From the NCBI GenBank assembly GCA_001874335.1, contig MPDE01000002.1, forward strand, positions 62,001 to 126,000: DNA of 64,000 nucleotides. Direction: 5' to 3'. Positions 1 through 64,000 of the stretch are shown piece by piece; the first letter of the stretch is position 1; each line of letters starts with the position of its first letter. Below the pieces are notes generated by a model. That model was not told the DNA's origin. It did no database searches and saw only the letters and a program-made list of their open reading frames with translations. A program made the position numbers and the translations under genes. The DNA is from Bacteroidetes bacterium MedPE-SWsnd-G2. Lineage in GTDB: Bacteria; Bacteroidota; Bacteroidia; Flavobacteriales; Flavobacteriaceae.

Positions 1-636
1 AATTTGACCTTCTTTAGTTTTACCAAATTCATATTTGGTATCCACTAAAATTAATCCACGTTCGGCAGCAATTTCAGTTCCTCTTTGAAACAGTTTTCTC
101 GTATAATCCTCTAAAATTAAATAATCTTCTTCAGATACAATGCCCTTTGCTAAAATATCTTCTCTTGAAATATCTTCATCATGATCCCCCATTTCAGCCT
201 TGGTTGCAGGTGTAATAATTGGAGAAGAAAATTTATCATTTTCTTTCATACCGTCAGGCATAGCAACACCACACAACTCACGTTTTCCCGCTTTATACTC
301 TCTGGCAGCATGACCAGACATATAGCCTCTAATTACCATTTCTACCTTAAACGGATCACATAAATGCCCCACAGCCACATTAGGATCTGGTGTTGCAATT
401 AACCAGTTTGGCACAATATCTTCTGTTTGTGCCATAAACTTTGTTGCAATCTGATTTAAGATTTGACCTTTAAAAGGTATTCCTTTAGGCATTACAACAT
501 CAAATGCTGATAATCTGTCTGTTGCAATCATGACCAATAGGTCATCATTAATATTATAAACCTCTCTTACTTTTCCTTTGTAAACACTTTTTTGTCCAGG
601 AAAATTGAAATTGGAATCAATAATTGTATTACTCAT
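1..636 (-). CDS. purC: SAICAR synthase (PurC), C-terminus outside window
   Basis: Reading leftward from ATG at 636 gives 212 codons of phosphoribosylaminoimidazole-succinocarboxamide synthase, which joins aspartate to CAIR with ATP in purine biosynthesis. Family motifs seen are YKGKVREVY near the start, the SAFD stretch with [11 protein letters not shown], and [13 protein letters not shown] followed by GKRELCG. The frame stays open to base 1, so the C-terminal third is missing from the window only. Its ATG overlaps the 3' end of phoH by 8 nt, so the two genes are probably translationally coupled and co-transcribed. Confidence 0.95.
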
Positions 637-1591
637 TTCTGTTTTCTATACTTTTATATGCTTCGATAACTTTCTTCACTAATTTATGTCTTATCACATC
701 CTTACCATCTAAGAAAACAATGCCAACACCATCTACATTTTTAAGCACCAATAAGGCTTCTTTTAAACCAGAAATGGTACGTCTTGGTAAATCAATTTGA
801 CCGGGATCTCCAGTCAATAAAAACTTCGCGTTTTTACCCATTCGAGTCAAAAACATTTTCATTTGATTATGCGTTGTATTCTGACCTTCATCTAAAATTA
901 CAAACGCATTATCAAGCGTTCGCCCTCTCATAAAAGCTAATGGCGCTATTTGAATGGTTCCATTTTCAATAAACGCCGCCAATTTCTCTGCTGGAATCAT
1001 ATCTCGTAATGCATCATACAAAGGTTGCATGTAGGGATCTAATTTCTCCTTCAAATCTCCAGGTAAAAACCCTAGATTTTCTCCTGCTTCAACTGCAGGA
1101 CGCGTTAAGATAATGCGTTTAACCTCTTTGTTTTTTAAAGCTTGAACGGCCAATGCAACTCCTGTGTACGTTTTACCAGTACCTGCAGGCCCAATGGCAA
1201 AAACCATATCATTTTTTTTGATACTTTCAACAAGTTTTCTTTGATTGGTTGTTTGAGCTTTAATAAGTCTACCACCTACACCATGAACAATAACTTCTCC
1301 ACTTTTTTCTGAAGTCGCGTAGTCTTCACTGCTTTTACTTGTCAACACACGCTCTATAACATTCTCATCCAGCTTATTATACTTTGCAAAATGGGTCATG
1401 AGCATATTCATCCTCAAATCAAATTCTTCTAATAAATCCTCATCCCCATAAGCTTTAATACTATTGCCACGGGCAACTATTTTAAGTTTTGGGTAGTACG
1501 TTTTTAGAAGTTTAATATTCACATTTCCAGCACCAAAAAACTCCTTTGGTGTAATTTCTTCAAGTTCAATGATAAGTTCGTTCAAAAGCAA
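629..1591 (-). CDS. phoH: PhoH-family ATPase
   Basis: This 320-residue protein belongs to the PhoH/PhoL family of cytosolic P-loop ATPases, which are linked to RNA metabolism and stress and whose exact role is unsettled. Walker A is GPAGTGKT at residues 134-141 and Walker B is VILDEGQ at about 231-237; the [15 protein letters not shown] and [11 protein letters not shown] blocks are all present. An N-terminal KH-like stretch covers about residues 20-65. No ATG is available at the N-terminus: the frame opens with TTG at 1591, and TTG at 1585 (giving MNELIIEL) is equally plausible. The gene leads into purC with an 8-nt overlap. Confidence 0.95.
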
Positions 1592-1625
1592 TAAGGTTTT
1601 AGTGAATTAATCTGTTTTCTTTTAT

Positions 1626-1648
1626 TAGTTTTGTGATAAACAAATCTA
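1626..1648. promoter_or_regulatory. Divergent Bacteroidota-type -7 elements
   Basis: The phoH/SAM-transferase divergent gap contains TAGTTTTG at 1626-1633 on the plus strand and, on the minus strand, TAGATTTG (1641-1648). Both fit the Bacteroidota -7 consensus TAnnTTTG. Neither has a clear TTTG -33 box at the right spacing, so these are candidates only. Confidence 0.4.
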
Positions 1649-1694
1649 CATAATTTACGATAACATAAATCAATAAAATATCAACAATTAGTCC

Positions 1695-2528
1695 ATGGCA
1701 ATAATAACATTAACTACTGATTTTGGCGAGAAAGATCATTTTGCTGGAGCTGTAAAAGGTGCTATTTATAGTGAAATGCCAGATGCTAAAATCGTTGATA
1801 TTTCGCATTCTATTTCTCCTTTTAATGTCCCTGAAGCGGCATATATTATATTAAATGCATACCGCAGTTTTCCAAAAGGAACCATACATTTAATTGGTAT
1901 TGATTCTGAATTAACGCCCGAAAACAATCACATTGCAGTAAAACTTGATGACCATTATTTTATTTGTGCAAACAACGGAATAATGAGTATGATTTGCTCT
2001 GAAATTGCTCCAGAAAAAATTGTAGAGATCAACATTCATAACAATATACAAACCAGTTTTCCCGTTTTAGATGTTTTTGTAAAAGTGGCATGTCACATTG
2101 CAAGAGGCGGTACATTAGAGATCATAGGAAAAGTTATTAACAAAATTAGACCTATTAAAAACTTACTTCCTTTCGTTAATGATGAACAAACTCAAATTAT
2201 AGGAAGTGTCATTTATATCGATAATTATGGTAATGTAATTTCTAACATTACAAGAAAGTTTTTTGACACCTATCAAAAGCAAAGAAAGTACGAAGTAATG
2301 GCTCGAAACACCAAGTTTTATACCATTAACAACAATTATAGTGATTTTATTGATTTTGAAGTTCCTGCAAAACAACGCATTGATTTAGGTAATAAAATGG
2401 CCGTATTCAATTCGTCTAACTATCTAGAAGTATCCATTTATAAAGGCAACACTTTAGATGGTTCGGCTTCTTCATTATTCGGACTTAAAATGGGCGATAC
2501 AATTACCATTAACTTTATCAAAGATTAA
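1695..2528 (+). CDS. SAM hydroxide adenosyltransferase (DUF62 family)
   Basis: This 277-residue protein matches the DUF62/SAM hydroxide adenosyltransferase family, which splits S-adenosylmethionine to adenosine and methionine and is related to fluorinase. The N-terminal ITLTTDFGEKDHFAGAVKG carries the conserved DFG-D block that binds SAM, followed by ISHSI and the C-terminal YIDNYGNVISNI strand typical of the family. The length is normal. The physiological purpose in flavobacteria is unknown. It starts a plus-strand run with the ABM-domain gene, whose ATG lies 4 nt after the stop. Confidence 0.9.
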   Translation: MAIITLTTDFGEKDHFAGAVKGAIYSEMPDAKIVDISHSISPFNVPEAAYIILNAYRSFPKGTIHLIGIDSELTPENNHIAVKLDDHYFICANNGIMSMICSEIAPEKIVEINIHNNIQTSFPVLDVFVKVACHIARGGTLEIIGKVINKIRPIKNLLPFVNDEQTQIIGSVIYIDNYGNVISNITRKFFDTYQKQRKYEVMARNTKFYTINNNYSDFIDFEVPAKQRIDLGNKMAVFNSSNYLEVSIYKGNTLDGSASSLFGLKMGDTITINFIKD

Positions 2529-2531
2529 AAC

Positions 2532-2828
2532 ATGTTCGTGAGAATAGTAAAAATGAGTTTCGACCCAAAGCATATACCAACGTTTTTGGAGAATTTTGAA
2601 TCTCAGAAAGAAAATATTAGAAAATTTGAAGGCTGTAAATTTCTTGAACTTTATAGAGATAAAACGAACACAAATATATTTTTCACCTATAGTTATTGGG
2701 AACATCCCGATAACTTAGAAAATTATAGAAACTCCCCTTTGTTTAAAGGTATTTGGGCGCAAACCAAACCATTTTTTAATGGTAAACCTGAAGCCTGGAG
2801 TGTGGATAAATTGGTGACATTAAACTAA
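2532..2828 (+). CDS. Antibiotic biosynthesis monooxygenase (ABM) domain protein
   Basis: A single 98-residue ferredoxin-like ABM domain makes up the whole protein. The pattern MFVRIVKMSF, a central EGCKFLELYRDK and FFTYSYWEHPDNLENYRNSPLF fits small putative quinol monooxygenases or heme-degrading relatives. Such proteins are cytosolic dimers, and the substrate cannot be told from sequence. It sits 4 nt after the SAM adenosyltransferase and 10 nt before gldF, so it is probably part of the same transcript. Confidence 0.8.
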   Translation: MFVRIVKMSFDPKHIPTFLENFESQKENIRKFEGCKFLELYRDKTNTNIFFTYSYWEHPDNLENYRNSPLFKGIWAQTKPFFNGKPEAWSVDKLVTLN

Positions 2829-2837
2829 ATTTGCAAA

Positions 2838-3560
2838 ATGATAGCAATATTAAAAAAGGAAATAAATAGCTTTTTCTCCTCTCCTATTGGTTATTTGGTG
2901 ATAGGCTTGTTTTTACTCATAAACAGTTTGTTTCTCTGGGTATTTAATGGGGAGTTTAATGTTTTAGATAGCGGATTTGCCGATCTATCTGGATTCTTCT
3001 TATTATCACCATGGATATTAATTTTCTTAATCCCTGCGATAACTATGAGGAGCTTTTCAGATGAAAAAAAACAGGGTACTTTAGAACTTTTATTTACAAA
3101 ACCAATTAGTATATTTCATATCGTATTAGGTAAATACTTCGCTGCAATAGCTCTTATTATTTTCGCCCTTATACCAACATTAATTTATGTTTATACGGTA
3201 TATCAATTAGGAAACCCCGAAGGCAATGTCGATTTAGGAAGCGTTTTTGGATCCTATCTTGGATTATTGTTTTTAGCGAGTAGTTATACCGCAATTGGGG
3301 TGTTCGCTTCTACCTTATCCAAAAACCAAATTGTGGCATTTATTATAGCGGTATTTATTTGCTTTATATTCTATTTTGGATTTGAAGGCATTTCACAATA
3401 CACGCCGTTTGGAGACCGATTGTATTTAGAAACTTTAGGTATGCAATATCATTTTAAAAGTATAAGTCGCGGTATTATTGACACAAGAGATTTACTGTAC
3501 TTTTTAAGTATAAGTACATTTTTTATCATACTAACCAATTTAAAACTTAAATCGGAATAA
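2838..3560 (+). CDS. gldF: Gliding motility ABC transporter permease GldF
   Basis: This 240-residue integral membrane protein has about six hydrophobic segments and an ABC-2 type permease layout. MIAILKKEINSFFSSPIGYL and the block SFSDEKKQGTLELLFTKPIS are characteristic of GldF. GldF works with GldA (ATPase) and GldG in an ABC complex needed for gliding and linked to T9SS function in some Flavobacteriia. gldG follows after one small gene. No gldA lies nearby, which is usual because gldA is often unlinked. Confidence 0.9.
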   Translation: MIAILKKEINSFFSSPIGYLVIGLFLLINSLFLWVFNGEFNVLDSGFADLSGFFLLSPWILIFLIPAITMRSFSDEKKQGTLELLFTKPISIFHIVLGKYFAAIALIIFALIPTLIYVYTVYQLGNPEGNVDLGSVFGSYLGLLFLASSYTAIGVFASTLSKNQIVAFIIAVFICFIFYFGFEGISQYTPFGDRLYLETLGMQYHFKSISRGIIDTRDLLYFLSISTFFIILTNLKLKSE

Positions 3561-3562
3561 GC

Positions 3563-4051
3563 ATGATTATCACTCCTACCTTCGTCATATTAATTATTGT
3601 GGTTTTTGTTCTCGTATTTCTTTTTGTAAATACTATTGACAAAAGAAAGTGGTTAACCTTTTTAGTAAGTCTTGGATTAACACCAGTTATTTACTTTTAT
3701 GTGTTTTATCCTTTGATCAATATTTTTAGTAGTTATCACCATCAAAAATACTTTAATGCGGTAGCTTGGCAAGAATCACCTGCATTACGCTATGAAATGT
3801 CTGATGATTTAATTAATTCTTCGGTTTTGATTGGAAAATCCACAGAGGATGTTCAAACACAATTGGGTAAATATGAATGGTTAAGTTGGAATGAGGCTTT
3901 AAAAGCTCATGATTCAAACCAATGGAATTACGGCATGGGAATCGAACCCGGAGCTTTTAATGAAGAAAAAGAAATATTGAAAGTGAATTTTACTAACGGT
4001 ACGGTTTCAACAGTTGAAACTTATAAAGAAGCAATGACATTTGATGAATAA
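3563..4051 (+). CDS. Small membrane protein between gldF and gldG
   Basis: I do not recognise a named family. The 162 residues begin with two hydrophobic segments (about 5-22 and 32-52), and the remaining 110 form a soluble, probably periplasmic domain with an LIGKSTEDVQTQLGKYEW stretch. That stretch resembles the small-lipoprotein SmpA/BamE-like pattern in spacing only. It starts 2 nt after the gldF stop and overlaps the gldG start by 8 nt, so it should be made together with the Gld ABC components. It could be an accessory of that complex. Confidence 0.75.
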   Translation: MIITPTFVILIIVVFVLVFLFVNTIDKRKWLTFLVSLGLTPVIYFYVFYPLINIFSSYHHQKYFNAVAWQESPALRYEMSDDLINSSVLIGKSTEDVQTQLGKYEWLSWNEALKAHDSNQWNYGMGIEPGAFNEEKEILKVNFTNGTVSTVETYKEAMTFDE

Positions 4052-5717
4052 TTTGAAATCAACTCCGGTAAAAGCTCTAATTGCTTTAGTATTGATAGTT
4101 ATTGTAAATATAATTGGCCAATCCTTTTATGGTAGGTTTGATATGACAAAAGATAAGCGTTATACGCTTTCTGAAGCTTCGAAAAACACGGTTTCAGAAG
4201 TTAATTCACCTTTGGTCATTGATGTGTTTTTAGAAGGTGATTTCCCTTCTGAATTTAGACGCTTACAAACCGAAACCAAACAATTATTAGAAGAGTTTAA
4301 TAATTATAATGACGAGATTATCTTCAATTTTGTAAACCCGATTGAAGATGAAGCAACCCGAGATGCAAACATTCAAAGTTTAGTCTCAAGAGGCATGCAG
4401 CCAAGACAATTAAACGTTCAAAAAAACGGTAAAACCAGCCAGGAGTTAATTTTCCCTTGGGCCCTTGCAAGCTACAACAACAATACTGTTATCATTAATT
4501 TGATAAAGAATAAAATTGGAGTTTCTACTGAAGAATTGGTTAGTAATTCTGTGCAACAATTAGAATATGCTTTTGCAGACGGATTTAATAAACTGGTTTC
4601 TTCAAGGTCAAAAAAGATTGCTATTTTAAAGGGTAATGGTCAATTAGATGATGTTTATATGGCCGATTTTTTAACTACAATTAAAGACTATTACTTTATT
4701 GCTCCTTTTACCTTAGATAGCGTTGCTTCCAATCCTAAATCGACTTTAAAAACGCTTAATAATTACGATTTAATTCTGTCAGCTCAACCAAGTCAGCCTT
4801 TTTCAGAAGAAGAAAAATATGTATTAGATCAATACACCATGAATGGCGGAAAAAGCATCTGGCTTACCGATGGTGTGTTTATGGATAAAGACAGTTTATT
4901 AAATGACACTGGGAAAGGCGTGGCATTACCAAAGGATTTAAATTTAAACGATTTCTTCTTTAAATATGGTGTTAGGATTAACAATACTATTGTAAAAGAC
5001 ATGTACTCTGCTCCCATAGCATTGGCAATTGGAGAAGGCAGCCAAGCACAAATTCAACCTATACAATGGCAATACTCGCCATTAGCTGCTGGAAACCCTA
5101 CACACCCAATAACTAAAAACATAAATCTTATAAAATTTGATTTTGCAAGTCCAATAGACACTTTAAAAAATTCGTTGAAACAAACGGTAATCATTCAATC
5201 TTCTAAGTTAACAGGCATTGATGGTGTCCCAAAAATCATTGATTTAGCCGAAGTAACAAAAACAGCCAATCCGCAATTATTTAATAAGGGTGTACAGAAC
5301 TTAGGTGTACTTATTGAAGGAGAATTTACATCTGTATACAACAACAGAGTAAAACCTTTAGACCTCCAAAATAATTTAGACAAAAGTGTAGCTACAAAGA
5401 TGATTGTTATTTCTGATGGTGACGTTATTAAAAATGATGTGGTTAAGGGAAAACCACAAGAATTGGGCTTTGATCGATGGACAGGACAGAGTTTTGGCAA
5501 TAAAGAAGTATTGGTAAATGCAGTGAATTACCTGCTCGATAATTCCGGACTTATAAACATTAGAAATAGAGAAATAAAACTCGCTTACCTCAACCCAGAA
5601 AAAATTGAAGCAGAAAAAGGAAAATGGCAATCGCTAAACATCCTACTACCATTGGTGTTATTGGGAATTTTTGGATTTGGTTTTGCATATTTCAGACGGA
5701 AAAAATATTCGAAATAG
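4044..5717 (+). CDS. gldG: Gliding motility ABC transporter substrate-binding protein GldG
   Basis: GldG is a membrane-anchored protein of about 557 residues with an N-terminal transmembrane segment (about 9-26), a large extracytoplasmic domain and a C-terminal transmembrane helix followed by RRKKYSK. The N-terminal FDMTKDKRYTLSEASKNTV and the ILKGNGQLDD region are typical of GldG and the related ABC-associated IFT52/GldG domain. I chose ATG at 4044 over the preceding TTG at 4041. The 8-nt overlap with the upstream small gene suggests coupled translation. It completes the GldFG pair. Confidence 0.9.
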   Translation: MNNLKSTPVKALIALVLIVIVNIIGQSFYGRFDMTKDKRYTLSEASKNTVSEVNSPLVIDVFLEGDFPSEFRRLQTETKQLLEEFNNYNDEIIFNFVNPIEDEATRDANIQSLVSRGMQPRQLNVQKNGKTSQELIFPWALASYNNNTVIINLIKNKIGVSTEELVSNSVQQLEYAFADGFNKLVSSRSKKIAILKGNGQLDDVYMADFLTTIKDYYFIAPFTLDSVASNPKSTLKTLNNYDLILSAQPSQPFSEEEKYVLDQYTMNGGKSIWLTDGVFMDKDSLLNDTGKGVALPKDLNLNDFFFKYGVRINNTIVKDMYSAPIALAIGEGSQAQIQPIQWQYSPLAAGNPTHPITKNINLIKFDFASPIDTLKNSLKQTVIIQSSKLTGIDGVPKIIDLAEVTKTANPQLFNKGVQNLGVLIEGEFTSVYNNRVKPLDLQNNLDKSVATKMIVISDGDVIKNDVVKGKPQELGFDRWTGQSFGNKEVLVNAVNYLLDNSGLINIRNREIKLAYLNPEKIEAEKGKWQSLNILLPLVLLGIFGFGFAYFRRKKYSK

Positions 5718-5756
5718 TTGTTAATAAGTTTGTTTTATTAAGCAACAAGTTTAAGA

Positions 5757-5764
5757 TATATTTG
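5757..5764 (+). promoter_or_regulatory. Candidate -7 element for dnaN
   Basis: TATATTTG fits TAnnTTTG and lies 39 nt before the dnaN ATG. The nearest TTTG upstream (5729-5732) is 24 nt away, longer than the usual 19-21, so only the -7 box is convincing. Confidence 0.45.
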
Positions 5765-5803
5765 TAAGTAGTAGATTCGCTAAATAAGATAAAAAAAATA
5801 TAC

Positions 5804-6922
5804 ATGAAGTTTATAGTATCGAGTACGTATTTGTTAAAGCAACTCCAGGTTTTAGGAGGTGTAATTAACAGTTCAAACACCTTACCTATTTTAGATAATT
5901 TTCTTTTTGAACTTAAAGATTCTAAATTAACAGTTTCTGCAAGTGACTTAGAGACTACTATGTCTTCGGTAATTGATGTTGAAAGTGATAGTGAAGGAAA
6001 TATTGCATTACCTGCACGCTTACTTTTAGACACTTTAAAAACCTTTCCTGAGCAACCTTTAACTTTTGTAATTGAGGATAACAACACCGTTGAGATTAGC
6101 TCAAGTCATGGAAAATACGCTTTGGCCTATGCTGATGGGAATGAATTTCCTAAAGCTGTAACTTTAGACAACCCAAGCACAACAACAATCTCTGGAGATA
6201 TTCTTGCAACGGCTATTAGCAAAACAATATTTGCTGCTGGTAATGATGATTTAAGACCAGTAATGAGTGGTGTCTTTTTTCAATTCTCTACAGAAGGTTT
6301 AACCTTTGTGGCTACAGATGCTCACAAATTGGTGAAATACACAAGAGAAGATGTACAAGCAAGTCAAGTGGCTGAGTTCATTATGCCTAAAAAACCTCTT
6401 AATTTATTAAAAGGCATTCTTGCAGGAAATGAAGAACCACTTACTATTGAGTACAATGATTCTAACGCCAAATTCACTTTTAATAATTCGGAGTTAATTT
6501 GTAGATTAATTGATGGTAAATACCCTAATTACGAAGCGGTAATTCCGAAAGAAAACCCGAACAAATTGGTTATTGGAAGAACTCAATTTTTAAATTCGGT
6601 TAAACGTGTTAGTATTTTCTCAAACAAAACTACACACCAAATTAGATTAAAAATTGCAGGATCAGAATTAAACATTTCTGCTGAAGACATTGATTACAGT
6701 AACAAAGCCGAAGAGCGTTTAACATGTGATTATCAAGGTGATGACATGCAAATAGGATTTAATTCACGTTTCCTGACAGAAATGATTAATAACCTTAGCG
6801 CTTCTGATGTGCAATTAGAAATGAGTTTACCAAATAGAGCTGGTATTTTGACACCAGTTGATGGTTTGGATGAAGGAGAGTTTATTACAATGTTGGTTAT
6901 GCCTGTGATGCTGAATAGCTAG
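5804..6922 (+). CDS. dnaN: DNA polymerase III beta subunit (sliding clamp)
   Basis: At 372 residues this is a full-length beta clamp, the ring that tethers the replicative polymerase to DNA. Visible signatures are the N-terminal MKFIVSSTYLLKQLQ, LRPVMSGVFFQF, the ATDAHKLVKY block at the domain I/II junction, FNNSELICRLIDGKYPNYEAVIP, and the C-terminal TMLVMPVML that forms part of the peptide-binding pocket. It has its own candidate promoter and is closed by a strong hairpin terminator, so it is probably monocistronic. No dnaA or oriC is visible beside it. Confidence 0.97.
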   Translation: MKFIVSSTYLLKQLQVLGGVINSSNTLPILDNFLFELKDSKLTVSASDLETTMSSVIDVESDSEGNIALPARLLLDTLKTFPEQPLTFVIEDNNTVEISSSHGKYALAYADGNEFPKAVTLDNPSTTTISGDILATAISKTIFAAGNDDLRPVMSGVFFQFSTEGLTFVATDAHKLVKYTREDVQASQVAEFIMPKKPLNLLKGILAGNEEPLTIEYNDSNAKFTFNNSELICRLIDGKYPNYEAVIPKENPNKLVIGRTQFLNSVKRVSIFSNKTTHQIRLKIAGSELNISAEDIDYSNKAEERLTCDYQGDDMQIGFNSRFLTEMINNLSASDVQLEMSLPNRAGILTPVDGLDEGEFITMLVMPVMLNS

Positions 6923-6942
6923 TCAATAAAACAATCATATTA

Positions 6943-6975
6943 AAAAAGGCTCCATGAAAATGGAGCCTTTTTATT
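6943..6975 (+). terminator. Rho-independent terminator after dnaN
   Basis: An AAAAGGCTCCA arm and a TGGAGCCTTTTT arm form an 11-bp stem around a short TGAAAA-type loop, ending in a T-run. It starts 21 nt after the dnaN stop. Confidence 0.85.
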
Positions 6976-6998
6976 TACCTCGCTAATAAAATTTCTAA

Positions 6999-7349
6999 CT
7001 AACTAATAAAATTAAGAGATAAAAAGTATTTTGGACTTTGGCCATTACTCGCTCTAATAGCGTTGTACACAGGAAGTACAACCGCCAACACACCTAATGC
7101 ACCTAAAGTCAAGAGTCCTAATCCGAATAAAAGTATAAGCGGAATACTAAGCAAACAATATAAAAACCAACTTATCTGGAAATTAAGTATGCTTTTACCG
7201 TGCTCATCCATTCCTGAAATTTTATCCTTATTAGTAACCCAAAGAATTAATGGAATAATAAATCCGCCACAACCCGTTACCAGATTAATTAACTGGCTTA
7301 AATGTGTCATAAACAAAAATTGATTGTCACGGCGTAAATAGAGTTCCAT
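6999..7349 (-). CDS. DUF4870 membrane protein
   Basis: This small integral membrane protein (116 residues from ATG 7349) belongs to the DUF4870/Tic20-like family common in Bacteroidota. The signature is THLSQLINLVTGCGGFIIPLILW, then a charged KDKISGMDEHGKSILNFQISW loop, then two further membrane segments. A longer frame from TTG at 7373 exists, but the family normally begins close to the DNQ-LTHLSQL block, so I prefer the ATG. Function unknown. It runs convergent with dnaN. Confidence 0.8.
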   Translation of the reverse strand: MELYLRRDNQFLFMTHLSQLINLVTGCGGFIIPLILWVTNKDKISGMDEHGKSILNFQISWFLYCLLSIPLILLFGLGLLTLGALGVLAVVLPVYNAIRASNGQSPKYFLSLNFIS

Positions 7350-7447
7350 AGTAACTGATAAATTAAGATTCAATTATTGGACGTCGACGACAATTAATTG
7401 TTACATATTCTATATTTTTTAGAATAACTTTAACAAAATAGAGTACT

Positions 7448-8455
7448 TTAAAGTGTAGTACCTCTTAATATTAGTTTGGTTTCCACCATATGTGTTTTTA
7501 TAGGAGCTTCTTCTTCTACTTTTAGTTTCTCGACTAATATATTGACCGCTTTTTTCCCCATTTTTATGGCGTTTTGGGATACAGTTGATAACTTAGGATC
7601 AGTAAACGGCAAAACGTTTGAAGCCGAAAAACCTATGATAGACATATCTTTAGGGACATTTATATTGCGCTTTTGCGCATTAATTAACGCCATTACACCA
7701 GTACTATTATCAATACCAAGAATACCGTCAATATCATCCTCTTCATCAAACAAAGCTCCAATTTCGGTATTCGCAGTTTCAATAGTATTTACTTTTAAAA
7801 CAAAAGGTTCTGCGGTATAACCACTAAAGTCTTTCAAGGCCTTCTCATAACCTTTAACTCGAAGTTTACCAACACTCAACTCATCAATACCTGTTAGCAA
7901 TACTATTTTCCTTCTGCCTTCTTTTAATAAATGTGTTGTGGCATTATAGGCAGCGTTAAAATCATCTATAATTACTTTATCACATGCAATACTATCGTTT
8001 ACACGATCAAACATAACCATCGGAAATTTTTGATTCAAAATGGTATCAAAATGCTCTGATTTTTCTAAAACCTGAGTCTCTTCAGCCATTGCTAAAATAA
8101 ATCCATCCACACTTCCATTAGCTAAAAACTCAAGGCTGTTTACTTCTTTATCAAAAGATTCGTTTGATAGACATGTTATAATATTATACCCCAACTCTGT
8201 GGCTTCTTGCTCTATACCATATAGAACCTTGGCAAAAAAGTGATTTAAAATATCAGGAACAATAACACCAATAGTAAAAGTTTTACTGTGTTTTAAACTC
8301 AAGGCCATTTTATTAGGTCGATAATTCATCATATCGGCCAGTTCTTTTACCCGTTTTATTGTTTCATCACTAATTTCGTAACTTCCATTTAGTGCTTTAG
8401 AAACTGTAGACACCGACACATTTAATTGTTCGGCCAATTGTTTTAATGTAACCAT
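7448..8455 (-). CDS. LacI-family transcriptional regulator
   Basis: This 335-residue regulator has an N-terminal LacI helix-turn-helix (residues 1-25, TLKQLAEQLNVSVSTVSKALNG) with the hinge helix NYRPNKMALSL, then a periplasmic-binding-protein-like sensor from about residue 60 (FTIGVIVPDILNHFFAKVL). It lies at the distal end of the glucan locus, on the same strand as the GH3 gene but 142 nt beyond it, and probably controls locus expression in response to a sugar. A 20-bp perfect palindrome sits 30 nt upstream of its ATG and could be its own operator. The effector cannot be read from sequence. Confidence 0.92.
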   Translation of the reverse strand: MVTLKQLAEQLNVSVSTVSKALNGSYEISDETIKRVKELADMMNYRPNKMALSLKHSKTFTIGVIVPDILNHFFAKVLYGIEQEATELGYNIITCLSNESFDKEVNSLEFLANGSVDGFILAMAEETQVLEKSEHFDTILNQKFPMVMFDRVNDSIACDKVIIDDFNAAYNATTHLLKEGRRKIVLLTGIDELSVGKLRVKGYEKALKDFSGYTAEPFVLKVNTIETANTEIGALFDEEDDIDGILGIDNSTGVMALINAQKRNINVPKDMSIIGFSASNVLPFTDPKLSTVSQNAIKMGKKAVNILVEKLKVEEEAPIKTHMVETKLILRGTTL

Positions 8456-8485
8456 AGAGTGTTAAATAAAAATTGCTTTAAACCT

Positions 8486-8505
8486 TATACTATCGCGATA
8501 GTATA
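8486..8505. promoter_or_regulatory. 20-bp perfect palindrome upstream of lacI-type gene
   Basis: TATACTATCG followed by its exact reverse complement CGATAGTATA. It lies between the GH3 stop and the LacI-type start. The position suits an autoregulatory operator, although LacI-family operators usually centre on CG and this one centres on GC. A dispersed repeat is the alternative. Confidence 0.45.
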
Positions 8506-8597
8506 CGATACAATTCTCTTTAAAAATACAAATAAAATTAGGAAAACAGAACCATTATTTAATTAGAATACACTTGACCCATTTTGAGTTGAGTTGT

Positions 8598-10880
8598 CTA
8601 ATTTTTATAAGTAAACGTTTTGGTTAAAAGTGATCCTGGAGTTCCGATTTGAAGTTCAAAATCTCCATCTTCCACAATCCATTTATTTCCCATCCCAACA
8701 TGAGACAATTGCTCCTTTGAAATTGAGAAACTAACGGTTTTTGAAGTCGATGCTTCTATTTCAATTTTCTGAAATCCTATTAAACGCTTTGAATCGGGAG
8801 ATACCCTTGCCACCAGATCTTTAAGATAAAGCTGCACCACTTCCTTTCCGGCTCTATTCCCTGTGTTATTTACGGTTATAGAAATAGTTAAATTCTCTTC
8901 TCCTTTTAATTTGTCACTGTTTAAAACTAAATCTGAAAATTCAAAAGTTGTATAAGATAAACCATGACCAAATTCAAATTGCGGATAAAACCCGTTATAA
9001 CCCCAATTTACATCTCTTATGTCCGTTTTCTTATGATAATACGGAAGTGTATTTCCGGAATATTTAGGGTAAGTATAAGGTAACTTTCCACTCGGGTTAA
9101 TGTCTCCGAAAATTACATCACTTATTGCTCTGCCACCTTCTTGCCCAGGTAAATACCCCATAACAATAGCATCAACCAAAGGTTCAATATCTGAAATCAA
9201 TCGAGGGCGTCCTTCTATTAATACCAAGATTATTGGTTTATTTAGTTTCGAAAGTGCCTTTATTAATTCCTTTTGAGCCTCAGGCAATTCTAAAGAATTT
9301 ATATCAGAGGGCTTTTCTGTAGCCGGCATTTCACCAACACAAGCCACAATATAATCAACTGTTTTGGCTTTTTCCACTGCTTTTGAAATATCAATTGCTT
9401 GGGTATAATCTGTGCCTTGAACAAAGCTGAGCTGCTTCTCTCCTATTGCATTTGCTATGGCATCTTTAATGGTTTGTTTACTTAAATCATTAAACCTTGT
9501 GTCTGTTCCTAAAAACGATCTCGACCAAGCTCCATTTAATACATTCAATGAATTTGAAGCATAGCCCGTGACTAACACCTTTTTGTCTTTACCCAAAGGC
9601 AGAATACGGTCTTTATTCTTGAGAAGCGTAATGCTTTCTGAAGCCACATTGTAATTTGAAGCCATATGATTATCACCACCTAATTCAGGAAAGTCGGCGC
9701 TATCATTGTATGGTTTTTCAAATAAATTAAGTTCATATTTTAATTTTAATATACGAGATGCTGCATCATTAATTCTACTCATGGCTATCTTTTCTTCCTC
9801 GACCAATTCTATTATAATATCTACAATATCGGCATCATAAGGATTCATAATCATATCCAACCCGGCATTAACTGCCATCTTTGTAGCATCCTTCATATTA
9901 GTTGCTGACTGATGCGCTTCAATCAAAAACTCGACATCACTAAAATCTGAAATCACAACCCCTTCAAATCCCAATTCTCCTTTTAAGATATCATTGATGT
10001 AATATGAATTTATATGACAAGGAATACCATTCACAGCATTTGAGCTAATCATAACACTCTTTGCTCCTTGTTCTATTGCAGCCTTAAATGGTGGCAAATA
10101 ATACTGCCTCAGTACACGTTCAGGTAAAATTGCATTTGCTCTATCCTTTCCATTTCGACCGGCTCCATAGCCTAAATAATGTTTTACACAAACGGCAGTG
10201 CTGTTCTGGTTGTTTAAACCATCTAATTGTGAACCTTCAATATATGCAGCTCCCATTTTACTAATTAAATAAGGGTCTTCCCCGAAACTTTCTGCTATCC
10301 GACCCCATAATGGATTTGATGCCACATCAATATTCGGATTGTAATTCCATGGTAAAGAGGCTGCTCTGGATTCGTATGAAGTAATTTCTCCAACCTTTTT
10401 CGATAGTTCTGTATTCCACGTTCCAGCAACTCCAATTTGATGCGGAAACATCACAGATTCTCTTACATAATTGGCGCCATGAATATTGTCAATCCCATAG
10501 ATTACCGGGATACCATGTCGAGAATTTGCTATTGCAGAATCTTGAATTGTCTTAACTATCTTTTGCCATTCTTTGGCTTGAGCGGGGTAACTGGGTGTGT
10601 TATGAATCGAACCAACTCCATAATCGGTAATTAGGCTTTTAAATTTGGCTTCATGAAACACTGCAGAATCCCTTCCACTCCAATAATCACCTTCCAAAAT
10701 TAGTGGTAAACCAATGTTTAACATTTGCCCCACCTTTTCTTTTAAGGTCATTTTCTCTATTAGAGCTTCAACCTTTAAATCTATTTCAGACGTGGATTTT
10801 TGAGATTCATTTTTTGAAGAGTTTGAACAACTCCAAATAAACACACAAACAAATAATATAGGCCAATGACGCATTCTCAT
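8598..10880 (-). CDS. GH3 beta-glucosidase, lipoprotein
   Basis: This is a 760-residue glycoside hydrolase family 3 enzyme that removes terminal beta-glucose from oligosaccharides. The N-terminal signal ends in a WSCS lipobox (Cys18), so the mature protein is probably a periplasmic or outer-membrane lipoprotein. The (beta/alpha)8 domain shows YGIDNIHGAN, KHYLGYG at about 233-239, and the nucleophile Asp312 in VISDFSDV. The alpha/beta sandwich domain covers about 400-600 and a fibronectin-III-like domain sits at the C-terminus (ending near FTYKN). It starts 7 nt downstream of the phosphorylase gene stop, so the two form one unit. Confidence 0.93.
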   Translation of the reverse strand: MRMRHWPILFVCVFIWSCSNSSKNESQKSTSEIDLKVEALIEKMTLKEKVGQMLNIGLPLILEGDYWSGRDSAVFHEAKFKSLITDYGVGSIHNTPSYPAQAKEWQKIVKTIQDSAIANSRHGIPVIYGIDNIHGANYVRESVMFPHQIGVAGTWNTELSKKVGEITSYESRAASLPWNYNPNIDVASNPLWGRIAESFGEDPYLISKMGAAYIEGSQLDGLNNQNSTAVCVKHYLGYGAGRNGKDRANAILPERVLRQYYLPPFKAAIEQGAKSVMISSNAVNGIPCHINSYYINDILKGELGFEGVVISDFSDVEFLIEAHQSATNMKDATKMAVNAGLDMIMNPYDADIVDIIIELVEEEKIAMSRINDAASRILKLKYELNLFEKPYNDSADFPELGGDNHMASNYNVASESITLLKNKDRILPLGKDKKVLVTGYASNSLNVLNGAWSRSFLGTDTRFNDLSKQTIKDAIANAIGEKQLSFVQGTDYTQAIDISKAVEKAKTVDYIVACVGEMPATEKPSDINSLELPEAQKELIKALSKLNKPIILVLIEGRPRLISDIEPLVDAIVMGYLPGQEGGRAISDVIFGDINPSGKLPYTYPKYSGNTLPYYHKKTDIRDVNWGYNGFYPQFEFGHGLSYTTFEFSDLVLNSDKLKGEENLTISITVNNTGNRAGKEVVQLYLKDLVARVSPDSKRLIGFQKIEIEASTSKTVSFSISKEQLSHVGMGNKWIVEDGDFELQIGTPGSLLTKTFTYKN

Positions 10881-10887
10881 TATTTTA

Positions 10888-13800
10888 TTACTTTACTAAT
10901 TGAACTTGAATGTAATTAATTTCATCTGCTCTATTAAATAGAGAATTACTTAATTCAACTGTTAATCTATTGCCTTCTAAATCTGAAACTGTATCATCAT
11001 TTTTGAATACCGATAGTTTTGACACCTCGCCATAGCTATACACAATTGGTACCTGGCAATATGTGAAACATAAGCTTCCAGCATTCAAATCTAAAACGTT
11101 TTTATCTCCTGAAACAGTGTTATAATTAAATCTTGAATGCGATTTTAGCAATTCAGCTTCTCTTAATAAGATAGGATTAAAAGTTACACGACCTTTAGAT
11201 ATACTCACCCCTAATTCTCCTAAACGAGATAATACATCTTCTTTAACCTGTCCTGTCATACCTGGTTGCTGCGCACCTTTATTCATTGGTGTATGAGAAT
11301 ATGGATCTGTTGGGAATGCCCCATATAATTGAGCTGTTTTGTGAACGCCTATTCCTTCATTAATTTCGTAGTAATGGTCTTTTAGCCTTCCTATAACCGA
11401 TTTACTTTCATTTTTTGATTCAGCTAAAACCACAACTTCTTGAACCGCATAAAGTAGTTTTGAAACCATATGCCAATATATTGAGCCTAAGCCTTCATAG
11501 CCGAAGAATGTTCCTGATCGGCCGGTAAACGCTTTATGGTTGAATGTATCTTCAAACACTTGAAGTAAATAATCCCTATCCATTTCTATTAAAGCGCCAT
11601 AAGTATGAGAATCTAATTTATCTAACTCCTTCAATAAACTATCTGAATTATTAAAATTACCATTAAAGTGATACACACCTTTAATATCTCTTTCTATGAT
11701 TTGATTTTGACCATCTTCTAACAACTTTTGAAGTAATCTTGATTGTTCCACTTTCAAACTATCAACCACATTTTTTACTTCGTAGCCCTTTAAGTCTTTA
11801 TTAGGATATAATAAATAACTGTATTGATCTTCTCTAAACAGAGCACTATCCTTTAAAGCATCGAGAACTTCTAAGCTTTCTTGAGGAGATAAGCAACCAG
11901 AACTTAAAACAGCCACTTGACCTTCTAACATTTCACTTAGGTAACTAATAGACATTTCATCGTCTGAAGTAACAGTCATCAAATTATAAGAATGATACAG
12001 ATTATCTGTTCGTTTGTTAACTTTTATTGATTGATCTAAATACTGCAACATGGTATGAGTAAACACCTGTAAATCCTCTAAATAGATTACCAATTTCGAA
12101 TTTGAAAATCCATTTTGATATATCCCTTCTCTATAATTAGAAGCAACAGTACCCAGGGCATCCACAATGGCTTTTCGATTGGTATTCGTAAATCCCTTGT
12201 CTAAATGCATTTTATGATCAACAAGCACTTCTAAAGTCAATTTAAAAAATTGCGATAACTCGGTAGAAACTTCAATTTCGGTATGGCTTGTATTGGATAA
12301 TACGCGTTCAAAGAACCTTAAAAACCTTCTGAGGTAGTATAAAGTTACCATCGAAACTCCATTCCCAACCAAAGCGTTATTAGCATCATTCCATTCTGGT
12401 CGTTGCGTATTTAGCCAAATACCAGCTTCAGGAATAAAATTGGAGCATTTAGCCAATACCGTAGCTAGTATTTTTTCTAAAAAATTAACGTGATGAATTT
12501 TTCCATTCACATCAAATATCAAAGCGCCATCAGCACCAACTTGAATACGTTTTGCTACAATCTCATCATGGAGATTATAATCAAATTCTATAGTATCCTT
12601 CGGATTTGCTAAAATGTCTTGATACTCCTTTATTTTATAAGGAACATTGGCGTAAACAAAAATGCTTTTATCCAATAAATTGTCTAATTGACCTGGGAAA
12701 TAATTCTCATTAATTTCTAAAAACTTTAGCAAATAAATTAATTGATGATCTCCCCAATATCCGATGAAAGACCAAGGGTCATTAGCTTCTATTGTTTCCC
12801 AATCAAATCCGCCTTTAGTAACTCTATATGGGTTATAACCTTCAAATGTGGTGGCATTTAAAAACTTATAAATCATTCCATTTATAAACTTTGGATAGGA
12901 ATGCGCCAAAGCTTCCCAATTTTGAAAAATATCGCGCCAGTTACCTTCATAATCCAAAATTTTAGAACCATCTATTTCGCTTGCGGTATTAATTGAAAAG
13001 CGATTCCAAGGTCTACTTGGGTCTCCATGCCTTCTGCTAAATTTTAAAGGAAGGTATTCAAAACATAGTCGTTCAAAATCTTTATTAATACTATTGCTAG
13101 CCATCCCCTTTAAATCATCAAGACTAAATTCTTCGGGTAAGGTAGAGACCAAGATTTTTGCCTCATTATAAACCGTATGGTTAGCATGTTTCAAATATTC
13201 GCTAAAATCCGATTTCTCAATTTTGTAATTTTCATCAAATATTCCACCACGCATAATGTTAAACATCACATTAGAGAAATGACGTGAGTTACTTTTTACA
13301 TCTGCTGAAAATTGTAATCCATCAGAAGCACAAACCAATCCTATTAAGTTTTGATCTCCAAGTTTTATATCTTCTTGCAGAAGGTGTTCCATTTGATTTC
13401 CTTCTGTTTTCAATTTATGTTTTAATCGTACAACATCACTCGGTCCTTGATTAACGTTTGCAACAATGGTCCATTTTTTACATTCATTCTGGCTTAATGC
13501 AAATTTTGAATTCACAAAAAACGCGCCCTTTTCCGCTTTTACATCAACCTCAGTATCCAGAGCTATTCCTTGCTTAAAATTTTCTATTTGAAGATTAGAT
13601 AATAAGTACTTTGGATTTTCTAATCCGATAGACCAAGCCACATTAGTTTTTAAGGCTTCACTAGGTTCTGCTCTATCAACGATAATTGCACTCAAAGTAA
13701 ACAAACCTAATCCGGCGTCTTTTACTAACTCACTTCTTTTGTAGGCATCAACCAAATTACTTCTGTTATTTTGAAGTTCGGCATTTAGCCCATACGGCAA

Positions 13801-14349
13801 TATATTTTGAAGCCCATCTAAGATAGAAACATCAACCTGCTCGGCGTTTAAGTTGGTAACAGTACTCCTTCTAACAAACCCGTAATTATTACTTGACGCC
13901 CATTGGTATTGAAAAGCGAGTCCAAGATTGTGATTAATCTCTTCAAAAATGATCTTATTACCAATAGAATTCTTATACAAATTTTGAGTAGTTTGATATA
14001 CACCTTGGTAACGTTTAGCGAAGGGTTCCCATAAATATGTTTTTTCAGACTTTGTTGCTAAAATTAGAGTTCTACATCCTGTACTTTTAACTGCTTCTGT
14101 AATTTTATCATCTGTGTAATACGGAAAAATTGCATTGTCACAATCTTTTCGTCCAGCAGTAACACCTCCATTACTTGAAATAAACATCCAATGATTTGAA
14201 TCACTTACAATACTCATAAAAAAAGGACGCATACTATCGCTATCCTTAATTTTATAGTATAATTCGTTGTCAATCATAAGGCGTTCTAATTTTGCCTTTT
14301 TATCAAATCCTTCAAACGGTGTTTGTCCTATGTATATTGAATTACTCAC
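10888..14349 (-). CDS. Cytosolic GH94/GH149-type beta-glucan phosphorylase
   Basis: A 1153-residue protein with no signal peptide. It has an N-terminal beta-sandwich region beginning RPFFMSIVSDSNHWMFISS, an alpha-barrel in the second half with FSRRHGDPSRPWNRF, and PEWNDANNALVGNG at 651-664. Asp655 occupies the position of the catalytic acid in GH94 phosphorylases (WND motif). The conserved tail TDPYSHTPMNKGAQQPGMTGQVKE is typical of the very long relatives. Size and context fit GH149 (beta-1,3-oligoglucan phosphorylase, releasing glucose 1-phosphate); GH161 or GH94 proper is possible. It is followed directly by GH3 and preceded by a terminator-like hairpin. Confidence 0.78.
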   Translation of the reverse strand: MSNSIYIGQTPFEGFDKKAKLERLMIDNELYYKIKDSDSMRPFFMSIVSDSNHWMFISSNGGVTAGRKDCDNAIFPYYTDDKITEAVKSTGCRTLILATKSEKTYLWEPFAKRYQGVYQTTQNLYKNSIGNKIIFEEINHNLGLAFQYQWASSNNYGFVRRSTVTNLNAEQVDVSILDGLQNILPYGLNAELQNNRSNLVDAYKRSELVKDAGLGLFTLSAIIVDRAEPSEALKTNVAWSIGLENPKYLLSNLQIENFKQGIALDTEVDVKAEKGAFFVNSKFALSQNECKKWTIVANVNQGPSDVVRLKHKLKTEGNQMEHLLQEDIKLGDQNLIGLVCASDGLQFSADVKSNSRHFSNVMFNIMRGGIFDENYKIEKSDFSEYLKHANHTVYNEAKILVSTLPEEFSLDDLKGMASNSINKDFERLCFEYLPLKFSRRHGDPSRPWNRFSINTASEIDGSKILDYEGNWRDIFQNWEALAHSYPKFINGMIYKFLNATTFEGYNPYRVTKGGFDWETIEANDPWSFIGYWGDHQLIYLLKFLEINENYFPGQLDNLLDKSIFVYANVPYKIKEYQDILANPKDTIEFDYNLHDEIVAKRIQVGADGALIFDVNGKIHHVNFLEKILATVLAKCSNFIPEAGIWLNTQRPEWNDANNALVGNGVSMVTLYYLRRFLRFFERVLSNTSHTEIEVSTELSQFFKLTLEVLVDHKMHLDKGFTNTNRKAIVDALGTVASNYREGIYQNGFSNSKLVIYLEDLQVFTHTMLQYLDQSIKVNKRTDNLYHSYNLMTVTSDDEMSISYLSEMLEGQVAVLSSGCLSPQESLEVLDALKDSALFREDQYSYLLYPNKDLKGYEVKNVVDSLKVEQSRLLQKLLEDGQNQIIERDIKGVYHFNGNFNNSDSLLKELDKLDSHTYGALIEMDRDYLLQVFEDTFNHKAFTGRSGTFFGYEGLGSIYWHMVSKLLYAVQEVVVLAESKNESKSVIGRLKDHYYEINEGIGVHKTAQLYGAFPTDPYSHTPMNKGAQQPGMTGQVKEDVLSRLGELGVSISKGRVTFNPILLREAELLKSHSRFNYNTVSGDKNVLDLNAGSLCFTYCQVPIVYSYGEVSKLSVFKNDDTVSDLEGNRLTVELSNSLFNRADEINYIQVQLVK

Positions 14350-14375
14350 AATTCGTTAATTTTAATTATAGATGT

Positions 14376-14415
14376 AAAAAACCTCTATTAAACGATAGCG
14401 TATAAAGAGGTTTTT
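14376..14415 (-). terminator. Hairpin terminator or attenuator inside the glucan locus
   Basis: AAAAACCTCT (14377-14386) pairs perfectly with AGAGGTTTTT (14406-14415). Read on the minus strand the right arm is followed by a T-run, so it can end transcripts from the susC-side genes just before the phosphorylase ATG at 14349. The arrangement is symmetrical and could act both ways. Confidence 0.65.
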
Positions 14416-14435
14416 CATGTTTTATATTTAACTGA

Positions 14436-15755
14436 TTAGTTGACTTTAAACGGAATATTTGCCGTTGCAGCGTGATCCTCACCATCATCCACATAAACAA
14501 AAAGTCTATATTCTCCGGTCGGTGGTGCTGTAAATTCAAGATCTCCTCCTTCTAAAGTTACTACTTTAATTTCTATCGCATCTGGTCGCTCTTCATGGTC
14601 TCCTCCATCTTGATGATCAGTACTTTCAAGAAGTAATTCCCATCTGTAGTTTAAAGGGGCCTTACCATCATCTGTAATCTTTGCACTGGCTACATAATTA
14701 TCTCCAGAGTTAAGAATTACACTTTCATAAGCAGTTTTGCTATCTAAAGTATATCCTTCAATTTGAGGTGTTCTATTTTCAGGCCAAGTGTCATTCCATA
14801 AATAATGCATTACATCTACACTTTCTGTCTCTTTACCATCTTCCAAAAAGATGCCGTACCATGTAGGCGTTCGCTCTTGCTTATTACCCCATAAAAACAC
14901 GTACGAACCAATACATTGACTTTGGTCAGATTCAATTCCGCCTTTATAACGCTTCAGGTAATTTGCAGCCTTTAATGAACTGTGCTCTTCTATTGGAGCG
15001 CCCCAAGTTGTTTTAGGCACTTCCCAATGTCCGGTTGCACCCCATTCTGTAACCATGTATGGGCCTTCCCAGCCAAATTCTCTTACCAATTTTGGTAAAT
15101 CTGGTAAATCGCCATACATCTGAAGCGAAAGAATATCTAAGTCTTCACAGCGTTCTTTTATTAAGGTTATCTCATTTTGTGAAATTCCAGCAAGCGTTGT
15201 AGTGGTTAGATGATTACTGTCTTCTTCATGTAGCATCTTAGAAATATCATTTACAGCATCCCAAACTTTTGGATTGGTATACCTTAAATTTAATTCATTA
15301 CCCACCACCCATAGTAATAAAGCTGGATGATCTTTTATAGGTAATATTTCTTGTCTAATACGCTCTAATTGTTTTGCTACTTCTTGTTCATCATTATAGT
15401 CAAATCCGTGCCTCTCGCGAGCCACTTCAATACCCATAGCAACTTTTAATCCATATTTTTGAGCTTCATCAAGAACGTCTTTAGCACTGCGCTTACCATT
15501 GTTTACGCGCCATGTTCTAAATGAATTACCTTTATGTTTAGCAAGCGCTTCTATATTACCATACTCCAATCCCGCACCATTAATATAAAAAGGTTCTCCA
15601 TCAACTTTTAATTGGTATTTACCATCAGTTTTAGATACGGTTACTTTTGAAGTAATATTTTCAGGTTGCGATTCCTCTATTTTCTTTTCATTTGTATTAC
15701 ATGAAAATAATAGGGCGACAAATAAGCTTATTAAGATTCCTTTTTTCATAGTCAT
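14436..15755 (-). CDS. Clan GH-A glycoside hydrolase, lipoprotein (GH158-like?)
   Basis: A 439-residue lipoprotein (LLFSCN lipobox, Cys19) with one TIM-barrel domain at about 45-325 and a C-terminal beta-sandwich (about 335-439). The acid/base glutamate is Glu154 in WVVGNELN and the nucleophile is Glu237 in MVTEWGA, the standard clan GH-A pair after strands 4 and 7. Families in this clan with endo-beta-1,3-glucanase activity include GH158 and GH17; the spacing and size suit GH158, but I cannot confirm the family. It overlaps the MFS stop by one base (TAATG), which implies coupled translation. ATG at 15749 is an alternative start. Confidence 0.75.
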   Translation of the reverse strand: MTMKKGILISLFVALLFSCNTNEKKIEESQPENITSKVTVSKTDGKYQLKVDGEPFYINGAGLEYGNIEALAKHKGNSFRTWRVNNGKRSAKDVLDEAQKYGLKVAMGIEVARERHGFDYNDEQEVAKQLERIRQEILPIKDHPALLLWVVGNELNLRYTNPKVWDAVNDISKMLHEEDSNHLTTTTLAGISQNEITLIKERCEDLDILSLQMYGDLPDLPKLVREFGWEGPYMVTEWGATGHWEVPKTTWGAPIEEHSSLKAANYLKRYKGGIESDQSQCIGSYVFLWGNKQERTPTWYGIFLEDGKETESVDVMHYLWNDTWPENRTPQIEGYTLDSKTAYESVILNSGDNYVASAKITDDGKAPLNYRWELLLESTDHQDGGDHEERPDAIEIKVVTLEGGDLEFTAPPTGEYRLFVYVDDGEDHAATANIPFKVN

Positions 15756-17272
15756 TAATTCTTTTTAATAAGTAATTCTTGAACTTCTTCTAATGTTTTT
15801 CCTTTTGTTTCTACCACATATTTCATCACAAATATTAAGGATAACAAAGCCATTATTGCGTATAGTGCAAATGTTAGTGTTGGCCCTAAATTAGTCAGCT
15901 CCCATGGGAAAAATTGCGTTACGGTATAACTTACCAATGAGTTGAAAAAACCAACTGCACTTATGGCTATACCTTTTATGTAGCCTGGGAATATTTCTGA
16001 AAGTAAAGTCCACATAACCGGCCCTAAAGAAATTGCGAAAGCAGCCACATACAATAAAATTGCTATTAAAACCAAAGTGGCATTTATAGATATAAAATGC
16101 TTCACTTCGTTTCTTTGAAAATTGAAATATTGTTTTTCTGTTAAATACATTTTTGAAGCATCAAAAATTTCCTTTTGAGAGCTATATGTATTTCCAGATA
16201 AAGGTAAAAGCGATTTAGAAATTTCGACATCCGAAACCTTTGCTAAAGTTTCTTCATTCACCTCATATGTTGCTTTATAGAATGCGAAGGTTGCCATTGT
16301 CAATGAAATAGTCATCGCGGCTGTACCTATAATAAGTAATGGTTTTCTACCGAGTTTGTCAATTAACCTAATGGCCACAATTGTAAACACCAAATTGGTT
16401 AAACCTACTACAATAGCTTGAAGAAAGGAAGAATCTGTGCTTCCTCCTGCTTGTTCAAATATAGTAGGGGCATAATAGAATATGGCATTAATACCGGTAA
16501 TTTGCTGGAAAAAAGCAATTCCAAAAGCTATGATTGCAATGGTTTGCATTTTATTAGAAAACAACTGACTTAGGGTACCGCTAGGTTCCTTTTTATCCAT
16601 GCCACGTTGAATTTCATCAATCGTAGCCGTCGCAAACTCATTACCTCCTATTTTTACAAGAATTTTTCTGGCGACATCTACTAAATTTAATTTTTGAATT
16701 AACCACCTCGGACTTCTTGGCACTGAGAACAATGCTATAAAATAGATAAACGCTGGTATGGCTTCTACTCCAAGCATCCATCGCCAACTTTCTTCTCCAA
16801 CATCCTTTAAAAAGTAATTTGAAAAATAGGCTACAGATATCCCTAAAACAATATTGAGTTGATTAAGAGAAACTAAACTTCCTCTTAATTTAGGTGGGGC
16901 AATTTCGGCAATGTATATCGGCGCAATGAGTATAGCACCTCCAATACCTACACCACCAATTATCCTTGCTATTACAAATGACGCATAATCTGTTGCTAAG
17001 GCCGACCAAGATGCTGAAATAGTAAACAAAATGGCTGTGACAATAAGTAATGAACGTCTTCCGTATTTATCACTTAATGGTCCTGCCATTAGATTTCCTG
17101 CCATGGCACCAAATATTACACAGCCAACTGAAAATCCTAATTCCCAATCACTCATTTCAAAATACGTACGTATTCCACCAATGGCTCCTGAAATTACAGC
17201 ACTATCAAACCCTAGTAAAAATCCACCAAGAGCAACAATAAAGCTTATATAAAGCGTATATGATTTATTCAT
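15755..17272 (-). CDS. MFS sugar porter
   Basis: This 505-residue inner-membrane transporter of the sugar-porter MFS family has twelve predicted helices. The family marks are GFDSAVISGAIGG in helix 1, DKYGRR between helices 2 and 3, PRSPRWLIQ, QQITGINAIFYYAP in helix 7, DKLGRKPLL and ETKGKTLEEV at the end. It probably moves glucose or short glucans by proton symport into the cytosol, where the phosphorylase acts. A roughly 65-residue hydrophilic insertion lies between helices 8 and 10 (VNEETLAKVSD to FNFQRNEVKH). I chose ATG at 17272; a longer frame from GTG 17290 exists. Confidence 0.92.
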   Translation of the reverse strand: MNKSYTLYISFIVALGGFLLGFDSAVISGAIGGIRTYFEMSDWELGFSVGCVIFGAMAGNLMAGPLSDKYGRRSLLIVTAILFTISASWSALATDYASFVIARIIGGVGIGGAILIAPIYIAEIAPPKLRGSLVSLNQLNIVLGISVAYFSNYFLKDVGEESWRWMLGVEAIPAFIYFIALFSVPRSPRWLIQKLNLVDVARKILVKIGGNEFATATIDEIQRGMDKKEPSGTLSQLFSNKMQTIAIIAFGIAFFQQITGINAIFYYAPTIFEQAGGSTDSSFLQAIVVGLTNLVFTIVAIRLIDKLGRKPLLIIGTAAMTISLTMATFAFYKATYEVNEETLAKVSDVEISKSLLPLSGNTYSSQKEIFDASKMYLTEKQYFNFQRNEVKHFISINATLVLIAILLYVAAFAISLGPVMWTLLSEIFPGYIKGIAISAVGFFNSLVSYTVTQFFPWELTNLGPTLTFALYAIMALLSLIFVMKYVVETKGKTLEEVQELLIKKN

Positions 17273-17340
17273 AAATAATGTGTTAGACACTGTATTTAAA
17301 CAGCGATGAGTTTAAACATAGAAGTATCCTATGTAAATAG

Positions 17341-17379
17341 GTTTAGTTATAGGCCGAATTTTACGACCTATAACCAAAC
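17341..17379. other. Stem-loop between GH16 and MFS genes
   Basis: GTTTAGTTATAGG at 17341-17353 pairs with CCTATAACCAAAC at 17367-17379 with one mismatch. It lies just after the GH16 stop on the minus strand and lacks a T-run, so it may stabilise or process the mRNA rather than terminate it. Confidence 0.5.
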
Positions 17380-17385
17380 TATGTT

Positions 17386-19014
17386 TTACTGATATACACG
17401 TACGTAGTCAATTTCCATTGAATCTTCAACAAAAGCTGGATCAACTTCTCCACCTAAATTTCCACCCATGGCAAGATTTAATACCATAAAGAAATCGTCA
17501 TTAAATGGTGTACTTCCCGTATTTGCGAAAGTGAAATACAAGGTTTCATCTACTAATATTCTAATAGCCGATGGAGACCAATCTATAGTGTAGTTGTGAA
17601 ACTCTGTTGAAGCATTATCTACAAAGGTTTCGCTCCCATTTCCATTTCCACCAGAATTTCCTGGGTAATGTAAAGTCCCTAAAACGGTATTTAGGTTATT
17701 ACCGGTATGCTCCATAATGTCCATTTCACCACAATTTGGCCATCCAACTTCTGCAAAATTTCCGCCTAACATCCAAATTGCAGACCATGTTCCACCTTCA
17801 GATGCTACCTTAGCTCGTACTTCTACTCTTCCATAAGTGAATTCGAATAAATCTTCAGACTTTAATCGTGCAGATGTATATCCTGTTCCTTCTGCCTTAG
17901 CTGTAATAATCAATGAACCATCAGAAACGATTACATTTTCAGGGTCGTTAGTATACGTTTGTAATTCTCCATTACCCCAACCATTATCTCCTGTTCCTAT
18001 GTCGTAAGTCCATTTTGAAGCATCTGGTGCACCATCAACATCAAATTCATCAGACCAAACCAAATTGTTATAATCGGATTCAAATCCGCCATCTGCTTCT
18101 TCAGAAGTGATAATAAACCACCAGTCAAATTCTCCATTACCATCAGTAGTTTTAATCAACATTTCATTGGCCACAGATCTATCAAAAATTTGATATTGGT
18201 GATTTCCAGCTGTGTAATACCCCATAAAACCTAAACCAGAAATACTAATAGTTTCTAAACCTCCTGGGTTTATTAAAACAAATGGCTCAGAATAATCATT
18301 GTAAGGGTAATTTAAAATGTCAGCACCATCTGGTTCTTCATTATGAGGGCCTAATTCATCTATTAATCCGTCTCTTCCGAACACTGTTCCTGAAGGATCC
18401 GGATCTGGATCATCATTCACACTATTAGTGATATGTGTAAAAGTACCATCAGAACTAAAGATATATCTGTCATCATACATTCCTGAGCTTGCCTTTTCAC
18501 CCGCTCCAGCTGCATACCATTCTGTTGGAATTTGACCACCTACTGGTCCCAATCCAAAATGCCCATTAGCTTCAGATTTTATTCTCCACGTTTTTGAACC
18601 ATCACCTACTAATTTATCTACTAAATCGGCTGGTGGCTCATAGTTAGCTAAAACTTCAATCGTTAAAGTTGTAGAAGTTGTAATACCACCTGTACCAATA
18701 GCCAAAGCAGTAACTGTATATGAATTTACTCCTAATGAGGTAAACAATTTTTCTGCAACTCCTGACGGGGCCATTTGTTGTGTACCATTATGATCTAACC
18801 TATAGTTTAGAGCATTATCAGCCGACATACTAAATATTACAGATCCTGAACCATCTCCATAAGGATTGGCTTCATCGGCTCCAACAATTTCTGCGGTTAC
18901 CACAAGATTAGAAGGCGCTATAATATCTCCTACAGAGGTATCGTCATCTTGGCATGAAAATGTCATGAAAACCAAGCTCAATAACACAATGCCCATATAT
19001 TTTATATTTTTCAT
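17386..19014 (-). CDS. GH16 laminarinase, lipoprotein
   Basis: A 542-residue lipoprotein (MTFSCQ lipobox, Cys21) with a short PKD/Ig-like domain (about 30-125), a middle domain with KTWRI and ISGLGFMGYY (about 130-305), and a C-terminal GH16 jelly-roll (about 317-542). The catalytic motif is E430-M-D432-I-M-E435; other GH16 marks are LVWSDEFDVDG, TYTNDPENV, RLKSEDLFEFTYGRVEVRAK and FNDDFFMVLNLAMGG. GH16 enzymes of this type are endo-beta-1,3-glucanases. The added N-terminal domains probably hold the enzyme to the surface. It starts 34 nt after the glycan-binding lipoprotein gene. Confidence 0.93.
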   Translation of the reverse strand: MKNIKYMGIVLLSLVFMTFSCQDDDTSVGDIIAPSNLVVTAEIVGADEANPYGDGSGSVIFSMSADNALNYRLDHNGTQQMAPSGVAEKLFTSLGVNSYTVTALAIGTGGITTSTTLTIEVLANYEPPADLVDKLVGDGSKTWRIKSEANGHFGLGPVGGQIPTEWYAAGAGEKASSGMYDDRYIFSSDGTFTHITNSVNDDPDPDPSGTVFGRDGLIDELGPHNEEPDGADILNYPYNDYSEPFVLINPGGLETISISGLGFMGYYTAGNHQYQIFDRSVANEMLIKTTDGNGEFDWWFIITSEEADGGFESDYNNLVWSDEFDVDGAPDASKWTYDIGTGDNGWGNGELQTYTNDPENVIVSDGSLIITAKAEGTGYTSARLKSEDLFEFTYGRVEVRAKVASEGGTWSAIWMLGGNFAEVGWPNCGEMDIMEHTGNNLNTVLGTLHYPGNSGGNGNGSETFVDNASTEFHNYTIDWSPSAIRILVDETLYFTFANTGSTPFNDDFFMVLNLAMGGNLGGEVDPAFVEDSMEIDYVRVYQ

Positions 19015-19047
19015 TTTTATGTTTTTTAAATTGAATTATACCCTCTC

Positions 19048-21084
19048 CTAATTTGTCAATGCAAATTCATCAAAGTAATAGGTCGAATCATCTCCGGCAT
19101 TACCAAAATCAAAGAACATCACAACTCTTACATAGTCAGCAGGTGGTGCAGCACTCATGTTAAATACCAGTTCTTCCCATTGGTTAGAAACTGTATTTAC
19201 AACATCTACTTCATGTACAATACTTGTATCAGCATTTTCTAATTTTAGCTTCACAACAATCCCCGAATTTGGAGACCATGTTTTAACGCTAATACTTGAA
19301 TAGCTTGATAAATTTAAAGGCGTGTCAACTTCAAAAAATGTTCCTGCCCATACTTCGGCTGCACCTGTTTTCGTCAATTCGACTACGTTTGCAGTAGTAT
19401 TAACACCGCTCATATCTGGATTTGAAATTACTTGAGCATCAGGAATGTTTCCGAAAGTTGTAAATGCTGGTGCCTCTCCCTCAAAATCTTGAAAACCTAA
19501 GGGAGTAGAATCACCACCATTACTAGCTAACTCAATATCATCGAAATAATAAACTGAATCGTCTCCGCCATTACCGAAGTCGAAGAAGAATACTATTCTT
19601 ACGTAATCTGCTGCTGGGGCATCATTAAAGTTGAATGTAAGACTCTCCCACTCATTAGAAGTGGTTGTATTAACATCTACCTCATACACAATTGAAGTAT
19701 CTGCATTCTCTAATTTTAGCTTTACTGGAATACCAGGGTTTGGTGTCCAAATTTTAGCTTTTAAATTACTATAGGTTACAAAATCTAATGGTTCCGCAAT
19801 TTCAAAAAATGTACCTGCCCAAACTTCAGACCCAACGGCTTTAGTTAATGCACCAACATTGTTACTTGTATTTATACCAGACATATCTGGATTCACAACA
19901 ACCTCTGCATCTGGGATATTACCAAATGTTGTAAATGCTGGAGCTTCATTTTCAAAATCTTCAACCATTGCCGTTACAACTCCTCCTGGTTCTTTATAAA
20001 AGTAAAGGTTATCTATAAATACTGTACCAGCTCCATCAGGAATACCCACAAATTTAAATTGGTGAATATCGGCCATAGATAATCCTTGATCTGTGAAATC
20101 TGAAAGTGGAATATCATAACTGTTCCATTCTCCTGCTACAGGATTTAGTTGAACTAATTGTTCACCACTTGAAATACTTATAGGATAAACATCTAAAGCA
20201 TAATCTTCAGTTGCTGTCCAAACATCTATATGTAAGAACTCCATAGTTGAAGCATCAACTGTTTCTCCTATTTGAATCCCTTGATAGGTTAAATCACCAT
20301 ATTGAATCATTGCATTTCCTTCTACCTCAATTTCTGTATAAGTAGTTGATTGTCCCCAATTAGGGAAGAAATCGGTGTTAGCAATGTTTGTATAAGTGTT
20401 ACTATAAACAGATATTACATCTGTTTCAGCTCTTGCTGGTTGAGCAGGTGCTCCAGTAATTGGTTGTAAAATTTCTGTTACCAAAAATTCTTCTGCATAC
20501 TCTGTAGTTTCTATTGCTGCACTAAATGCAGTAACTGTAATGGTATAAGTTCCAGCATTTTCATAATTAAATGAAACGCCTTCGTCAATATTACCAGCTA
20601 CTGGATCTGCTCCCGTTCCGAAATCTACTTCATAAGACAATGCAAAATCTGCGGTTGCAGTTACATTTACTTGCTTAGATATCGCAGGATCATTTTCAAT
20701 TGTCACCATTAAGTTTTGAGGTGCTTGAAATGACACTTCAAGAGGTTGAGTAACTTCTGTTGTTAAACCATTTAAAGCGTAAGCCACTATGTTTAACTCG
20801 TAGGTACCTTCTTCATACGTGTGTTCTAAAACACTTCCTGGAGTCAAATCTGATTCTGCATCAGAGCCATCTCCATAATTCAAATCGTATTTAGTAACGC
20901 CATCTCCTAAAGGAATAATTGTTACCAATCCGGTGTTATCTTGTGTAACACTAACTTCTGCCGATACATTAGTAGGTGCAGAAATATCGTCTACAAAATC
21001 TAAATTGTCGTCTTCATTACAGCTAAATGCAATAAATGCTAATAGACAAAATGTTGATATATATTTTAAAATTTTCATATTCAT
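19048..21084 (-). CDS. Surface glycan-binding lipoprotein with PKD and repeated CBM-like modules
   Basis: This protein sits where SusE/SusF-type binding proteins are normally coded, 6 nt after susD. The 678 residues contain a lipobox (FSCN, Cys22), two PKD-like domains (about 35-200) and a beta-sandwich module (about 210-370) ending VFIDNLYFYKE. Two near-identical beta-sandwich modules of about 150 residues follow (about 373-523 and 530-678), each with TTFGNIPDA, EVWAGTFFE, VKLKLENADTSI and YYFDD/E. No catalytic motif is visible, so the role is glycan capture at the cell surface. The middle module recurs in the secreted protein at 28978. Confidence 0.85.
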   Translation of the reverse strand: MNMKILKYISTFCLLAFIAFSCNEDDNLDFVDDISAPTNVSAEVSVTQDNTGLVTIIPLGDGVTKYDLNYGDGSDAESDLTPGSVLEHTYEEGTYELNIVAYALNGLTTEVTQPLEVSFQAPQNLMVTIENDPAISKQVNVTATADFALSYEVDFGTGADPVAGNIDEGVSFNYENAGTYTITVTAFSAAIETTEYAEEFLVTEILQPITGAPAQPARAETDVISVYSNTYTNIANTDFFPNWGQSTTYTEIEVEGNAMIQYGDLTYQGIQIGETVDASTMEFLHIDVWTATEDYALDVYPISISSGEQLVQLNPVAGEWNSYDIPLSDFTDQGLSMADIHQFKFVGIPDGAGTVFIDNLYFYKEPGGVVTAMVEDFENEAPAFTTFGNIPDAEVVVNPDMSGINTSNNVGALTKAVGSEVWAGTFFEIAEPLDFVTYSNLKAKIWTPNPGIPVKLKLENADTSIVYEVDVNTTTSNEWESLTFNFNDAPAADYVRIVFFFDFGNGGDDSVYYFDDIELASNGGDSTPLGFQDFEGEAPAFTTFGNIPDAQVISNPDMSGVNTTANVVELTKTGAAEVWAGTFFEVDTPLNLSSYSSISVKTWSPNSGIVVKLKLENADTSIVHEVDVVNTVSNQWEELVFNMSAAPPADYVRVVMFFDFGNAGDDSTYYFDEFALTN
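19051..19967 (-). repeat. Tandem duplicated CBM-like module
   Basis: Two in-frame copies of about 450 nt (about 19510-19967 and 19051-19496) code for modules with the same order of motifs (NIPDA, NPDMSG, EVWAGTFFE, LKLENADTSI, ADYVR, FFDFGN). The high identity points to a recent duplication within the gene. Confidence 0.85.
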
Positions 21085-21090
21085 AGTTTT

Positions 21091-22551
21091 TTAGTATCCA
21101 GGATTTTGCTCCCAATTACCATTGGAAAATTGTATTTCTTCTAAAGGAATAGGAAATATTTCATGCTTGTTAGGTGTGAACCCATCTATTTGATTTCCTC
21201 TTCCTGTTCTCACTAAATCAAAGAATTGATGTCCTTCACCTACTAACTCAACTCTTCGTTCTTTATAAATGTCGCTCGTTAAATTTGCTCCTGAAGAATT
21301 TAAATCATCAAGTTCAGCACGTTCACGTACTCTATTTAGGTAGCTTAATGCTTTACTATCATCAATACCACTTCTGTTAAATGCTTCGGCAGCCATTAAT
21401 AACACATCAGCAAATCTTATCGCTCTATAGTTATTAGGATTTGTTAGGTTTTGATCTCCTAAATTTTGATCTCCTTGCCTGGCAATATATTTTCTGTTGT
21501 AAAACCCTGTATGTTCATATCCAACACCATAAGTTGCACCAGTTTGAGCCGCCCATGCTTCAATATCTAAAATGGCTACATCCTTTCTAATATCACCAGT
21601 TTCAAAAGCATCAACAACATCCTGAACAGGAACATTAAAACTAAATCCAGAATCAAAATCAGGACCTGAATAATTTCTAATACCATTAAAACCTACCGCA
21701 ACATTACCTTCACTACATTGCAAGCATCCAAAGCCTGCACCTTCTGCATCGGTATATTGAACTTCAAAAACAGATTCTATTCCATTTTCACCTGGATTTT
21801 CGAAAATAGATTCGTAGTCACTTACCAAATCATAAGGCCCGTTATTAATCAAATCATCTAAAACATTTGCCGCATCAGAAAATTTATCTTGATATAAAAA
21901 GGCTTTTCCTAACAATGCTTGAGCCGAGCCTTTAGTAGCTCTACCTACTTGAGGTGCTGTATAAGACAAATTGTCTACTGCATATTGTAAATCGGCCTCA
22001 ATTAAAGCGTAAACTTCCTCAACAGAAGATCTTGGAATTGAAGTTTCGTCTCCTAAAGCAAATCTTGCATCTCCTTTAATAGGAATTCCTCCAAACCACT
22101 TTACCAATTCAAAATGGTAATAAGCTCTTAAGAAACGTGCTTCACCAATAATTACGTTTTTACCTTCAAAATCTGTTTTATCTTGAAATTCTAAAATGTA
22201 GTTTGCTCTATTTACGCCTGCAAACATCCAGTTCCAGATATCTCTAAGATTGCTGTTTACTGGTGTATGAATCATATCATCTATTTGCTGAAAACCAATA
22301 ACATCTGTAGCGCTTTCACCACCACATAATGTATTGTTTGACGCAATTTCACCTAACATAACATTAACGTATGAAGACTGTAACAAATCGTATGCTCCAA
22401 CTAATGCTTGATAATATTCGGTTTCTGAATTAAAGAAGTTTTCAGAATCAATTGAATATGCCGGTTCTCTATCTATAAAATCATCAGTGCATGCATAAAA
22501 GCCAAATACACTAAGAATTGCAATAATATATTTATAATTTTTCATTTTCAT
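21091..22551 (-). CDS. susD: RagB/SusD-family outer-membrane lipoprotein
   Basis: A 486-residue SusD homologue with lipobox FYACTD (Cys21) and the family start DFIDREPAYSIDSENFFNSETEYYQAL. TPR-like helices carry LRAYYHFELVKWFGG and ATKGSAQALLGKAFLY, and the C-terminal end is RRVELVGEGHQFFDLVRTGR with IPLEEIQFSNGNWEQNPGY. SusD proteins form the lid over SusC and bind the glycan before import. It is followed 6 nt later by the binding-protein gene and begins 5 nt after susC, so it belongs to the core PUL operon. Confidence 0.95.
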   Translation of the reverse strand: MKMKNYKYIIAILSVFGFYACTDDFIDREPAYSIDSENFFNSETEYYQALVGAYDLLQSSYVNVMLGEIASNNTLCGGESATDVIGFQQIDDMIHTPVNSNLRDIWNWMFAGVNRANYILEFQDKTDFEGKNVIIGEARFLRAYYHFELVKWFGGIPIKGDARFALGDETSIPRSSVEEVYALIEADLQYAVDNLSYTAPQVGRATKGSAQALLGKAFLYQDKFSDAANVLDDLINNGPYDLVSDYESIFENPGENGIESVFEVQYTDAEGAGFGCLQCSEGNVAVGFNGIRNYSGPDFDSGFSFNVPVQDVVDAFETGDIRKDVAILDIEAWAAQTGATYGVGYEHTGFYNRKYIARQGDQNLGDQNLTNPNNYRAIRFADVLLMAAEAFNRSGIDDSKALSYLNRVRERAELDDLNSSGANLTSDIYKERRVELVGEGHQFFDLVRTGRGNQIDGFTPNKHEIFPIPLEEIQFSNGNWEQNPGY

Positions 22552-22556
22552 CGGGA

Positions 22557-25500
22557 TTAAAAATTAAGGTTTAAACCAAGTAAAAAGGTTCTTGGAATTG
22601 GGTAAAACCCATAGTCAATACCACTACCAATAGGTGCTCCAGAAGAAGCTCCTGGGTCGTAACCTCTATATTCTGTAAAGGTGTATAAATTGTTCACCCC
22701 TGCATAAAGTCTGAATTTTGAAATTCCGATTTTATCAACAAATTCAAATGGTAGTGAATACCCTATCTGCACATTTTGAATTCTCACATAAGATGCATCT
22801 TCTACAAAATAATTTGACAATACGTTGTTTGAAGTCGCTCCAGTTGTTACTCTTGGTACACTATTACTTGTTCCTTCACCAGTCCAACGATCTAACACAT
22901 AATTAAGTCTGTTAGCATCTGATAAGGTACGCTCGTAGTTTCTAACCATATCATTTCCTAATGACGCGAAGGTGTAACATACGAAGTCTAAGTTTTTCCA
23001 TTTGAAATTTAGGTTTAATCCCATAGTAACACTTGCAATAGGATCTCCAATATTGGTTCTATCATCGGCATCAATAACACCATCGTTATTCACATCAACG
23101 TATCTAATATCACCAGGAGCTGCATTTGCACCCAAAGCTATTTGAGATGGATGTGCATCAACCTCTGCTTGGTTTTGGAAAATTCCGTCTGTTTGATAAC
23201 CGTAGAAATATCCCATTGGTTGCCCAACTTCCATTCTTGACGGTGCCGGTTGTCCAACTCCAAAACCGCCTCCTTCTAAAAAGCCTGTGCTATTATTAAC
23301 TTCTAACACTTCATTATCTAAAGTTGTAAGGTTAAAGTTGGCTCCGAATTGGAAGTTTTCTGAAAAGTTATCTTCATAACCTACAGCAAACTCAAATCCT
23401 TGGTTTCTTACTTTACCAGCATTAACCGTTGGTGCTCCACTTCCTGGTGCTCCAATACCTATAATACCTGAAACGGGTATATTCTGAATTAAAAGATTGT
23501 CCCTTGTATTGATAAAGTAATCCATTACCACGTCTACTTTTTGATCAAACATTTTTAAATCAACACCAACATCAAATTTCTTAGCTTCCTCCCATTGTAA
23601 ATCTTCATTAGGTAAAACTCCAACAGCTTGACCCGGTGTTAATACACCATCAAACACATAAGTTGCTTCACCATTTAAAAAGCTTAAATAACCGTTGTTA
23701 CCTATTTGGTCATTACCTAAGATACCGTAACTCGCTCTTAATTTTAAGAAATTAAACGCTTTTGATTCTTGGTTAAAGAAGTCTTCGTCAGAAATCACCC
23801 AACCAGCAGTTGCAGAAGGAAAATATCCTACTTGGTTTCCTGGCCCAAAGCGTGTTGATAAATCTCGTCTTAACATAAGAGATACTAAGTATTTCTTTTT
23901 GAAATCATATTGTACACGACCAAAAAATGATAAACGTCTTTCGTCATAAGTATAAGATCCAACATCTCTAACACCTTCTTCACTTGTTCCTTCAGCAAGT
24001 GCAATATCTGCAAATTCCCAGCTGTTGTTTGGCACATCAAAACCTGTAGCAAATAGTCCGTTACCCCATTGTTTATAAACTGTTGTACCTAAAGTAGCAG
24101 TTAAATTGTGATTGTCACTAAATGTGTTTTCATACACTCCAAAGAAATCGAATGTATAATCGTTATCGTTGATAGCATTTTGAGAAACACTACTACGTGT
24201 GACATCAAATACTTTACCGCCATAGTTTACTTCTTTAGCAAAAGTTTTTCCTTCACTATTAGCTGTGTTATAACCTACACGACCAGTAAGTTTCAAATTT
24301 TTAACAATATCCCAATCCAATGCTATTGTACCATTTAATTTTCTCAAATCGTAATCATTATATGTGTTTTCAATTTGAGCCAAAGGATTTATAATTTCAA
24401 TACCAAGTCCTGGAGAGTTTGGTACTAAGGTATAGTCACCGTTTTCATCAAAAGGTGCAATTGTACTTGGCGTATTCAATGCATTAAATAATACAGAACC
24501 TAATCCACTATCGTTAATCGCATCCCTATCTATATAGGTATAAGTATTGTTTGTAGTTAGTTTAAACTTATCTGATAATTTAGCGGTTAAAGATAAACGT
24601 GCTGTACTTCTTTTAAAATCAGATTTTTTTGGAGCAATAATACCCTCTTGATACAAGTGTGATCCACTAAATGCATACGTCATTTTATCAGATCCACCAG
24701 AAACATTAATGTCATGGCTATAAATTGGCACGCCTTCATTTAATACTTCATCTTGCCAATCTGTCCCTACTCCTAATCCAGTTAAATCTGGATAAGGTAA
24801 GTCTTGTCCTCCTGCAGCATAGCTTTCGTTTAAAAGTAAAGCGTACTCAGTAGAATTTAATAAAGGAAGTGTTCGGCTGGCTTCTTGAAACCCAACATAA
24901 GTATTATATGATACTTTTGTTTTTTGTCCAAACTTTCCATTTTTAGTAGTTACCAAAACCACACCATTTGCCCCAATCGTACCGTAGATTGCTGCTTGAG
25001 CATCCTTTAAAACAGTAATTGTTTCAATGTCATTTGGATTTAAAATACTTAAATCACCTTGGTAACCATCAATAATAACTAAGGGGCCACTTTCTCCATT
25101 TGTAGAAATACCCCTAATCCTAATATCCAATCCCGCACCAGGGGCTCCAGATTGTGTTGTAACATTAACACCTGATACTGTACCTTGAAGTGCCTGTTCA
25201 ACCTTAACAGGTTTTAAGTCTTCTAAGGTTTCAACACCAACTGTTGAAACTGCTCCAGTCACTTCCCTCTTTTTCTGAGTACCGTAACCAATCACAACAA
25301 TTTCACCTAATACTGCGGCATCCTCTTCTAAGGTTACTTGTAAGGGGTTGCCGTCAACTACAGTTAGTTCCTTATCGGTATACCCCAAATAAGAAAAAAC
25401 AAGTACCGAATTAATCGGAACATCTTTTAAGATAAAGTTTCCATCAAAATCTGTAGTTGCGCCTTTAGAGGTGTTTTTAATAATAATATTAACACCTATC

Positions 25501-25610
25501 AAAGGTTCTCCAGAAACTTGATCTTTCACGTTTCCGTTTACATCTACCGATTGACCAAACGCAAAAGAGGTCAAGAGGAATAATGCAAAGGACAAAATTT
25601 TTGAATTCAT
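22557..25610 (-). CDS. susC: SusC-type TonB-dependent glycan transporter
   Basis: A 1017-residue outer-membrane receptor with signal peptide (to about residue 19, SFAFGQ), a carboxypeptidase-regulatory-like domain (about 22-95, GVNIIIKNTSKGATTDFDGNF), the plug domain with VVIGYGTQKKREVTGAVS and GLDIRIRGISTNGE, and a 22-strand barrel ending in FLLGLNLNF. It imports oligosaccharide into the periplasm using TonB energy and is the first gene of the minus-strand run. A 246-bp gap separates it from the regulator gene. SusC/SusD pairing with GH16 and GH3 points to laminarin-like beta-1,3-glucan. Confidence 0.95.
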   Translation of the reverse strand: MNSKILSFALFLLTSFAFGQSVDVNGNVKDQVSGEPLIGVNIIIKNTSKGATTDFDGNFILKDVPINSVLVFSYLGYTDKELTVVDGNPLQVTLEEDAAVLGEIVVIGYGTQKKREVTGAVSTVGVETLEDLKPVKVEQALQGTVSGVNVTTQSGAPGAGLDIRIRGISTNGESGPLVIIDGYQGDLSILNPNDIETITVLKDAQAAIYGTIGANGVVLVTTKNGKFGQKTKVSYNTYVGFQEASRTLPLLNSTEYALLLNESYAAGGQDLPYPDLTGLGVGTDWQDEVLNEGVPIYSHDINVSGGSDKMTYAFSGSHLYQEGIIAPKKSDFKRSTARLSLTAKLSDKFKLTTNNTYTYIDRDAINDSGLGSVLFNALNTPSTIAPFDENGDYTLVPNSPGLGIEIINPLAQIENTYNDYDLRKLNGTIALDWDIVKNLKLTGRVGYNTANSEGKTFAKEVNYGGKVFDVTRSSVSQNAINDNDYTFDFFGVYENTFSDNHNLTATLGTTVYKQWGNGLFATGFDVPNNSWEFADIALAEGTSEEGVRDVGSYTYDERRLSFFGRVQYDFKKKYLVSLMLRRDLSTRFGPGNQVGYFPSATAGWVISDEDFFNQESKAFNFLKLRASYGILGNDQIGNNGYLSFLNGEATYVFDGVLTPGQAVGVLPNEDLQWEEAKKFDVGVDLKMFDQKVDVVMDYFINTRDNLLIQNIPVSGIIGIGAPGSGAPTVNAGKVRNQGFEFAVGYEDNFSENFQFGANFNLTTLDNEVLEVNNSTGFLEGGGFGVGQPAPSRMEVGQPMGYFYGYQTDGIFQNQAEVDAHPSQIALGANAAPGDIRYVDVNNDGVIDADDRTNIGDPIASVTMGLNLNFKWKNLDFVCYTFASLGNDMVRNYERTLSDANRLNYVLDRWTGEGTSNSVPRVTTGATSNNVLSNYFVEDASYVRIQNVQIGYSLPFEFVDKIGISKFRLYAGVNNLYTFTEYRGYDPGASSGAPIGSGIDYGFYPIPRTFLLGLNLNF

Positions 25611-25856
25611 ATGATATTTAGTTTATATCTCTAAATTTAGAAATACTAATTATTATTTCTTCAAAAATCACCACTACAAAAAATATACATGACAAAAAAA
25701 GTGCCTATAAATTGTGAAATTCGCAATGACAATGTCATAATCACTTGAATTACTTTAACCTTAAGTAAATGTTAAATTTCAAATTTTTGCTAAAATTTCT
25801 CGATTGTATAGGTATTGTATGGTTATATTAACGCATTAACAACCAATGTATAGGAC

Positions 25857-28664
25857 TTAAATTTCCAGAATATAATTTGTTAAGCTCACCTCATGCTCCA
25901 ATTCCATCTTTTTACGCAAACGATAGCGCTTAACTTCCACACTTCTTGGTGAAATATTAAGTAAAGGAGCTATTTCTTTTGAAGACAAGTTTAGTCTGAG
26001 ATAAGCGCATAGTTTCAGGTCATTAGGTGTTAATGAAGGATGCTTATGCTTCACTTTTTTCAAAAAGTCTTTATCGGCATTATTAAAAGCTTCTTCAAAG
26101 AACTTCCAATCATCTGTATTGTTTAAATTCTTATCAATTATTTTTATAACTGGCTTAATCTTTGCCTCTGTTGACACATCTTTTAACTCTTCCTTAATAT
26201 TATGTAAAAACTCATTCTTCTTGATAAGACTCATTGTTGAAATTGCCAACTCTCTATTTTTATTCTCAATATCCTGTTGCAACTTTTCGTTTTCTATATG
26301 CATTAAGCGCTGTTTACTTTCCAACTCTAATACTTCTAATTCTCTTTTATTAGATTCAACCAACTTCTCTTTTTGTCTTTTATAATACACCTTGTATACA
26401 TTATGCATAAAAATGGAAAACAAGATGACTATCACTACATAAAAAACAATCATGGTTTTTGACAAATACCAAGGACTATCGATAGTAAAATTAAAACTAG
26501 CCATATCTGTTACCGTATCTGAATCTATTTTGGCTTGCACTAAAAACTCAAAATTACCAGAGGGTAAATTTTCATAAACTGCCGTAGGATCTGCACTCCA
26601 TGAGCTCCATCTAGATGTATAACCGTCTAGTCTATACCTATATTCTGGTTCAAATAACTGCTCGTATTCAGGAACACTAAAAAGAAAATTAAAATTATTA
26701 TGCTTACTATCAAACTCTTGTCCGTTTTCAAAACCTACCAAATCTGGTCCATCCTGAAGTGAGAAGTTTTCAACTTGCTGAATGCTTACCGTATACGATT
26801 TAGTTTTTATCTTTTTTAAATTTATAATGATATAGCCCAATGATGTACCATATAAATATGTATCAGGTCCCAAGAAGGTTATATTTTCATACCCCACCAT
26901 TTCTTCCCTTAGGTTTCGTGGTAATGAAATCCGGTTGACCTTATGCGCATCAGTTAAAATCCCTGGAGATAAATAGGTAATGCTTTTTTCACTAAACCCC
27001 CATAGTGTATTATCAATATCGTTTGATATAAGCTTTCCTGACGAATAGGTTTCACTCAAAAAAACATCAGACAGTCGTTGGTTTTTTTCAAACTTTTCAC
27101 TATCAAAATTATAGGAATACACTCCTTTTTTATTCATATAAAGCAACTCAGAATTGAACTTTATAATACTTGAATTTAATCCCTTTTCAATACTTTCATC
27201 TTCGTTCACTTCGACAACTTGAGTATAATCAGAGTTGATTTTTAATTTATAAATTCCTTTATATTCATGGTTGACAAAACAGACATCGGCAAACTCTTCA
27301 AAATAGCGCGAAGAGTGATCAAACCCTTCAATTTTATTTCTGTATGACCAATTGCCATCAACCTTTTCTAAAACATTAAGTCCGTTATAATTACCTTGTA
27401 GGATTAAATTCGGATTATTTTGAGCTGGTTTTAAACTCCATGTGCCTTCTACATTTGATATTTTAGTTACCACATCCAAATCAACAGTAAAAGTCCCCAG
27501 GTTATGACCACAGAACAAGGTATCATCTAACACATCTAAAGTCCACACCTGACCTTTTGTGCCGTCAATAATTTGAAATTTTGAATTTGTATCCTGCAAC
27601 GGTTTATAAAACAAACCTTGGTTTGTACCAATATATAAGTGCTCATTAAAAACGGCTGATGCATACACCGTACCAACTTTACCTTTATCATCATTATAAA
27701 TACTAAATGCCGATTTCACGTTTACACAGTTAATCCCATTATCAAGAGCCAGCCAAACATTACCGATTTCATCTTCAAACAGATCTAATACTGTATTATT
27801 GTTAAGACCGTCTTCTTGATTAATAGACTCCAATAATTCACCATTTGCACTAATATGAATAATCCCATTAGATATTGTACCTAACATTAAAGATTTATCG
27901 CGTAATTGAATACAGCTATATACAGAAACACCTGTTAAATCAACTGAATCAACGACCTCCCAAGGTATTAACTCATTATTTGAAAATTTATACAATCCCT
28001 CGTTTTGAGTGACAAAAACGGGTTCGTTCAAATGTTCGAAAATATGGACAACAATATTTTCTTTTACTAATGGATTGTCACTTACTAAACTAGGAATTCC
28101 ATTTACTATTTTATAAATCCCATCATTAGCACGTTGGAAATAAATAACATTATTCACCGCGTACATTTTGGTAAAAAGGGTGTGTCCTTCAATAATTTTA
28201 AAAGCTTCTGATTTTGTATTATATAAATAAATGCGGTTTAAAGACTGGAATAATATCCAATCTTCAATAGCAATTATTTTCCAAAAATGCTCGTCTTCTA
28301 TTAAGGGTTGTTTTAATTTATCTGAAAGGGAAGAATATTCTAAAGTTCCGAGATTGTTTCTTTCCCAAAACCCGAATTCCATATAACAACCTGTATAAAT
28401 TTTATCCTCAGTGACCTCTACTGCACGAATTATAGTCTCGTTAGGTGAATTATACATGGTCCAATTAGCCCCATTATACTCCAGTAAACCTCTATTGTTT
28501 GCAACATAGATATGCTGATTTTCATCTTGTGCAATATTCCAATTCTGGTTATCTGCGTTGTATTGTTTTGGCGTAAATGTGAGAATTGGAGGTAATTCTT
28601 GAGAATTTCCATTTGAAATAGAAACAAGAATAAATAGTAGGGCTAGTAATTTATTTGTTTTCAA
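25857..28664 (-). CDS. Triple-tyrosine/LuxR-type membrane regulator of the glucan locus
   Basis: About 935 residues: signal peptide, a long beta-propeller-like sensor (about 25-650; IGNVWLALDNGIN, ASAVFNEHLYIGTNQGLFY), a Y_Y_Y domain (about 658-720), one transmembrane helix (about 736-757), a coiled coil rich in E/K, and a LuxR-type helix-turn-helix at the end (LTPNDLKLCAYLRLNLSSKEIAPLLNISPRSVEVKR). There is no histidine kinase or receiver domain, so it joins outside sensing directly to DNA binding. I prefer TTG at 28664, which puts a clean signal peptide at the N-terminus; an ATG at 28730 would add 22 residues. It lies directly upstream of susC, the usual position of a PUL regulator. Confidence 0.88.
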   Translation of the reverse strand: MKTNKLLALLFILVSISNGNSQELPPILTFTPKQYNADNQNWNIAQDENQHIYVANNRGLLEYNGANWTMYNSPNETIIRAVEVTEDKIYTGCYMEFGFWERNNLGTLEYSSLSDKLKQPLIEDEHFWKIIAIEDWILFQSLNRIYLYNTKSEAFKIIEGHTLFTKMYAVNNVIYFQRANDGIYKIVNGIPSLVSDNPLVKENIVVHIFEHLNEPVFVTQNEGLYKFSNNELIPWEVVDSVDLTGVSVYSCIQLRDKSLMLGTISNGIIHISANGELLESINQEDGLNNNTVLDLFEDEIGNVWLALDNGINCVNVKSAFSIYNDDKGKVGTVYASAVFNEHLYIGTNQGLFYKPLQDTNSKFQIIDGTKGQVWTLDVLDDTLFCGHNLGTFTVDLDVVTKISNVEGTWSLKPAQNNPNLILQGNYNGLNVLEKVDGNWSYRNKIEGFDHSSRYFEEFADVCFVNHEYKGIYKLKINSDYTQVVEVNEDESIEKGLNSSIIKFNSELLYMNKKGVYSYNFDSEKFEKNQRLSDVFLSETYSSGKLISNDIDNTLWGFSEKSITYLSPGILTDAHKVNRISLPRNLREEMVGYENITFLGPDTYLYGTSLGYIIINLKKIKTKSYTVSIQQVENFSLQDGPDLVGFENGQEFDSKHNNFNFLFSVPEYEQLFEPEYRYRLDGYTSRWSSWSADPTAVYENLPSGNFEFLVQAKIDSDTVTDMASFNFTIDSPWYLSKTMIVFYVVIVILFSIFMHNVYKVYYKRQKEKLVESNKRELEVLELESKQRLMHIENEKLQQDIENKNRELAISTMSLIKKNEFLHNIKEELKDVSTEAKIKPVIKIIDKNLNNTDDWKFFEEAFNNADKDFLKKVKHKHPSLTPNDLKLCAYLRLNLSSKEIAPLLNISPRSVEVKRYRLRKKMELEHEVSLTNYILEI

Positions 28665-28977
28665 GCGAGTTAGATTAGAATAGTTGTGCGCAATAATACA
28701 ATTATTTCCTTTTCTTACAATATAGAGCATTATTACTCTTCTAATTTAAGAGATTTTTACCACAACATCACCACATCAAATTATATTTTTTGAAAATTTT
28801 TTAATATCATAACCCTAATAATCCTATTCATTTAAGGCGCTTTAGCTCAAACAAAACACTGAACATCTCTAAACAAGAACACTACATGGTGTGAAGTATA
28901 GTTTTTGTATAGGGTATTAAAATTATAACGCTTCTTTTTTCCAATATCTTGAAGCAACTATCTAAAAACTATATACA

Positions 28978-30288
28978 ATGAAAAAAATTACACTTTTAAC
29001 ACTTCTATTAATTCCGTTTATTGGAATGAGCCAAAATGCACCAATTGATTTTGAACCAGCTGGTTTTGGTGCCTCTTGGACATGGACAGTTTTTGAGAAC
29101 GACACCGACCCAGCATTAGAAATTGTGGCAAACCCAGACCCTTCTGGAGACAATACTTCTTCTACTGTTGCAAAATTTACGGCATTAGTAGGTGGAAACC
29201 CATGGGCAGGTTGTGAATCACTTCACGGTGCTGATATTGGTGGATTTTCTTTTGATGCTTCTAATACCACTGTAAAAATGATGGTTTACAAAACCGTAAT
29301 TAGTGACGTAGGGATCAAATTTGCCGAAGTAAACGGAGAAGCACAACCAGAAATTAAAGTCGCAAACACATTGGTAAATCAATGGGAGGAACTCACCTTT
29401 GATCTTTCTGGAAGTATTGGCACTGGAATTACAGGAATTAACGATCAGATTATTATTTTTCCTGATTTTGATTTAGGAGGAAGAACTCAAGACAACATTA
29501 TCTATTTTGACAACATCACCTTTTCTGCTCAAGCAGCCGAAGAGGTACCGTTAGTTGCTGCTCCTACTCCAACAATCGACTCAGAAGATGTGATTTCTGT
29601 ATTCAACACAAACAATCCTTATACAGATATTACTGGTGTAGAATACAATCCGTTTTGGGGTCAAGGTACTGTTGCCACACAAATTGACATTGCAGGAAAC
29701 AACACCTTAAAATATGCAAACTTAAATTACCAAGGAACAGACTTTTCTGGTAACACCCAAGATGTAAATGCTATGAATTATATTCACGTAGACTATTGGA
29801 CCTCTGGCGCAACTGCTCTAAGTTTCTATCTTATAAACGCCACTACTGGTGGTGCTGGAGAAAAGTTTTATGACTTTGCTTTAGAAGACGGTATTACAAC
29901 TGGTGAATGGGTAAGTACAGATATTCCATTAACCCATTTTACGAATCAAGGATTTAGCCTAGATGATGTTATGCAATTTAAGGTTGTAGGAAACGGAACG
30001 GTTTATTTGGACAATTTATATTTCTCAACTGTAACCTTATCTGTAGAAGAAAACCAATTGGTAAACACTGAAGTGTTCCCTAATCCAAGTTCTAATTTCT
30101 GGACTATTAAAACAACGGCACCAATTGTGTCAGTCCAACTATACAATGTTTTAGGTAAACTCATTACAGATTCAAAACCAAACTCAACAGAAGTGCAATT
30201 GGAAGCTCAAGGTTTCTCAAAAGGTATTTATTTTGCTCATGTTAAAACTGAGCAAGGCACTAAAATTTTAAAATTAATTCGCAATTAA
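28978..30288 (+). CDS. Secreted carbohydrate-binding protein with T9SS sorting domain
   Basis: A 436-residue exported protein with signal peptide (MKKITLLTLLLIPFIGMSQ). A first beta-sandwich at about 20-185 resembles the duplicated modules of the glycan-binding lipoprotein (NPDPSGDNTSS, NQWEELTFDLS, IIYFDNITF). A second at about 195-352 resembles its middle module (DVISVFNTN, FWGQGT, LNYQGTDFSG, VYLDNLYFS). The C-terminal type IX sorting domain covers about 360-436 (VFPNPSSNFWTIKT to KILKLIRN). No catalytic residues are visible. It is read away from the regulator gene and probably helps bind glucan outside the cell. Confidence 0.85.
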   Translation: MKKITLLTLLLIPFIGMSQNAPIDFEPAGFGASWTWTVFENDTDPALEIVANPDPSGDNTSSTVAKFTALVGGNPWAGCESLHGADIGGFSFDASNTTVKMMVYKTVISDVGIKFAEVNGEAQPEIKVANTLVNQWEELTFDLSGSIGTGITGINDQIIIFPDFDLGGRTQDNIIYFDNITFSAQAAEEVPLVAAPTPTIDSEDVISVFNTNNPYTDITGVEYNPFWGQGTVATQIDIAGNNTLKYANLNYQGTDFSGNTQDVNAMNYIHVDYWTSGATALSFYLINATTGGAGEKFYDFALEDGITTGEWVSTDIPLTHFTNQGFSLDDVMQFKVVGNGTVYLDNLYFSTVTLSVEENQLVNTEVFPNPSSNFWTIKTTAPIVSVQLYNVLGKLITDSKPNSTEVQLEAQGFSKGIYFAHVKTEQGTKILKLIRN

Positions 30289-30304
30289 CACTAATTGCTT
30301 ACCT

Positions 30305-30336
30305 CCCACTTTTAGTTAGCCATAGCTAAAAGTGGG
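30305..30336. terminator. Convergent hairpin terminator
   Basis: CCCACTTTTAG (30305-30315) and CTAAAAGTGGG (30326-30336) form a perfect 11-bp stem between two converging genes. The T-run is weak on both sides, but the position fits a shared terminator. Confidence 0.65.
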
Positions 30337-30344
30337 AATTAGTT

Positions 30345-32540
30345 TTAAAGAACCAGCAGCCCAAATGCTCTTAATCCTTGCAATGATTTAGAAAACCAGA
30401 ACAATTCGAAATCTTCAAATTGGGTTTCATAATTCTTTTTTAATTGGCCTAAGGTGATATGTTTTGATTGCAACACTCCATTAGATTCTAATACATCTAA
30501 TAACCAATCCCCTTTTTCTTCGTCTAAATTCAACTGAAAGGTTTCAACGTTATCATGAAACGTTAGACGCAATTTATTATAATGCATTCCTTTTTTAGTT
30601 TTAGAATATTCTTCTACAAAAGGAACATTCCCTAACCAAACCACTTTTGCATTAGGTTTTAGTTTTAAAACTGTTTCTTGCTGTAAGGCATCATAAATAA
30701 AATCTGGATGAATGCTTGATTCGGGAACTCCAAAATCAAACCAATCTTCAACAGGGATATCAAAACCAATCCCGTGCATATAATTAAATAACGATTTCTT
30801 TAAGCCATAACTAAATTTACTATGGTCTATTGCTGTAGCATCTTCAAAGGCCACATCGTTATTTGCAAACGAAATAGCATTGTAAAGCGGTTTAACCCCA
30901 AAAGCTTCCGGTTCATGCCCAATAGGACTATGAGCAGTTAAAGCAAATTGATGCCAGAACCCCGATTGCATAACACCCAATTCAAACAATTGCCTAACCA
31001 TTTCTAAGCTATCTATAGTTTCTTGAATGGTTTGAGACGGGAAACCATACATAAGATAGGAATGTACCATTATACCCGATTCTGTAAAGTTTCTGGTTAC
31101 CTGTGCCACTTGAGAAACAGTAACTCCTTTATCTATGAGCTTCAACAACCTATCCGAAGCCACTTCCAATCCTCCTGAAACCGCAATACAACCCGATGCT
31201 TTAAGTAAGACACATAATTCTTTTGTGAAATTCTTCTCAAACCTAATGTTAGTCCACCAGGTCACAGTTAGTTGTCGTCTTAAAATTTCTAAAGCAAGCG
31301 CTTTCATCAAAGCCGGAGGTGCTGCCTCATCTACAAAATGAAATCCGCGATCTCCTGTTTGATCTATAATGGTTTCCATCCTATCCACCAGAATACTGGC
31401 AGCAATAGGTTCGTAAATTTTTATATAATCTAAAGAGATATCACAGAAGGTGCATTTCCCCCAATAACAACCATGAGCCATGGTGAGCTTATTCCAGCGG
31501 CCATCGCTCCATAGACTATGCATTGGATTAGTAATTTCGATTACAGAAATGTACTTGCCTAAAGGTAAATCTGAATAATCTGGAGTACCTAATTCTGATT
31601 GTTTATAATCTGAATGCACAGCATTGTTAAAGTATTCAACCTTGCCTTCATTTAAAATTAATGTTCGTTTTAATTCTGAAGCATTTAAAGCTACATTGTT
31701 ATCTATAGCCTTATAAACTAATTCTAAAGGCAACTCGCCATCATCCAAGGTAATGCAGTCAAAAAACTCAAACACCCTAATATCGGTGAGAGATCTTAAT
31801 TCGGTATTAGGAAAACCACCGCCCATTACAATGGTAATATCTGGGTGCACTTGTTTTACATATTGTGCACACTTAAATGCACTATAAAGATTACCAGGGA
31901 ATGGCACCGAAAAACAAAGCATTTTTGGTTTATGAAGAGCTAATCTTTCCTTTAAAATGTCAATTGTAATTTGATCAACAATACTAGACTCTCCTTTTAA
32001 CGTATTATATAATTCATCAAAGTTATTTGCACTTTGCCCCAAGCGTTCGGCATAGCGGCTAAATCCAAAATTATCATCTATACATTCTACAATAAAATCG
32101 GATAAATCTTCAAGAAACAAAGTCGCCAAGTGTTTGGCCTTATCCTGCATTCCCATTTGTCCAAAGGCAAATTCTAAATCATCTATTTGATCAAAACGAG
32201 AAGCCTGAGGCAAAACGGCATCCATGCAAATAAGCCGAGCTAAGGTTGGATTATGCCCCTGAAGAAACAAAACAACAGCATCTAAATATTTTAAATATTG
32301 CCCTCGTAAAGCATAAATCCGTTGACCATTTGCTGTATTAATCGTATCATTTTCATATGCAAAGTCAAAAAGAGTTTTAAACCTATCTTCTGAAAACAAC
32401 TCGAGAATCACCTCTATTCCCAAATCCATTTGATACACATCTAACCCTTTGGTATTTAGAAACCCTTTTAAATAGGCCGTAGCAGGATAAGGTGTATTTA
32501 GTTGTGTAAATGGTGGTGTTACAAGAAGAATATCTTTCAA
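30345..32540 (-). CDS. B12-binding-domain radical SAM protein
   Basis: About 731 residues. The N-terminal cobalamin-binding-type domain holds KDILLVTPPFTQLNTPYP and VMGGGFPNTELR, and the radical SAM core binds an Fe-S cluster through C358-X4-C363-X2-C366 (GCYWGKCTFCD). The four-residue first spacing differs from the common CX3CX2C. SGGLEVASDRLLKLIDKG and YLMYGFPSQTIQETIDS follow, as in other B12-rSAM enzymes. Substrate unknown. The frame has no ATG near its start: TTG at 32567 opens it, and I prefer TTG at 32540 because the domain begins there. No partner gene suggests a pathway. Confidence 0.82.
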   Translation of the reverse strand: MKDILLVTPPFTQLNTPYPATAYLKGFLNTKGLDVYQMDLGIEVILELFSEDRFKTLFDFAYENDTINTANGQRIYALRGQYLKYLDAVVLFLQGHNPTLARLICMDAVLPQASRFDQIDDLEFAFGQMGMQDKAKHLATLFLEDLSDFIVECIDDNFGFSRYAERLGQSANNFDELYNTLKGESSIVDQITIDILKERLALHKPKMLCFSVPFPGNLYSAFKCAQYVKQVHPDITIVMGGGFPNTELRSLTDIRVFEFFDCITLDDGELPLELVYKAIDNNVALNASELKRTLILNEGKVEYFNNAVHSDYKQSELGTPDYSDLPLGKYISVIEITNPMHSLWSDGRWNKLTMAHGCYWGKCTFCDISLDYIKIYEPIAASILVDRMETIIDQTGDRGFHFVDEAAPPALMKALALEILRRQLTVTWWTNIRFEKNFTKELCVLLKASGCIAVSGGLEVASDRLLKLIDKGVTVSQVAQVTRNFTESGIMVHSYLMYGFPSQTIQETIDSLEMVRQLFELGVMQSGFWHQFALTAHSPIGHEPEAFGVKPLYNAISFANNDVAFEDATAIDHSKFSYGLKKSLFNYMHGIGFDIPVEDWFDFGVPESSIHPDFIYDALQQETVLKLKPNAKVVWLGNVPFVEEYSKTKKGMHYNKLRLTFHDNVETFQLNLDEEKGDWLLDVLESNGVLQSKHITLGQLKKNYETQFEDFELFWFSKSLQGLRAFGLLVL

Positions 32541-32913
32541 AGTTGTATAAATAAATAGTTGCTTCAAAGATAGACTATTTATGAAGGTGAGTTTCTATGG
32601 AAAGCTATCTGATTTCAATTCTAAGTCACTCCAATTTTAAAACGAAAAGCTATCTATCACCACAATCTTATCAACATCAGCATAGATTCAAGCACAGAAA
32701 CACCTTGCAATCCACTCAAATACAATTGATTCTCCCAAATACAAATTCTACTTGCATATTTTAAAATCCTTGAATCTGGTAACTTTCAAATCGATTTAAT
32801 TCACAATTAGAAGAATCCATTTACCAAAATTTTTAAACAAAATTTAAATAAAAAGACGTCTCCAACCCTACTACATTGTTACCTTTGATTTCTGTAAAAA
32901 TGGAATAGGTACA
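32541..32913. other. Divergent intergenic region
   Basis: About 370 nt between the radical SAM gene and the Crp/Fnr gene, AT-rich and without a supported ORF. TACCTTTG at 32880-32887 fits the Bacteroidota -7 consensus and lies 26 nt before the regulator ATG. No -33 box or operator was recognised. Confidence 0.45.
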
Positions 32914-33486
32914 ATGCAGGAATTTAGGACGTATTTAGAAACAATGGTTGAAATTACCGATGAAGATTGGACGTTTTTCACCTCTCGATTGGTCAAAACA
33001 GCCTATCCTAAAAAGTCTGTGATTCTGAAATCAGGCACTATCGAACCTCATATTTCTTTTATTGTTGAAGGTGCAGTTAGGCTTTTTATACCTCATGAAT
33101 CTGAAGAAAAGGAAATTACATTCGGTTTTTGTTTTAAAAATGAATTTGTAAGTGCCTATGATTCCTTTTTGACTCAAACGCCATCACTTTGCCAAGTTGA
33201 AACCTTAATGGATACCAAAGTATACAGCATTAGTTATGCTCATTTACAGGAAGTTTACAAAACCACGAATGTGGGAAATATAATTGGTAGATTCACGACA
33301 GAACGCCTGTTTCTAATTAAATCAAAGCGAGAACAATCGTTATTATGTGAAACGGCCGAACAACGCTATAACAACTTATTTAAAGAGCGACCAAACCTAT
33401 TACAGCAAATCCCATTAAAATACATTGCATCTTATATAGGAGTCACCCCGCAAGCCTTAAGCCGTATTAGAAAACGTATTTCTTAA
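32914..33486 (+). CDS. Crp/Fnr-family transcriptional regulator
   Basis: A 190-residue regulator with an N-terminal cyclic-nucleotide-binding-type beta-roll (about 15-115; FIVEGAVRLFIP, FCFKNEFVSAYDSF) and a short C-terminal helix-turn-helix (about 165-190; PLKYIASYIGVTPQALSRIRKR). No Fnr-type cysteine cluster is seen, so it is probably not an iron-sulfur oxygen sensor. Proteins of this shape are common in flavobacteria and their ligand is mostly unknown. A desaturase with its own promoter follows on the same strand, so regulation of membrane-lipid genes is possible but unproven. Confidence 0.88.
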   Translation: MQEFRTYLETMVEITDEDWTFFTSRLVKTAYPKKSVILKSGTIEPHISFIVEGAVRLFIPHESEEKEITFGFCFKNEFVSAYDSFLTQTPSLCQVETLMDTKVYSISYAHLQEVYKTTNVGNIIGRFTTERLFLIKSKREQSLLCETAEQRYNNLFKERPNLLQQIPLKYIASYIGVTPQALSRIRKRIS

Positions 33487-33496
33487 CCCAGGTTCA

Positions 33497-33527
33497 TTGC
33501 CTCAAAACGACTTGCGTACTACATTTG
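33497..33527 (+). promoter_or_regulatory. Bacteroidota-type promoter for the desaturase gene
   Basis: TTG at 33497-33499 is followed after 20 nt by TACATTTG at 33520-33527. The spacing and -7 box fit the Bacteroidota primary sigma consensus well. The desaturase ATG lies 15 nt downstream, so the leader is very short. Confidence 0.6.
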
Positions 33528-33542
33528 CAGAAAATTTGACCT

Positions 33543-34268
33543 ATGGAAATTATATGCCTATTCGTTATACTTTGGTATGGTGGATTATTCTTTCAAACGT
33601 TTTTCCTTCATAGATATGCTGCTCATCAAGCCTTTACAATGTCTAAAACTATGGAGCGCATTACTTATGTTTTGACTTGGTTGTTTCAAGGTTCAAATTA
33701 CCTAAGTGCTTATGGTTACGGTATTATGCACCGCATGCACCATGCTTACACCGACACAGAGAAAGATCCGCATTCGCCAAAATATGACGAGAATGTTATG
33801 GCAATGATGTGGCGTACTAAAACTATATATCAAGATATTAATAAGCAGCGTATTGCTGTAGAAGAAAAATTCACTAAAAACGTGCCGCAATGGTTGGCAT
33901 TTGACCGCATGGCAAGTTCTCGTGTTTCGAGATTACTTTGGACCGCCTTATACGTTGTATTCTTTATGCAGTTTGCAACCTCGTGGTGGCAATGGGCCCT
34001 TCTACCAATAATTGTATTAATGGCTCCGATTCACGGTGTCATCATTAACTGGTATGCACACATTTATGGGTACGTGAATTTCAAGTTAAAAGATACTTCT
34101 AAAAACCTGTTACCTGTCGATGTATTAATGATGGGTGAAGCGTATCACAATAATCATCATAAACATGCCAGTAAAGCTAATTTTGGAGTAAAATGGCATG
34201 AGTTTGACCCGACTTATTTTATCATGCGCATTTTTAATAAAATAGGCATCATAAAGATTAACGCTTAG
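33543..34268 (+). CDS. Membrane fatty-acid desaturase
   Basis: A 241-residue integral membrane di-iron desaturase. The histidine boxes are H23RYAAH28, H63RMHH67 and H202NNHH206, all present and spaced as in acyl-CoA or acyl-lipid delta-9 desaturases. Hydrophobic segments surround them (about 5-22, 42-60, 135-165). It inserts a double bond into fatty acids and thereby adjusts membrane fluidity. At 241 residues it is shorter than many family members but keeps the whole core. It lies 57 nt after the Crp/Fnr gene. Confidence 0.88.
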   Translation: MEIICLFVILWYGGLFFQTFFLHRYAAHQAFTMSKTMERITYVLTWLFQGSNYLSAYGYGIMHRMHHAYTDTEKDPHSPKYDENVMAMMWRTKTIYQDINKQRIAVEEKFTKNVPQWLAFDRMASSRVSRLLWTALYVVFFMQFATSWWQWALLPIIVLMAPIHGVIINWYAHIYGYVNFKLKDTSKNLLPVDVLMMGEAYHNNHHKHASKANFGVKWHEFDPTYFIMRIFNKIGIIKINA

Positions 34269-34500
34269 TAACCACTGTGTTTTAGTCCCATTAGAATATA
34301 AACCAAGGGCAACCATGGTCTAAAAGGAGTTGTAAAATAGAATTACATAGTTTTCTGTAAGGATGGAAAAGTATTTTTAATTGTTTCCTTGGTCATCTCA
34401 ATTTACAAAATTTTGTTAGCAGCAATTTCAGCACCTTAGATGCCTATCAGAAATTAACCCTAAAATTTCGTTAAAACCTTCCAAATTTCCCATATTCTTT

Positions 34501-34508
34501 TATTTTTG
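34501..34508 (+). promoter_or_regulatory. Candidate -7 element before the SulP unit
   Basis: TATTTTTG fits TAnnTTTG, 28 nt before the start of the small gene at 34536. No -33 TTG at the right distance is present. The 267-nt gap from 34269 to 34535 shows nothing else. Confidence 0.4.
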
Positions 34509-34535
34509 CAAGCTTTAACAATTTAATTCAAATCA

Positions 34536-34823
34536 TTGAAGTCCATTTTAAGCGTCATATTAGTACTTTCATTCCTATCGGATGCCGTTATGGTAAACCG
34601 GTATTTGTTTGATATGGCCGATGACATTGAATGGATTGAATTAGATACAGAAAAAGACTCTGAGGAGAAAAAGACTGAAATTGAAGATAAAATATTAGTC
34701 TATACCGATTTAAAACTCATTCAGTACAACGGCATTTCCCAAATACAGCCTTTATCGTGGTACAATCCACACTCTTCATCCCTGTTTCGAGAGATACTGA
34801 CACCCCCTCCAGAATTTTCATAA
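34536..34823 (+). CDS. Small hypothetical protein upstream of sulP
   Basis: Not recognised. It is 95 residues from a TTG start, with a hydrophobic N-terminus (SILSVILVLSFLSDAVMV), an acidic stretch (DTEKDSEEKKTEIED) and a tail PHSSSLFREILTPPPEFS. There is no ATG near the N-terminus; a candidate -7 box lies 28 nt upstream. Small proteins ending in a TPPPEF-type tail are a recurring flavobacterial form, possibly outer-membrane or periplasmic. It lies 84 nt before the SulP gene and may share its transcript. Confidence 0.5.
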   Translation: MKSILSVILVLSFLSDAVMVNRYLFDMADDIEWIELDTEKDSEEKKTEIEDKILVYTDLKLIQYNGISQIQPLSWYNPHSSSLFREILTPPPEFS

Positions 34824-34907
34824 ATACGTTCGATTTGCCCTAATTAACGGTGTTTAAACAAACACGGTAAGGGAATTATTTATGTAAAATTTTCAAATAA
34901 AATTACT

Positions 34908-36488
34908 ATGTTTTCAAATATTAAAAGCGATTTTCCTGCAAGTATCGTTGTATTTTTTGTCGCTCTACCTTTATGCTTAGGTATTGCATTAGCCAGTGGC
35001 GCACCTTTGTTTAGTGGTTTAATCGCCGGAATTATTGGTGGTATTGTTGTTGGTGGATTAAGTGGATCAAAAATTGGTGTTTCTGGTCCTGCTGCTGGAT
35101 TAGCAGCAATTGTTTTAACTGCCATAGGCACTCTTGGTGGTTATGAGAACTTTTTGGTAGCCGTTGTTTTAGGTGGGGCTATTCAATTACTTTTCGGTTT
35201 TTTAAGAGCTGGTATTATCGGTTACTACTTCCCTTCTTCTGTAATTAAAGGAATGCTAACAGGTATTGGTATCATTATTATATTAAAGCAAATTCCTCAT
35301 TTCTTTGGATACGATTCAGATCCAGAAGGAGACTTCGCCTTTTTTCAGGTCGATGGTCAAAATACGTTTTCCGAAATTTTAGCAACCTTAAATCATGTAA
35401 GTCTTGGGCCAACACTTATCGGATTGATTTCTTTGGCGATTTTAATCCTTTGGAGCACTGTATTAACAAAAAAATCTAAGATTTTTCAATTAATTCAAGG
35501 CCCATTAGTTGCTGTTATTGCCGGTATTATTTTCTTTACTTTAAGTCAAGGTAATGAAGCCATAGGGTTTAAGGCTGCACAACTGGTAAGTGTCCCTGTG
35601 CCAGATAGTATAGATTCTTTCTTTGGTCAATTTACCTTTCCTAATTTTAGTGTAATCACAAATCCAGAAGTTTGGCTTGTAGCCTTTACAATTGCGTTGG
35701 TTGCAAGTTTAGAAACTTTATTATGTGTTGAGGCAACAGATAAATTAGATCCGGACAAAAATGTTACACCTACAAATAGAGAATTATTAGCTCAAGGAAC
35801 AGGAAATATTCTTTCAGGATTTATTGGTGGTTTACCAATTACCCAAGTAATTGTAAGAAGTTCTGCTAACATTCAATCAGGTGGTAAAACCAAATTATCA
35901 GCTATAATTCATGGTATTCTTTTATTAATCTCTGTAATGTTAATTCCAACTTTGCTAAATAAAATTCCGTTAGCTGTACTTGCTGCTGTATTATTTATAG
36001 TAGGGTATAAATTAGCAAAACCAAGTTTGTTTAAAGAAATGTACCTCTTAGGTTGGAAACAATGGGTACCTTTTGTAACAACTGTCGGAGGAATTGTATT
36101 TATTGATCTTTTAAAAGGTTTAGCGTTAGGATTAGGTGTTGGAATTGTTGTAATTTTAATTAAAAGTTACCAAAACTCACATTTCTTGCATATAGAAGAC
36201 AAGAGTAACGGTAAACATAAGATTAAAATGACTTTAGCAGAAGAAGTAACCTTCTTTAACAAAGGTGCAATCTTAAAAGAATTAGATCGCTTACCTGAAA
36301 ATTCTTATTTGGAATTAGATGTTAGAAAAACACGATATTTAGATAATGATATTATTGAAATCTTAGACGATTTTACATATAAAGCTAAAGAACGAAACAT
36401 TGACATTAATCTCATTTCTGAACGTGGTGAAGTGAAAAATCCTGATAGTTATATCAAATTTTTTAAACTTAGACCAAAAACTGCGTAA
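34908..36488 (+). CDS. SulP-family anion transporter with STAS domain
   Basis: A 526-residue SLC26/SulP permease with about 12-14 membrane segments (ASIVVFFVALPLCLGIALASGAPLFSG; SKIGVSGPAAGLA; a highly conserved ETLLCVEATDKLDPDK) and a C-terminal STAS domain (about 425-526; EVTFFNKGAILKELDRLP). SulP proteins carry sulfate, bicarbonate or other anions. A beta-carbonic anhydrase starts 28 nt after its stop, which favours bicarbonate as substrate, by analogy with the BicA type. Sulfate remains possible because sulfur-related genes follow further on. Confidence 0.9.
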   Translation: MFSNIKSDFPASIVVFFVALPLCLGIALASGAPLFSGLIAGIIGGIVVGGLSGSKIGVSGPAAGLAAIVLTAIGTLGGYENFLVAVVLGGAIQLLFGFLRAGIIGYYFPSSVIKGMLTGIGIIIILKQIPHFFGYDSDPEGDFAFFQVDGQNTFSEILATLNHVSLGPTLIGLISLAILILWSTVLTKKSKIFQLIQGPLVAVIAGIIFFTLSQGNEAIGFKAAQLVSVPVPDSIDSFFGQFTFPNFSVITNPEVWLVAFTIALVASLETLLCVEATDKLDPDKNVTPTNRELLAQGTGNILSGFIGGLPITQVIVRSSANIQSGGKTKLSAIIHGILLLISVMLIPTLLNKIPLAVLAAVLFIVGYKLAKPSLFKEMYLLGWKQWVPFVTTVGGIVFIDLLKGLALGLGVGIVVILIKSYQNSHFLHIEDKSNGKHKIKMTLAEEVTFFNKGAILKELDRLPENSYLELDVRKTRYLDNDIIEILDDFTYKAKERNIDINLISERGEVKNPDSYIKFFKLRPKTA

Positions 36489-36516
36489 ATTACTAACCAA
36501 TTAAACTAAACACATT

Positions 36517-37146
36517 ATGAAAGCACATACAAAAGAAACACAAGATTTAATGACGCCTGAGTTATCCTTAGAAGCACTTAAGGCTGGGAATATTAGATTC
36601 CAAAAAAACTTAAGAGCTAATAGAGATTTCGTAGCGCAACAACAAGACACTAGCGAAGGCCAATTTCCTTTTGCTACTGTTTTAAGCTGTATTGACTCTC
36701 GTGTATCATCAGAATTAATCTTTGATCAAGGTATAGGCGATTTATTTAGCGTTCGTATTGCGGGTAACTTTGTAAATGAAGATATTTTAGGAAGCATGGA
36801 GTTTGCGTGTAAGTTAGCAGGAACTAAACTTTTAGTAGTTTTAGGCCACACGGCTTGTGGTGCTGTTAAAGGTGCTTGTGACAATGCTGAACTTGGAAAT
36901 CTAACTGCAATGTTATCTAAGATTAAGCCTGCTGTAAATGCAGTGACATCTCCTGAAGATGACAGTTTAAGAAATTCAAAAAATCTTGAATTTGTTGACG
37001 CCGTTTCTGCTAAAAACGTTCAGCTTAATATTGATAGAATATTAAACGAAAGTGAAGTACTTTCTGCAATGGTTTCTAACGGAGAAATTAGAATCGTTGG
37101 TGGTATGTACGATATCAAAACTGGTGCTGTAAATTTTTACGAATAA
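36517..37146 (+). CDS. Beta-class carbonic anhydrase
   Basis: A 209-residue beta-carbonic anhydrase that interconverts CO2 and bicarbonate. The zinc ligands are Cys58, His111 and Cys114, and the catalytic dyad is Asp60-Arg62 (SCIDSRVSSE; LGHTACGAVKGA). AGNFVNEDILGSMEFA is the family-typical core. No signal peptide, so cytosolic. It forms an operon with the SulP gene, suggesting a bicarbonate uptake and hydration unit that supports carboxylation reactions. A terminator follows 24 nt downstream. Confidence 0.95.
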   Translation: MKAHTKETQDLMTPELSLEALKAGNIRFQKNLRANRDFVAQQQDTSEGQFPFATVLSCIDSRVSSELIFDQGIGDLFSVRIAGNFVNEDILGSMEFACKLAGTKLLVVLGHTACGAVKGACDNAELGNLTAMLSKIKPAVNAVTSPEDDSLRNSKNLEFVDAVSAKNVQLNIDRILNESEVLSAMVSNGEIRIVGGMYDIKTGAVNFYE

Positions 37147-37169
37147 ACACCAATTTTCTTTAAAGTCTC

Positions 37170-37203
37170 AACAGGTCGGTTTTGAATAACCGGCCTGTTT
37201 TTG
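37170..37203 (+). terminator. Rho-independent terminator after the carbonic anhydrase gene
   Basis: AACAGGTCGGTT (37170-37181) pairs with AACCGGCCTGTT (37188-37199) with one T-G wobble, followed by a T-run. It closes the SulP/carbonic anhydrase unit. Confidence 0.85.
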
Positions 37204-37285
37204 TTCAAACAGTAGTCAACCCATAAAGCCATTCTTGTTTTGCTATCTTAGTTGACAGCAGTACAGATTGCTCTTATTTCATTTC

Positions 37286-38206
37286 ATGACCATTAAACCA
37301 ACTACACTCAATTTTATATACACCATAGGTATATTACTTGGTTTTATGCCATTCAGCTCCCCTACTTTAGCCTTAGCCGCTGGTATCATTTTATCCCTTA
37401 TAGGTTTTAAACATCCTACAATTACAACATTCACATCGCATACGTTACAAGCTTCTATTGTTTTAATGGGCTTCGGTATGAATTTAACTCAAGTTATAGA
37501 AACCTCTAAGTCGGGATTTGGGATTACTGCTATTTCGGTTATTGCGGTTATGCTTTTAGGTTTAGGGCTTACAAAACTATTGAAGGTCGATTCTAAAATA
37601 GGAACCTTAATTTCGGCAGGAACTGCAATTTGTGGTGGTAGCGCAATTGCTGCAATTGCTCCCATTACCCAAGCTAAAAACTTTCAAATTTCATTTTCTT
37701 TAGTTGTTGTATTTGTATTAAATGCGTTAGCTCTTGTGTTATTTCCCGCTATTGGGCATTATTTTAACCTCTCACAAGAGGCTTTTGGTAACTGGGCTGC
37801 CATTGCCATTCATGATACGAGTTCGGTGGTTGGTGCAGCTGCAATTTATGGCCCAGAAGCATTAGAAATTGCTACAACCGTTAAGCTCATTAGGGCACTT
37901 TGGATCATCCCACTTTCCTTAGTTGTTGCTTTCTTTTACAAAGGGGGAACCTCCAACAAAATTAAAATCCCTTGGTTTATTTTCATGTTTGTTGGCAGTA
38001 TTTTAATTGCCTATTATCTGCCACAGTTTTCAGATACGTATTTCGGATTAAATTGGTTAGGTCATAAGGGAATGATTGTAGCCTTGTTTTTAATAGGATC
38101 AGGAATTTCAATTAAAGATGCCAAGCAAGCAGGGGTTAAAAGTTTTATGTTGGGCATTTTACTTTGGATTTTTATTAGCATTGGTTCATTTTTAGTTTTA
38201 ACTTGA
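37286..38206 (+). CDS. YeiH-family putative sulfate/sulfite exporter
   Basis: This 306-residue integral membrane protein fits the YeiH/UPF0324 family, with GTAICGGSAIAAIAPI, HDTSSVVGAAAIYG and KLIRALWIIPL as family blocks and ten or so hydrophobic segments. Members are proposed to export sulfite, sulfate or related compounds; the substrate is not settled. I chose ATG at 37286; a TTG at 37268 would add six residues. It is followed by an MFS gene and then by two rhodanese-type genes, which points to sulfur detoxification or redox work. Confidence 0.85.
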   Translation: MTIKPTTLNFIYTIGILLGFMPFSSPTLALAAGIILSLIGFKHPTITTFTSHTLQASIVLMGFGMNLTQVIETSKSGFGITAISVIAVMLLGLGLTKLLKVDSKIGTLISAGTAICGGSAIAAIAPITQAKNFQISFSLVVVFVLNALALVLFPAIGHYFNLSQEAFGNWAAIAIHDTSSVVGAAAIYGPEALEIATTVKLIRALWIIPLSLVVAFFYKGGTSNKIKIPWFIFMFVGSILIAYYLPQFSDTYFGLNWLGHKGMIVALFLIGSGISIKDAKQAGVKSFMLGILLWIFISIGSFLVLT

Positions 38207-38255
38207 GGTTTAAATTCTTACATCAAACTCAGAAATTGACCTATTAACCAACATT

Positions 38256-39518
38256 ATGAAGGCAAGCACAACGGCATCTGCTCCTATTTACAGAATACTA
38301 CTCTTAATTTTAGCTGGAGAATCTATATTTATTCTTCCCTTTGTATTAGCCCGAATTTTTAGACCGACATTCTTAGACGTATTCAATTTAGACAATACCC
38401 AATTGGGCGTTTGTTTCTCCGTTTGCGGTACGGTTTCATTATTTTCCTATTTATATGGTGGTGCGATTGCCGATAAATTTTTACCTCGAAAATTAATTGC
38501 CACAGCATTATGGTTTACGGCCTTAGGCGGATTGGTCATGGCAACATTCCCAAGTTATGGCACACTCAAAATTTTGTTTGGCTATTGGGGGTTTACCACC
38601 ATATTCTTGTTTTGGGGCGCCATGATCAAAGCCACAAGAACTTGGGGAGGCGCTAACCATCAAGGTAAGGCTTTTGGTTTTTTAGAAGGCGGCCGTGGTT
38701 TTGTAGCCGCCTCGATTGGTGCTATTGGGGTATTCATTTTTGCTAAGTTTTTACCAGTAAATATTGAAGCAGCAAGCATTGAAGACAAACAAGCCGCGTT
38801 TAGAGAGGTGATTTTATTTGTTTCAGGATTGGTAGCTGTGGTTGGTGTGCTTGTGTTTTTATTTTTAAAGTCGGATACCGAAGTTGAAGATGCCTCACAG
38901 CGTATTGAATCCCCATTAAAAAATATTAAAACCGTTCTTCAATACAGAAGTGTTTGGTTATTAATGATCATCGTGTTATGCGGTTATGTAGGCTATAAAC
39001 TCACCGATATCTTTTCGTTATATGCTTCAGAAGTGATGTCGTTTACCCAAGTTGAAGCTGCTCAAGTGGGTACATTTCAGCTTTATCTCAGACCTGTAGT
39101 TTGCATAGCTGTTGGTATTTTTGCCGATCGTACCAAAAGTTCATCATGGATAATATTAGGCTTTATCACCATGCTAATTGGCGCCTTACTATTTGCTTCT
39201 GGGGTTGTCACTTCAGGATTAAATCTGGTGTTTTTCTTATCTTTAGTCGTTACAGCAACAGGAACCTATGCGGTTAGAACCTTGTATTTTGCGGCACTCC
39301 AAGAAGGGAAAGTGCCATTGGCAATTACCGGAGCGGCAGTTGGTGCGATTTCGGTGGTGGGATATACCCCAGATATTTTTATTGGTCCTATTATGGGGTA
39401 CTTTTTAGATGGCTATCCCGGAATTCTAGGCCATCAAATTGTATTTGCGATGTTGGCTGTATTTTCTGTTATAGGATTAATAACCGCTATCGGCTTCAGA
39501 AGGTTTAATAAATCATAA
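38256..39518 (+). CDS. MFS transporter
   Basis: A 420-residue inner-membrane permease with about 12 helices. The GGAIADKFLPRKL segment after helix 2 is the MFS A-type loop motif, and NHQGKAFGFLEGGRGFVAASIG lies in helices 4-5. The substrate is not recognisable. The gene begins 49 nt after the YeiH-family gene and both are read in the same direction, so they may be co-expressed. No terminator is seen between them. Confidence 0.8.
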   Translation: MKASTTASAPIYRILLLILAGESIFILPFVLARIFRPTFLDVFNLDNTQLGVCFSVCGTVSLFSYLYGGAIADKFLPRKLIATALWFTALGGLVMATFPSYGTLKILFGYWGFTTIFLFWGAMIKATRTWGGANHQGKAFGFLEGGRGFVAASIGAIGVFIFAKFLPVNIEAASIEDKQAAFREVILFVSGLVAVVGVLVFLFLKSDTEVEDASQRIESPLKNIKTVLQYRSVWLLMIIVLCGYVGYKLTDIFSLYASEVMSFTQVEAAQVGTFQLYLRPVVCIAVGIFADRTKSSSWIILGFITMLIGALLFASGVVTSGLNLVFFLSLVVTATGTYAVRTLYFAALQEGKVPLAITGAAVGAISVVGYTPDIFIGPIMGYFLDGYPGILGHQIVFAMLAVFSVIGLITAIGFRRFNKS

Positions 39519-39613
39519 GTGCCATTAATTGATTCCTATTTCTATTGCTATTGTACATAGCTGAAATAGTTAAAGTTGTAACAATAGTTACTGAGCTCCA
39601 AAAATGTTTGCCT

Positions 39614-39621
39614 TACTTTTG
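39614..39621 (+). promoter_or_regulatory. Candidate -7 element before the rhodanese gene
   Basis: TACTTTTG fits TAnnTTTG, 32 nt upstream of the ATG at 39654. The expected -33 TTG is not present, so this is weak. Confidence 0.35.
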
Positions 39622-39653
39622 CAGTAGAATTACAAACATATAACAAGCACAAA

Positions 39654-39893
39654 ATGAAAGTAATAGATGTAAGAACAAGAGAGGAATTTATGGGAGGTCA
39701 TGTTGTAGACAGCATAAATATTCCGCTAAACGAGTTACCTAATCGCATTTCAGAATTACAAAATCTAAGCGCACCGATTGTACTTTGCTGTGCAAGTGGA
39801 AATAGAAGTGCTCAAGGCGTAAACTTTTTACAAAACCAAGGCATTAGTTGTGAAAACGGCGGCAGTTGGCTTGAGGTCAATGCACGTGTATAA
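39654..39893 (+). CDS. Single-domain rhodanese
   Basis: A short, 79-residue rhodanese domain that carries sulfur as a persulfide. It shows VIDVRTREEFMGGHVVDSINIPLNELP (the CDC25/rhodanese N-terminal block) and the active-site loop C46-A-S-G-N-R51. No signal peptide, so cytosolic. The gene for a CoA-disulfide-reductase-like flavoprotein starts 30 nt later and carries a second rhodanese domain, so the pair probably works together in persulfide or thiol redox metabolism. Confidence 0.88.
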   Translation: MKVIDVRTREEFMGGHVVDSINIPLNELPNRISELQNLSAPIVLCCASGNRSAQGVNFLQNQGISCENGGSWLEVNARV

Positions 39894-39923
39894 CGAATTA
39901 AAAATCATTAAAGGGATAGTTTT

Positions 39924-41552
39924 ATGAAAGCTAAAAGAATTATAGTAATTGGGGGCTTATCTGCCGGACCATCGGCAGCAGCAAAAGCAAGACGAACTGA
40001 CGAAAACGCAGAGATTTTACTGTTTGAAAAAACAAGTCATATTAGTTATGCAACATGTGGTATTCCTTATGCTATTTCAGGAGAAATAAAAGATAAAGAG
40101 CAGTTGTTAGTGGTTAAACCCGATTTACTTCGCGATCGCTTTAAAATCGACTTGCATTTAAACGAGCCTGTTCAAGCAATTGATACTACAGCCAAAACGG
40201 TCACTACACCATTAGGTAGCTATAGTTATGACAAACTTATTTATGCCACTGGTGGTACGGCCTTCACCCCTCCTATTCCTGGATTGAACACCTATAAAAA
40301 TTGGGCTCATGCCAAAACCTTAACCGATTTCGAAAAAATTATAGATTCTGAAGCCTTTAAAACTGCCGAACATATTACAGTAGTTGGGGCTGGATTAATT
40401 GGCTTGGAAACGGTTGAAAACATTAGAAAAATTGGTAAGAAAGTTACAGTTGTTGAATTGGCCGATCAAATTTTAACCCCATGGGATAAAAAGTTTAGTG
40501 ATTTTGGAAAACACATTTTAGAAGATGAAGGGGTCGATTTAAGATTGGAAACTCAAATCAATGCTATAACCGAAGACGGACAATTAGAATTGAGTGATGG
40601 TTCAACACTTTCTACTTCGTTTTTAATCATGTCTATTGGTGTACGCCCAAACACAAAATTATTGCAAGATGAAGGCATTGCTACTGTAAAAAACGGAGCT
40701 ATTGTTGTGAACGACAAAATGGAAACTTCAATTGCAGATGTGTATGCAGCAGGAGATTGTGCTGCAATGCCACATGGTATTACAAACGAATCGGCTTGGT
40801 TTCCTATGGGAACCCATTCTAATAAAGCAGGCCGTGCTGCTGGCGCAAATGCCGCTGGTGGTGACTTCACCTTTTCTGGTGGTTATGGCACTGCCATCAT
40901 GAAATTATTTAATTACACCATTGCCAGAACCGGAATGGGAATTAAAGAATTGACAGCCAAAGGCATTGACTTTAAAAGCAGTTTGACCATTACAGGCTCA
41001 CATCCTGGCTTTATGAAAACCGGTAAAGATATTTTTATTGAGTTGTATTACGACGCAAAAACCGCAGTGGTTTTAGGTGCTGAACTTATTGGAGAAAAAG
41101 GGGTTGATAAACGTGCCGATGTCTTGGCAACCGCTATTTATGCCAAATTAACAATCCATGATTTATCCAATTTAGATTTGGCCTATGCGCCGCCGTTCTC
41201 ACCAGCAAAAGATCCTGTAGTAGTTGCTGGATTTGTAGCACAAAACTTTGCCAATGGTACGTTAGGCAACGTGAGACCAAATCAAATTAGTGAAAACAGT
41301 GATGCGATTTTTATTGATTTAAGAAATGCTAACGAAATTGAAAACACCCAATTAATTACAGCTGAAACAAAGCATATTCCTTTAGGTGAATTGAGACAGC
41401 GTTTAGACGAGTTAGACCCCACTAAAAATTATGTGGTGTACTGCGCCAAAGGCTTGAGAGGCTATTTGGGGGCTTTAATTTTAAAACATAACGGATTTCA
41501 TTCGGTTAAAAATTTAGATGGTGGCTTCACCGCTTGGCATCATATGAACTAA
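39924..41552 (+). CDS. CoA-disulfide reductase-like flavoprotein with rhodanese domain
   Basis: A 542-residue fusion. The N-terminal part (about 1-445) is a pyridine nucleotide-disulfide oxidoreductase of the CoA-disulfide reductase/NADH oxidase group, with GGLSAGPSAAAKAR for FAD, the single redox cysteine Cys45 in YATCGIPYA, VVGAGLIGLETVENI for NAD(P)H and YAAGDCAAMPH. A C-terminal rhodanese domain (about 455-542) carries Cys507 in VVYCAKGLRGY. Such fusions reduce CoA or glutathione persulfides. Coupling to the small rhodanese gene supports persulfide metabolism. It ends at a strong terminator. Confidence 0.92.
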   Translation: MKAKRIIVIGGLSAGPSAAAKARRTDENAEILLFEKTSHISYATCGIPYAISGEIKDKEQLLVVKPDLLRDRFKIDLHLNEPVQAIDTTAKTVTTPLGSYSYDKLIYATGGTAFTPPIPGLNTYKNWAHAKTLTDFEKIIDSEAFKTAEHITVVGAGLIGLETVENIRKIGKKVTVVELADQILTPWDKKFSDFGKHILEDEGVDLRLETQINAITEDGQLELSDGSTLSTSFLIMSIGVRPNTKLLQDEGIATVKNGAIVVNDKMETSIADVYAAGDCAAMPHGITNESAWFPMGTHSNKAGRAAGANAAGGDFTFSGGYGTAIMKLFNYTIARTGMGIKELTAKGIDFKSSLTITGSHPGFMKTGKDIFIELYYDAKTAVVLGAELIGEKGVDKRADVLATAIYAKLTIHDLSNLDLAYAPPFSPAKDPVVVAGFVAQNFANGTLGNVRPNQISENSDAIFIDLRNANEIENTQLITAETKHIPLGELRQRLDELDPTKNYVVYCAKGLRGYLGALILKHNGFHSVKNLDGGFTAWHHMN

Positions 41553-41574
41553 GCCCAAGTGCTCAAAAATTTAG

Positions 41575-41606
41575 AAACGTCCTTTTTTATAAGGGCGTTT
41601 TTTTTA
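41575..41606 (+). terminator. Rho-independent terminator after the flavoprotein gene
   Basis: AAACGTCCTT pairs with AAGGGCGTTT (one G-T wobble) around a TTTTAT loop, followed by eight T residues. Confidence 0.85.
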
Positions 41607-41689
41607 ATCCCATTTGTAATAAAATTGAATTTCTGACTAAAAGTGAGTAATTTAAAACTCTAATCGTTTACAATTCAATTTCTTAGCTC

Positions 41690-42742
41690 ATGATATCTCA
41701 CTTTAGATTTGGTTTTCTTCTTATTTGTATGGTCTTATTAAACTGCGATGCCAATTTCAGAACCCTAAAACCTGAGGATAACATTTACCTGTTCACTACC
41801 GAAGACCAGTTATTATCTACAGCATACAGCCAATCTATTGAAGATTTTTACAACTCAGGGCAATCGGGCACTTTTTTAGGAGCGGCCAATATACCGATCT
41901 ATTACAACTACTTTTTGCAAGAAGATACCCCTTCACCAGCCATTGTCATTTCATCAGGAAGAACCGAAGCGGCCATAAAGTACAAGGAGTTAATTTTCGA
42001 CTTATTTAATCAAGGCTACACGGTATATATTCATGATCACAGAGGTCAAGGCTTATCCGGTCGACTAACCGAAGATCGTGACATGGGATTTGTAGATGAG
42101 TTTCAGTATTACATTGACGATTTGCATAGCTACTACAGTAATTTTGTGGCCAAACAGAAGCACAGTGCGGTATTCTTGTTGGCACATTCTATGGGAGGCG
42201 CGATTGGGATGCGCTATTTACAACAATACCCAGACACCTTTAAAGCGGCTTCATTTTCCTCCCCAATGTTGGGCTTTATCCCCGGAACCTGTCGTGCGGT
42301 AAACTTATTAAACTCAGACACGCCCGAATATGCCATTACACAGGGCAAATACAACGACGACAAGGTTGAATTTAAAAACAACACCCTTACCGGTTCAGAA
42401 ATAAGATACAACCGAATGCTCGCCGCTTATAAGGCGACACCAAAAGCAAGATTAGGCGGCGCCACCTATCAGTGGTTGCATAAATCCTGTTTAGAATACA
42501 CCCTAATGCGCGCTGAAATTAAGGCCTTAAAAACGCCTTTTATTCTGTTCTCTGCCGATACCGAAGAAATTGTAGACCCCAAGGCCCACGAGGCCTTTGT
42601 CACCGCCGCACAGAAAATGGAGAAAACCTGCAAGGCCTATCTTATTGAAAATGCACAACACGAACTGCTTATTGAAAAAGATGAGCAGCGCATTGAAGTT
42701 TTAAACGAAACTTTAAATTACTTCAACACCTTCAAAAACTAA
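41690..42742 (+). CDS. Alpha/beta hydrolase, lysophospholipase-like lipoprotein
   Basis: A 350-residue hydrolase of the serine aminopeptidase S33/lysophospholipase type. The N-terminal signal ends with a VLLNCD lipobox (Cys19), so it is probably membrane-attached. IHDHRGQGLSGR is the oxyanion-loop region and LAHSMGGAIGMRY holds the nucleophile serine; FSADTEEIVDP and AQHELLIEKDEQR carry the acid and histidine. It is related to enzymes that split acylglycerols or lysophospholipids; the substrate is uncertain. A broken GNAT fragment follows. Confidence 0.88.
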   Translation: MISHFRFGFLLICMVLLNCDANFRTLKPEDNIYLFTTEDQLLSTAYSQSIEDFYNSGQSGTFLGAANIPIYYNYFLQEDTPSPAIVISSGRTEAAIKYKELIFDLFNQGYTVYIHDHRGQGLSGRLTEDRDMGFVDEFQYYIDDLHSYYSNFVAKQKHSAVFLLAHSMGGAIGMRYLQQYPDTFKAASFSSPMLGFIPGTCRAVNLLNSDTPEYAITQGKYNDDKVEFKNNTLTGSEIRYNRMLAAYKATPKARLGGATYQWLHKSCLEYTLMRAEIKALKTPFILFSADTEEIVDPKAHEAFVTAAQKMEKTCKAYLIENAQHELLIEKDEQRIEVLNETLNYFNTFKN

Positions 42743-42744
42743 CA

Positions 42745-42912
42745 GTATTCACTCAAATTTCGACTCACGACAACTTGGATGCACCCATCACGCTTAGCGG
42801 TAAAGGTGTAGAATTACATCCTTTACATGCTTCGCACGAACAAGACTTGAAAACTGCAGCTTCAGATGGTAATTTATGGGAGCTTTGGTACAGCATTTGT
42901 AATGCCCACTAA
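42745..42912 (+). pseudogene. GNAT acetyltransferase N-terminal remnant
   Basis: From about 42775 the plus frame reads LDAPITLSGKGVELHPLHAS, then DLKTAASDGNLWELWYSI, and stops at TAA 42910. This is the start of a flavobacterial GNAT N-acetyltransferase, cut to about 45 residues; the acetyl-CoA-binding part is missing. It begins directly after the hydrolase stop. The loss marks the left edge of the accessory region. Confidence 0.65.
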
Positions 42913-43268
42913 TTTAATAATTGCCCTTCCCCAAACATGCGATACGCCTTTTCTTTACCTAAATATCTGGGATCACCTTCCGACTCCGACCAAAAGCCGT
43001 CTAACACGGTTTTAGACAAACAGCGATACACGACGGTACCTGTAAATAACTGTTGGTTTTCGCCTTGATAACTAAAGTTAATCACCAAAATATCATTACT
43101 AAAAAAGCCCTCTCCCACTTGAACCTGCTCGTCATGAATTAACCATTGGGCGACAATGCGTTTATCTGCATCTAATTTAAGGCTAAGGGTACCACGATAC
43201 TGCACACCACTGTCATTTTGGTTTTCGCCAACGATACTGTAATTACCAACTAAATCTTCAACCTTCAT
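42909..43268 (-). CDS. Small cytosolic protein of unknown function
   Basis: I do not recognise a family. The 119 residues (from ATG at 43268) have no signal peptide and alternate beta-strand-like segments: LVGNYSIVGENQ, GVQYRGTLSLKLD, RIVAQWLIHDEQVQVGEGFFS, ILVINFSYQ, QLFTGTVVYRCL. This looks like a small beta-barrel of the lipocalin/avidin kind, but no binding motif is seen. The 3' end overlaps the GNAT remnant by 4 nt on the opposite strand. Confidence 0.65.
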   Translation of the reverse strand: MKVEDLVGNYSIVGENQNDSGVQYRGTLSLKLDADKRIVAQWLIHDEQVQVGEGFFSNDILVINFSYQGENQQLFTGTVVYRCLSKTVLDGFWSESEGDPRYLGKEKAYRMFGEGQLLN

Positions 43269-43360
43269 GCTTTCATCCTATAATTTATGTATGCAAAAAT
43301 AACCTAAATATTAGGGGTAGCACAAAAGCTTGTTTTTAAATGACAAAACCCTGTATTACA

Positions 43361-43423
43361 CTCTAAACAAAGCCTTTACCATCCCACAACAAACTGGTAA
43401 TAAAAAATTTACCCTGTTTAGAG
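43361..43423. repeat. Spaced inverted repeat
   Basis: CTCTAAACA (43361-43369) and TGTTTAGAG (43415-43423) are perfect 9-bp inverted arms 45 nt apart, followed by GTTTTT. They lie in the 264-nt gap before the lipoprotein gene at 43533, which contains no supported ORF. The structure could be a terminator or part of a degenerate intergenic element. Confidence 0.45.
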
Positions 43424-43516
43424 GTTTTTCTTTCATTTATTTTGAATAAACACATATATTTGGGCTCGAAAAAATTGACATAGGGTGTATAAACGCACAG
43501 GTATGTTTATTTTATT

Positions 43517-43526
43517 GTTGTAGCCA
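43517..43526. repeat. Left terminal repeat of cassette-like unit 1
   Basis: GTTGTAGCCA ends 6 nt before the ATG at 43533. Its exact reverse complement TGGCTACAAC starts 4 nt after that gene's stop (44131-44140). It is the left limit of the unit. Confidence 0.6.
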
Positions 43527-43532
43527 ATTAAA

Positions 43533-44126
43533 ATGACAAGAACACAGTATTTAATAATATTGATTTTGACAATTTGTGTCACCTCTTGCGGTTTAAAATC
43601 TGATAAGAAGAATTTTGAACACGACTATATAAAATATTGGGACAAATACTCGGAACAGCAACTTATTGACACTTTGTATTCTGATACACTGAAAGTTGGA
43701 CCTGATACTGAAGGAGGCTGGACAACAAGAGATTTCTACAAGAATACTACCCAAGAATTAATTAATGACCTTCAAAAAAATAAAGCAGATGGATTGTACC
43801 CAATGACTGAGTTTAACGAAGTGAAGATTGAAAAATTACCTTTTGGATTTGCAAAGGCTTTTTCAAATGAGCAAACAAAGAAATTTCTTGAAATCATTAA
43901 CGACCCAGTATCATTTGACTGGGGAGAAACAACTTATGAGCCAGAATATCGAATTGACTTTCTGAAAGACGATAAAGTAGTTGCGTCATTAACTTTTGGA
44001 ATACAAGACATGGCAATTGTCAAAACCGAACCTGACTGGCCTGAGTTTAAGCGAATGAAATTCGGAAAAATAAAGCCTGAGCGATACAAAGACTTTGTAG
44101 ATATTATAAATGAAATTGAAAAGTAA
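43533..44126 (+). CDS. Unknown lipoprotein, cassette-like unit 1
   Basis: Family not recognised. This 197-residue lipoprotein (lipobox TSCG, Cys20) has a mature part rich in charged residues with DTLYSDTLKVGPDTEGGW, PVSFDWGETTYEPEYRIDFL and KPERYKDFVDIINEIEK. No transmembrane helix beyond the signal. It is enclosed exactly by a perfect 10-bp inverted repeat (43517-43526 and 44131-44140), which marks it as a separate unit of the array. Confidence 0.7.
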   Translation: MTRTQYLIILILTICVTSCGLKSDKKNFEHDYIKYWDKYSEQQLIDTLYSDTLKVGPDTEGGWTTRDFYKNTTQELINDLQKNKADGLYPMTEFNEVKIEKLPFGFAKAFSNEQTKKFLEIINDPVSFDWGETTYEPEYRIDFLKDDKVVASLTFGIQDMAIVKTEPDWPEFKRMKFGKIKPERYKDFVDIINEIEK

Positions 44127-44130
44127 AAAC

Positions 44131-44330
44131 TGGCTACAACACGGTATATAGCAAATAGGGCTTTCAGTGGTTTACGAAAGTTCAGTGCTATTTACAAACA
44201 CCGCCAAATCGTTGATTTGGCTTTTAAAATGAATAAGATAAAAACAAAATACAACGTTTTGGCTCAGTGCAAACCCGAAAGTTTATCGCTTTCTACTGCC
44301 CTACTTGCCATATACTAACCGTTGCCACAC
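44131..44330. repeat. Cassette-spacer element R1 (attC-like imperfect palindrome)
   Basis: A 200-nt element beginning TGGCTACAAC and ending GTTGCCACAC. The outer 50-60 nt on each side are imperfect inverted repeats (CAAATAGGGC against GCCCTACTTG; GTATATAGC against GCCATATAC). In the middle lies a perfect 8-bp stem GCCAAATC/GATTTGGC (44203-44210, 44214-44221). A 23-nt block (44187-44209) recurs with one mismatch in R4 (48965-48987). No ORF is supported inside. Confidence 0.7.
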
Positions 44331-44380
44331 ATTTGAGAAAACGTAAAAACTAAAAACATAACGATTGAAAAATAAAAAAT

Positions 44381-44929
44381 ATGATTAAGAAATTACACCT
44401 GATTTTACTACTGATTTAGCCAATTACAATGTTCGGACAATTATCGGAATCACTTGCAGAAATGAAAGCGGATAAAAATGCTGAATATGAAAAATATGAA
44501 CCTTTATTATTTAAAGCAACTGAATATATATTTGACAATCCTGTAAACCTAAAATCAAAGGAATTTATTTCTGCAACACAAATTGTCGGATTTTGGATGA
44601 ATAAAGATACTGGAATGGGAATCCCAACGTTTGGGAATTTTTTCACTTCTCTAACCAATAAAAACAAACAACAATTCCTGTACACAGTTGCGATGATTAA
44701 TTATGGTTTAGACCAAAAAATTAATCACGACCGAATTTTGACTTGTAAAAAAATTGACGGACAAAAATTCAACGAGCAAGAAGATGTTATAGAAGTTCAA
44801 CTTGGCGGAGCGAAAGTTTTGTTAGAATATCTCGGAAATAAAAAGAATAACGTTCCAATAAACTCAAAGACAAAAAAGTATGTAACAGCATACAAAAAAG
44901 GAAAGTTGGACGAAATATTTTTTGACTAA
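44381..44929 (+). pseudogene. Exported protein gene with TAG in its signal peptide, unit 2
   Basis: From ATG 44381 the frame reads MIKKLHLILLLI, then TAG at 44417-44419, then PITMFGQLSESLAEM and an open frame to 44929. The pre-stop part is a perfect hydrophobic signal core, so one base change has cut the signal from the mature domain. Translation could still start at ATG 44429 (166 residues) and give a cytosolic form. The mature part (GFWMNKDTGMGIPTFGNF, LGGAKVLLEYL, YKKGKLDEIFF) matches an uncharacterised exported flavobacterial protein type. The gene lies between R1 and R2, enclosed by GTTGCCACAC and GTGTGGCAAC. Confidence 0.7.
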
Positions 44930-44943
44930 TAATTCGAAAAAAC

Positions 44944-45076
44944 GTGTGGCAACAACGTGGATAATTAATGAATAGTTCGAGCTTACTTAAGAAAATCCAC
45001 GCGGATTTTCAGTTTGGTGAGTACTTGCAAAGATGAGTGCTAACTCACTTAACTACTCATATCCGAGACCGTTAGC
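44944..45076. repeat. Cassette-spacer element R2 (attC-like imperfect palindrome)
   Basis: A 133-nt element beginning GTGTGGCAAC and ending in CCGAGACCGTTAGC. The flanks are imperfect inverted repeats, and an internal perfect 8-bp stem GAAAATCC/GGATTTTC (44991-44998, 45003-45010) lies in the middle. The end CCGAGAC(C)GTTA is shared with the end of R4. It lies directly upstream of the Hachiman unit. Confidence 0.65.
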
Positions 45077-45111
45077 TTTAATGAAAAAATAAAAAAAAAT
45101 AAAATATAAAA

Positions 45112-45183
45112 ATGCGGCTCTGTGTTAATCCGAAAAACTAGTGTCTTTTTGCCGCTACGTTCTATACACTAACCGCAAGCGTT
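45112..45183. repeat. Partial spacer element before hamA
   Basis: The sequence starts ATGCGGCTCTG and ends CTATACACTAACCGCAAGCGTT. Its end resembles the right end of R1 (CATATACTAACCG). The left half lacks its partner, so this looks like a decayed or recombined element. It ends 22 nt before the hamA ATG. Confidence 0.4.
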
Positions 45184-45204
45184 CATAGATCACCAGACAT
45201 TTAT

Positions 45205-46104
45205 ATGAGAAATGAATTATTAGAATTAATTAAAAACACTATACTCTATCGATATGATTTACCACATGTTGAAAAGGATATTTCTAATTCAGTTTTTTCT
45301 ACTGAAAATGATAAATGCTACGAAACATCAGATATTGAATCTCTTTCTGAAATCATCTACAATTCAATTATAGAATACTCTTTTAACAACCTAGATTTTG
45401 AAGAGAAAGAGTACGAAAAATTACACACAATAGCTCTAAAGACTAAATTAAAGTATTCTGAAATCGCCACGGAAAGAACTAAAATAAGTCATGGGTTTCA
45501 TGGCGAAACCATTCTTTTTTGCATTCTATATGCTATACTAAATTCTATACCTGCTATTTCAAGAGGGTATTTTTACAATCCTTTAGAATCTTCAGAAACA
45601 AAAGGCTATGACTCATATCATCTAGTTGAAAAAGAAGGTGTGACTGAGTTGTGGTTTGGTGAGGTGAAATTTAGAACTACTCATAGTTCTGGAATCAAAA
45701 GTGCTCTTGACAGCATTGAAAAGGCCATTTCTGATGACTATTTAGCCAACAACTTTTTGGCGATGACAAATTTTAAAAACAACTTTAATATAGAGGGTAC
45801 AAAAATAGAAGAGATTATAAAAAATTGGGAAGAAAATCCAGTTATTGATATTATTGAAGAGATAAAGAAACATAATTTAAAACTAATTTATCCAATTGTA
45901 ATCCTTTATAATAAAAGCACTGACGGATATGACAAAAGCATAGAGAATGCAATTAACTATATAGAAAATAGATATTCATCTTCAACTTTCAATATTTCAA
46001 TACCGTACTCAATCTACTTTATTTGGATACCAGTTGAAGACGTTCGTCAAATCAAATTAAATGTAATTGAATGGATAGAATCGAAGAGACCTCTAATGTC
46101 TTAA
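45205..46104 (+). CDS. hamA: Hachiman anti-phage protein HamA (DUF1837 nuclease)
   Basis: This 299-residue protein has the DUF1837 domain that defines HamA, the effector of Hachiman. The nuclease-like motif is complete: Glu101 in FHGETILF, Asp136 in KGYDSYHL, and Glu153-x-Lys155 in FGEVKFRTT. This is a PD-(D/E)xK arrangement. In characterised systems HamA forms a complex with the helicase HamB and degrades DNA when HamB detects damaged or foreign DNA. The gene overlaps hamB by 34 nt, so the two are translated together. It is one unit of the cassette-like array. Confidence 0.92.
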   Translation: MRNELLELIKNTILYRYDLPHVEKDISNSVFSTENDKCYETSDIESLSEIIYNSIIEYSFNNLDFEEKEYEKLHTIALKTKLKYSEIATERTKISHGFHGETILFCILYAILNSIPAISRGYFYNPLESSETKGYDSYHLVEKEGVTELWFGEVKFRTTHSSGIKSALDSIEKAISDDYLANNFLAMTNFKNNFNIEGTKIEEIIKNWEENPVIDIIEEIKKHNLKLIYPIVILYNKSTDGYDKSIENAINYIENRYSSSTFNISIPYSIYFIWIPVEDVRQIKLNVIEWIESKRPLMS

Positions 46105-48146
46105 AGCAAATAAGTCATTATAAAAATGGTGAGATTGAAGATTTTGACCTAATTAAACACGTGTGTAATTATTTTGATAGAATAAAAGGGCAAGATTTAA
46201 ATCAATCAGATTATAAGTTTCTAATTTACTTGGCTAATATTTGTGGAATACCTCATTTCTTTGACATACTTAAATCAAGATTTGAACATGATTTGAATAT
46301 TCAAGAATTTGACTTAAACACATTTTCCGCATTGCTTTATGAAAGCACGCTTCATACTGATAAACAGAATAAATTACATAAATATCAAAGCATTATTCTA
46401 GACAACTTTGAACCAAACCAACAAAACCGATACTTTTTATCAGCTAGTACATCATTTGGTAAAACTCATATAGTCTATGAAATATTAAAGAAAATGAAAT
46501 ACCAAAATGTGGTATTAATATTTCCTACAATAGCCCTACTTTCTGAAAATTTAGAGAAACTGATATCAAATAGCAGTTACAGTTACTTCAAAGAAAATTA
46601 TACTATACACACGTTAAGTGAAGTAGAAGAATTTGGAGAAAAAAACCTTTTCATTTACACACCTGAAAGATTTCTATCATACTATGAGAAACATGAAGAC
46701 TCAATCAAATTTGACTTTTCATTCGTAGATGAAATATATAAGATTGATAACGACTATATAATAGATGAGGAAACTAAAGAAAATGAAAGAGATGTTGCCT
46801 ATCGTCTTGCTGTTTTCTATTCGTTGGATAATGAAACGGACTCGCTATTAGCTGGCCCCTATCTAGAATTTCACAAGAAAAATTCGGCCTCATATAATAA
46901 CTCATTTGACGCCTTTCTTGAAAAAAATAACATCGAACTAATTGATTACAATAATTACGAAATTGTTAACAAATCATTCAGCAATATAAAGTCATCTAGC
47001 TTATATAAAATAGATGACGACTTAGACTTAGAGTTTAACTCAAGCAATAAAACCCAAAGGTTGGTCCAAACATTGCAACAAATAAAATCCATACAACAAA
47101 ATGCAATTGTCTATTGTGCTAATAGGGGTAAGAATGGTGGTGTTGAGGGTTATGCATTAAACGTCATAGAATCAGCAATCTTTTCTGATCATGATTTTTC
47201 TTCTTATCAAGACATAATTGATCATATTTCATCAAACTTTTCTCAGGATTGGGTTCTAGTTAAAGGATTAAAAAATGGTGTTGGAATTCATCATGGCTTA
47301 ATTCCTAAATATCTTCAGAAGGAAATAATATCCTTGTTTAATTCGGGACATCTTAATGTCTTAATTTCAACAACAACAATTACCGAAGGTGTAAACACTT
47401 CCGCCAAAAACCTTATTGTAATGCATAATAAGAAAGGAAGTAAGGATTTAAAGAAATTTGACGCTAAAAATATCGCAGGAAGAGCGGGTCGATTTGGGTA
47501 TCATTATAGTGGACGAGTAATAGTACTTAAGAATGACTTCATGACAACTATAGATTCTCAAGCTGATGGTATTAAACATAAAAACTACGATTCCGAATCC
47601 CCAAAGGATGAAATTGATTTGTTCTATTCAGAAGATATTTTCCTAAATCAGAATGATAAAGTTAAAAAGAAAAATATTCTAGCAGAACAGATTAAAAGAA
47701 ACCTTCCTGATAAGCTTTTTTCGATGTATAAAGTTGTTAGTCGGATGGATAAGATAAAAATATATGATTCTATTTCATCATATTCCGAATCAGAATTCGC
47801 TTTAATTAATAGATTAATTAGAATAATTAATTTTAAAATGGATATTGATTATGATGGCTTTCAAGTTGTATTAAATACAATTGAACCAATTGTGAAAAAT
47901 CAAAATTTAAAATTTCTAATGGAATATAAAGGCGCAACATCAGAATATTCAATGCTTACAAATTTGATTCATTTTTATTTAAACGGAGGATTTAAAGGAT
48001 CAATAGCTTATCAGTTGGGGAAAGGAAGTCATATTGACAAGGCTATAACCGAAACATCAAAGTTTGTATATAATACATTAAAATATCAGGTTGTTAAATA
48101 CCTTGGGGTTTTCAACTTAATGTACAAACATGTTGTTTCATTATGA
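46071..48146 (+). CDS. hamB: Hachiman anti-phage helicase HamB, ends at an early TGA
   Basis: This superfamily 2 helicase, sensor of the Hachiman system, reads 691 residues to the first stop. Motifs are Walker A STSFGKT (126-132), LIFPTIALLSEN (Ia), DEIY (II, 220-223), NAIVYCANRG (IV), GVGIHHGLIP, STTTITEGVN (V, 433-442) and IAGRAGRFG (VI, 468-476). All core motifs are complete. The TGA at 48144-48146 is followed, with no frame change, by 73 more sense codons that look like the usual HamB C-terminus. The protein may therefore be truncated. The ATG at 46071 lies 34 nt inside the end of hamA. Confidence 0.88.
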   Translation: MDRIEETSNVLKQISHYKNGEIEDFDLIKHVCNYFDRIKGQDLNQSDYKFLIYLANICGIPHFFDILKSRFEHDLNIQEFDLNTFSALLYESTLHTDKQNKLHKYQSIILDNFEPNQQNRYFLSASTSFGKTHIVYEILKKMKYQNVVLIFPTIALLSENLEKLISNSSYSYFKENYTIHTLSEVEEFGEKNLFIYTPERFLSYYEKHEDSIKFDFSFVDEIYKIDNDYIIDEETKENERDVAYRLAVFYSLDNETDSLLAGPYLEFHKKNSASYNNSFDAFLEKNNIELIDYNNYEIVNKSFSNIKSSSLYKIDDDLDLEFNSSNKTQRLVQTLQQIKSIQQNAIVYCANRGKNGGVEGYALNVIESAIFSDHDFSSYQDIIDHISSNFSQDWVLVKGLKNGVGIHHGLIPKYLQKEIISLFNSGHLNVLISTTTITEGVNTSAKNLIVMHNKKGSKDLKKFDAKNIAGRAGRFGYHYSGRVIVLKNDFMTTIDSQADGIKHKNYDSESPKDEIDLFYSEDIFLNQNDKVKKKNILAEQIKRNLPDKLFSMYKVVSRMDKIKIYDSISSYSESEFALINRLIRIINFKMDIDYDGFQVVLNTIEPIVKNQNLKFLMEYKGATSEYSMLTNLIHFYLNGGFKGSIAYQLGKGSHIDKAITETSKFVYNTLKYQVVKYLGVFNLMYKHVVSL

Positions 48147-48368
48147 ACTAATATTGAGATGGAAGAAGTAACAGGCATAGATAAACTCTTATTAAAGTTT
48201 GAGTATAATGCTGTTACTGATGAAGGTAGAATTGCAAGTGATTATGGTGTGCCAGCAACTGTACTGAAATACTATGAATCTCCCGAAAACCGAAAAACTA
48301 TAGCAAATGGTTTTGACAATTTTGAGAGAAATATTTTTAAAAAAATTGAATCAGTAATTAATAGATAA
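48147..48368 (+). pseudogene. C-terminal part of hamB after in-frame stop
   Basis: The frame continues from the hamB TGA as TNIEMEEVTGIDKLLLKF, then EYNAVTDEGRIASDYGVP and a tail to TAA at 48366. EYNA...GR.ASDYGVP is what the C-terminal end of this helicase group looks like. A separate start at ATG 48159 would give only a 69-residue fragment. Read together, hamB would be 765 sense codons with one interrupting stop. A nonsense mutation (for example CGA to TGA) is the simplest explanation. Confidence 0.7.
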
Positions 48369-48369
48369 A

Positions 48370-48440
48370 AACGCTCTACAACAAGATGTAAAGTGCATAG
48401 CACCCTTCGGGATACGCACCAATTCACGGAACGTTATATT
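48370..48440. repeat. Short cassette-spacer element R3 after hamB
   Basis: A 71-nt element beginning AACGCTCTACAAC and ending GGAACGTTATATT. The two ends are imperfect inverted repeats. It is much shorter than R1 and R4. The left sequence AACGCT is the reverse complement of AGCGTT just upstream of hamA (about 45178-45183). Confidence 0.5.
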
Positions 48441-48463
48441 AAATAAATAAAAACAAAATAGAA

Positions 48464-48778
48464 ATGATTATAACAACAACAGAAACAATACCAAATAAGG
48501 AAATATCTGAAATACTTGGAATAGCCAGGGGGAGCACAGTAAGAGCAAAAAGTGCAGCAAGTGATTTTATGGCAGGGTTGAAAAATTTTGTCGGAGGAGA
48601 ACTTGATGAGTACACTAAACTTCAGGGGAACTCAAGAGAACAAGCGCTTCAGAGAATGATTAATGATGGTAAAAAACTTGGGGCTGACGCGATAGTAAAT
48701 GTAAGATTAACCTCGTCTACAATTACACAAGGGGCTTCAGAAATATTAGCATATGGTACCGCTGTAAAACTAAGTTAA
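48464..48778 (+). CDS. YbjQ/UPF0145-family protein, unit 4
   Basis: A 104-residue protein of the YbjQ (putative heavy-metal-binding) family, which typically forms pentamers. The family blocks are TTTETIPNKEISEILGIARG, TKLQGNSREQALQRMINDGKKLGADAIVNVRL and YGTAVKL. The cellular role is not known. It begins 24 nt after R3 and its stop shares the base A with the ATG of a small downstream gene (TAATG), so the two are coupled. Confidence 0.88.
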   Translation: MIITTTETIPNKEISEILGIARGSTVRAKSAASDFMAGLKNFVGGELDEYTKLQGNSREQALQRMINDGKKLGADAIVNVRLTSSTITQGASEILAYGTAVKLS

Positions 48779-48912
48779 TGCATACAATATCATACTTAAT
48801 GAGATTCCTGTATGGATTATTTTTTATCATTTCAGGGGTAATAATTATCTATTTAATCGTAAAACGAATAAAAAACCGAGGTAAAGAAGGCTTTGAGGAA
48901 AGGGATAATTAA
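48778..48912 (+). CDS. Small single-pass membrane protein coupled to YbjQ
   Basis: An ORF of 44 residues begins at ATG 48778, overlapping the ybjQ-type stop by one base. It codes for one hydrophobic helix (LYGLFFIISGVIIIYLIV), then a basic segment (KRIKNRGK) and an acidic tail. Overlap and order support a real two-gene unit. Function unknown. Confidence 0.55.
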   Translation: MHTISYLMRFLYGLFFIISGVIIIYLIVKRIKNRGKEGFEERDN

Positions 48913-49097
48913 ACATAACACTGTTCATTACAAATAGGGAGTGCGGTGATTAAGAAAAGTAGTTGCTATTTACAAAGACCGCCAAATTTTAAATTTGGCT
49001 TTAAAAAAAAGAAAAAACAAATAAAAAGTTTTGACTAAGAGCTAATTTGAAAGTTAAGAGCTTCTTATCCCGCACTACGAATAGCCGAGACGTTAAG
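48911..49097. repeat. Cassette-spacer element R4 (attC-like imperfect palindrome)
   Basis: A 187-nt element from the small gene's stop to ACGTTAAGG. GGGAGTGCGG (48938-48947) is matched by CCCGCACTAC near 49070. The middle holds a perfect stem GCCAAATTT/AAATTTGGC (48981-48989, 48991-48999), preceded by GCTATTTACAAA and ACCGCC as in R1. The right end CCGAGACGTTA is shared with R2. Confidence 0.68.
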
Positions 49098-49122
49098 GTA
49101 TATTTTACAGAAACAAACTCCA

Positions 49123-49941
49123 ATGAGATTTACATTATTAATAGTTACTTTACTTTTCTCGCAATTAACCTATTCTCAGTCAATAGCAAGTTATAACAGC
49201 AATGCCAACAAATACGACAAGAAAGACAACTTTGTTCAAATTGTTGAAAAGACAAGCTTTTATAATTCAGATGGAATTAAAACTGACATTGAGTATAAGG
49301 ATTTCAACAAATCTATGCAATTGACAAGCCTGAAAAGATTGGATGATAAAAACAAATTGATTTGGCTAAATATTTATAAGTATGATAGTTTACAAAGAAG
49401 AATTAGTATTTATAATAAAAGATGGATAAACAAAATTGGATATCAAACTAAACTATCTAAATATAAATATGATTCAATTTCCAATTTTATACAGTTAGAT
49501 TATAATTCTAAAAATCAAATCATGAATATTGCTCGATACTTTTTCGACAAAGAAAAAAACTTAATTAGACTCGAGAACTTTAATGGAAATGGGAACTTAA
49601 TTGGTTACGAAACTGCAAATTACGATTTAGAAAACAACGTCGTTGTCGTAAATCAATTTAACAATAAAAACGAGTTGATTAATACCAACAATAGAGCGAT
49701 AAGTTATTCTGGAGACAAAAAACAAAAGCCTTCGAATAAATATAATGAACAAGGAGATTTAATATTTTATAAAAGGAATTGGAATGAAAATGATAACGTT
49801 TGTTACACTATTGAATATAAATATGACAAAAAAGGAAATTGGGTTTCCAAAAAAAGATATAGCCATATTCAAATTGAAGGCGGAAAGTTGAAAAAGAAAA
49901 AAACAAATATGGTTAAAACAAGAAAAATAAAATACAGGTAA
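49123..49941 (+). CDS. Exported protein with YD-like repeats
   Basis: This 272-residue protein has a signal peptide (MRFTLLIVTLLFSQLTYSQ) and a mature part of YD/RHS-like strands such as YNSNANKYDKKDNFVQI, YKYDSISNFIQLDYN, FNGNGNLIGYETANYD and YKYDKKGNWVSKKRY. No catalytic domain is visible. It resembles the many uncharacterised secreted proteins with toxin-type repeat segments in Bacteroidota. It follows R4 by 25 nt but lacks a matching element downstream. Confidence 0.65.
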   Translation: MRFTLLIVTLLFSQLTYSQSIASYNSNANKYDKKDNFVQIVEKTSFYNSDGIKTDIEYKDFNKSMQLTSLKRLDDKNKLIWLNIYKYDSLQRRISIYNKRWINKIGYQTKLSKYKYDSISNFIQLDYNSKNQIMNIARYFFDKEKNLIRLENFNGNGNLIGYETANYDLENNVVVVNQFNNKNELINTNNRAISYSGDKKQKPSNKYNEQGDLIFYKRNWNENDNVCYTIEYKYDKKGNWVSKKRYSHIQIEGGKLKKKKTNMVKTRKIKYR

Positions 49942-50257
49942 AAACTCTTACACCAACAATTCCTATTAGTAATTAGTAGCTCTAATCCACTATCCTCCAA
50001 AACACGACTAAAATGTCAACTTCCAAAAATCCCGCAAGAGTTATAAATTTAGAGCTTCAGCAAATTTTTCAGATTTTGAAACCCATGGGATTGTCAAAAG
50101 GAAAAACTAAAATAACCGTCGATTCAACCTAACACCCTGTCCTCCTCTACCTTATGGCATTAGCCAAGTTTTAAATCTGATTTGTATTTACTAATTTAGT
50201 AGCACACATCATTGGCAAACCAAATCAAGTGGTTTTGTTGTTTAGAACTGTACTATT
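49942..50257. other. Intergenic region with a possible remnant ORF
   Basis: In 316 nt the only open frame is 50013-50132 on the plus strand: 39 residues, STSKNPARVINLELQQIF and GLSKGKTKITVDS. It has no recognised family and may be a remnant. The left end (CTCTTACACCAAC) is only loosely like the spacer elements. Confidence 0.35.
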
Positions 50258-51028
50258 ATGAGGATACATCATTTAAGAAACGCCACAATGGTTATTGAAA
50301 GCCATGACACGATTATTTTAGTTGACCCGATGTTAGGCGCAAAAGGAACCGCAGGGCCATCATTTACATTGTTTAGATACAAAGCCCGCAGAAACCCTAT
50401 TATCGATTTGCCAGATCATGCCATGGCTATTGTAAATAAAAGCACACATTGTTTAATTACGCATTTGCATCCCGATCATTTAGACAAGGCGGCAGAGGCC
50501 TTTTTAAAATCAAAGCAGCTTCCTGTAATATGCAGTATCAAGGACGAACACACACTTAGAAAGCGGGGATTAAACGTGACTCAGGTGATTAACTATTGGG
50601 AACCTACGGCATTTTTGGGCGGAACTATAGAGGGTATTCCGGCAGTTCATGGTTATGGTTTTATTGCAAAACCAATGGGCAATGTCATGGGCTATTTCTT
50701 GAAGTTGCCCAATGAGCAATCTATATATTTAAGTTCTGATACCATTTACACCAACGATGTGCACAAGGTGCTCACGACATACAAACCCGATATTAGCGTG
50801 GTGGCAAGCGGCAGAGCCCAATTAGACCTGTTTCAGCCCCTTTTAATGAAAATGGAAGACATAGTAAGGTTTGTTAAAACCGCACCAGCTAAGGTGATTG
50901 CAAATCATTTGCAAGCGGTAAACCACTGTCCGATTACCAGAGAAGAATTAGCGGCAGAACTCACCTCTAAGGGGGTATTAGAAAAAACTTATATCCCAGA
51001 AGACGGCGAAGTCATGCATTTTGAATAA
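50258..51028 (+). CDS. Metallo-beta-lactamase-fold hydrolase (UlaG-like)
   Basis: A 256-residue cytosolic metallo-hydrolase. The metal motif is H69-L-H71-P-D73-H74, followed by histidines in GIPAVHGYGF, SSDTIYTNDV (the metal-bridging aspartate) and KVIANHLQAVNHC. The layout fits the UlaG/L-ascorbate-6-phosphate lactonase-like branch of the MBL superfamily. The substrate cannot be read. The protein starts MRIHHLRNATMVIES, as in that branch. No partner gene is obvious. Confidence 0.85.
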   Translation: MRIHHLRNATMVIESHDTIILVDPMLGAKGTAGPSFTLFRYKARRNPIIDLPDHAMAIVNKSTHCLITHLHPDHLDKAAEAFLKSKQLPVICSIKDEHTLRKRGLNVTQVINYWEPTAFLGGTIEGIPAVHGYGFIAKPMGNVMGYFLKLPNEQSIYLSSDTIYTNDVHKVLTTYKPDISVVASGRAQLDLFQPLLMKMEDIVRFVKTAPAKVIANHLQAVNHCPITREELAAELTSKGVLEKTYIPEDGEVMHFE

Positions 51029-51088
51029 GAGGCACTTGGCTGTAAATGAAGTCATAAAACGTAATAGCTTTAGAAAAACCAACCTTTG

Positions 51089-51829
51089 ATGATACACTTT
51101 TTTAGAAGCATAAGGCAAATTCTACTTTCTGAAAACAAAACAGGTAAATATTTTAAATACGCCATTGGCGAAATTGTGCTTGTTGTCATAGGTATTTTGA
51201 TAGCACTTAGCATTAACACATGGAATGAAAACAAAAAACAAAGAGTATTTGAAGTTAAAATGTTAACTGAAGTGCATACAGCTTTAACATCTGATATTGA
51301 TTATTTTTTACGTTTAGAGTCCAGATTGCATAAACTTGATTCAGCTTCAAACGTATTTATTAAACTCGTTCATGAAAAAGCCATATTTAATGATTCGCTT
51401 TATAATAGAGGTCAATCACGTTGGTATTTCTTAAGATCAGGCATCAACCTTCAATTTAATAAAGGGCCTTATGAAGCGCTTAAATCTTCTGGTATTGATA
51501 AAATTTCAAATGACAGTTTACGTAATAGCTTGGTAAATTTTTATGATTTTGAATTTCCTAAGCAGATCGCTTTCATTAATTATTACGATGAAGATTACAC
51601 TGAAAACGTAGAACAATTGTTTTCATTTTTACAAGACCCTTTTACCGAATTGGTAAATGGAAAAATAGAAGTGTATTCAAAGTTTCCTGAAGATTTATTC
51701 TTAAGACCCGAATTTCTTAATTTATTAACCCGCATTAAAAGTAGAGCAACAAAAAGCAAAAGAGCAGTCCACTATTGTGTTTCACAAATGGAAAAGTTAA
51801 AAGCTCAAATTAGTTTAGAAATCAATTAA
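51089..51829 (+). CDS. DUF6090 membrane-anchored protein (copy 1)
   Basis: A 246-residue flavobacterial DUF6090 protein: a short N-terminal HFFRSIRQILLSENKTGKYF, one membrane helix (YAIGEIVLVVIGILIALSIN), NTWNE, then a coiled, mostly helical extracytoplasmic domain. Function unknown. I chose ATG 51089 over the TTG just before it. A paralogue begins at 52424 and a decayed third copy at 59527. Confidence 0.82.
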   Translation: MIHFFRSIRQILLSENKTGKYFKYAIGEIVLVVIGILIALSINTWNENKKQRVFEVKMLTEVHTALTSDIDYFLRLESRLHKLDSASNVFIKLVHEKAIFNDSLYNRGQSRWYFLRSGINLQFNKGPYEALKSSGIDKISNDSLRNSLVNFYDFEFPKQIAFINYYDEDYTENVEQLFSFLQDPFTELVNGKIEVYSKFPEDLFLRPEFLNLLTRIKSRATKSKRAVHYCVSQMEKLKAQISLEIN

Positions 51830-51962
51830 TGATTAACAAGGAGCTAAAAAAATAACGCCAATAAAAGTGTAAAGGGTTCTTTTAATTGCTATCATATACC
51901 AATTGTTACTTCGGGAATCTCGAGTTAAATAATTGTGCTAACTTTAGAGAAATAACTTTACA

Positions 51963-52319
51963 ATGAGAACATTCACTTTAATAATAGCTTTAATACTTCT
52001 TACACAATTTGAAGTCATAGCACAATCAGAATTTGTAATAGAGCCTTCCCAGAGCATGATAATGACAGGAAAAGGAACTGGTCAAGATGCAACTATCAAT
52101 CCATATTTTGGCGAAGATTGCGTTGCTATTATCAAGAATATTGGCAAAAGACAATTTTCGATTAGGGTACAACAGGACGGCAAGATTATCAAAGAAATTA
52201 CTATCCTAAAAGGTGAATTAAAAAAAGTAAGTCTTTTGAAAGGGTATGAATTGTATTTTGATCCAAATCCAAAAGGGATAGCAAAGGCCAGTATAGATTA
52301 TGAAAAGGTAAACGAATAA
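51963..52319 (+). CDS. Small exported protein of unknown function
   Basis: I do not recognise a family. The 118 residues start with a signal peptide (MRTFTLIIALILLTQFEVIAQ) and continue with a beta-rich domain: EPSQSMIMTGKGTGQDATINPY, VAIIKNIGKRQFSIRVQQDG, KVSLLKGYELYFDPNPKG. It lies between the two DUF6090 genes. Confidence 0.6.
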   Translation: MRTFTLIIALILLTQFEVIAQSEFVIEPSQSMIMTGKGTGQDATINPYFGEDCVAIIKNIGKRQFSIRVQQDGKIIKEITILKGELKKVSLLKGYELYFDPNPKGIAKASIDYEKVNE

Positions 52320-52423
52320 ATAAGATACTATCCATGCCACTAACAGTTACTACTAAACCCTATCCTTGATAAGCTCAAGACCGAGCTCAATAATTGTACT
52401 TCCTTTTCAAGAAACACCAACCC

Positions 52424-53143
52424 ATGATAAAATTCTTTAGAACAATTAGGCAAAACTTGCTTTTGGAAAACAAAACAGGCAAGTATTTTAAGTATGCTAT
52501 TGGGGAAATTGTGCTTGTTGTTGTCGGGATATTAATTGCGCTACAGATTAATACTTGGAATGAAGCCAATAAAGAAAAAGAACTGGAATACGACATATTG
52601 CGACAGTTAAGAAAAAACTTGGCCGAAGATATAGGAAATATAACATCTATAATTGAGGCCCAAAATTCGACATTATCAAGTCAGAATAACCTAATAGATT
52701 GGATGGAAAGTGAAAACAGGTATAACGATTCTATTGCTGGTCATTTAATAAATTCGTTTATATATCATCCATTTGCGACCCGTAAAGGCCAATACGAAGC
52801 TTTGAAACAAATTGGAATGCGTAAAATTAGCAATGATGCTCTAAGAAATCAAATTTCCAATTTATACGAAAGCACCAACCCCGACTATTTGGGAATAGAG
52901 GTTTTATATTATAAACAGGTGCAGAACCTCGTTGATAAATCGGTTGACCATTTTAACGAACTGACATGGACCAGTAGAATTGAATTAAATGATATAACAA
53001 AATTTAAATCTGATAATAGGTATCTCTTTCAACTCAAATATTTAAAAAACCTGGGGAAAGAACAACAGCTACGACTGATAAATAATAAAAAAGAATTTGA
53101 ATTGACACATAAAATGATTGCACTTGAATTAGAGCAATTATAA
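52424..53143 (+). CDS. DUF6090 membrane-anchored protein (copy 2)
   Basis: A 239-residue paralogue of the gene at 51089, with the same KFFRTIRQNLLLENKTGKYF start, membrane helix (AIGEIVLVVVGILIALQIN) and TWNEANKEKELEYDILRQL. I chose ATG 52424 because the family starts MIKFF; the longer frame from TTG 52394 adds a non-conserved tail. Function unknown. Confidence 0.82.
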   Translation: MIKFFRTIRQNLLLENKTGKYFKYAIGEIVLVVVGILIALQINTWNEANKEKELEYDILRQLRKNLAEDIGNITSIIEAQNSTLSSQNNLIDWMESENRYNDSIAGHLINSFIYHPFATRKGQYEALKQIGMRKISNDALRNQISNLYESTNPDYLGIEVLYYKQVQNLVDKSVDHFNELTWTSRIELNDITKFKSDNRYLFQLKYLKNLGKEQQLRLINNKKEFELTHKMIALELEQL

Positions 53144-53298
53144 CAAAAAGACAAAACAACTATTCACCTCGTTGCTTTTGCGCTTCATCTTAAAACCAAT
53201 ACATTTATACCTGCTAAATTTCTTACACTTAAAATTATAACAGATTTACTTCGTAGCGGAATTATAGCCTAATTGTTGGCAGAAAGCTGAATAGAGAT

Positions 53299-53850
53299 AT
53301 GAAAAAAAAGAAAATAATTCAAAAATTAGATAAGCATTGCTCTGAAAAACTTTATGTTAGAATAACAAGAAAAAAAGGCAGTTTTGAAGGCATCTCTACA
53401 GGGTTTATCCTCGACAAATCTTCCAATTTTATATTACTTCAGGAAACAAATGAATTTAGGGTTTTAGGATTCCAAATCTTTCCAATTCAAACAATTAAAC
53501 ACGTTAGATTCAACAAGAATGACAAAACAATCCACCGGATTTTAAACGAAGAAGGATTAATAAGTGAGGTTAAAGCTAAATATAAAATAGATTTAACCAA
53601 TTGGAACACAATTGTAAACGACGTTAAAGCAACTCAATTAACAGTCATATCTGAATGTGAACATCCGAAGCAAAACTATTTTTGCATAGGTTATTTAAAA
53701 CGTATTAATAAAAAGTCAATTTCGATAAGATATTTTAATGCTCAAGGCATTTTGGACAAGAAAAACACCAAACACAAATTTGAGGATATTACAAAATTGA
53801 GTTTTGACGACCGTTATGCGAACGTTTTTTCAAAATATTTAATAGAATAA
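53299..53850 (+). CDS. Hypothetical cytosolic protein
   Basis: Not recognised. It is 183 residues with no signal peptide, made of two similar beta-rich halves: RITRKKGSFEGISTGFILDKSSNFI in the first and ECEHPKQNYFCIGYLKRINKKSISI in the second, each followed by a hydrophobic strand and FRVLGFQIFPIQTIKHVRF / KFEDITKLSFDD. The internal similarity suggests a duplicated small-barrel fold. It lies alone between AT-rich gaps. Confidence 0.65.
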   Translation: MKKKKIIQKLDKHCSEKLYVRITRKKGSFEGISTGFILDKSSNFILLQETNEFRVLGFQIFPIQTIKHVRFNKNDKTIHRILNEEGLISEVKAKYKIDLTNWNTIVNDVKATQLTVISECEHPKQNYFCIGYLKRINKKSISIRYFNAQGILDKKNTKHKFEDITKLSFDDRYANVFSKYLIE

Positions 53851-54307
53851 TGAGAACAGTTGAAAAGATTTCAAATAAAAACGTGTTGAAACCAAAGGCT
53901 TAAATTTTAGTGATAAAAACTAACACGAAATATTAAAATTTGACATAGAATTTAAAAGAAAAGTAGTCTCTTTTTTCAGGTTTCGTTTTTTAATCTAAAC
54001 TTTTAGAATTCATTATGAATGACATTTGCAAATGAATAAACTACTTATTTTTTTCTTATTCTATTCCGTTTTGTTAACTCATTTTCAACGGCATTCCTTC
54101 CTCTAATTAATTATTAATTGTATCTTGATAGAAGTTCATTTTTTAGCTAACAGAAGACATTTTATGGTTTATGGTTAATGGTTAAGACCAAGTTCAAAAT
54201 CTTGAGTTACACTAGTATCTTATCTTTTACTCATCACTTTAAATTCAATTCTAAAAGCATTTTAACAATACAATCTGGGACACAACTCCTGGTATAAAAC
54301 GTTTTAT
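53851..54307. other. AT-rich intergenic region with short tandem repeat
   Basis: 457 nt with no supported gene. A 24-codon frame at 54032-54106 looks like a cut signal peptide (NKLLIFFLFYSVLLTHF). Three head-to-tail copies of ATGGTT(T/A) occur at 54164-54184. Nothing else recognisable. Confidence 0.45.
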
Positions 54308-55852
54308 ATGGGTGAAAAAAAGAAAAGAAGTGACAAAAGAACATTTTATGGGTTAAAAGTGAATCCGTATGTTGCAATACCTTCTTTAATCATAGTCTTA
54401 TCACTAGTTATAACAACCTTAATTATTGGAGATCCCATTGAACAATGGTTTGTTCGTGCACAAGATACTATCTCAAGCAACGTTGGCTGGTTCTTTATCT
54501 TATTACTCAATCTACTTTTAATTTTTGCAGTTTTTATCGGATTTGGAAAATTTCGACATGTTAGAATTGGTGGTAAAGATGCCAAGCCCGATTTCTCTTT
54601 AAAGTCCTGGTTTGCGATGTTATTTAGCGCCGGAATGGGAATTGGGCTACTTTTCTGGAGTGTTGCTGAACCAATTTCACACTACAATACAAATCCGTGG
54701 ATTGGCACTGATTCCTCTGTTGTGGATAGAGCTCAAACTTCTATGAACATAACTTTTATGCACTGGGGAATTCATGTATGGGCGTTGTACGCTATTGTTG
54801 CACTTGCCCTGGCATATTTCACATTCAACAAAAAATTACCTCTTACCATACGTTCTATTTTTTATCCACTTTTGAAGGAGAAGATCAACGGAAAATGGGG
54901 CGATTTAATTGATGTTATTTCTGTGGTGGCAACCATATTTGGACTTGCAACATCATTAGGGCTCGGGGTTCAACAAATCAATGCTGGTTTACAATACCTA
55001 TTTGATTTTCCAATGAGCGTTACAATTCAAATTATTCTAATTGTTGTGATAACAGCTCTGGCAACCATCTCCTTAATTTTTGGATTAGATAAAGGAATTA
55101 AGATAGTAAGTAATTGGAATATGAGGATTGCAGTTGTGCTCCTCATTTTTGTTCTTTTCATGGGACCTACTCTTTTTATTTTAAAATCATATATCCAAAA
55201 TTTAGGTAGTTATGCTAGTTCTGTGGTCGAATTAAGTTCATGGACTAATTCTTTTAAAGGTGTTATTGATGAAAACAACTGGCAAAAAAGCTGGACTATA
55301 TTTTATTGGGCTTGGTGGATTTCATGGGCGCCTTTTGTAGGCATCTTTATCGCACGTATTTCGAAAGGAAGAACATTTAGAGAATTTATGGTCGGAGTAT
55401 TATTAGTGCCTACCTTATTTACATTCTTATGGATGACTGTCTTTGGAGGAAGTGCCATTTATCAAGAATTGATCGGCAATGTGGCAATCACTGAGGCTGT
55501 AAATAACAATATTGCTACTTCGGTTTACTATTTATTAGAACAATATCCGCTTCCTGTAATTTCATCTGGCTTAACTGTACTTTTAGTGGCAGGTTTTTTC
55601 ATCACCTCATCAGATTCCGGATCTTATGTTGTTGATACTTTAACTTCCGGAGGAAGGCACGATGCTTCGAAAAAACAGAAAGTCTTTTGGGCTTCTATGG
55701 AAGGATTAATCGCAGCGGTTTTATTAATTGGAGGCGGATTAATTGCATTACAAGTTGCTTCCTTACTTACGGCCTTGCCTTTTAGTATTGTTTTAGTTGT
55801 TTTGTGCTATAGCTTTTACAAAGCACTTTCAAATGATAAAGACATTGGATAA
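54308..55852 (+). CDS. BCCT-family osmolyte transporter
   Basis: This 514-residue inner-membrane transporter takes up betaine, choline, carnitine or a similar quaternary ammonium compound with sodium or protons. Family marks are MLFSAGMGIGLLFWSVAEPI, the aromatic box and helix WAWWISWAPFVGIFIARISKGRT, and FITSSDSGSYVVD near the end. There are 12 predicted helices. The C-terminal extension found in osmosensing members is short (ending SNDKDIG). It stands alone with its own terminator. Confidence 0.93.
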   Translation: MGEKKKRSDKRTFYGLKVNPYVAIPSLIIVLSLVITTLIIGDPIEQWFVRAQDTISSNVGWFFILLLNLLLIFAVFIGFGKFRHVRIGGKDAKPDFSLKSWFAMLFSAGMGIGLLFWSVAEPISHYNTNPWIGTDSSVVDRAQTSMNITFMHWGIHVWALYAIVALALAYFTFNKKLPLTIRSIFYPLLKEKINGKWGDLIDVISVVATIFGLATSLGLGVQQINAGLQYLFDFPMSVTIQIILIVVITALATISLIFGLDKGIKIVSNWNMRIAVVLLIFVLFMGPTLFILKSYIQNLGSYASSVVELSSWTNSFKGVIDENNWQKSWTIFYWAWWISWAPFVGIFIARISKGRTFREFMVGVLLVPTLFTFLWMTVFGGSAIYQELIGNVAITEAVNNNIATSVYYLLEQYPLPVISSGLTVLLVAGFFITSSDSGSYVVDTLTSGGRHDASKKQKVFWASMEGLIAAVLLIGGGLIALQVASLLTALPFSIVLVVLCYSFYKALSNDKDIG

Positions 55853-55882
55853 AGATTTCTCTAACATTAATTACAATTTTCA

Positions 55883-55917
55883 AAAACACTAGTCTAATTT
55901 TTAAGCTAGTGTTTTTT
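55883..55917 (+). terminator. Rho-independent terminator after the BCCT gene
   Basis: AAAACACTAG (55883-55892) pairs with CTAGTGTTTT (55906-55915), followed by T residues. It lies 30 nt after the stop. Confidence 0.82.
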
Positions 55918-56247
55918 CCATTTATATATTATTAAAAGGCCGTTCATTAAAAAACAACCATGCCCTCAAAACATGTTTTATTGGTCGCACTAATCGCACT
56001 AGTTATCTCTTATAATAAAACCGAAGATTACTACCTGGAAAAAAGAGATGACTGAATGTACAGGAATTCAGTTTGGAAGTATAAAATAAATTAAGTTTAC
56101 GCAACACCGTTCGCAATTCATGCTACGCTCCTACTTCAATTAATATTTCTATCTTTAAACATATGATGTACTGCGAGAGAACATCCTACGGATTCAATGC
56201 CGCAAAAATCATACACAAAACCATTTGCGATACTTAAAAAATTGAAT
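55918..56247. other. Intergenic region before the propeller gene
   Basis: 330 nt without a supported gene. A 31-codon frame (55960-56055; SKHVLLVALIALVIS then KTEDYYLEKRDD) looks like a truncated signal peptide. The rest is unassigned. Confidence 0.4.
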
Positions 56248-57111
56248 ATGAAACGTCTTATAATTAATATACTAATATTCATTTTCGCAATAAATTCAGT
56301 TGAAGCACATCCGGGTATTGGAATTGTTAAAGACAGTAAAAACAATATTTATTATACTGATTTAACGCACGTTTGGAAGATAACACCCAATGGAAATCGC
56401 ACTATTGCTGTTAGAAACGTACATACTCACGAACTTTATGTAGATGAGATGGACAATCTTTATGGTGAACACGAATACTATAAAGGAGAGGATAGTGACA
56501 GTTGGGGAAATTATGTTTGGTGTTTGACCAAGGATGGGGATTTCCAAATAATTATTCCAGAAGTAGAAGGTTTTCTCGAAAATAATACGTTGGTCAGAGA
56601 TGCTCAAGGTAATTCCTATTGGTCAAAAGAAGTTGGAGAATTTCAGCAAATTAATATAGAAACACCAAATGGAAAAAAATCATTGCTTGCAACACATAAG
56701 TTTCAAAATATACGATGGATGCATTTTTCAAAGGCAACTAATTGCATTTATGTTGTCGATCATTTGACAATTATAAAAGTAACGCTTTCAGGAAAAGTAG
56801 AAATTATTGCTGACAATTTGAAAGAAAATAGTCCACCGTTTAATGGTGTAGCAGATAGGCATTATATTTTTGGGCTAACAACAGACTCGAATCACAATAT
56901 TTACGCAGCAACATTTGGCGCAAAAGAAGTAAAAAAAATAACCCCAAATGGAATAATAACCACGGCATATAAATCGGAAAATGAGTGGTCACCCTGCGGC
57001 ATATTAGTAGATGCGAATAAAACAAAATGGATTATGGAGTTTTCCAAATCAAACAAAACAAGAATAGTACGAATTGACGATGATGGTCAACGAAAGATTT
57101 TTGGAGGTTAG
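56248..57111 (+). CDS. Secreted beta-propeller (NHL/SMP-30-like)
   Basis: A 287-residue exported protein. From ATG 56248 it has a signal peptide (MKRLIINILIFIFAINSVEA) and then propeller blades such as GIGIVKDSKNNIYYTDLTHVW, LYVDEMDNLYGEHE, IYVVDHLTIIKVTLSG, FGLTTDSNHNIYAATFG and GILVDANKTKWIME. The longer frame from 56197 lacks a proper signal at its start. No catalytic ligand set for SMP-30 lactonases is clear, so binding or structural use is as likely as catalysis. Confidence 0.75.
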   Translation: MKRLIINILIFIFAINSVEAHPGIGIVKDSKNNIYYTDLTHVWKITPNGNRTIAVRNVHTHELYVDEMDNLYGEHEYYKGEDSDSWGNYVWCLTKDGDFQIIIPEVEGFLENNTLVRDAQGNSYWSKEVGEFQQINIETPNGKKSLLATHKFQNIRWMHFSKATNCIYVVDHLTIIKVTLSGKVEIIADNLKENSPPFNGVADRHYIFGLTTDSNHNIYAATFGAKEVKKITPNGIITTAYKSENEWSPCGILVDANKTKWIMEFSKSNKTRIVRIDDDGQRKIFGG

Positions 57112-57330
57112 CAAAAATAACCGCTAACATGGTCTAAACCTCATAATTATCTTGTAGCTTCAACTAATAACCAATACTTTGTACTTAGCCAAAGCACTTA
57201 TTTTGAAAACGATACAATATTGGCATTTCAACTTGAATATAGCTTGATCTTTTTAGACATGAAGTTAAAGCACTAAAGACGCATAGTTTATGCTTTATAC
57301 AGGTTTCAAAGCATTTATTCTATAAATAAT

Positions 57331-57744
57331 ATGGCAATTGAACTTAAAGGAAAATCAATTGACAAAATGCCTTTATCAATGTCCTATTCAAAAGATATCT
57401 GTTTGAACTTTTATCCAAAAGGACTAAAAGAATTAATTGAGCCTAACGAAATTGAAATTGCCTACAGAAAGGCTGATTTGAAAATAGAAAAAGGAGATAC
57501 TGTGTTGATTTATACTATCCAATATCGAAAAAATTTTAACGAAAAAGAATGGAATATTAGACCGGGAATTTCGAATAAAGAAGGTCATTATATTTGTGGA
57601 GAATTGAATTTTACACATTATGAGAATAGGATAAATCTTCATTTACTATTTGGGAAAGGAAGATTTCGTTTTATTGGACTTCCATTAATAATTAAAGGAG
57701 GAACAGGTTCTCCAGTTAGAGCCTATGCAATATTTGAAACATAA
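57331..57744 (+). CDS. Hypothetical protein
   Basis: Not recognised. The 137 residues (ATG 57331) lack a signal peptide and look like a soluble beta-rich domain: GKSIDKMPLSMSYSKDI, DTVLIYTIQYRKNFNEKEW, HYENRINLHLLFGKGRFRF, IIKGGTGSPVRAYAIFET. The flanking sequences hold only weak traces of spacer-type repeats (ACTGATAACAAC after the stop). Confidence 0.5.
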   Translation: MAIELKGKSIDKMPLSMSYSKDICLNFYPKGLKELIEPNEIEIAYRKADLKIEKGDTVLIYTIQYRKNFNEKEWNIRPGISNKEGHYICGELNFTHYENRINLHLLFGKGRFRFIGLPLIIKGGTGSPVRAYAIFET

Positions 57745-57872
57745 AAAACTGATAACAACATTGTATATAATTAATGTTATCTCCTTTTTAAAACCGATAG
57801 TTGTGCTATTTTAATAAAAGTGTAACCTCTCTTGATTCTTGAGCGTCTAAAAAGGAAACCTAGAAATCAATC

Positions 57873-59354
57873 ATGAAGAAAACATTTCATTTATTTTTTG
57901 TATTTACAATAACACAATTAGTAACATTTAATATTAATGGGCAACAGAAAATAAATTCAAAAACTTTATTTTCTAAAATAGACACCTACTTAACTGCTGG
58001 AATTGAAAATGGATTTTCGGGAGCAATTACTGTTTTAAAAGATGGAGATATCATTATCAATAAAGGATATGGATTTGCAAATAAAACCACTTCTACGCTC
58101 AATAATTCTAATACAGTTTTTGACATTGGATCTAACACAAAACAGTTTACGGCGACCGCAATTTTGAAGCTTGATGAATTAGAAAAACTAAAAATCACTG
58201 ACTCCTTGAGCACTTATTTCATTGGACTTCCTATTGACAAGCAAAACATTACCATACATCAATTATTAACGCATACCGCAGGATTTTCAGAATCTATTGG
58301 AAGCGATTATTCGTCTTTCGGGCAACTATCAGAGATTTCGGAAGAAGATTTTTTTAATAATCTTTTCGCAAGTAAATTATTATCTAAGCCTGGAGAATCA
58401 TACTCTTATTCTAACGTTGGATATAGCATACTAGGAAGAATCATAGAGCTAACTTCTGAGCAATCATATGAAGCTTTCTTAAATGAATATCTTTTTAAAC
58501 CAGCTGGTATGAAACAAACTGGGTATCTCTTACCAAAATGGAATTCTAGACAGCTATCTCGTGGTTATAACAGAAATATAATAGAAATGGAGTCAACAGT
58601 TACACTCTACCAAGAGGCAAAAGGTGTCAATTGGCATTTAAAAGGAAATGGAGGAATAAATTCTACTCAAAATGATATGATTCTTTGGTACAAAGCCTTA
58701 AAAACGAATAAAATCTTATCGAAAGAATCTTCTAAAAAATTCATCACCCCTTTTATTCCAATGAATTCTGAAAAAACGCATAGTTACAGTTATGGTTGGA
58801 TTGTAAACACTTCAATATCCAATGCTTTAAGGTTATCACATAGCGGCTCTAATGGTACATTTTGGCATACAATAATTTGGTACCCTAATAAGGATATTTA
58901 CATAGTATATGCGACAAATGCAAATAGCTCAAAAGTAGAAAGTATTGCATATGCTGTAGCAAAAATTATTTTTGACGAAAACTATATTCCTACTCCAATT
59001 GAGAACAATATTTATTCTTACATAATGAATTATATAAATGAAAATCCAACAAATAAATCGAAGGAACTTATTTCTTTACTTAAAAAAAATCACGCTGCTG
59101 ATTTCACAAACTCAAGGCCATTAAATACGGTTGGAAACCTATTGTTAAGGTCTAATGAAAATTTAACCTGGGCAATAGAACTTTTTAAGATGAATGTTCA
59201 ATTGTATCCAAAAGATGGTAACCTTTGGGATTCTTTAGGCGATGGATATAAAGCAAATAATTTAAAAGAAGATGCCATAAAAAGCTACAAAAAAGCGATT
59301 GAGTTAGGACACAAAGACTCAGAGAAAAAGCTAATAGACTTAACTGAGAATTAG
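57873..59354 (+). CDS. Serine hydrolase (class C beta-lactamase family) with TPR tail
   Basis: A 493-residue exported serine hydrolase. The signal peptide ends near NINGQQ. The beta-lactamase/esterase motifs are S87-N-T-K90 (SxxK), Y179-S-N181 (YxN), and an HSGSNGT block in place of the KTG triad. A C-terminal TPR-like region (about 425-490) has AIELFKMNVQLYPKDGNLWDSLGDGYKANN. Such proteins are periplasmic peptidases or esterases; drug resistance cannot be inferred from sequence. Confidence 0.88.
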   Translation: MKKTFHLFFVFTITQLVTFNINGQQKINSKTLFSKIDTYLTAGIENGFSGAITVLKDGDIIINKGYGFANKTTSTLNNSNTVFDIGSNTKQFTATAILKLDELEKLKITDSLSTYFIGLPIDKQNITIHQLLTHTAGFSESIGSDYSSFGQLSEISEEDFFNNLFASKLLSKPGESYSYSNVGYSILGRIIELTSEQSYEAFLNEYLFKPAGMKQTGYLLPKWNSRQLSRGYNRNIIEMESTVTLYQEAKGVNWHLKGNGGINSTQNDMILWYKALKTNKILSKESSKKFITPFIPMNSEKTHSYSYGWIVNTSISNALRLSHSGSNGTFWHTIIWYPNKDIYIVYATNANSSKVESIAYAVAKIIFDENYIPTPIENNIYSYIMNYINENPTNKSKELISLLKKNHAADFTNSRPLNTVGNLLLRSNENLTWAIELFKMNVQLYPKDGNLWDSLGDGYKANNLKEDAIKSYKKAIELGHKDSEKKLIDLTEN

Positions 59355-59526
59355 AATAAAAACTATTTACAACTCCCTGTATAAAAAAGTTACTATTTTT
59401 AGCTAAATGACAGCCTGTTGCTTTTTTGCAAACTTCTGAATTTTACGTGGAGAAATTCCTCATTCACAAGATTGCGAATTTCTATACACACAGACGTTGA
59501 ATTTCATCGTGACCAACCAATACCCA

Positions 59527-59556
59527 ATGATAAAATACTTTAGAATAATTCGCTAA
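59527..59556 (+). pseudogene. Decayed third DUF6090 gene start
   Basis: ATG 59527 reads MIKYFRIIR and then TAA, followed by RIQSKTTL in the same frame. This matches the MIKFFRxIRQ start of the two DUF6090 genes, with the Q codon (CAA) turned to TAA, and the rest is missing. Confidence 0.5.
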
Positions 59557-59577
59557 AGAATACAGTCCAAAACAACT

Positions 59578-60198
59578 TTAGTATTCGATTTCAACAGAAG
59601 TAGTATCTCTACTTTGAGTTAAAGTTTGAAAACTCTCATTACTAATATTTGCTCCTGATGATTCCCAATTAATATAATTATTTCCCGATCGTGTTTCTTT
59701 AATGATTACTGTATCAATATCAGATCCCATAAGAATAATACCTAAATCTCCGTGACAAGAAAGGGCTCGATAATCAACACTAATTACATCGTTTACAGAA
59801 TTTGATTCAATATTCTTAATTATAAATTTATAATAGGACGCTTTTGTCATTGAAACAACATCTGGAAGGGGTATAAAGTCATTATGACATCCAATATCTT
59901 CATAATGTTCAATGCTTGCAAACCAATTGATTATTGTTTCTCCAGTTTTGTGTTCCCAGCAAATTGTACCGGTATCATCCGTGATACTTGTAAACTCATT
60001 AGGGACGCCAGAATTTCGCATAAAACTAATACGAACAAAAACCCCTTCTAATAACATTTGTGTCCCACTATCCTTAAACTGAAAACAATCAGTTATTAAT
60101 TGAGGTTCAGAATTTTGACCAGAATAATCTTTTGCGCAACTGAAACACATCAAAAGTGATAAAATTATAATTGAAGTATATATGGGTTTTAAGTTCAT
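59578..60198 (-). CDS. Unknown lipoprotein
   Basis: A 206-residue lipoprotein (CFSCAKD lipobox, Cys21) with no recognised family. The N-terminal half has VFVRISFMRNSG and TSITDDTGTICWEHKTGE, which looks like a transthyretin/carboxypeptidase-regulatory-like beta-sandwich; the second half is DVISVDYRALSCHGDLGIILMG. It is the only minus-strand gene in this stretch. Confidence 0.65.
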   Translation of the reverse strand: MNLKPIYTSIIILSLLMCFSCAKDYSGQNSEPQLITDCFQFKDSGTQMLLEGVFVRISFMRNSGVPNEFTSITDDTGTICWEHKTGETIINWFASIEHYEDIGCHNDFIPLPDVVSMTKASYYKFIIKNIESNSVNDVISVDYRALSCHGDLGIILMGSDIDTVIIKETRSGNNYINWESSGANISNESFQTLTQSRDTTSVEIEY

Positions 60199-60559
60199 AA
60201 TGATTCAATTAAAAGAAGAGCTAAATCAATTTAGCTTCATTTATAAAGATAAAACAATTAATTATAGAAATGTAAACGATATTTATCAGATTGATTTTTA
60301 TCATCTCTTAATTTATTATTAAATTGATGTGATAATCCCCAAATAGAAATAATTAACGCAAACCCAATAACGTGTATAATTAATTAGTCAATTACTTTAC
60401 TAATAACACCTATTTTTGTAATAGGACAATAAGTTGTATCATTCACTGCTTACTCAAATCTTCGCTAATTTTCTATTTAGTTTGCATTTGCTAAATTTGT
60501 TATTAAACCATACAACAAACAACATACCAATACGTTAGCAGTAACAAACAAACTACCAA
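60199..60559. other. Intergenic region between divergent lipoprotein genes
   Basis: 361 nt, AT-rich, no supported gene. Near its right end ACCAATACGTTAGCAG (about 60528-60543) resembles the right ends of the spacer elements R2 and R4 (GTTAGC, CGTTA), with no left partner visible. Confidence 0.4.
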
Positions 60560-61465
60560 ATGAAAAACCACATAATTAAATTTTCAGTATTGCTATCTGT
60601 ACTATTTTTGTATGCTTGTAAAACAGATAATTCAAATACAAAAGAACATAATTCTGTGATCATAGAAAAGCCATATCTTGGTCAAAAACCACCAGGATTA
60701 ACCCCTAGACCATTTGCTCCTGGTCTTGTATCTACAGAAATTTATGAATACGATGGCGCATTTACCCCAGATATGAAGGCCTTTTATTTTATTAGAAGAG
60801 GAGAAGAAAATAAAACATCAGCTTTTTACGAATACAAATACGATGTAATTAAAAAGAATTGGGGGAAATCGGAAATTGCTTCGCCATGGATAGGACGGCC
60901 AGTAATTTCTCCAGACGGTGAAACCATGCATTTGGGTGACAGATATCTAAAAAGAACGGCGTCTGGTTGGTCCGATTTGCAGCATCTTGAACCTCCTACC
61001 GTAAGTAATGATTCTATGTATATTATGCGTCTTTCTGCATCTGCAAATGGCACCTATTATTTTGACACCTATAAAGAGAATGATTCAACTTTTCCTATTC
61101 GTTATTCACGTTTGGTAGATGGAAAACATGAAACCCCTATAGCCTTACCCAAAACAATAAACACAGGAACTTTTTTAAGCCATCCTTTTATAGCTCCTGA
61201 TGAATCGTATTTGTTATTTGATGCTGAAAGGAATGATGGTTTTGGAGAATCTGATATTTATATCAGTTTTAAACTAAAAGATGGCACTTGGGGTAATGCT
61301 GTTAATTTGGGAGAAAGAATAAACACTAATGCTTGGGAAGCTTCTGCAAGTATAACACCTGATGGTAAATACCTTTTTTTTAGTAGAAATGTAGGTTCAG
61401 ACGATTTTGAAAATGTAGATATTTTTTGGGTAAGTGCGAAGGTTATAGAAAAACTAAGACCATAA
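60560..61465 (+). CDS. PD40/TolB-like propeller lipoprotein
   Basis: A 301-residue lipoprotein (LYACKTD lipobox, Cys20) made of WD40-like PD40 blades: PVISPDGETMHLGDRYLKR, PFIAPDESYLLFDAERNDGFGESDIY and ASITPDGKYLFFSRNVGSDDFENVDIFWV. The final blade is complete. Related proteins bind peptidoglycan-associated or small ligands at the envelope; the partner is unknown. It is the last gene of the accessory stretch. Confidence 0.85.
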   Translation: MKNHIIKFSVLLSVLFLYACKTDNSNTKEHNSVIIEKPYLGQKPPGLTPRPFAPGLVSTEIYEYDGAFTPDMKAFYFIRRGEENKTSAFYEYKYDVIKKNWGKSEIASPWIGRPVISPDGETMHLGDRYLKRTASGWSDLQHLEPPTVSNDSMYIMRLSASANGTYYFDTYKENDSTFPIRYSRLVDGKHETPIALPKTINTGTFLSHPFIAPDESYLLFDAERNDGFGESDIYISFKLKDGTWGNAVNLGERINTNAWEASASITPDGKYLFFSRNVGSDDFENVDIFWVSAKVIEKLRP

Positions 61466-61621
61466 AACAGCAACTCCTGCCGACAGGATGTTTAACTAAT
61501 TGATTAAACAGACAACAAACCCAAATACCGATTTTAGTTTCGTTATTAATAGTCAAATTATTCTACCATCCTTTTTCATTCAAGTTTTATTTATATCGCA
61601 TAATAAACCGATAATTTAAAT

Positions 61622-61655
61622 TATCTGCTTTTTTACAGATATTATTGTATATCTG
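61622..61655. promoter_or_regulatory. Three alternating TATCTG/CAGATA half-sites upstream of satD
   Basis: TATCTG at 61622-61627, CAGATAT at 61636-61642 and ATATCTG at 61649-61655 form two overlapping inverted pairs, 33 nt before the satD ATG. TATATTTA near 61669-61676 resembles a -7 box. The layout fits an operator, possibly bound by the HTH in SatD itself. Confidence 0.5.
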
Positions 61656-61688
61656 CTTAAAATAGGATATATTTAACAAAACGAAATT

Positions 61689-62282
61689 ATGATAGCTGTT
61701 ATAACAGGAGATATAATTAACTCCAGAACGGGAGCGGTTGAAGATTGGATGCCATTATTAAAAAACACCCTAAACCAATATGGGAGCACGCCAAAACAAT
61801 GGGAAATATACAGAGGTGATAGTTTTCAATTGGCCTTAGATCCTAAAACCGCTCTACTTGCCGCAATCCACATTAAATCTGCTATAAAGCAAACTAAAAC
61901 CTATAATGTGAGATTGGCTATAGGTATAGGTGAAGAAAATTACAGTTCTTCTAAAATCACCGAAGCCAATGGTACAGCTTACGTAAACTCTGGCGAGTGT
62001 TTTGAAAATCTAAAAAAAAGCTCTCTTGCCATACAATCAAATCAAAAGGAAATTGACAGTACGCTTAATATCATGATTAAGTTATCGCTTTTAACCATAG
62101 ATACCTGGAGTAGTGTGGTATCAAAGGTGATAAAAGCCGCGATAGAACATCCCGAAAAAAATCAGAAGGAACTAGCAAAACTCCTTAATAAATCTCAAAG
62201 TAATATTAGTGAGGCGTTAAAACGAGGCGGTTATGAAGAAATATCAAATATGAATCAGTTTTACGCAAAAACCATTTCTTAA
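61689..62282 (+). CDS. SatD-family protein with C-terminal HTH
   Basis: A 197-residue protein starting MIAVITGDIINSR, as in SatD. The N-terminal domain (about 1-140) carries YRGDSFQLAL and VRLAIGIGEENY, and a helix-turn-helix follows (about 155-190; KNQKELAKLLNKSQSNISEALKRGGY). Its biochemical role is unknown. The next gene (DUF3307) begins 2 nt after its stop, a pairing typical for this family. Confidence 0.82.
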   Translation: MIAVITGDIINSRTGAVEDWMPLLKNTLNQYGSTPKQWEIYRGDSFQLALDPKTALLAAIHIKSAIKQTKTYNVRLAIGIGEENYSSSKITEANGTAYVNSGECFENLKKSSLAIQSNQKEIDSTLNIMIKLSLLTIDTWSSVVSKVIKAAIEHPEKNQKELAKLLNKSQSNISEALKRGGYEEISNMNQFYAKTIS

Positions 62283-62284
62283 TT

Positions 62285-63001
62285 ATGTTAGCATTGACAA
62301 TAAAACTTTTAGTTGCACATGTAATTGGTGACTTTGTATTACAACCAAACAAATGGGTTCAAGACAAGAAAGCTAAAACCTTTAAATCTAAATATTTTTA
62401 CCTACACGGGCTGGTTCATCTCTTAGCCTTGCTAGTTATACTACAATTTGACAGCACCTATTGGTTGAGTATTGCCATAATTGTAATTAGCCATTTAATC
62501 ATTGATTTGTTTAAGCTACGCTTAGAGGGCAAGGTCAACCCTAGACTATTATTTGCCCTGGATCAAATTCTGCATTTAGGCGTAATAAGCGCTGTAGTCT
62601 ATGCCCAAGAACCATACAACATGCCATGGGACAAAGTATATTCGCCAAAAACACTATTATTTATACTTGCCATACTTACAATTACCCATGTCTCATCAAT
62701 TGTAATGAAAATAACAATGGGCAAATGGATTTTAAAAGAAGACAAAACCGAGGACTCTTTAGAAAATGCCGGAAAATATATAGGTATTTTAGAACGTCTT
62801 TTTGTTTTTGGATTTATTCTATTAAACCAATGGAGCGCCATAGGCTTACTAATAGCAGCAAAGTCTGTTTTTAGATTTGGAGATCTTTCTCGTGCCAAGG
62901 ATAGAAAACTCACCGAGTACATACTCATTGGGACTTTAATGAGCTTCGGCTTGGCCATTTCTATAGGCCTGTTGTATCAGTATATTAACTGGTTGCTCTA
63001 A
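62285..63001 (+). CDS. DUF3307 membrane protein
   Basis: A 238-residue integral membrane protein with about six helices. The family start is VAHVIGDFVLQPNKWVQDKK, followed by YLHGLVHLLALL, ISHLIIDLFKLR and ALDQILHLGVI, with the conserved histidines H13, H40 and H43 and D16. The C-terminal helices carry ERLFVFGFILLNQ and AAKSVFRFGD. Function unknown. Its overlap-free, 2-nt spacing from the satD-type gene shows that they form one unit. Confidence 0.82.
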   Translation: MLALTIKLLVAHVIGDFVLQPNKWVQDKKAKTFKSKYFYLHGLVHLLALLVILQFDSTYWLSIAIIVISHLIIDLFKLRLEGKVNPRLLFALDQILHLGVISAVVYAQEPYNMPWDKVYSPKTLLFILAILTITHVSSIVMKITMGKWILKEDKTEDSLENAGKYIGILERLFVFGFILLNQWSAIGLLIAAKSVFRFGDLSRAKDRKLTEYILIGTLMSFGLAISIGLLYQYINWLL

Positions 63002-63095
63002 GTTTTAGATCTGTAAGCACAATTACGCATCAACTTCAACAATCAAATCACATTCAACTATAATTTTAAAAAAATTACACCAATACCAAAAAGCA

Positions 63096-63509
63096 ATGAA
63101 TCAAAACGGATCTATTATCATACCAACCATGAGATATAAAAATGCTGCCACAGCTATTGAGTGGCTCTGCAATGCTTTTGGTTTTGAAAAACATTTGGTG
63201 GTGCCTGGAGAAAACGAAACTATCGTTCATGCTCAGCTCACGTTTGGGAATGCAATGCTTATGATTGCATCTGAAAATAAAAGTGAATTTGATAAACTAG
63301 TTAAAACTCCAAAAGCAGTACAAGGTTTTAATACACAAAGTCCATACATCATCATTGAAGCTATTGATGCCCATTACAAAAAAGCAATAAGTGCGGGGGC
63401 CAAAATTGTATTAGATTTAAAAGATGAAGACCATGGTGGACGCGGCTATAGCTGTAAAGATCCCGAAGGCTATATCTGGAATTTCGGCTCTTACAATCCG
63501 TGGGTTTAA
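63096..63509 (+). CDS. VOC-family glyoxalase-like protein
   Basis: A 137-residue single vicinal-oxygen-chelate domain. IIPTMRYKNAATAIEWLCNAFGFEKHLVV, HAQLTFGNAMLMIA and GGRGYSCKDPEGYIWNFGSYNPW are the beta-alpha-beta-beta-beta blocks of the PhnB-like/bleomycin-resistance subgroup. The function and substrate are open. It stands alone between satD/DUF3307 and the partial epimerase. Confidence 0.85.
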   Translation: MNQNGSIIIPTMRYKNAATAIEWLCNAFGFEKHLVVPGENETIVHAQLTFGNAMLMIASENKSEFDKLVKTPKAVQGFNTQSPYIIIEAIDAHYKKAISAGAKIVLDLKDEDHGGRGYSCKDPEGYIWNFGSYNPWV

Positions 63510-63534
63510 CCAAATATCTACTTACATTTAAGTA

Positions 63535-64000
63535 ATGATGTACAAAATACTAATTCTAGGTGGGACAAATTTTATTGGTAGAAATCTTATAGAAAGATTG
63601 TCGAAAAATAAAACTTATGATCTAACAATTTTCAATAGAGGAATTACCAATCCTGGTGTTTTCCCTGCAATTAAAAAAATAATTGGGGATCGCAATTCAT
63701 CAGATGTAAATTTGATACATAACACAGCATGGGATTATATCATAGATCTTTCTTGCTACTATCCCCAGTCACTAATTAATATTTTAAAAGGACTCACTTA
63801 CAACTTAAAAAAATATATCCTTATTTCAACCTGTTCGGTTTACTTGGACGACAAGGTGATACTTGGTAAAGAAAGTGCATTAATAAAAAATTGCAATCCA
63901 AATCAATTTAGTGATTCTACAACCACATCCTATGGCAATAGAAAAGCAGAATGTGAAAGAATAATAGCCGCATCTAAATTTAACTTTACCATTTTAAGAC
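63535..64000 (+). CDS. NAD-dependent epimerase/dehydratase, 3' end outside window
   Basis: The frame runs from ATG 63535 (ATG 63538 also possible) to the window end, 155 codons. It begins KILILGGTNFIGRNLIERLS, a Rossmann GGTxFIG motif for NAD(P) binding. The catalytic serine lies in LISTCSVYLDD, and YGNRK is the YxxxK pair. This is a short-chain SDR of the extended type, acting on a nucleotide sugar or similar. The C-terminal part is not visible. Confidence 0.82.
   Translation, partial: MMYKILILGGTNFIGRNLIERLSKNKTYDLTIFNRGITNPGVFPAIKKIIGDRNSSDVNLIHNTAWDYIIDLSCYYPQSLINILKGLTYNLKKYILISTCSVYLDDKVILGKESALIKNCNPNQFSDSTTTSYGNRKAECERIIAASKFNFTILR

Follow-up and report, generated by a model that had tools for sequence, protein, structure and literature searches.

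What does a bacterium gain from one locus that encodes two enzyme-free proteins built from the same modules, one anchored at the cell surface and one exported by the T9SS, and what do the modules bind? We examined this in a 64,000-nt stretch of contig MPDE01000002.1 (assembly GCA_001874335.1), hereafter the window, and in related stretches of other Flavobacteriaceae.

Gene content of the locus and its two non-catalytic proteins

One gene run on the minus strand contains a SusC-like TonB-dependent transporter (22557..25610; TIGR04056, 867 bits), a SusD-like protein (21091..22551; Pfam), a GH16 lipoprotein (17386..19014) whose N-terminal PKD-like domain precedes an unnamed middle domain at about residues 125–310, a GH3 glucosidase (8598..10880) and, by an equivalog match of 1724 bits (cut-off 1150), a GH149 beta-1,3-glucan phosphorylase (10888..14349). 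Also on the minus strand are a protein that matches a GH2-type TIM barrel (14436..15755), an MFS sugar porter (15755..17290; TIGR00879) and a membrane regulator combining a Y_Y_Y sensor, with a weak propeller match, and a LuxR-type HTH (25857..28730). Its gene content predicts a locus for the utilisation of laminarin (beta-1,3-glucan), in keeping with the beta-1,3-glucan context proposed in an earlier note on this DNA, and the host flavobacterium appears to use the algal storage sugar laminarin as food. Laminarin is among the largest marine sugar pools. According to one report, it accounts for over 10% of the carbon dioxide fixed yearly (PMC11345257). In North Sea Flavobacteriia, laminarin PULs of variant A also have GH3 and GH16 beside SusC/D (PMC6298971); the window locus goes beyond them in holding GH149 and a T9SS-secreted CBM protein.

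The anchored protein (19048..21084, minus strand, 678 aa) is encoded 6 bp behind SusD on the same strand, at the SusE position. It carries a lipobox cysteine, Cys22, recognised by eye, has no enzyme domain in Pfam, and is arranged as PKD-PKD-A-B-B, as expected of a Sus-type surface glycan-binding protein. The two PKD-like domains (residues 36–117, 20734..20979, 87 bits; residues 121–202, 20479..20724, 88 bits) were scored with a profile made from the lipoprotein and its relatives, the Pfam PKD_4 match lying below its cut-off. Module A (residues 205–368, 19981..20472; model pLDDT 96.8) is followed by two copies of module B (residues 372–523, 19516..19971, model pLDDT 97.7; residues 529–678, 19051..19500) that are 67% identical to each other. 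By its description, BfSGBP-B of Bacteroides fluxus is a comparable protein, reported as a laminarin-binding surface protein of the SusE/F-position type from a locus with GH16_3 (PMC11345257).

The second protein (28978..30288, plus strand, 436 aa) is encoded divergently at the edge of the locus and also lacks an enzyme domain. It consists of a signal peptide assigned by eye, module B (residues 20–186, 29035..29535), module A (residues 188–355, 29539..30042) and a T9SS type A C-terminal sorting domain (residues 366–434, 30073..30279), all on the plus strand. The sorting domain scores 47.2 bits against PF18962 (cut-off 27) and 46.9 bits against TIGR04183 (cut-off 23), and the genome holds a gene for SprA, the T9SS part searched for (2782 bits); together with the signal peptide, these features mark the protein as T9SS type A cargo. 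The pairing of one anchored with one T9SS-exported protein, as the earlier note had it, is borne out. Other matches of the secreted protein in its own genome fall on the sorting tail, with one weak exception (L006) that extends into module A (query 212–436, E 4e-9).

Two module families and their predicted ligands

The A modules of the two proteins are 41% identical (BLASTP, E 1e-35), and the secreted B matches the first and second lipoprotein B at 31% (E 4e-14) and 29% (E 2e-13), respectively. These are the correspondences already noticed between the middle lipoprotein module and the secreted protein, and between the tandem lipoprotein module and the first secreted domain; the strings then quoted all occur in the translations. 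Like module pairs score 19.5 to 89 sd over the shuffle mean, whereas the six A/B cross pairs show no likeness over shuffles (−0.3 to 1.1 sd; 300 shuffles per pair throughout). Each module was assigned exclusively to A or B, and profiles were built from that assignment. A single module family is ruled out by the shuffles and the profile assignment, and a distant A–B kinship is detectable at profile level (hhalign P 2.5e-8).

Module B matches PDB entry 8QX6, titled ‘Novel laminarin-binding CBM X584’, at E 6.6e-31; 8QX6 in turn scores 109 bits against our B profile and obtains no score against the A profile. The B model superimposes on 8QX6 over 142 residues (Z 17.6, rmsd 2.3, 32% identity), the next entry reaching Z 14.4, and the second-best sequence match is 1GUI, whose chain is named laminarinase 16A (E 9e-5). 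By sequence homology and by fold, B is a member of the already described X584 family of laminarin-binding CBMs, and laminarin binding is predicted for it here. We take X584 to be CBM102 of Christiangramia forsetii, reportedly the subject of the study of Zuehlke et al. 2024. The window modules share the sequence family and fold of 8QX6, but they are only 32% identical to it and occur mixed with A, one of them on a T9SS-exported protein. Among the SusE-position proteins of the six named genomes nearest 8QX6, three (L109–L111, Gramella/Christiangramia) have four B after two PKD domains, presumably the arrangement of the C. forsetii protein, and the other three have three B.

Module A adopts a CBM11/CBM30-like beta-sandwich. 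Its nearest folds, over ~140 residues, belong to CBM30 (Z 13.6) and to CBM11 (1V0A/6R31, Z 13.1–13.3), tied with others within 1 Z, for example CBM8 and a xanthanase module; Foldseek gives E 1.1e-6 for this likeness of fold, and 8QX6 ranks 29th (Z 11.6). Despite the like fold, A is only 12–13% identical to the CBM30 structures and to CBM11 of Clostridium thermocellum Lic26A-Cel5E (1V0A/6R31), and is without a close solved relative; its best CBM sequence link is weak (1V0A, E 0.0045). In Pfam, CBM11 (PF03425) has no match at E 1 in either window protein, and it is found in one of 48 A modules (E 4.7e-5); an A protein of another stretch (L168) scores 22.4 bits, under the cut-off of 27. No Pfam CBM exceeds its cut-off in the window A modules and no NCBIfam model does so on the lipoprotein. 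The sole Pfam pass for window A is a CIA30 match just over the line (25.3 bits, cut-off 24) in which no single stretch passes. Membership of CBM11 was rejected: A has the fold and does not reach the family sequence cut-off. Judged by Pfam models and solved structures, A is a separate module and may be an unassigned CBM. The ‘probably new’ module of the earlier note is therefore two modules; novelty is lost for B, a member of the known family of 8QX6, and survives only in that A, with its CBM11/CBM30-like fold, may be unassigned.

The proteins in which A occurs suggest a ligand. Among 75 Flavobacteriaceae A/B proteins adjoining SusD, 24 have A only, 20 have B only and 31 have both: A stands in for B or joins it in SusD-adjacent surface glycan-binding proteins. 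A GH16 gene is present in 73 of these 75 stretches, as against none of 20 control stretches with other SusC/D pairs, and neither A nor B was found in the controls. One control stretch (L192) has GH3 and a regulator homologue. GH16 is missing from L146, which is truncated by a contig end, and from L101, whose SusE-position protein reads B-A-A-B-A-A-B-A and whose four scanned downstream neighbours are dehydrogenase and efflux genes. From the fold, the conserved aromatics (positions 27, 39, 63 and 85, each aromatic in 45–47 of 48 members) and the free exchange with B at an equivalent position in these loci, we infer that A, like B, binds beta-1,3-glucan and is a second module of this kind. CBM11 and CBM30 bind mixed-linkage or beta-1,4-glucan (for CBM11, also according to a PDB entry title), and with these as nearest, if tied, folds and 8QX6 far down the ranking, A might instead bind such a glycan or act as a spacer, the mixture then broadening specificity rather than laminarin avidity. 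We regard this as unlikely though by no means negligible, given that the A-only proteins all lie in GH16-bearing stretches and that the four almost invariably aromatic positions are unlike a bare spacer.

The occurrence of the same two modules only 8 kb apart, and a test in which the two window A copies remain acceptable as sisters (AU p 0.055), might suggest that both proteins are recent duplicates inside this locus. For B this is refuted: a tree that unites all three window copies in a single clade is rejected (AU p 1.5e-58), and the secreted B shares up to 73% identity with B modules from lipoproteins of another genus, compared with 31% with its neighbour. We consider such a duplication very improbable. 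A single origin of all T9SS-borne modules is likewise rejected for B (AU p 1e-72) but remains acceptable for A (AU p 0.19).

A conserved element upstream of SusC and of the secreted gene

T9SS-tailed A/B proteins number 28, in 23 of 101 stretches examined (20 picked for likeness to the B of the secreted protein and 20 for likeness to its A), so the combination is not private to the window locus. A T9SS A/B ORF accompanies the SusE-position protein in only 11 of the 75 stretches, or 3 of 48 in a less biased set, so the system does not require the secreted form.

An element, TGTATRTTTTTTGTWGNGG, with the core TGTA-N7-TGTA (repeat distance 11 bp), stands before many SusC genes of these laminarin-type loci. 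In the window it lies 60 bp from the SusC start codon (GTATATTTTTTGTAGTGG; 25671..25688, minus strand) and 64 bp from that of the secreted gene (GTATAGTTTTTGTATAGG; 28896..28913, plus strand), a pair first noticed by eye and then tested with a weight matrix trained on the SusC sites of 49 other stretches. The exact looser pattern occurs twice in the 3,035,083-base genome, at these two genes; the other six of eight genome hits carry one mismatch and do not rise above noise, with 12 hits for the reversed control. At 15.1 bits, the secreted-gene site falls below the typical SusC site, for which the median is 24.4. A score of at least 14 bits is reached in 4 of 473 upstream regions of other genes in the same stretches (SusD, GH3, GH149, GH16, MFS, GH2-like, tail-less A/B, regulator and PKD-only genes). 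Among 23 SusC genes that were not used for training, 10 reach 14 bits, that of the window included, and 13 do not; the element is thus not universal.

A+T-richness and a TTTG box characterise Bacteroidota promoters, and the element lies mostly about 75–125 bp before annotated starts, as would suit a promoter box in general use across the family. We find this reading improbable compared with a laminarin-specific operator: none of 39 ORFs of >850 aa in the control stretches, all 20 of which hold SusC, has a site of at least 14 bits, and the strict pattern is present in 39 of 149 genomes, as against one for the reversed control. The absence of such sites before SusD (0/80) and GH3 (0/45) points the same way, with less weight since such genes often lie inside operons.

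The element common to SusC and the secreted gene makes the secreted protein very probably part of the laminarin regulon. It could still be a neighbour with no part in the laminarin system, serving in the matrix or in adhesion; its gene is on the opposite strand, and 17 of the 28 T9SS A/B ORFs lie outside a SusC-headed run, with 11 inside. Among those 17, however, a site of at least 10 bits precedes the head gene in 14 cases and one of at least 14 bits in 10, and GH16, GH3 or GH149 is present in 18 of the 23 stretches with a T9SS form (none is shown in five). Such a bystander role is in our view about as improbable as the promoter box, and we retain a place in the regulon.

The adjacent LuxR-type membrane regulator probably reads the element. 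Judged by titles and the start of abstracts, our literature search found no paper about a laminarin operator in Flavobacteriia. At SusR-like operators of Bacteroides, a regulator also adjoins a SusC/D locus and the half-sites are also direct repeats, but these are 67 or 77 bp apart, compared with 11 bp for TGTA-N7-TGTA in Flavobacteriaceae (PMC3878776).

A tethered and an exported set of proposed binders

Based on these observations, we propose, at a probability of roughly three in four, that the window holds a laminarin locus with two co-controlled capture proteins, anchored PKD-PKD-A-B-B and exported B-A. At the SusC/SusD port, the anchored protein would collect laminarin and so supply the GH16 enzyme, and the secreted protein, brought by the T9SS to the outer face or the medium, would catch or retain laminarin away from the port. 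The conserved element before both genes strongly suggests that the SusC locus and the secreted gene are switched on together, probably through the neighbouring LuxR-type membrane regulator. We advance a wider proposal more tentatively, and would not yet favour it over its negation: (i) A founds a laminarin-binding CBM family that is so far unassigned and can change places with X584/CBM102; (ii) many Flavobacteriaceae have a laminarin regulon marked by this element that jointly induces an anchored SusC/D arm and a separate, T9SS-exported, enzyme-free arm; and (iii) a second exported family (~290 aa) stands beside it.

If the proposal is true, laminarin would be captured by two co-controlled sets of binders, tethered and exported, the second of which is absent from the standard Sus picture. 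The element would be a sequence handle with which to find further members of the regulon, and module A, found in 135 of the 299 Flavobacteriaceae genomes searched, would be a second candidate binding module.

Locus organization and the two shared modules

In the 3.04 Mb host draft genome, the minus-strand gene run in the window (C12:62001-126000) is a beta-1,3-glucan locus. It encodes a GH3 protein (8598-10880) and, at 10888-14349, a GH149 beta-1,3-glucan phosphorylase that matches an NCBIfam equivalog model at 1724 bits. Next by coordinate come a protein matching a GH2-type barrel, an MFS sugar porter, the GH16 lipoprotein at 17386-19014, the A/B lipoprotein (19048-21084), SusD, SusC and, at 25857-28730, a membrane regulator of Y_Y_Y/LuxR type; the secreted B-A gene (28978-30288, plus strand) diverges from this regulator. 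As the earlier note had proposed, one locus makes anchored and T9SS-exported forms of common modules: the C-terminus of the secreted protein (B-A-tail) is a T9SS type A sorting domain that scores above both curated cut-offs, and the lipoprotein is arranged as PKD-PKD-A-B-B; SprA is encoded in the host genome. The middle module of the lipoprotein does recur in the secreted protein (A/A 41% identity, E 1e-35), and its tandem module (B1/B2, 67%) matches the first secreted domain (secreted B/B1, 31%, E 4e-14). Like module pairs score 19.5 to 89 sd above the mean of 300 shuffles, and A/B cross pairs -0.3 to 1.1 sd. A and B are distantly related at profile level (hhalign P 2.5e-8 over 140 columns), but every copy in the window and the first 40 stretches compared (63 A, 85 B) fits one profile better than the other by at least 10 bits, with 0 ambiguous.

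Two further observations concern the host. The GH16 lipoprotein carries a middle domain (aa ~125-310, between PKD and GH16) with no Pfam match, which may be CBM103 and which recurs in other genomes on a separate PKD-X protein of ~295 aa (L097, L103, L156). Elsewhere in the host genome, a 451-aa ORF with a T9SS tail (L006, G000:C13:208426-209091) aligns weakly with module A plus tail of the secreted protein (query 212-436, E 4e-9).

Family assignment of modules B and A

The earlier note had regarded the shared module as probably new, which does not hold for B: by profile and predicted structure, module B is a member of the known X584 laminarin-binding CBM family of PDB entry 8qx6 ("Novel laminarin-binding CBM X584"). 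A profile of 59 B modules retrieves 8qx6 first (E 6.6e-31), followed by 1gui, a laminarinase 16A chain (E 9e-5), and the AlphaFold2 model of B1 (pLDDT 97.7) matches 8qx6 with Z 17.6 at 32% identity, the next entry having Z 14.4. A search with 8qx6 brings up six named genomes: four of Gramella/Christiangramia at 73-81% identity, Gillisia mitskevichiae at 71% and Leeuwenhoekiella parthenopeia at 56%. Their SusE-position protein, that is, the A/B protein without sorting tail directly after SusD, is PKD-PKD-B-B-B-B in 3/6 (L109-L111) and PKD-PKD-B-B-B in the other 3/6, and a PKD-GH16 gene follows it in 6/6. The C. forsetii SGBP reportedly carries four laminarin-binding CBM102 modules, and CBM103 is said to occur on a GH16 of the same species.

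A B module (141-145 bits) also lies within the split GH16 domain of PKD-GH16 proteins of 694-703 aa in four stretches (L131, 391-531 aa; L123, 400-541 aa; L147, 396-536 aa; L153, 392-535 aa). This fits a Maribacter GH16_3 laminarinase described in PMC11345257 as interrupted by a 'domain of unknown function'; the inserted domain would then be an X584-type CBM.

Module A is separate. A profile of 48 A modules finds CBM11 chains as its best PDB matches (E 0.004); Pfam CBM_11 matches only 1/48, and CIA30 reaches 25.3 bits (cut-off 24) on the whole lipoprotein, in the A region, with no single stretch passing alone. The predicted beta-sandwich (pLDDT 96.8) is nearest to CBM30 (Z 13.6) and CBM11 (Z 13.3), with several other CBMs tied and 8qx6 below them (Z 11.6); Foldseek places CBM11 first (E 1.1e-6). 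Y27, W39, Y63 and W85 (first-row numbering) are aromatic in 45-47/48 modules, and H81 is kept in 46/48. Module A putatively binds the same sugar as B, mainly because the two replace each other freely at the same position in a single type of locus.

Anchored and exported proteins across Flavobacteriaceae

Module A occurs in 135/299 and B in 108/299 Flavobacteriaceae genomes (E 1e-5). We compared 100 stretches of at most 20 kb: 20 at the secreted protein's top B matches, 20 at its top A matches and 60 from further genomes among the matches listed for A and B; being chosen by likeness and from the matches listed, they are not a random sample. Together with the window they hold 75 SusE-position A/B proteins (A only 24, B only 20, both 31), with GH16 in 73/75, a regulator homologue in 61/75, GH3 in 41/75 and GH149 in 18/75 stretches; eight other stretches have the window's exact PKD-PKD-A-B-B order. 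Twenty control stretches, hand-picked among the SusD places listed and all from six genomes of the same family, contained SusC (20/20), the SusD probe (16/20), GH3 (1/20) and a regulator homologue (1/20), with GH16 in 0/20 and A or B in 0/20.

In six stretches (L130, L134, L149, L152, L154, L159) a second cluster near the main locus combines a single-A protein of ~475-507 aa, a GH16 of 281-312 aa and a PKD-B protein; in a similar cluster (L132), the single-A protein has Big_2 above and CBM30 below cut-off.

T9SS-tailed A/B ORFs number 28, in 23/101 stretches, of which 18/23 also contain GH16, GH3 or GH149. Among the 27 outside the window, Pfam finds an enzyme domain in one (L172, GH16), and a few carry additional domains of binding or Ig-like type, or weak and odd matches. 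The exported form shares a stretch with 11/75 SusE-position proteins (6/10 B-picked, 1/16 A-picked, 3/48 of the rest, and the window). In a quick IQ-TREE tree, secreted B groups (SH-aLRT 96) with six other modules, all of them from lipoproteins. In the B tree, starred branches require seven or more changes of T9SS label, so B has passed repeatedly between anchored and exported proteins; in the A tree they require only one. A single clade of the three window B modules is rejected (AU p 1.5e-58); one of the two window A modules is not quite rejected (AU p 0.055).

Several of these loci also encode members of a homologous T9SS-tailed family of 286-307 aa, in many cases adjacent to T9SS B proteins (L074, L076, L077, L078, L083, L087, L088, L115, L141, L151, L160, L168). 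It comprises 12/13 tail-only ORFs of that size, mostly with 31-88% identity without the tail, and in the three members scanned Pfam finds nothing above cut-off except the tail. The control element described below precedes the gene in L083, L087, L088, L115 and L168 (12.7-28.7 bits). The family is possibly a second export of a laminarin regulon.

A control element before SusC and the secreted gene

A string common to the SusC and secreted-gene upstream regions was first spotted by eye. Without mismatch, TATAKTTTTTGTA occurs at only two places in the window; with at most one, it lies upstream of 37/70 SusC genes in A/B stretches (0.8 for shuffles). Aligned sites give the consensus TGTATRTTTTTTGTWGNGG, with two TGTA boxes 11 bp apart. 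GTATRNTTTTTGTWNNGG occurs exactly twice in the host genome, once before SusC and once before the secreted gene, and the strict pattern is found in 39/149 family genomes (reversed control, one). By a weight matrix from the sites of 49 stretches, window excluded, the window sites score 28.8 (SusC) and 15.1 bits (secreted gene). At least 14 bits are reached by 57/73 SusC genes (47/50 in training stretches, 10/23 outside them), 6/28 T9SS A/B genes, 4/16 other T9SS-tailed genes, 2/110 tail-less A/B genes and 2/60 regulators, and by none of the SusD (80), GH16 (108), GH3 (45), GH149 (23), MFS (15), GH2-like (9), PKD-only (23) or large control ORFs (39). With transcription units taken by simple distance, 11/28 T9SS ORFs lie in a SusC-headed run (SusC upstream cut off or short for 6 of 11); for the remaining 17, a site of at least 10 bits precedes the head gene in 14 and one of at least 14 bits in 10, and three (L080, L082, L090) lack one.

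SusR-like regulators of Bacteroides use direct-repeat operators whose boxes are separated by 67 or 77 bp (PMC3878776), so the element here is of a different build. The neighbouring LuxR-type regulator is its likely reader.

Most likely, the regulator would sense laminarin fragments and switch on SusC/D jointly with the anchored A/B string and the secreted B-A protein. The lipoprotein string would keep laminarin close to the SusC/D port and the GH16 enzyme, and the B-A protein, exported and enzyme-free, may bind it at the outer surface or in the cell's surroundings.
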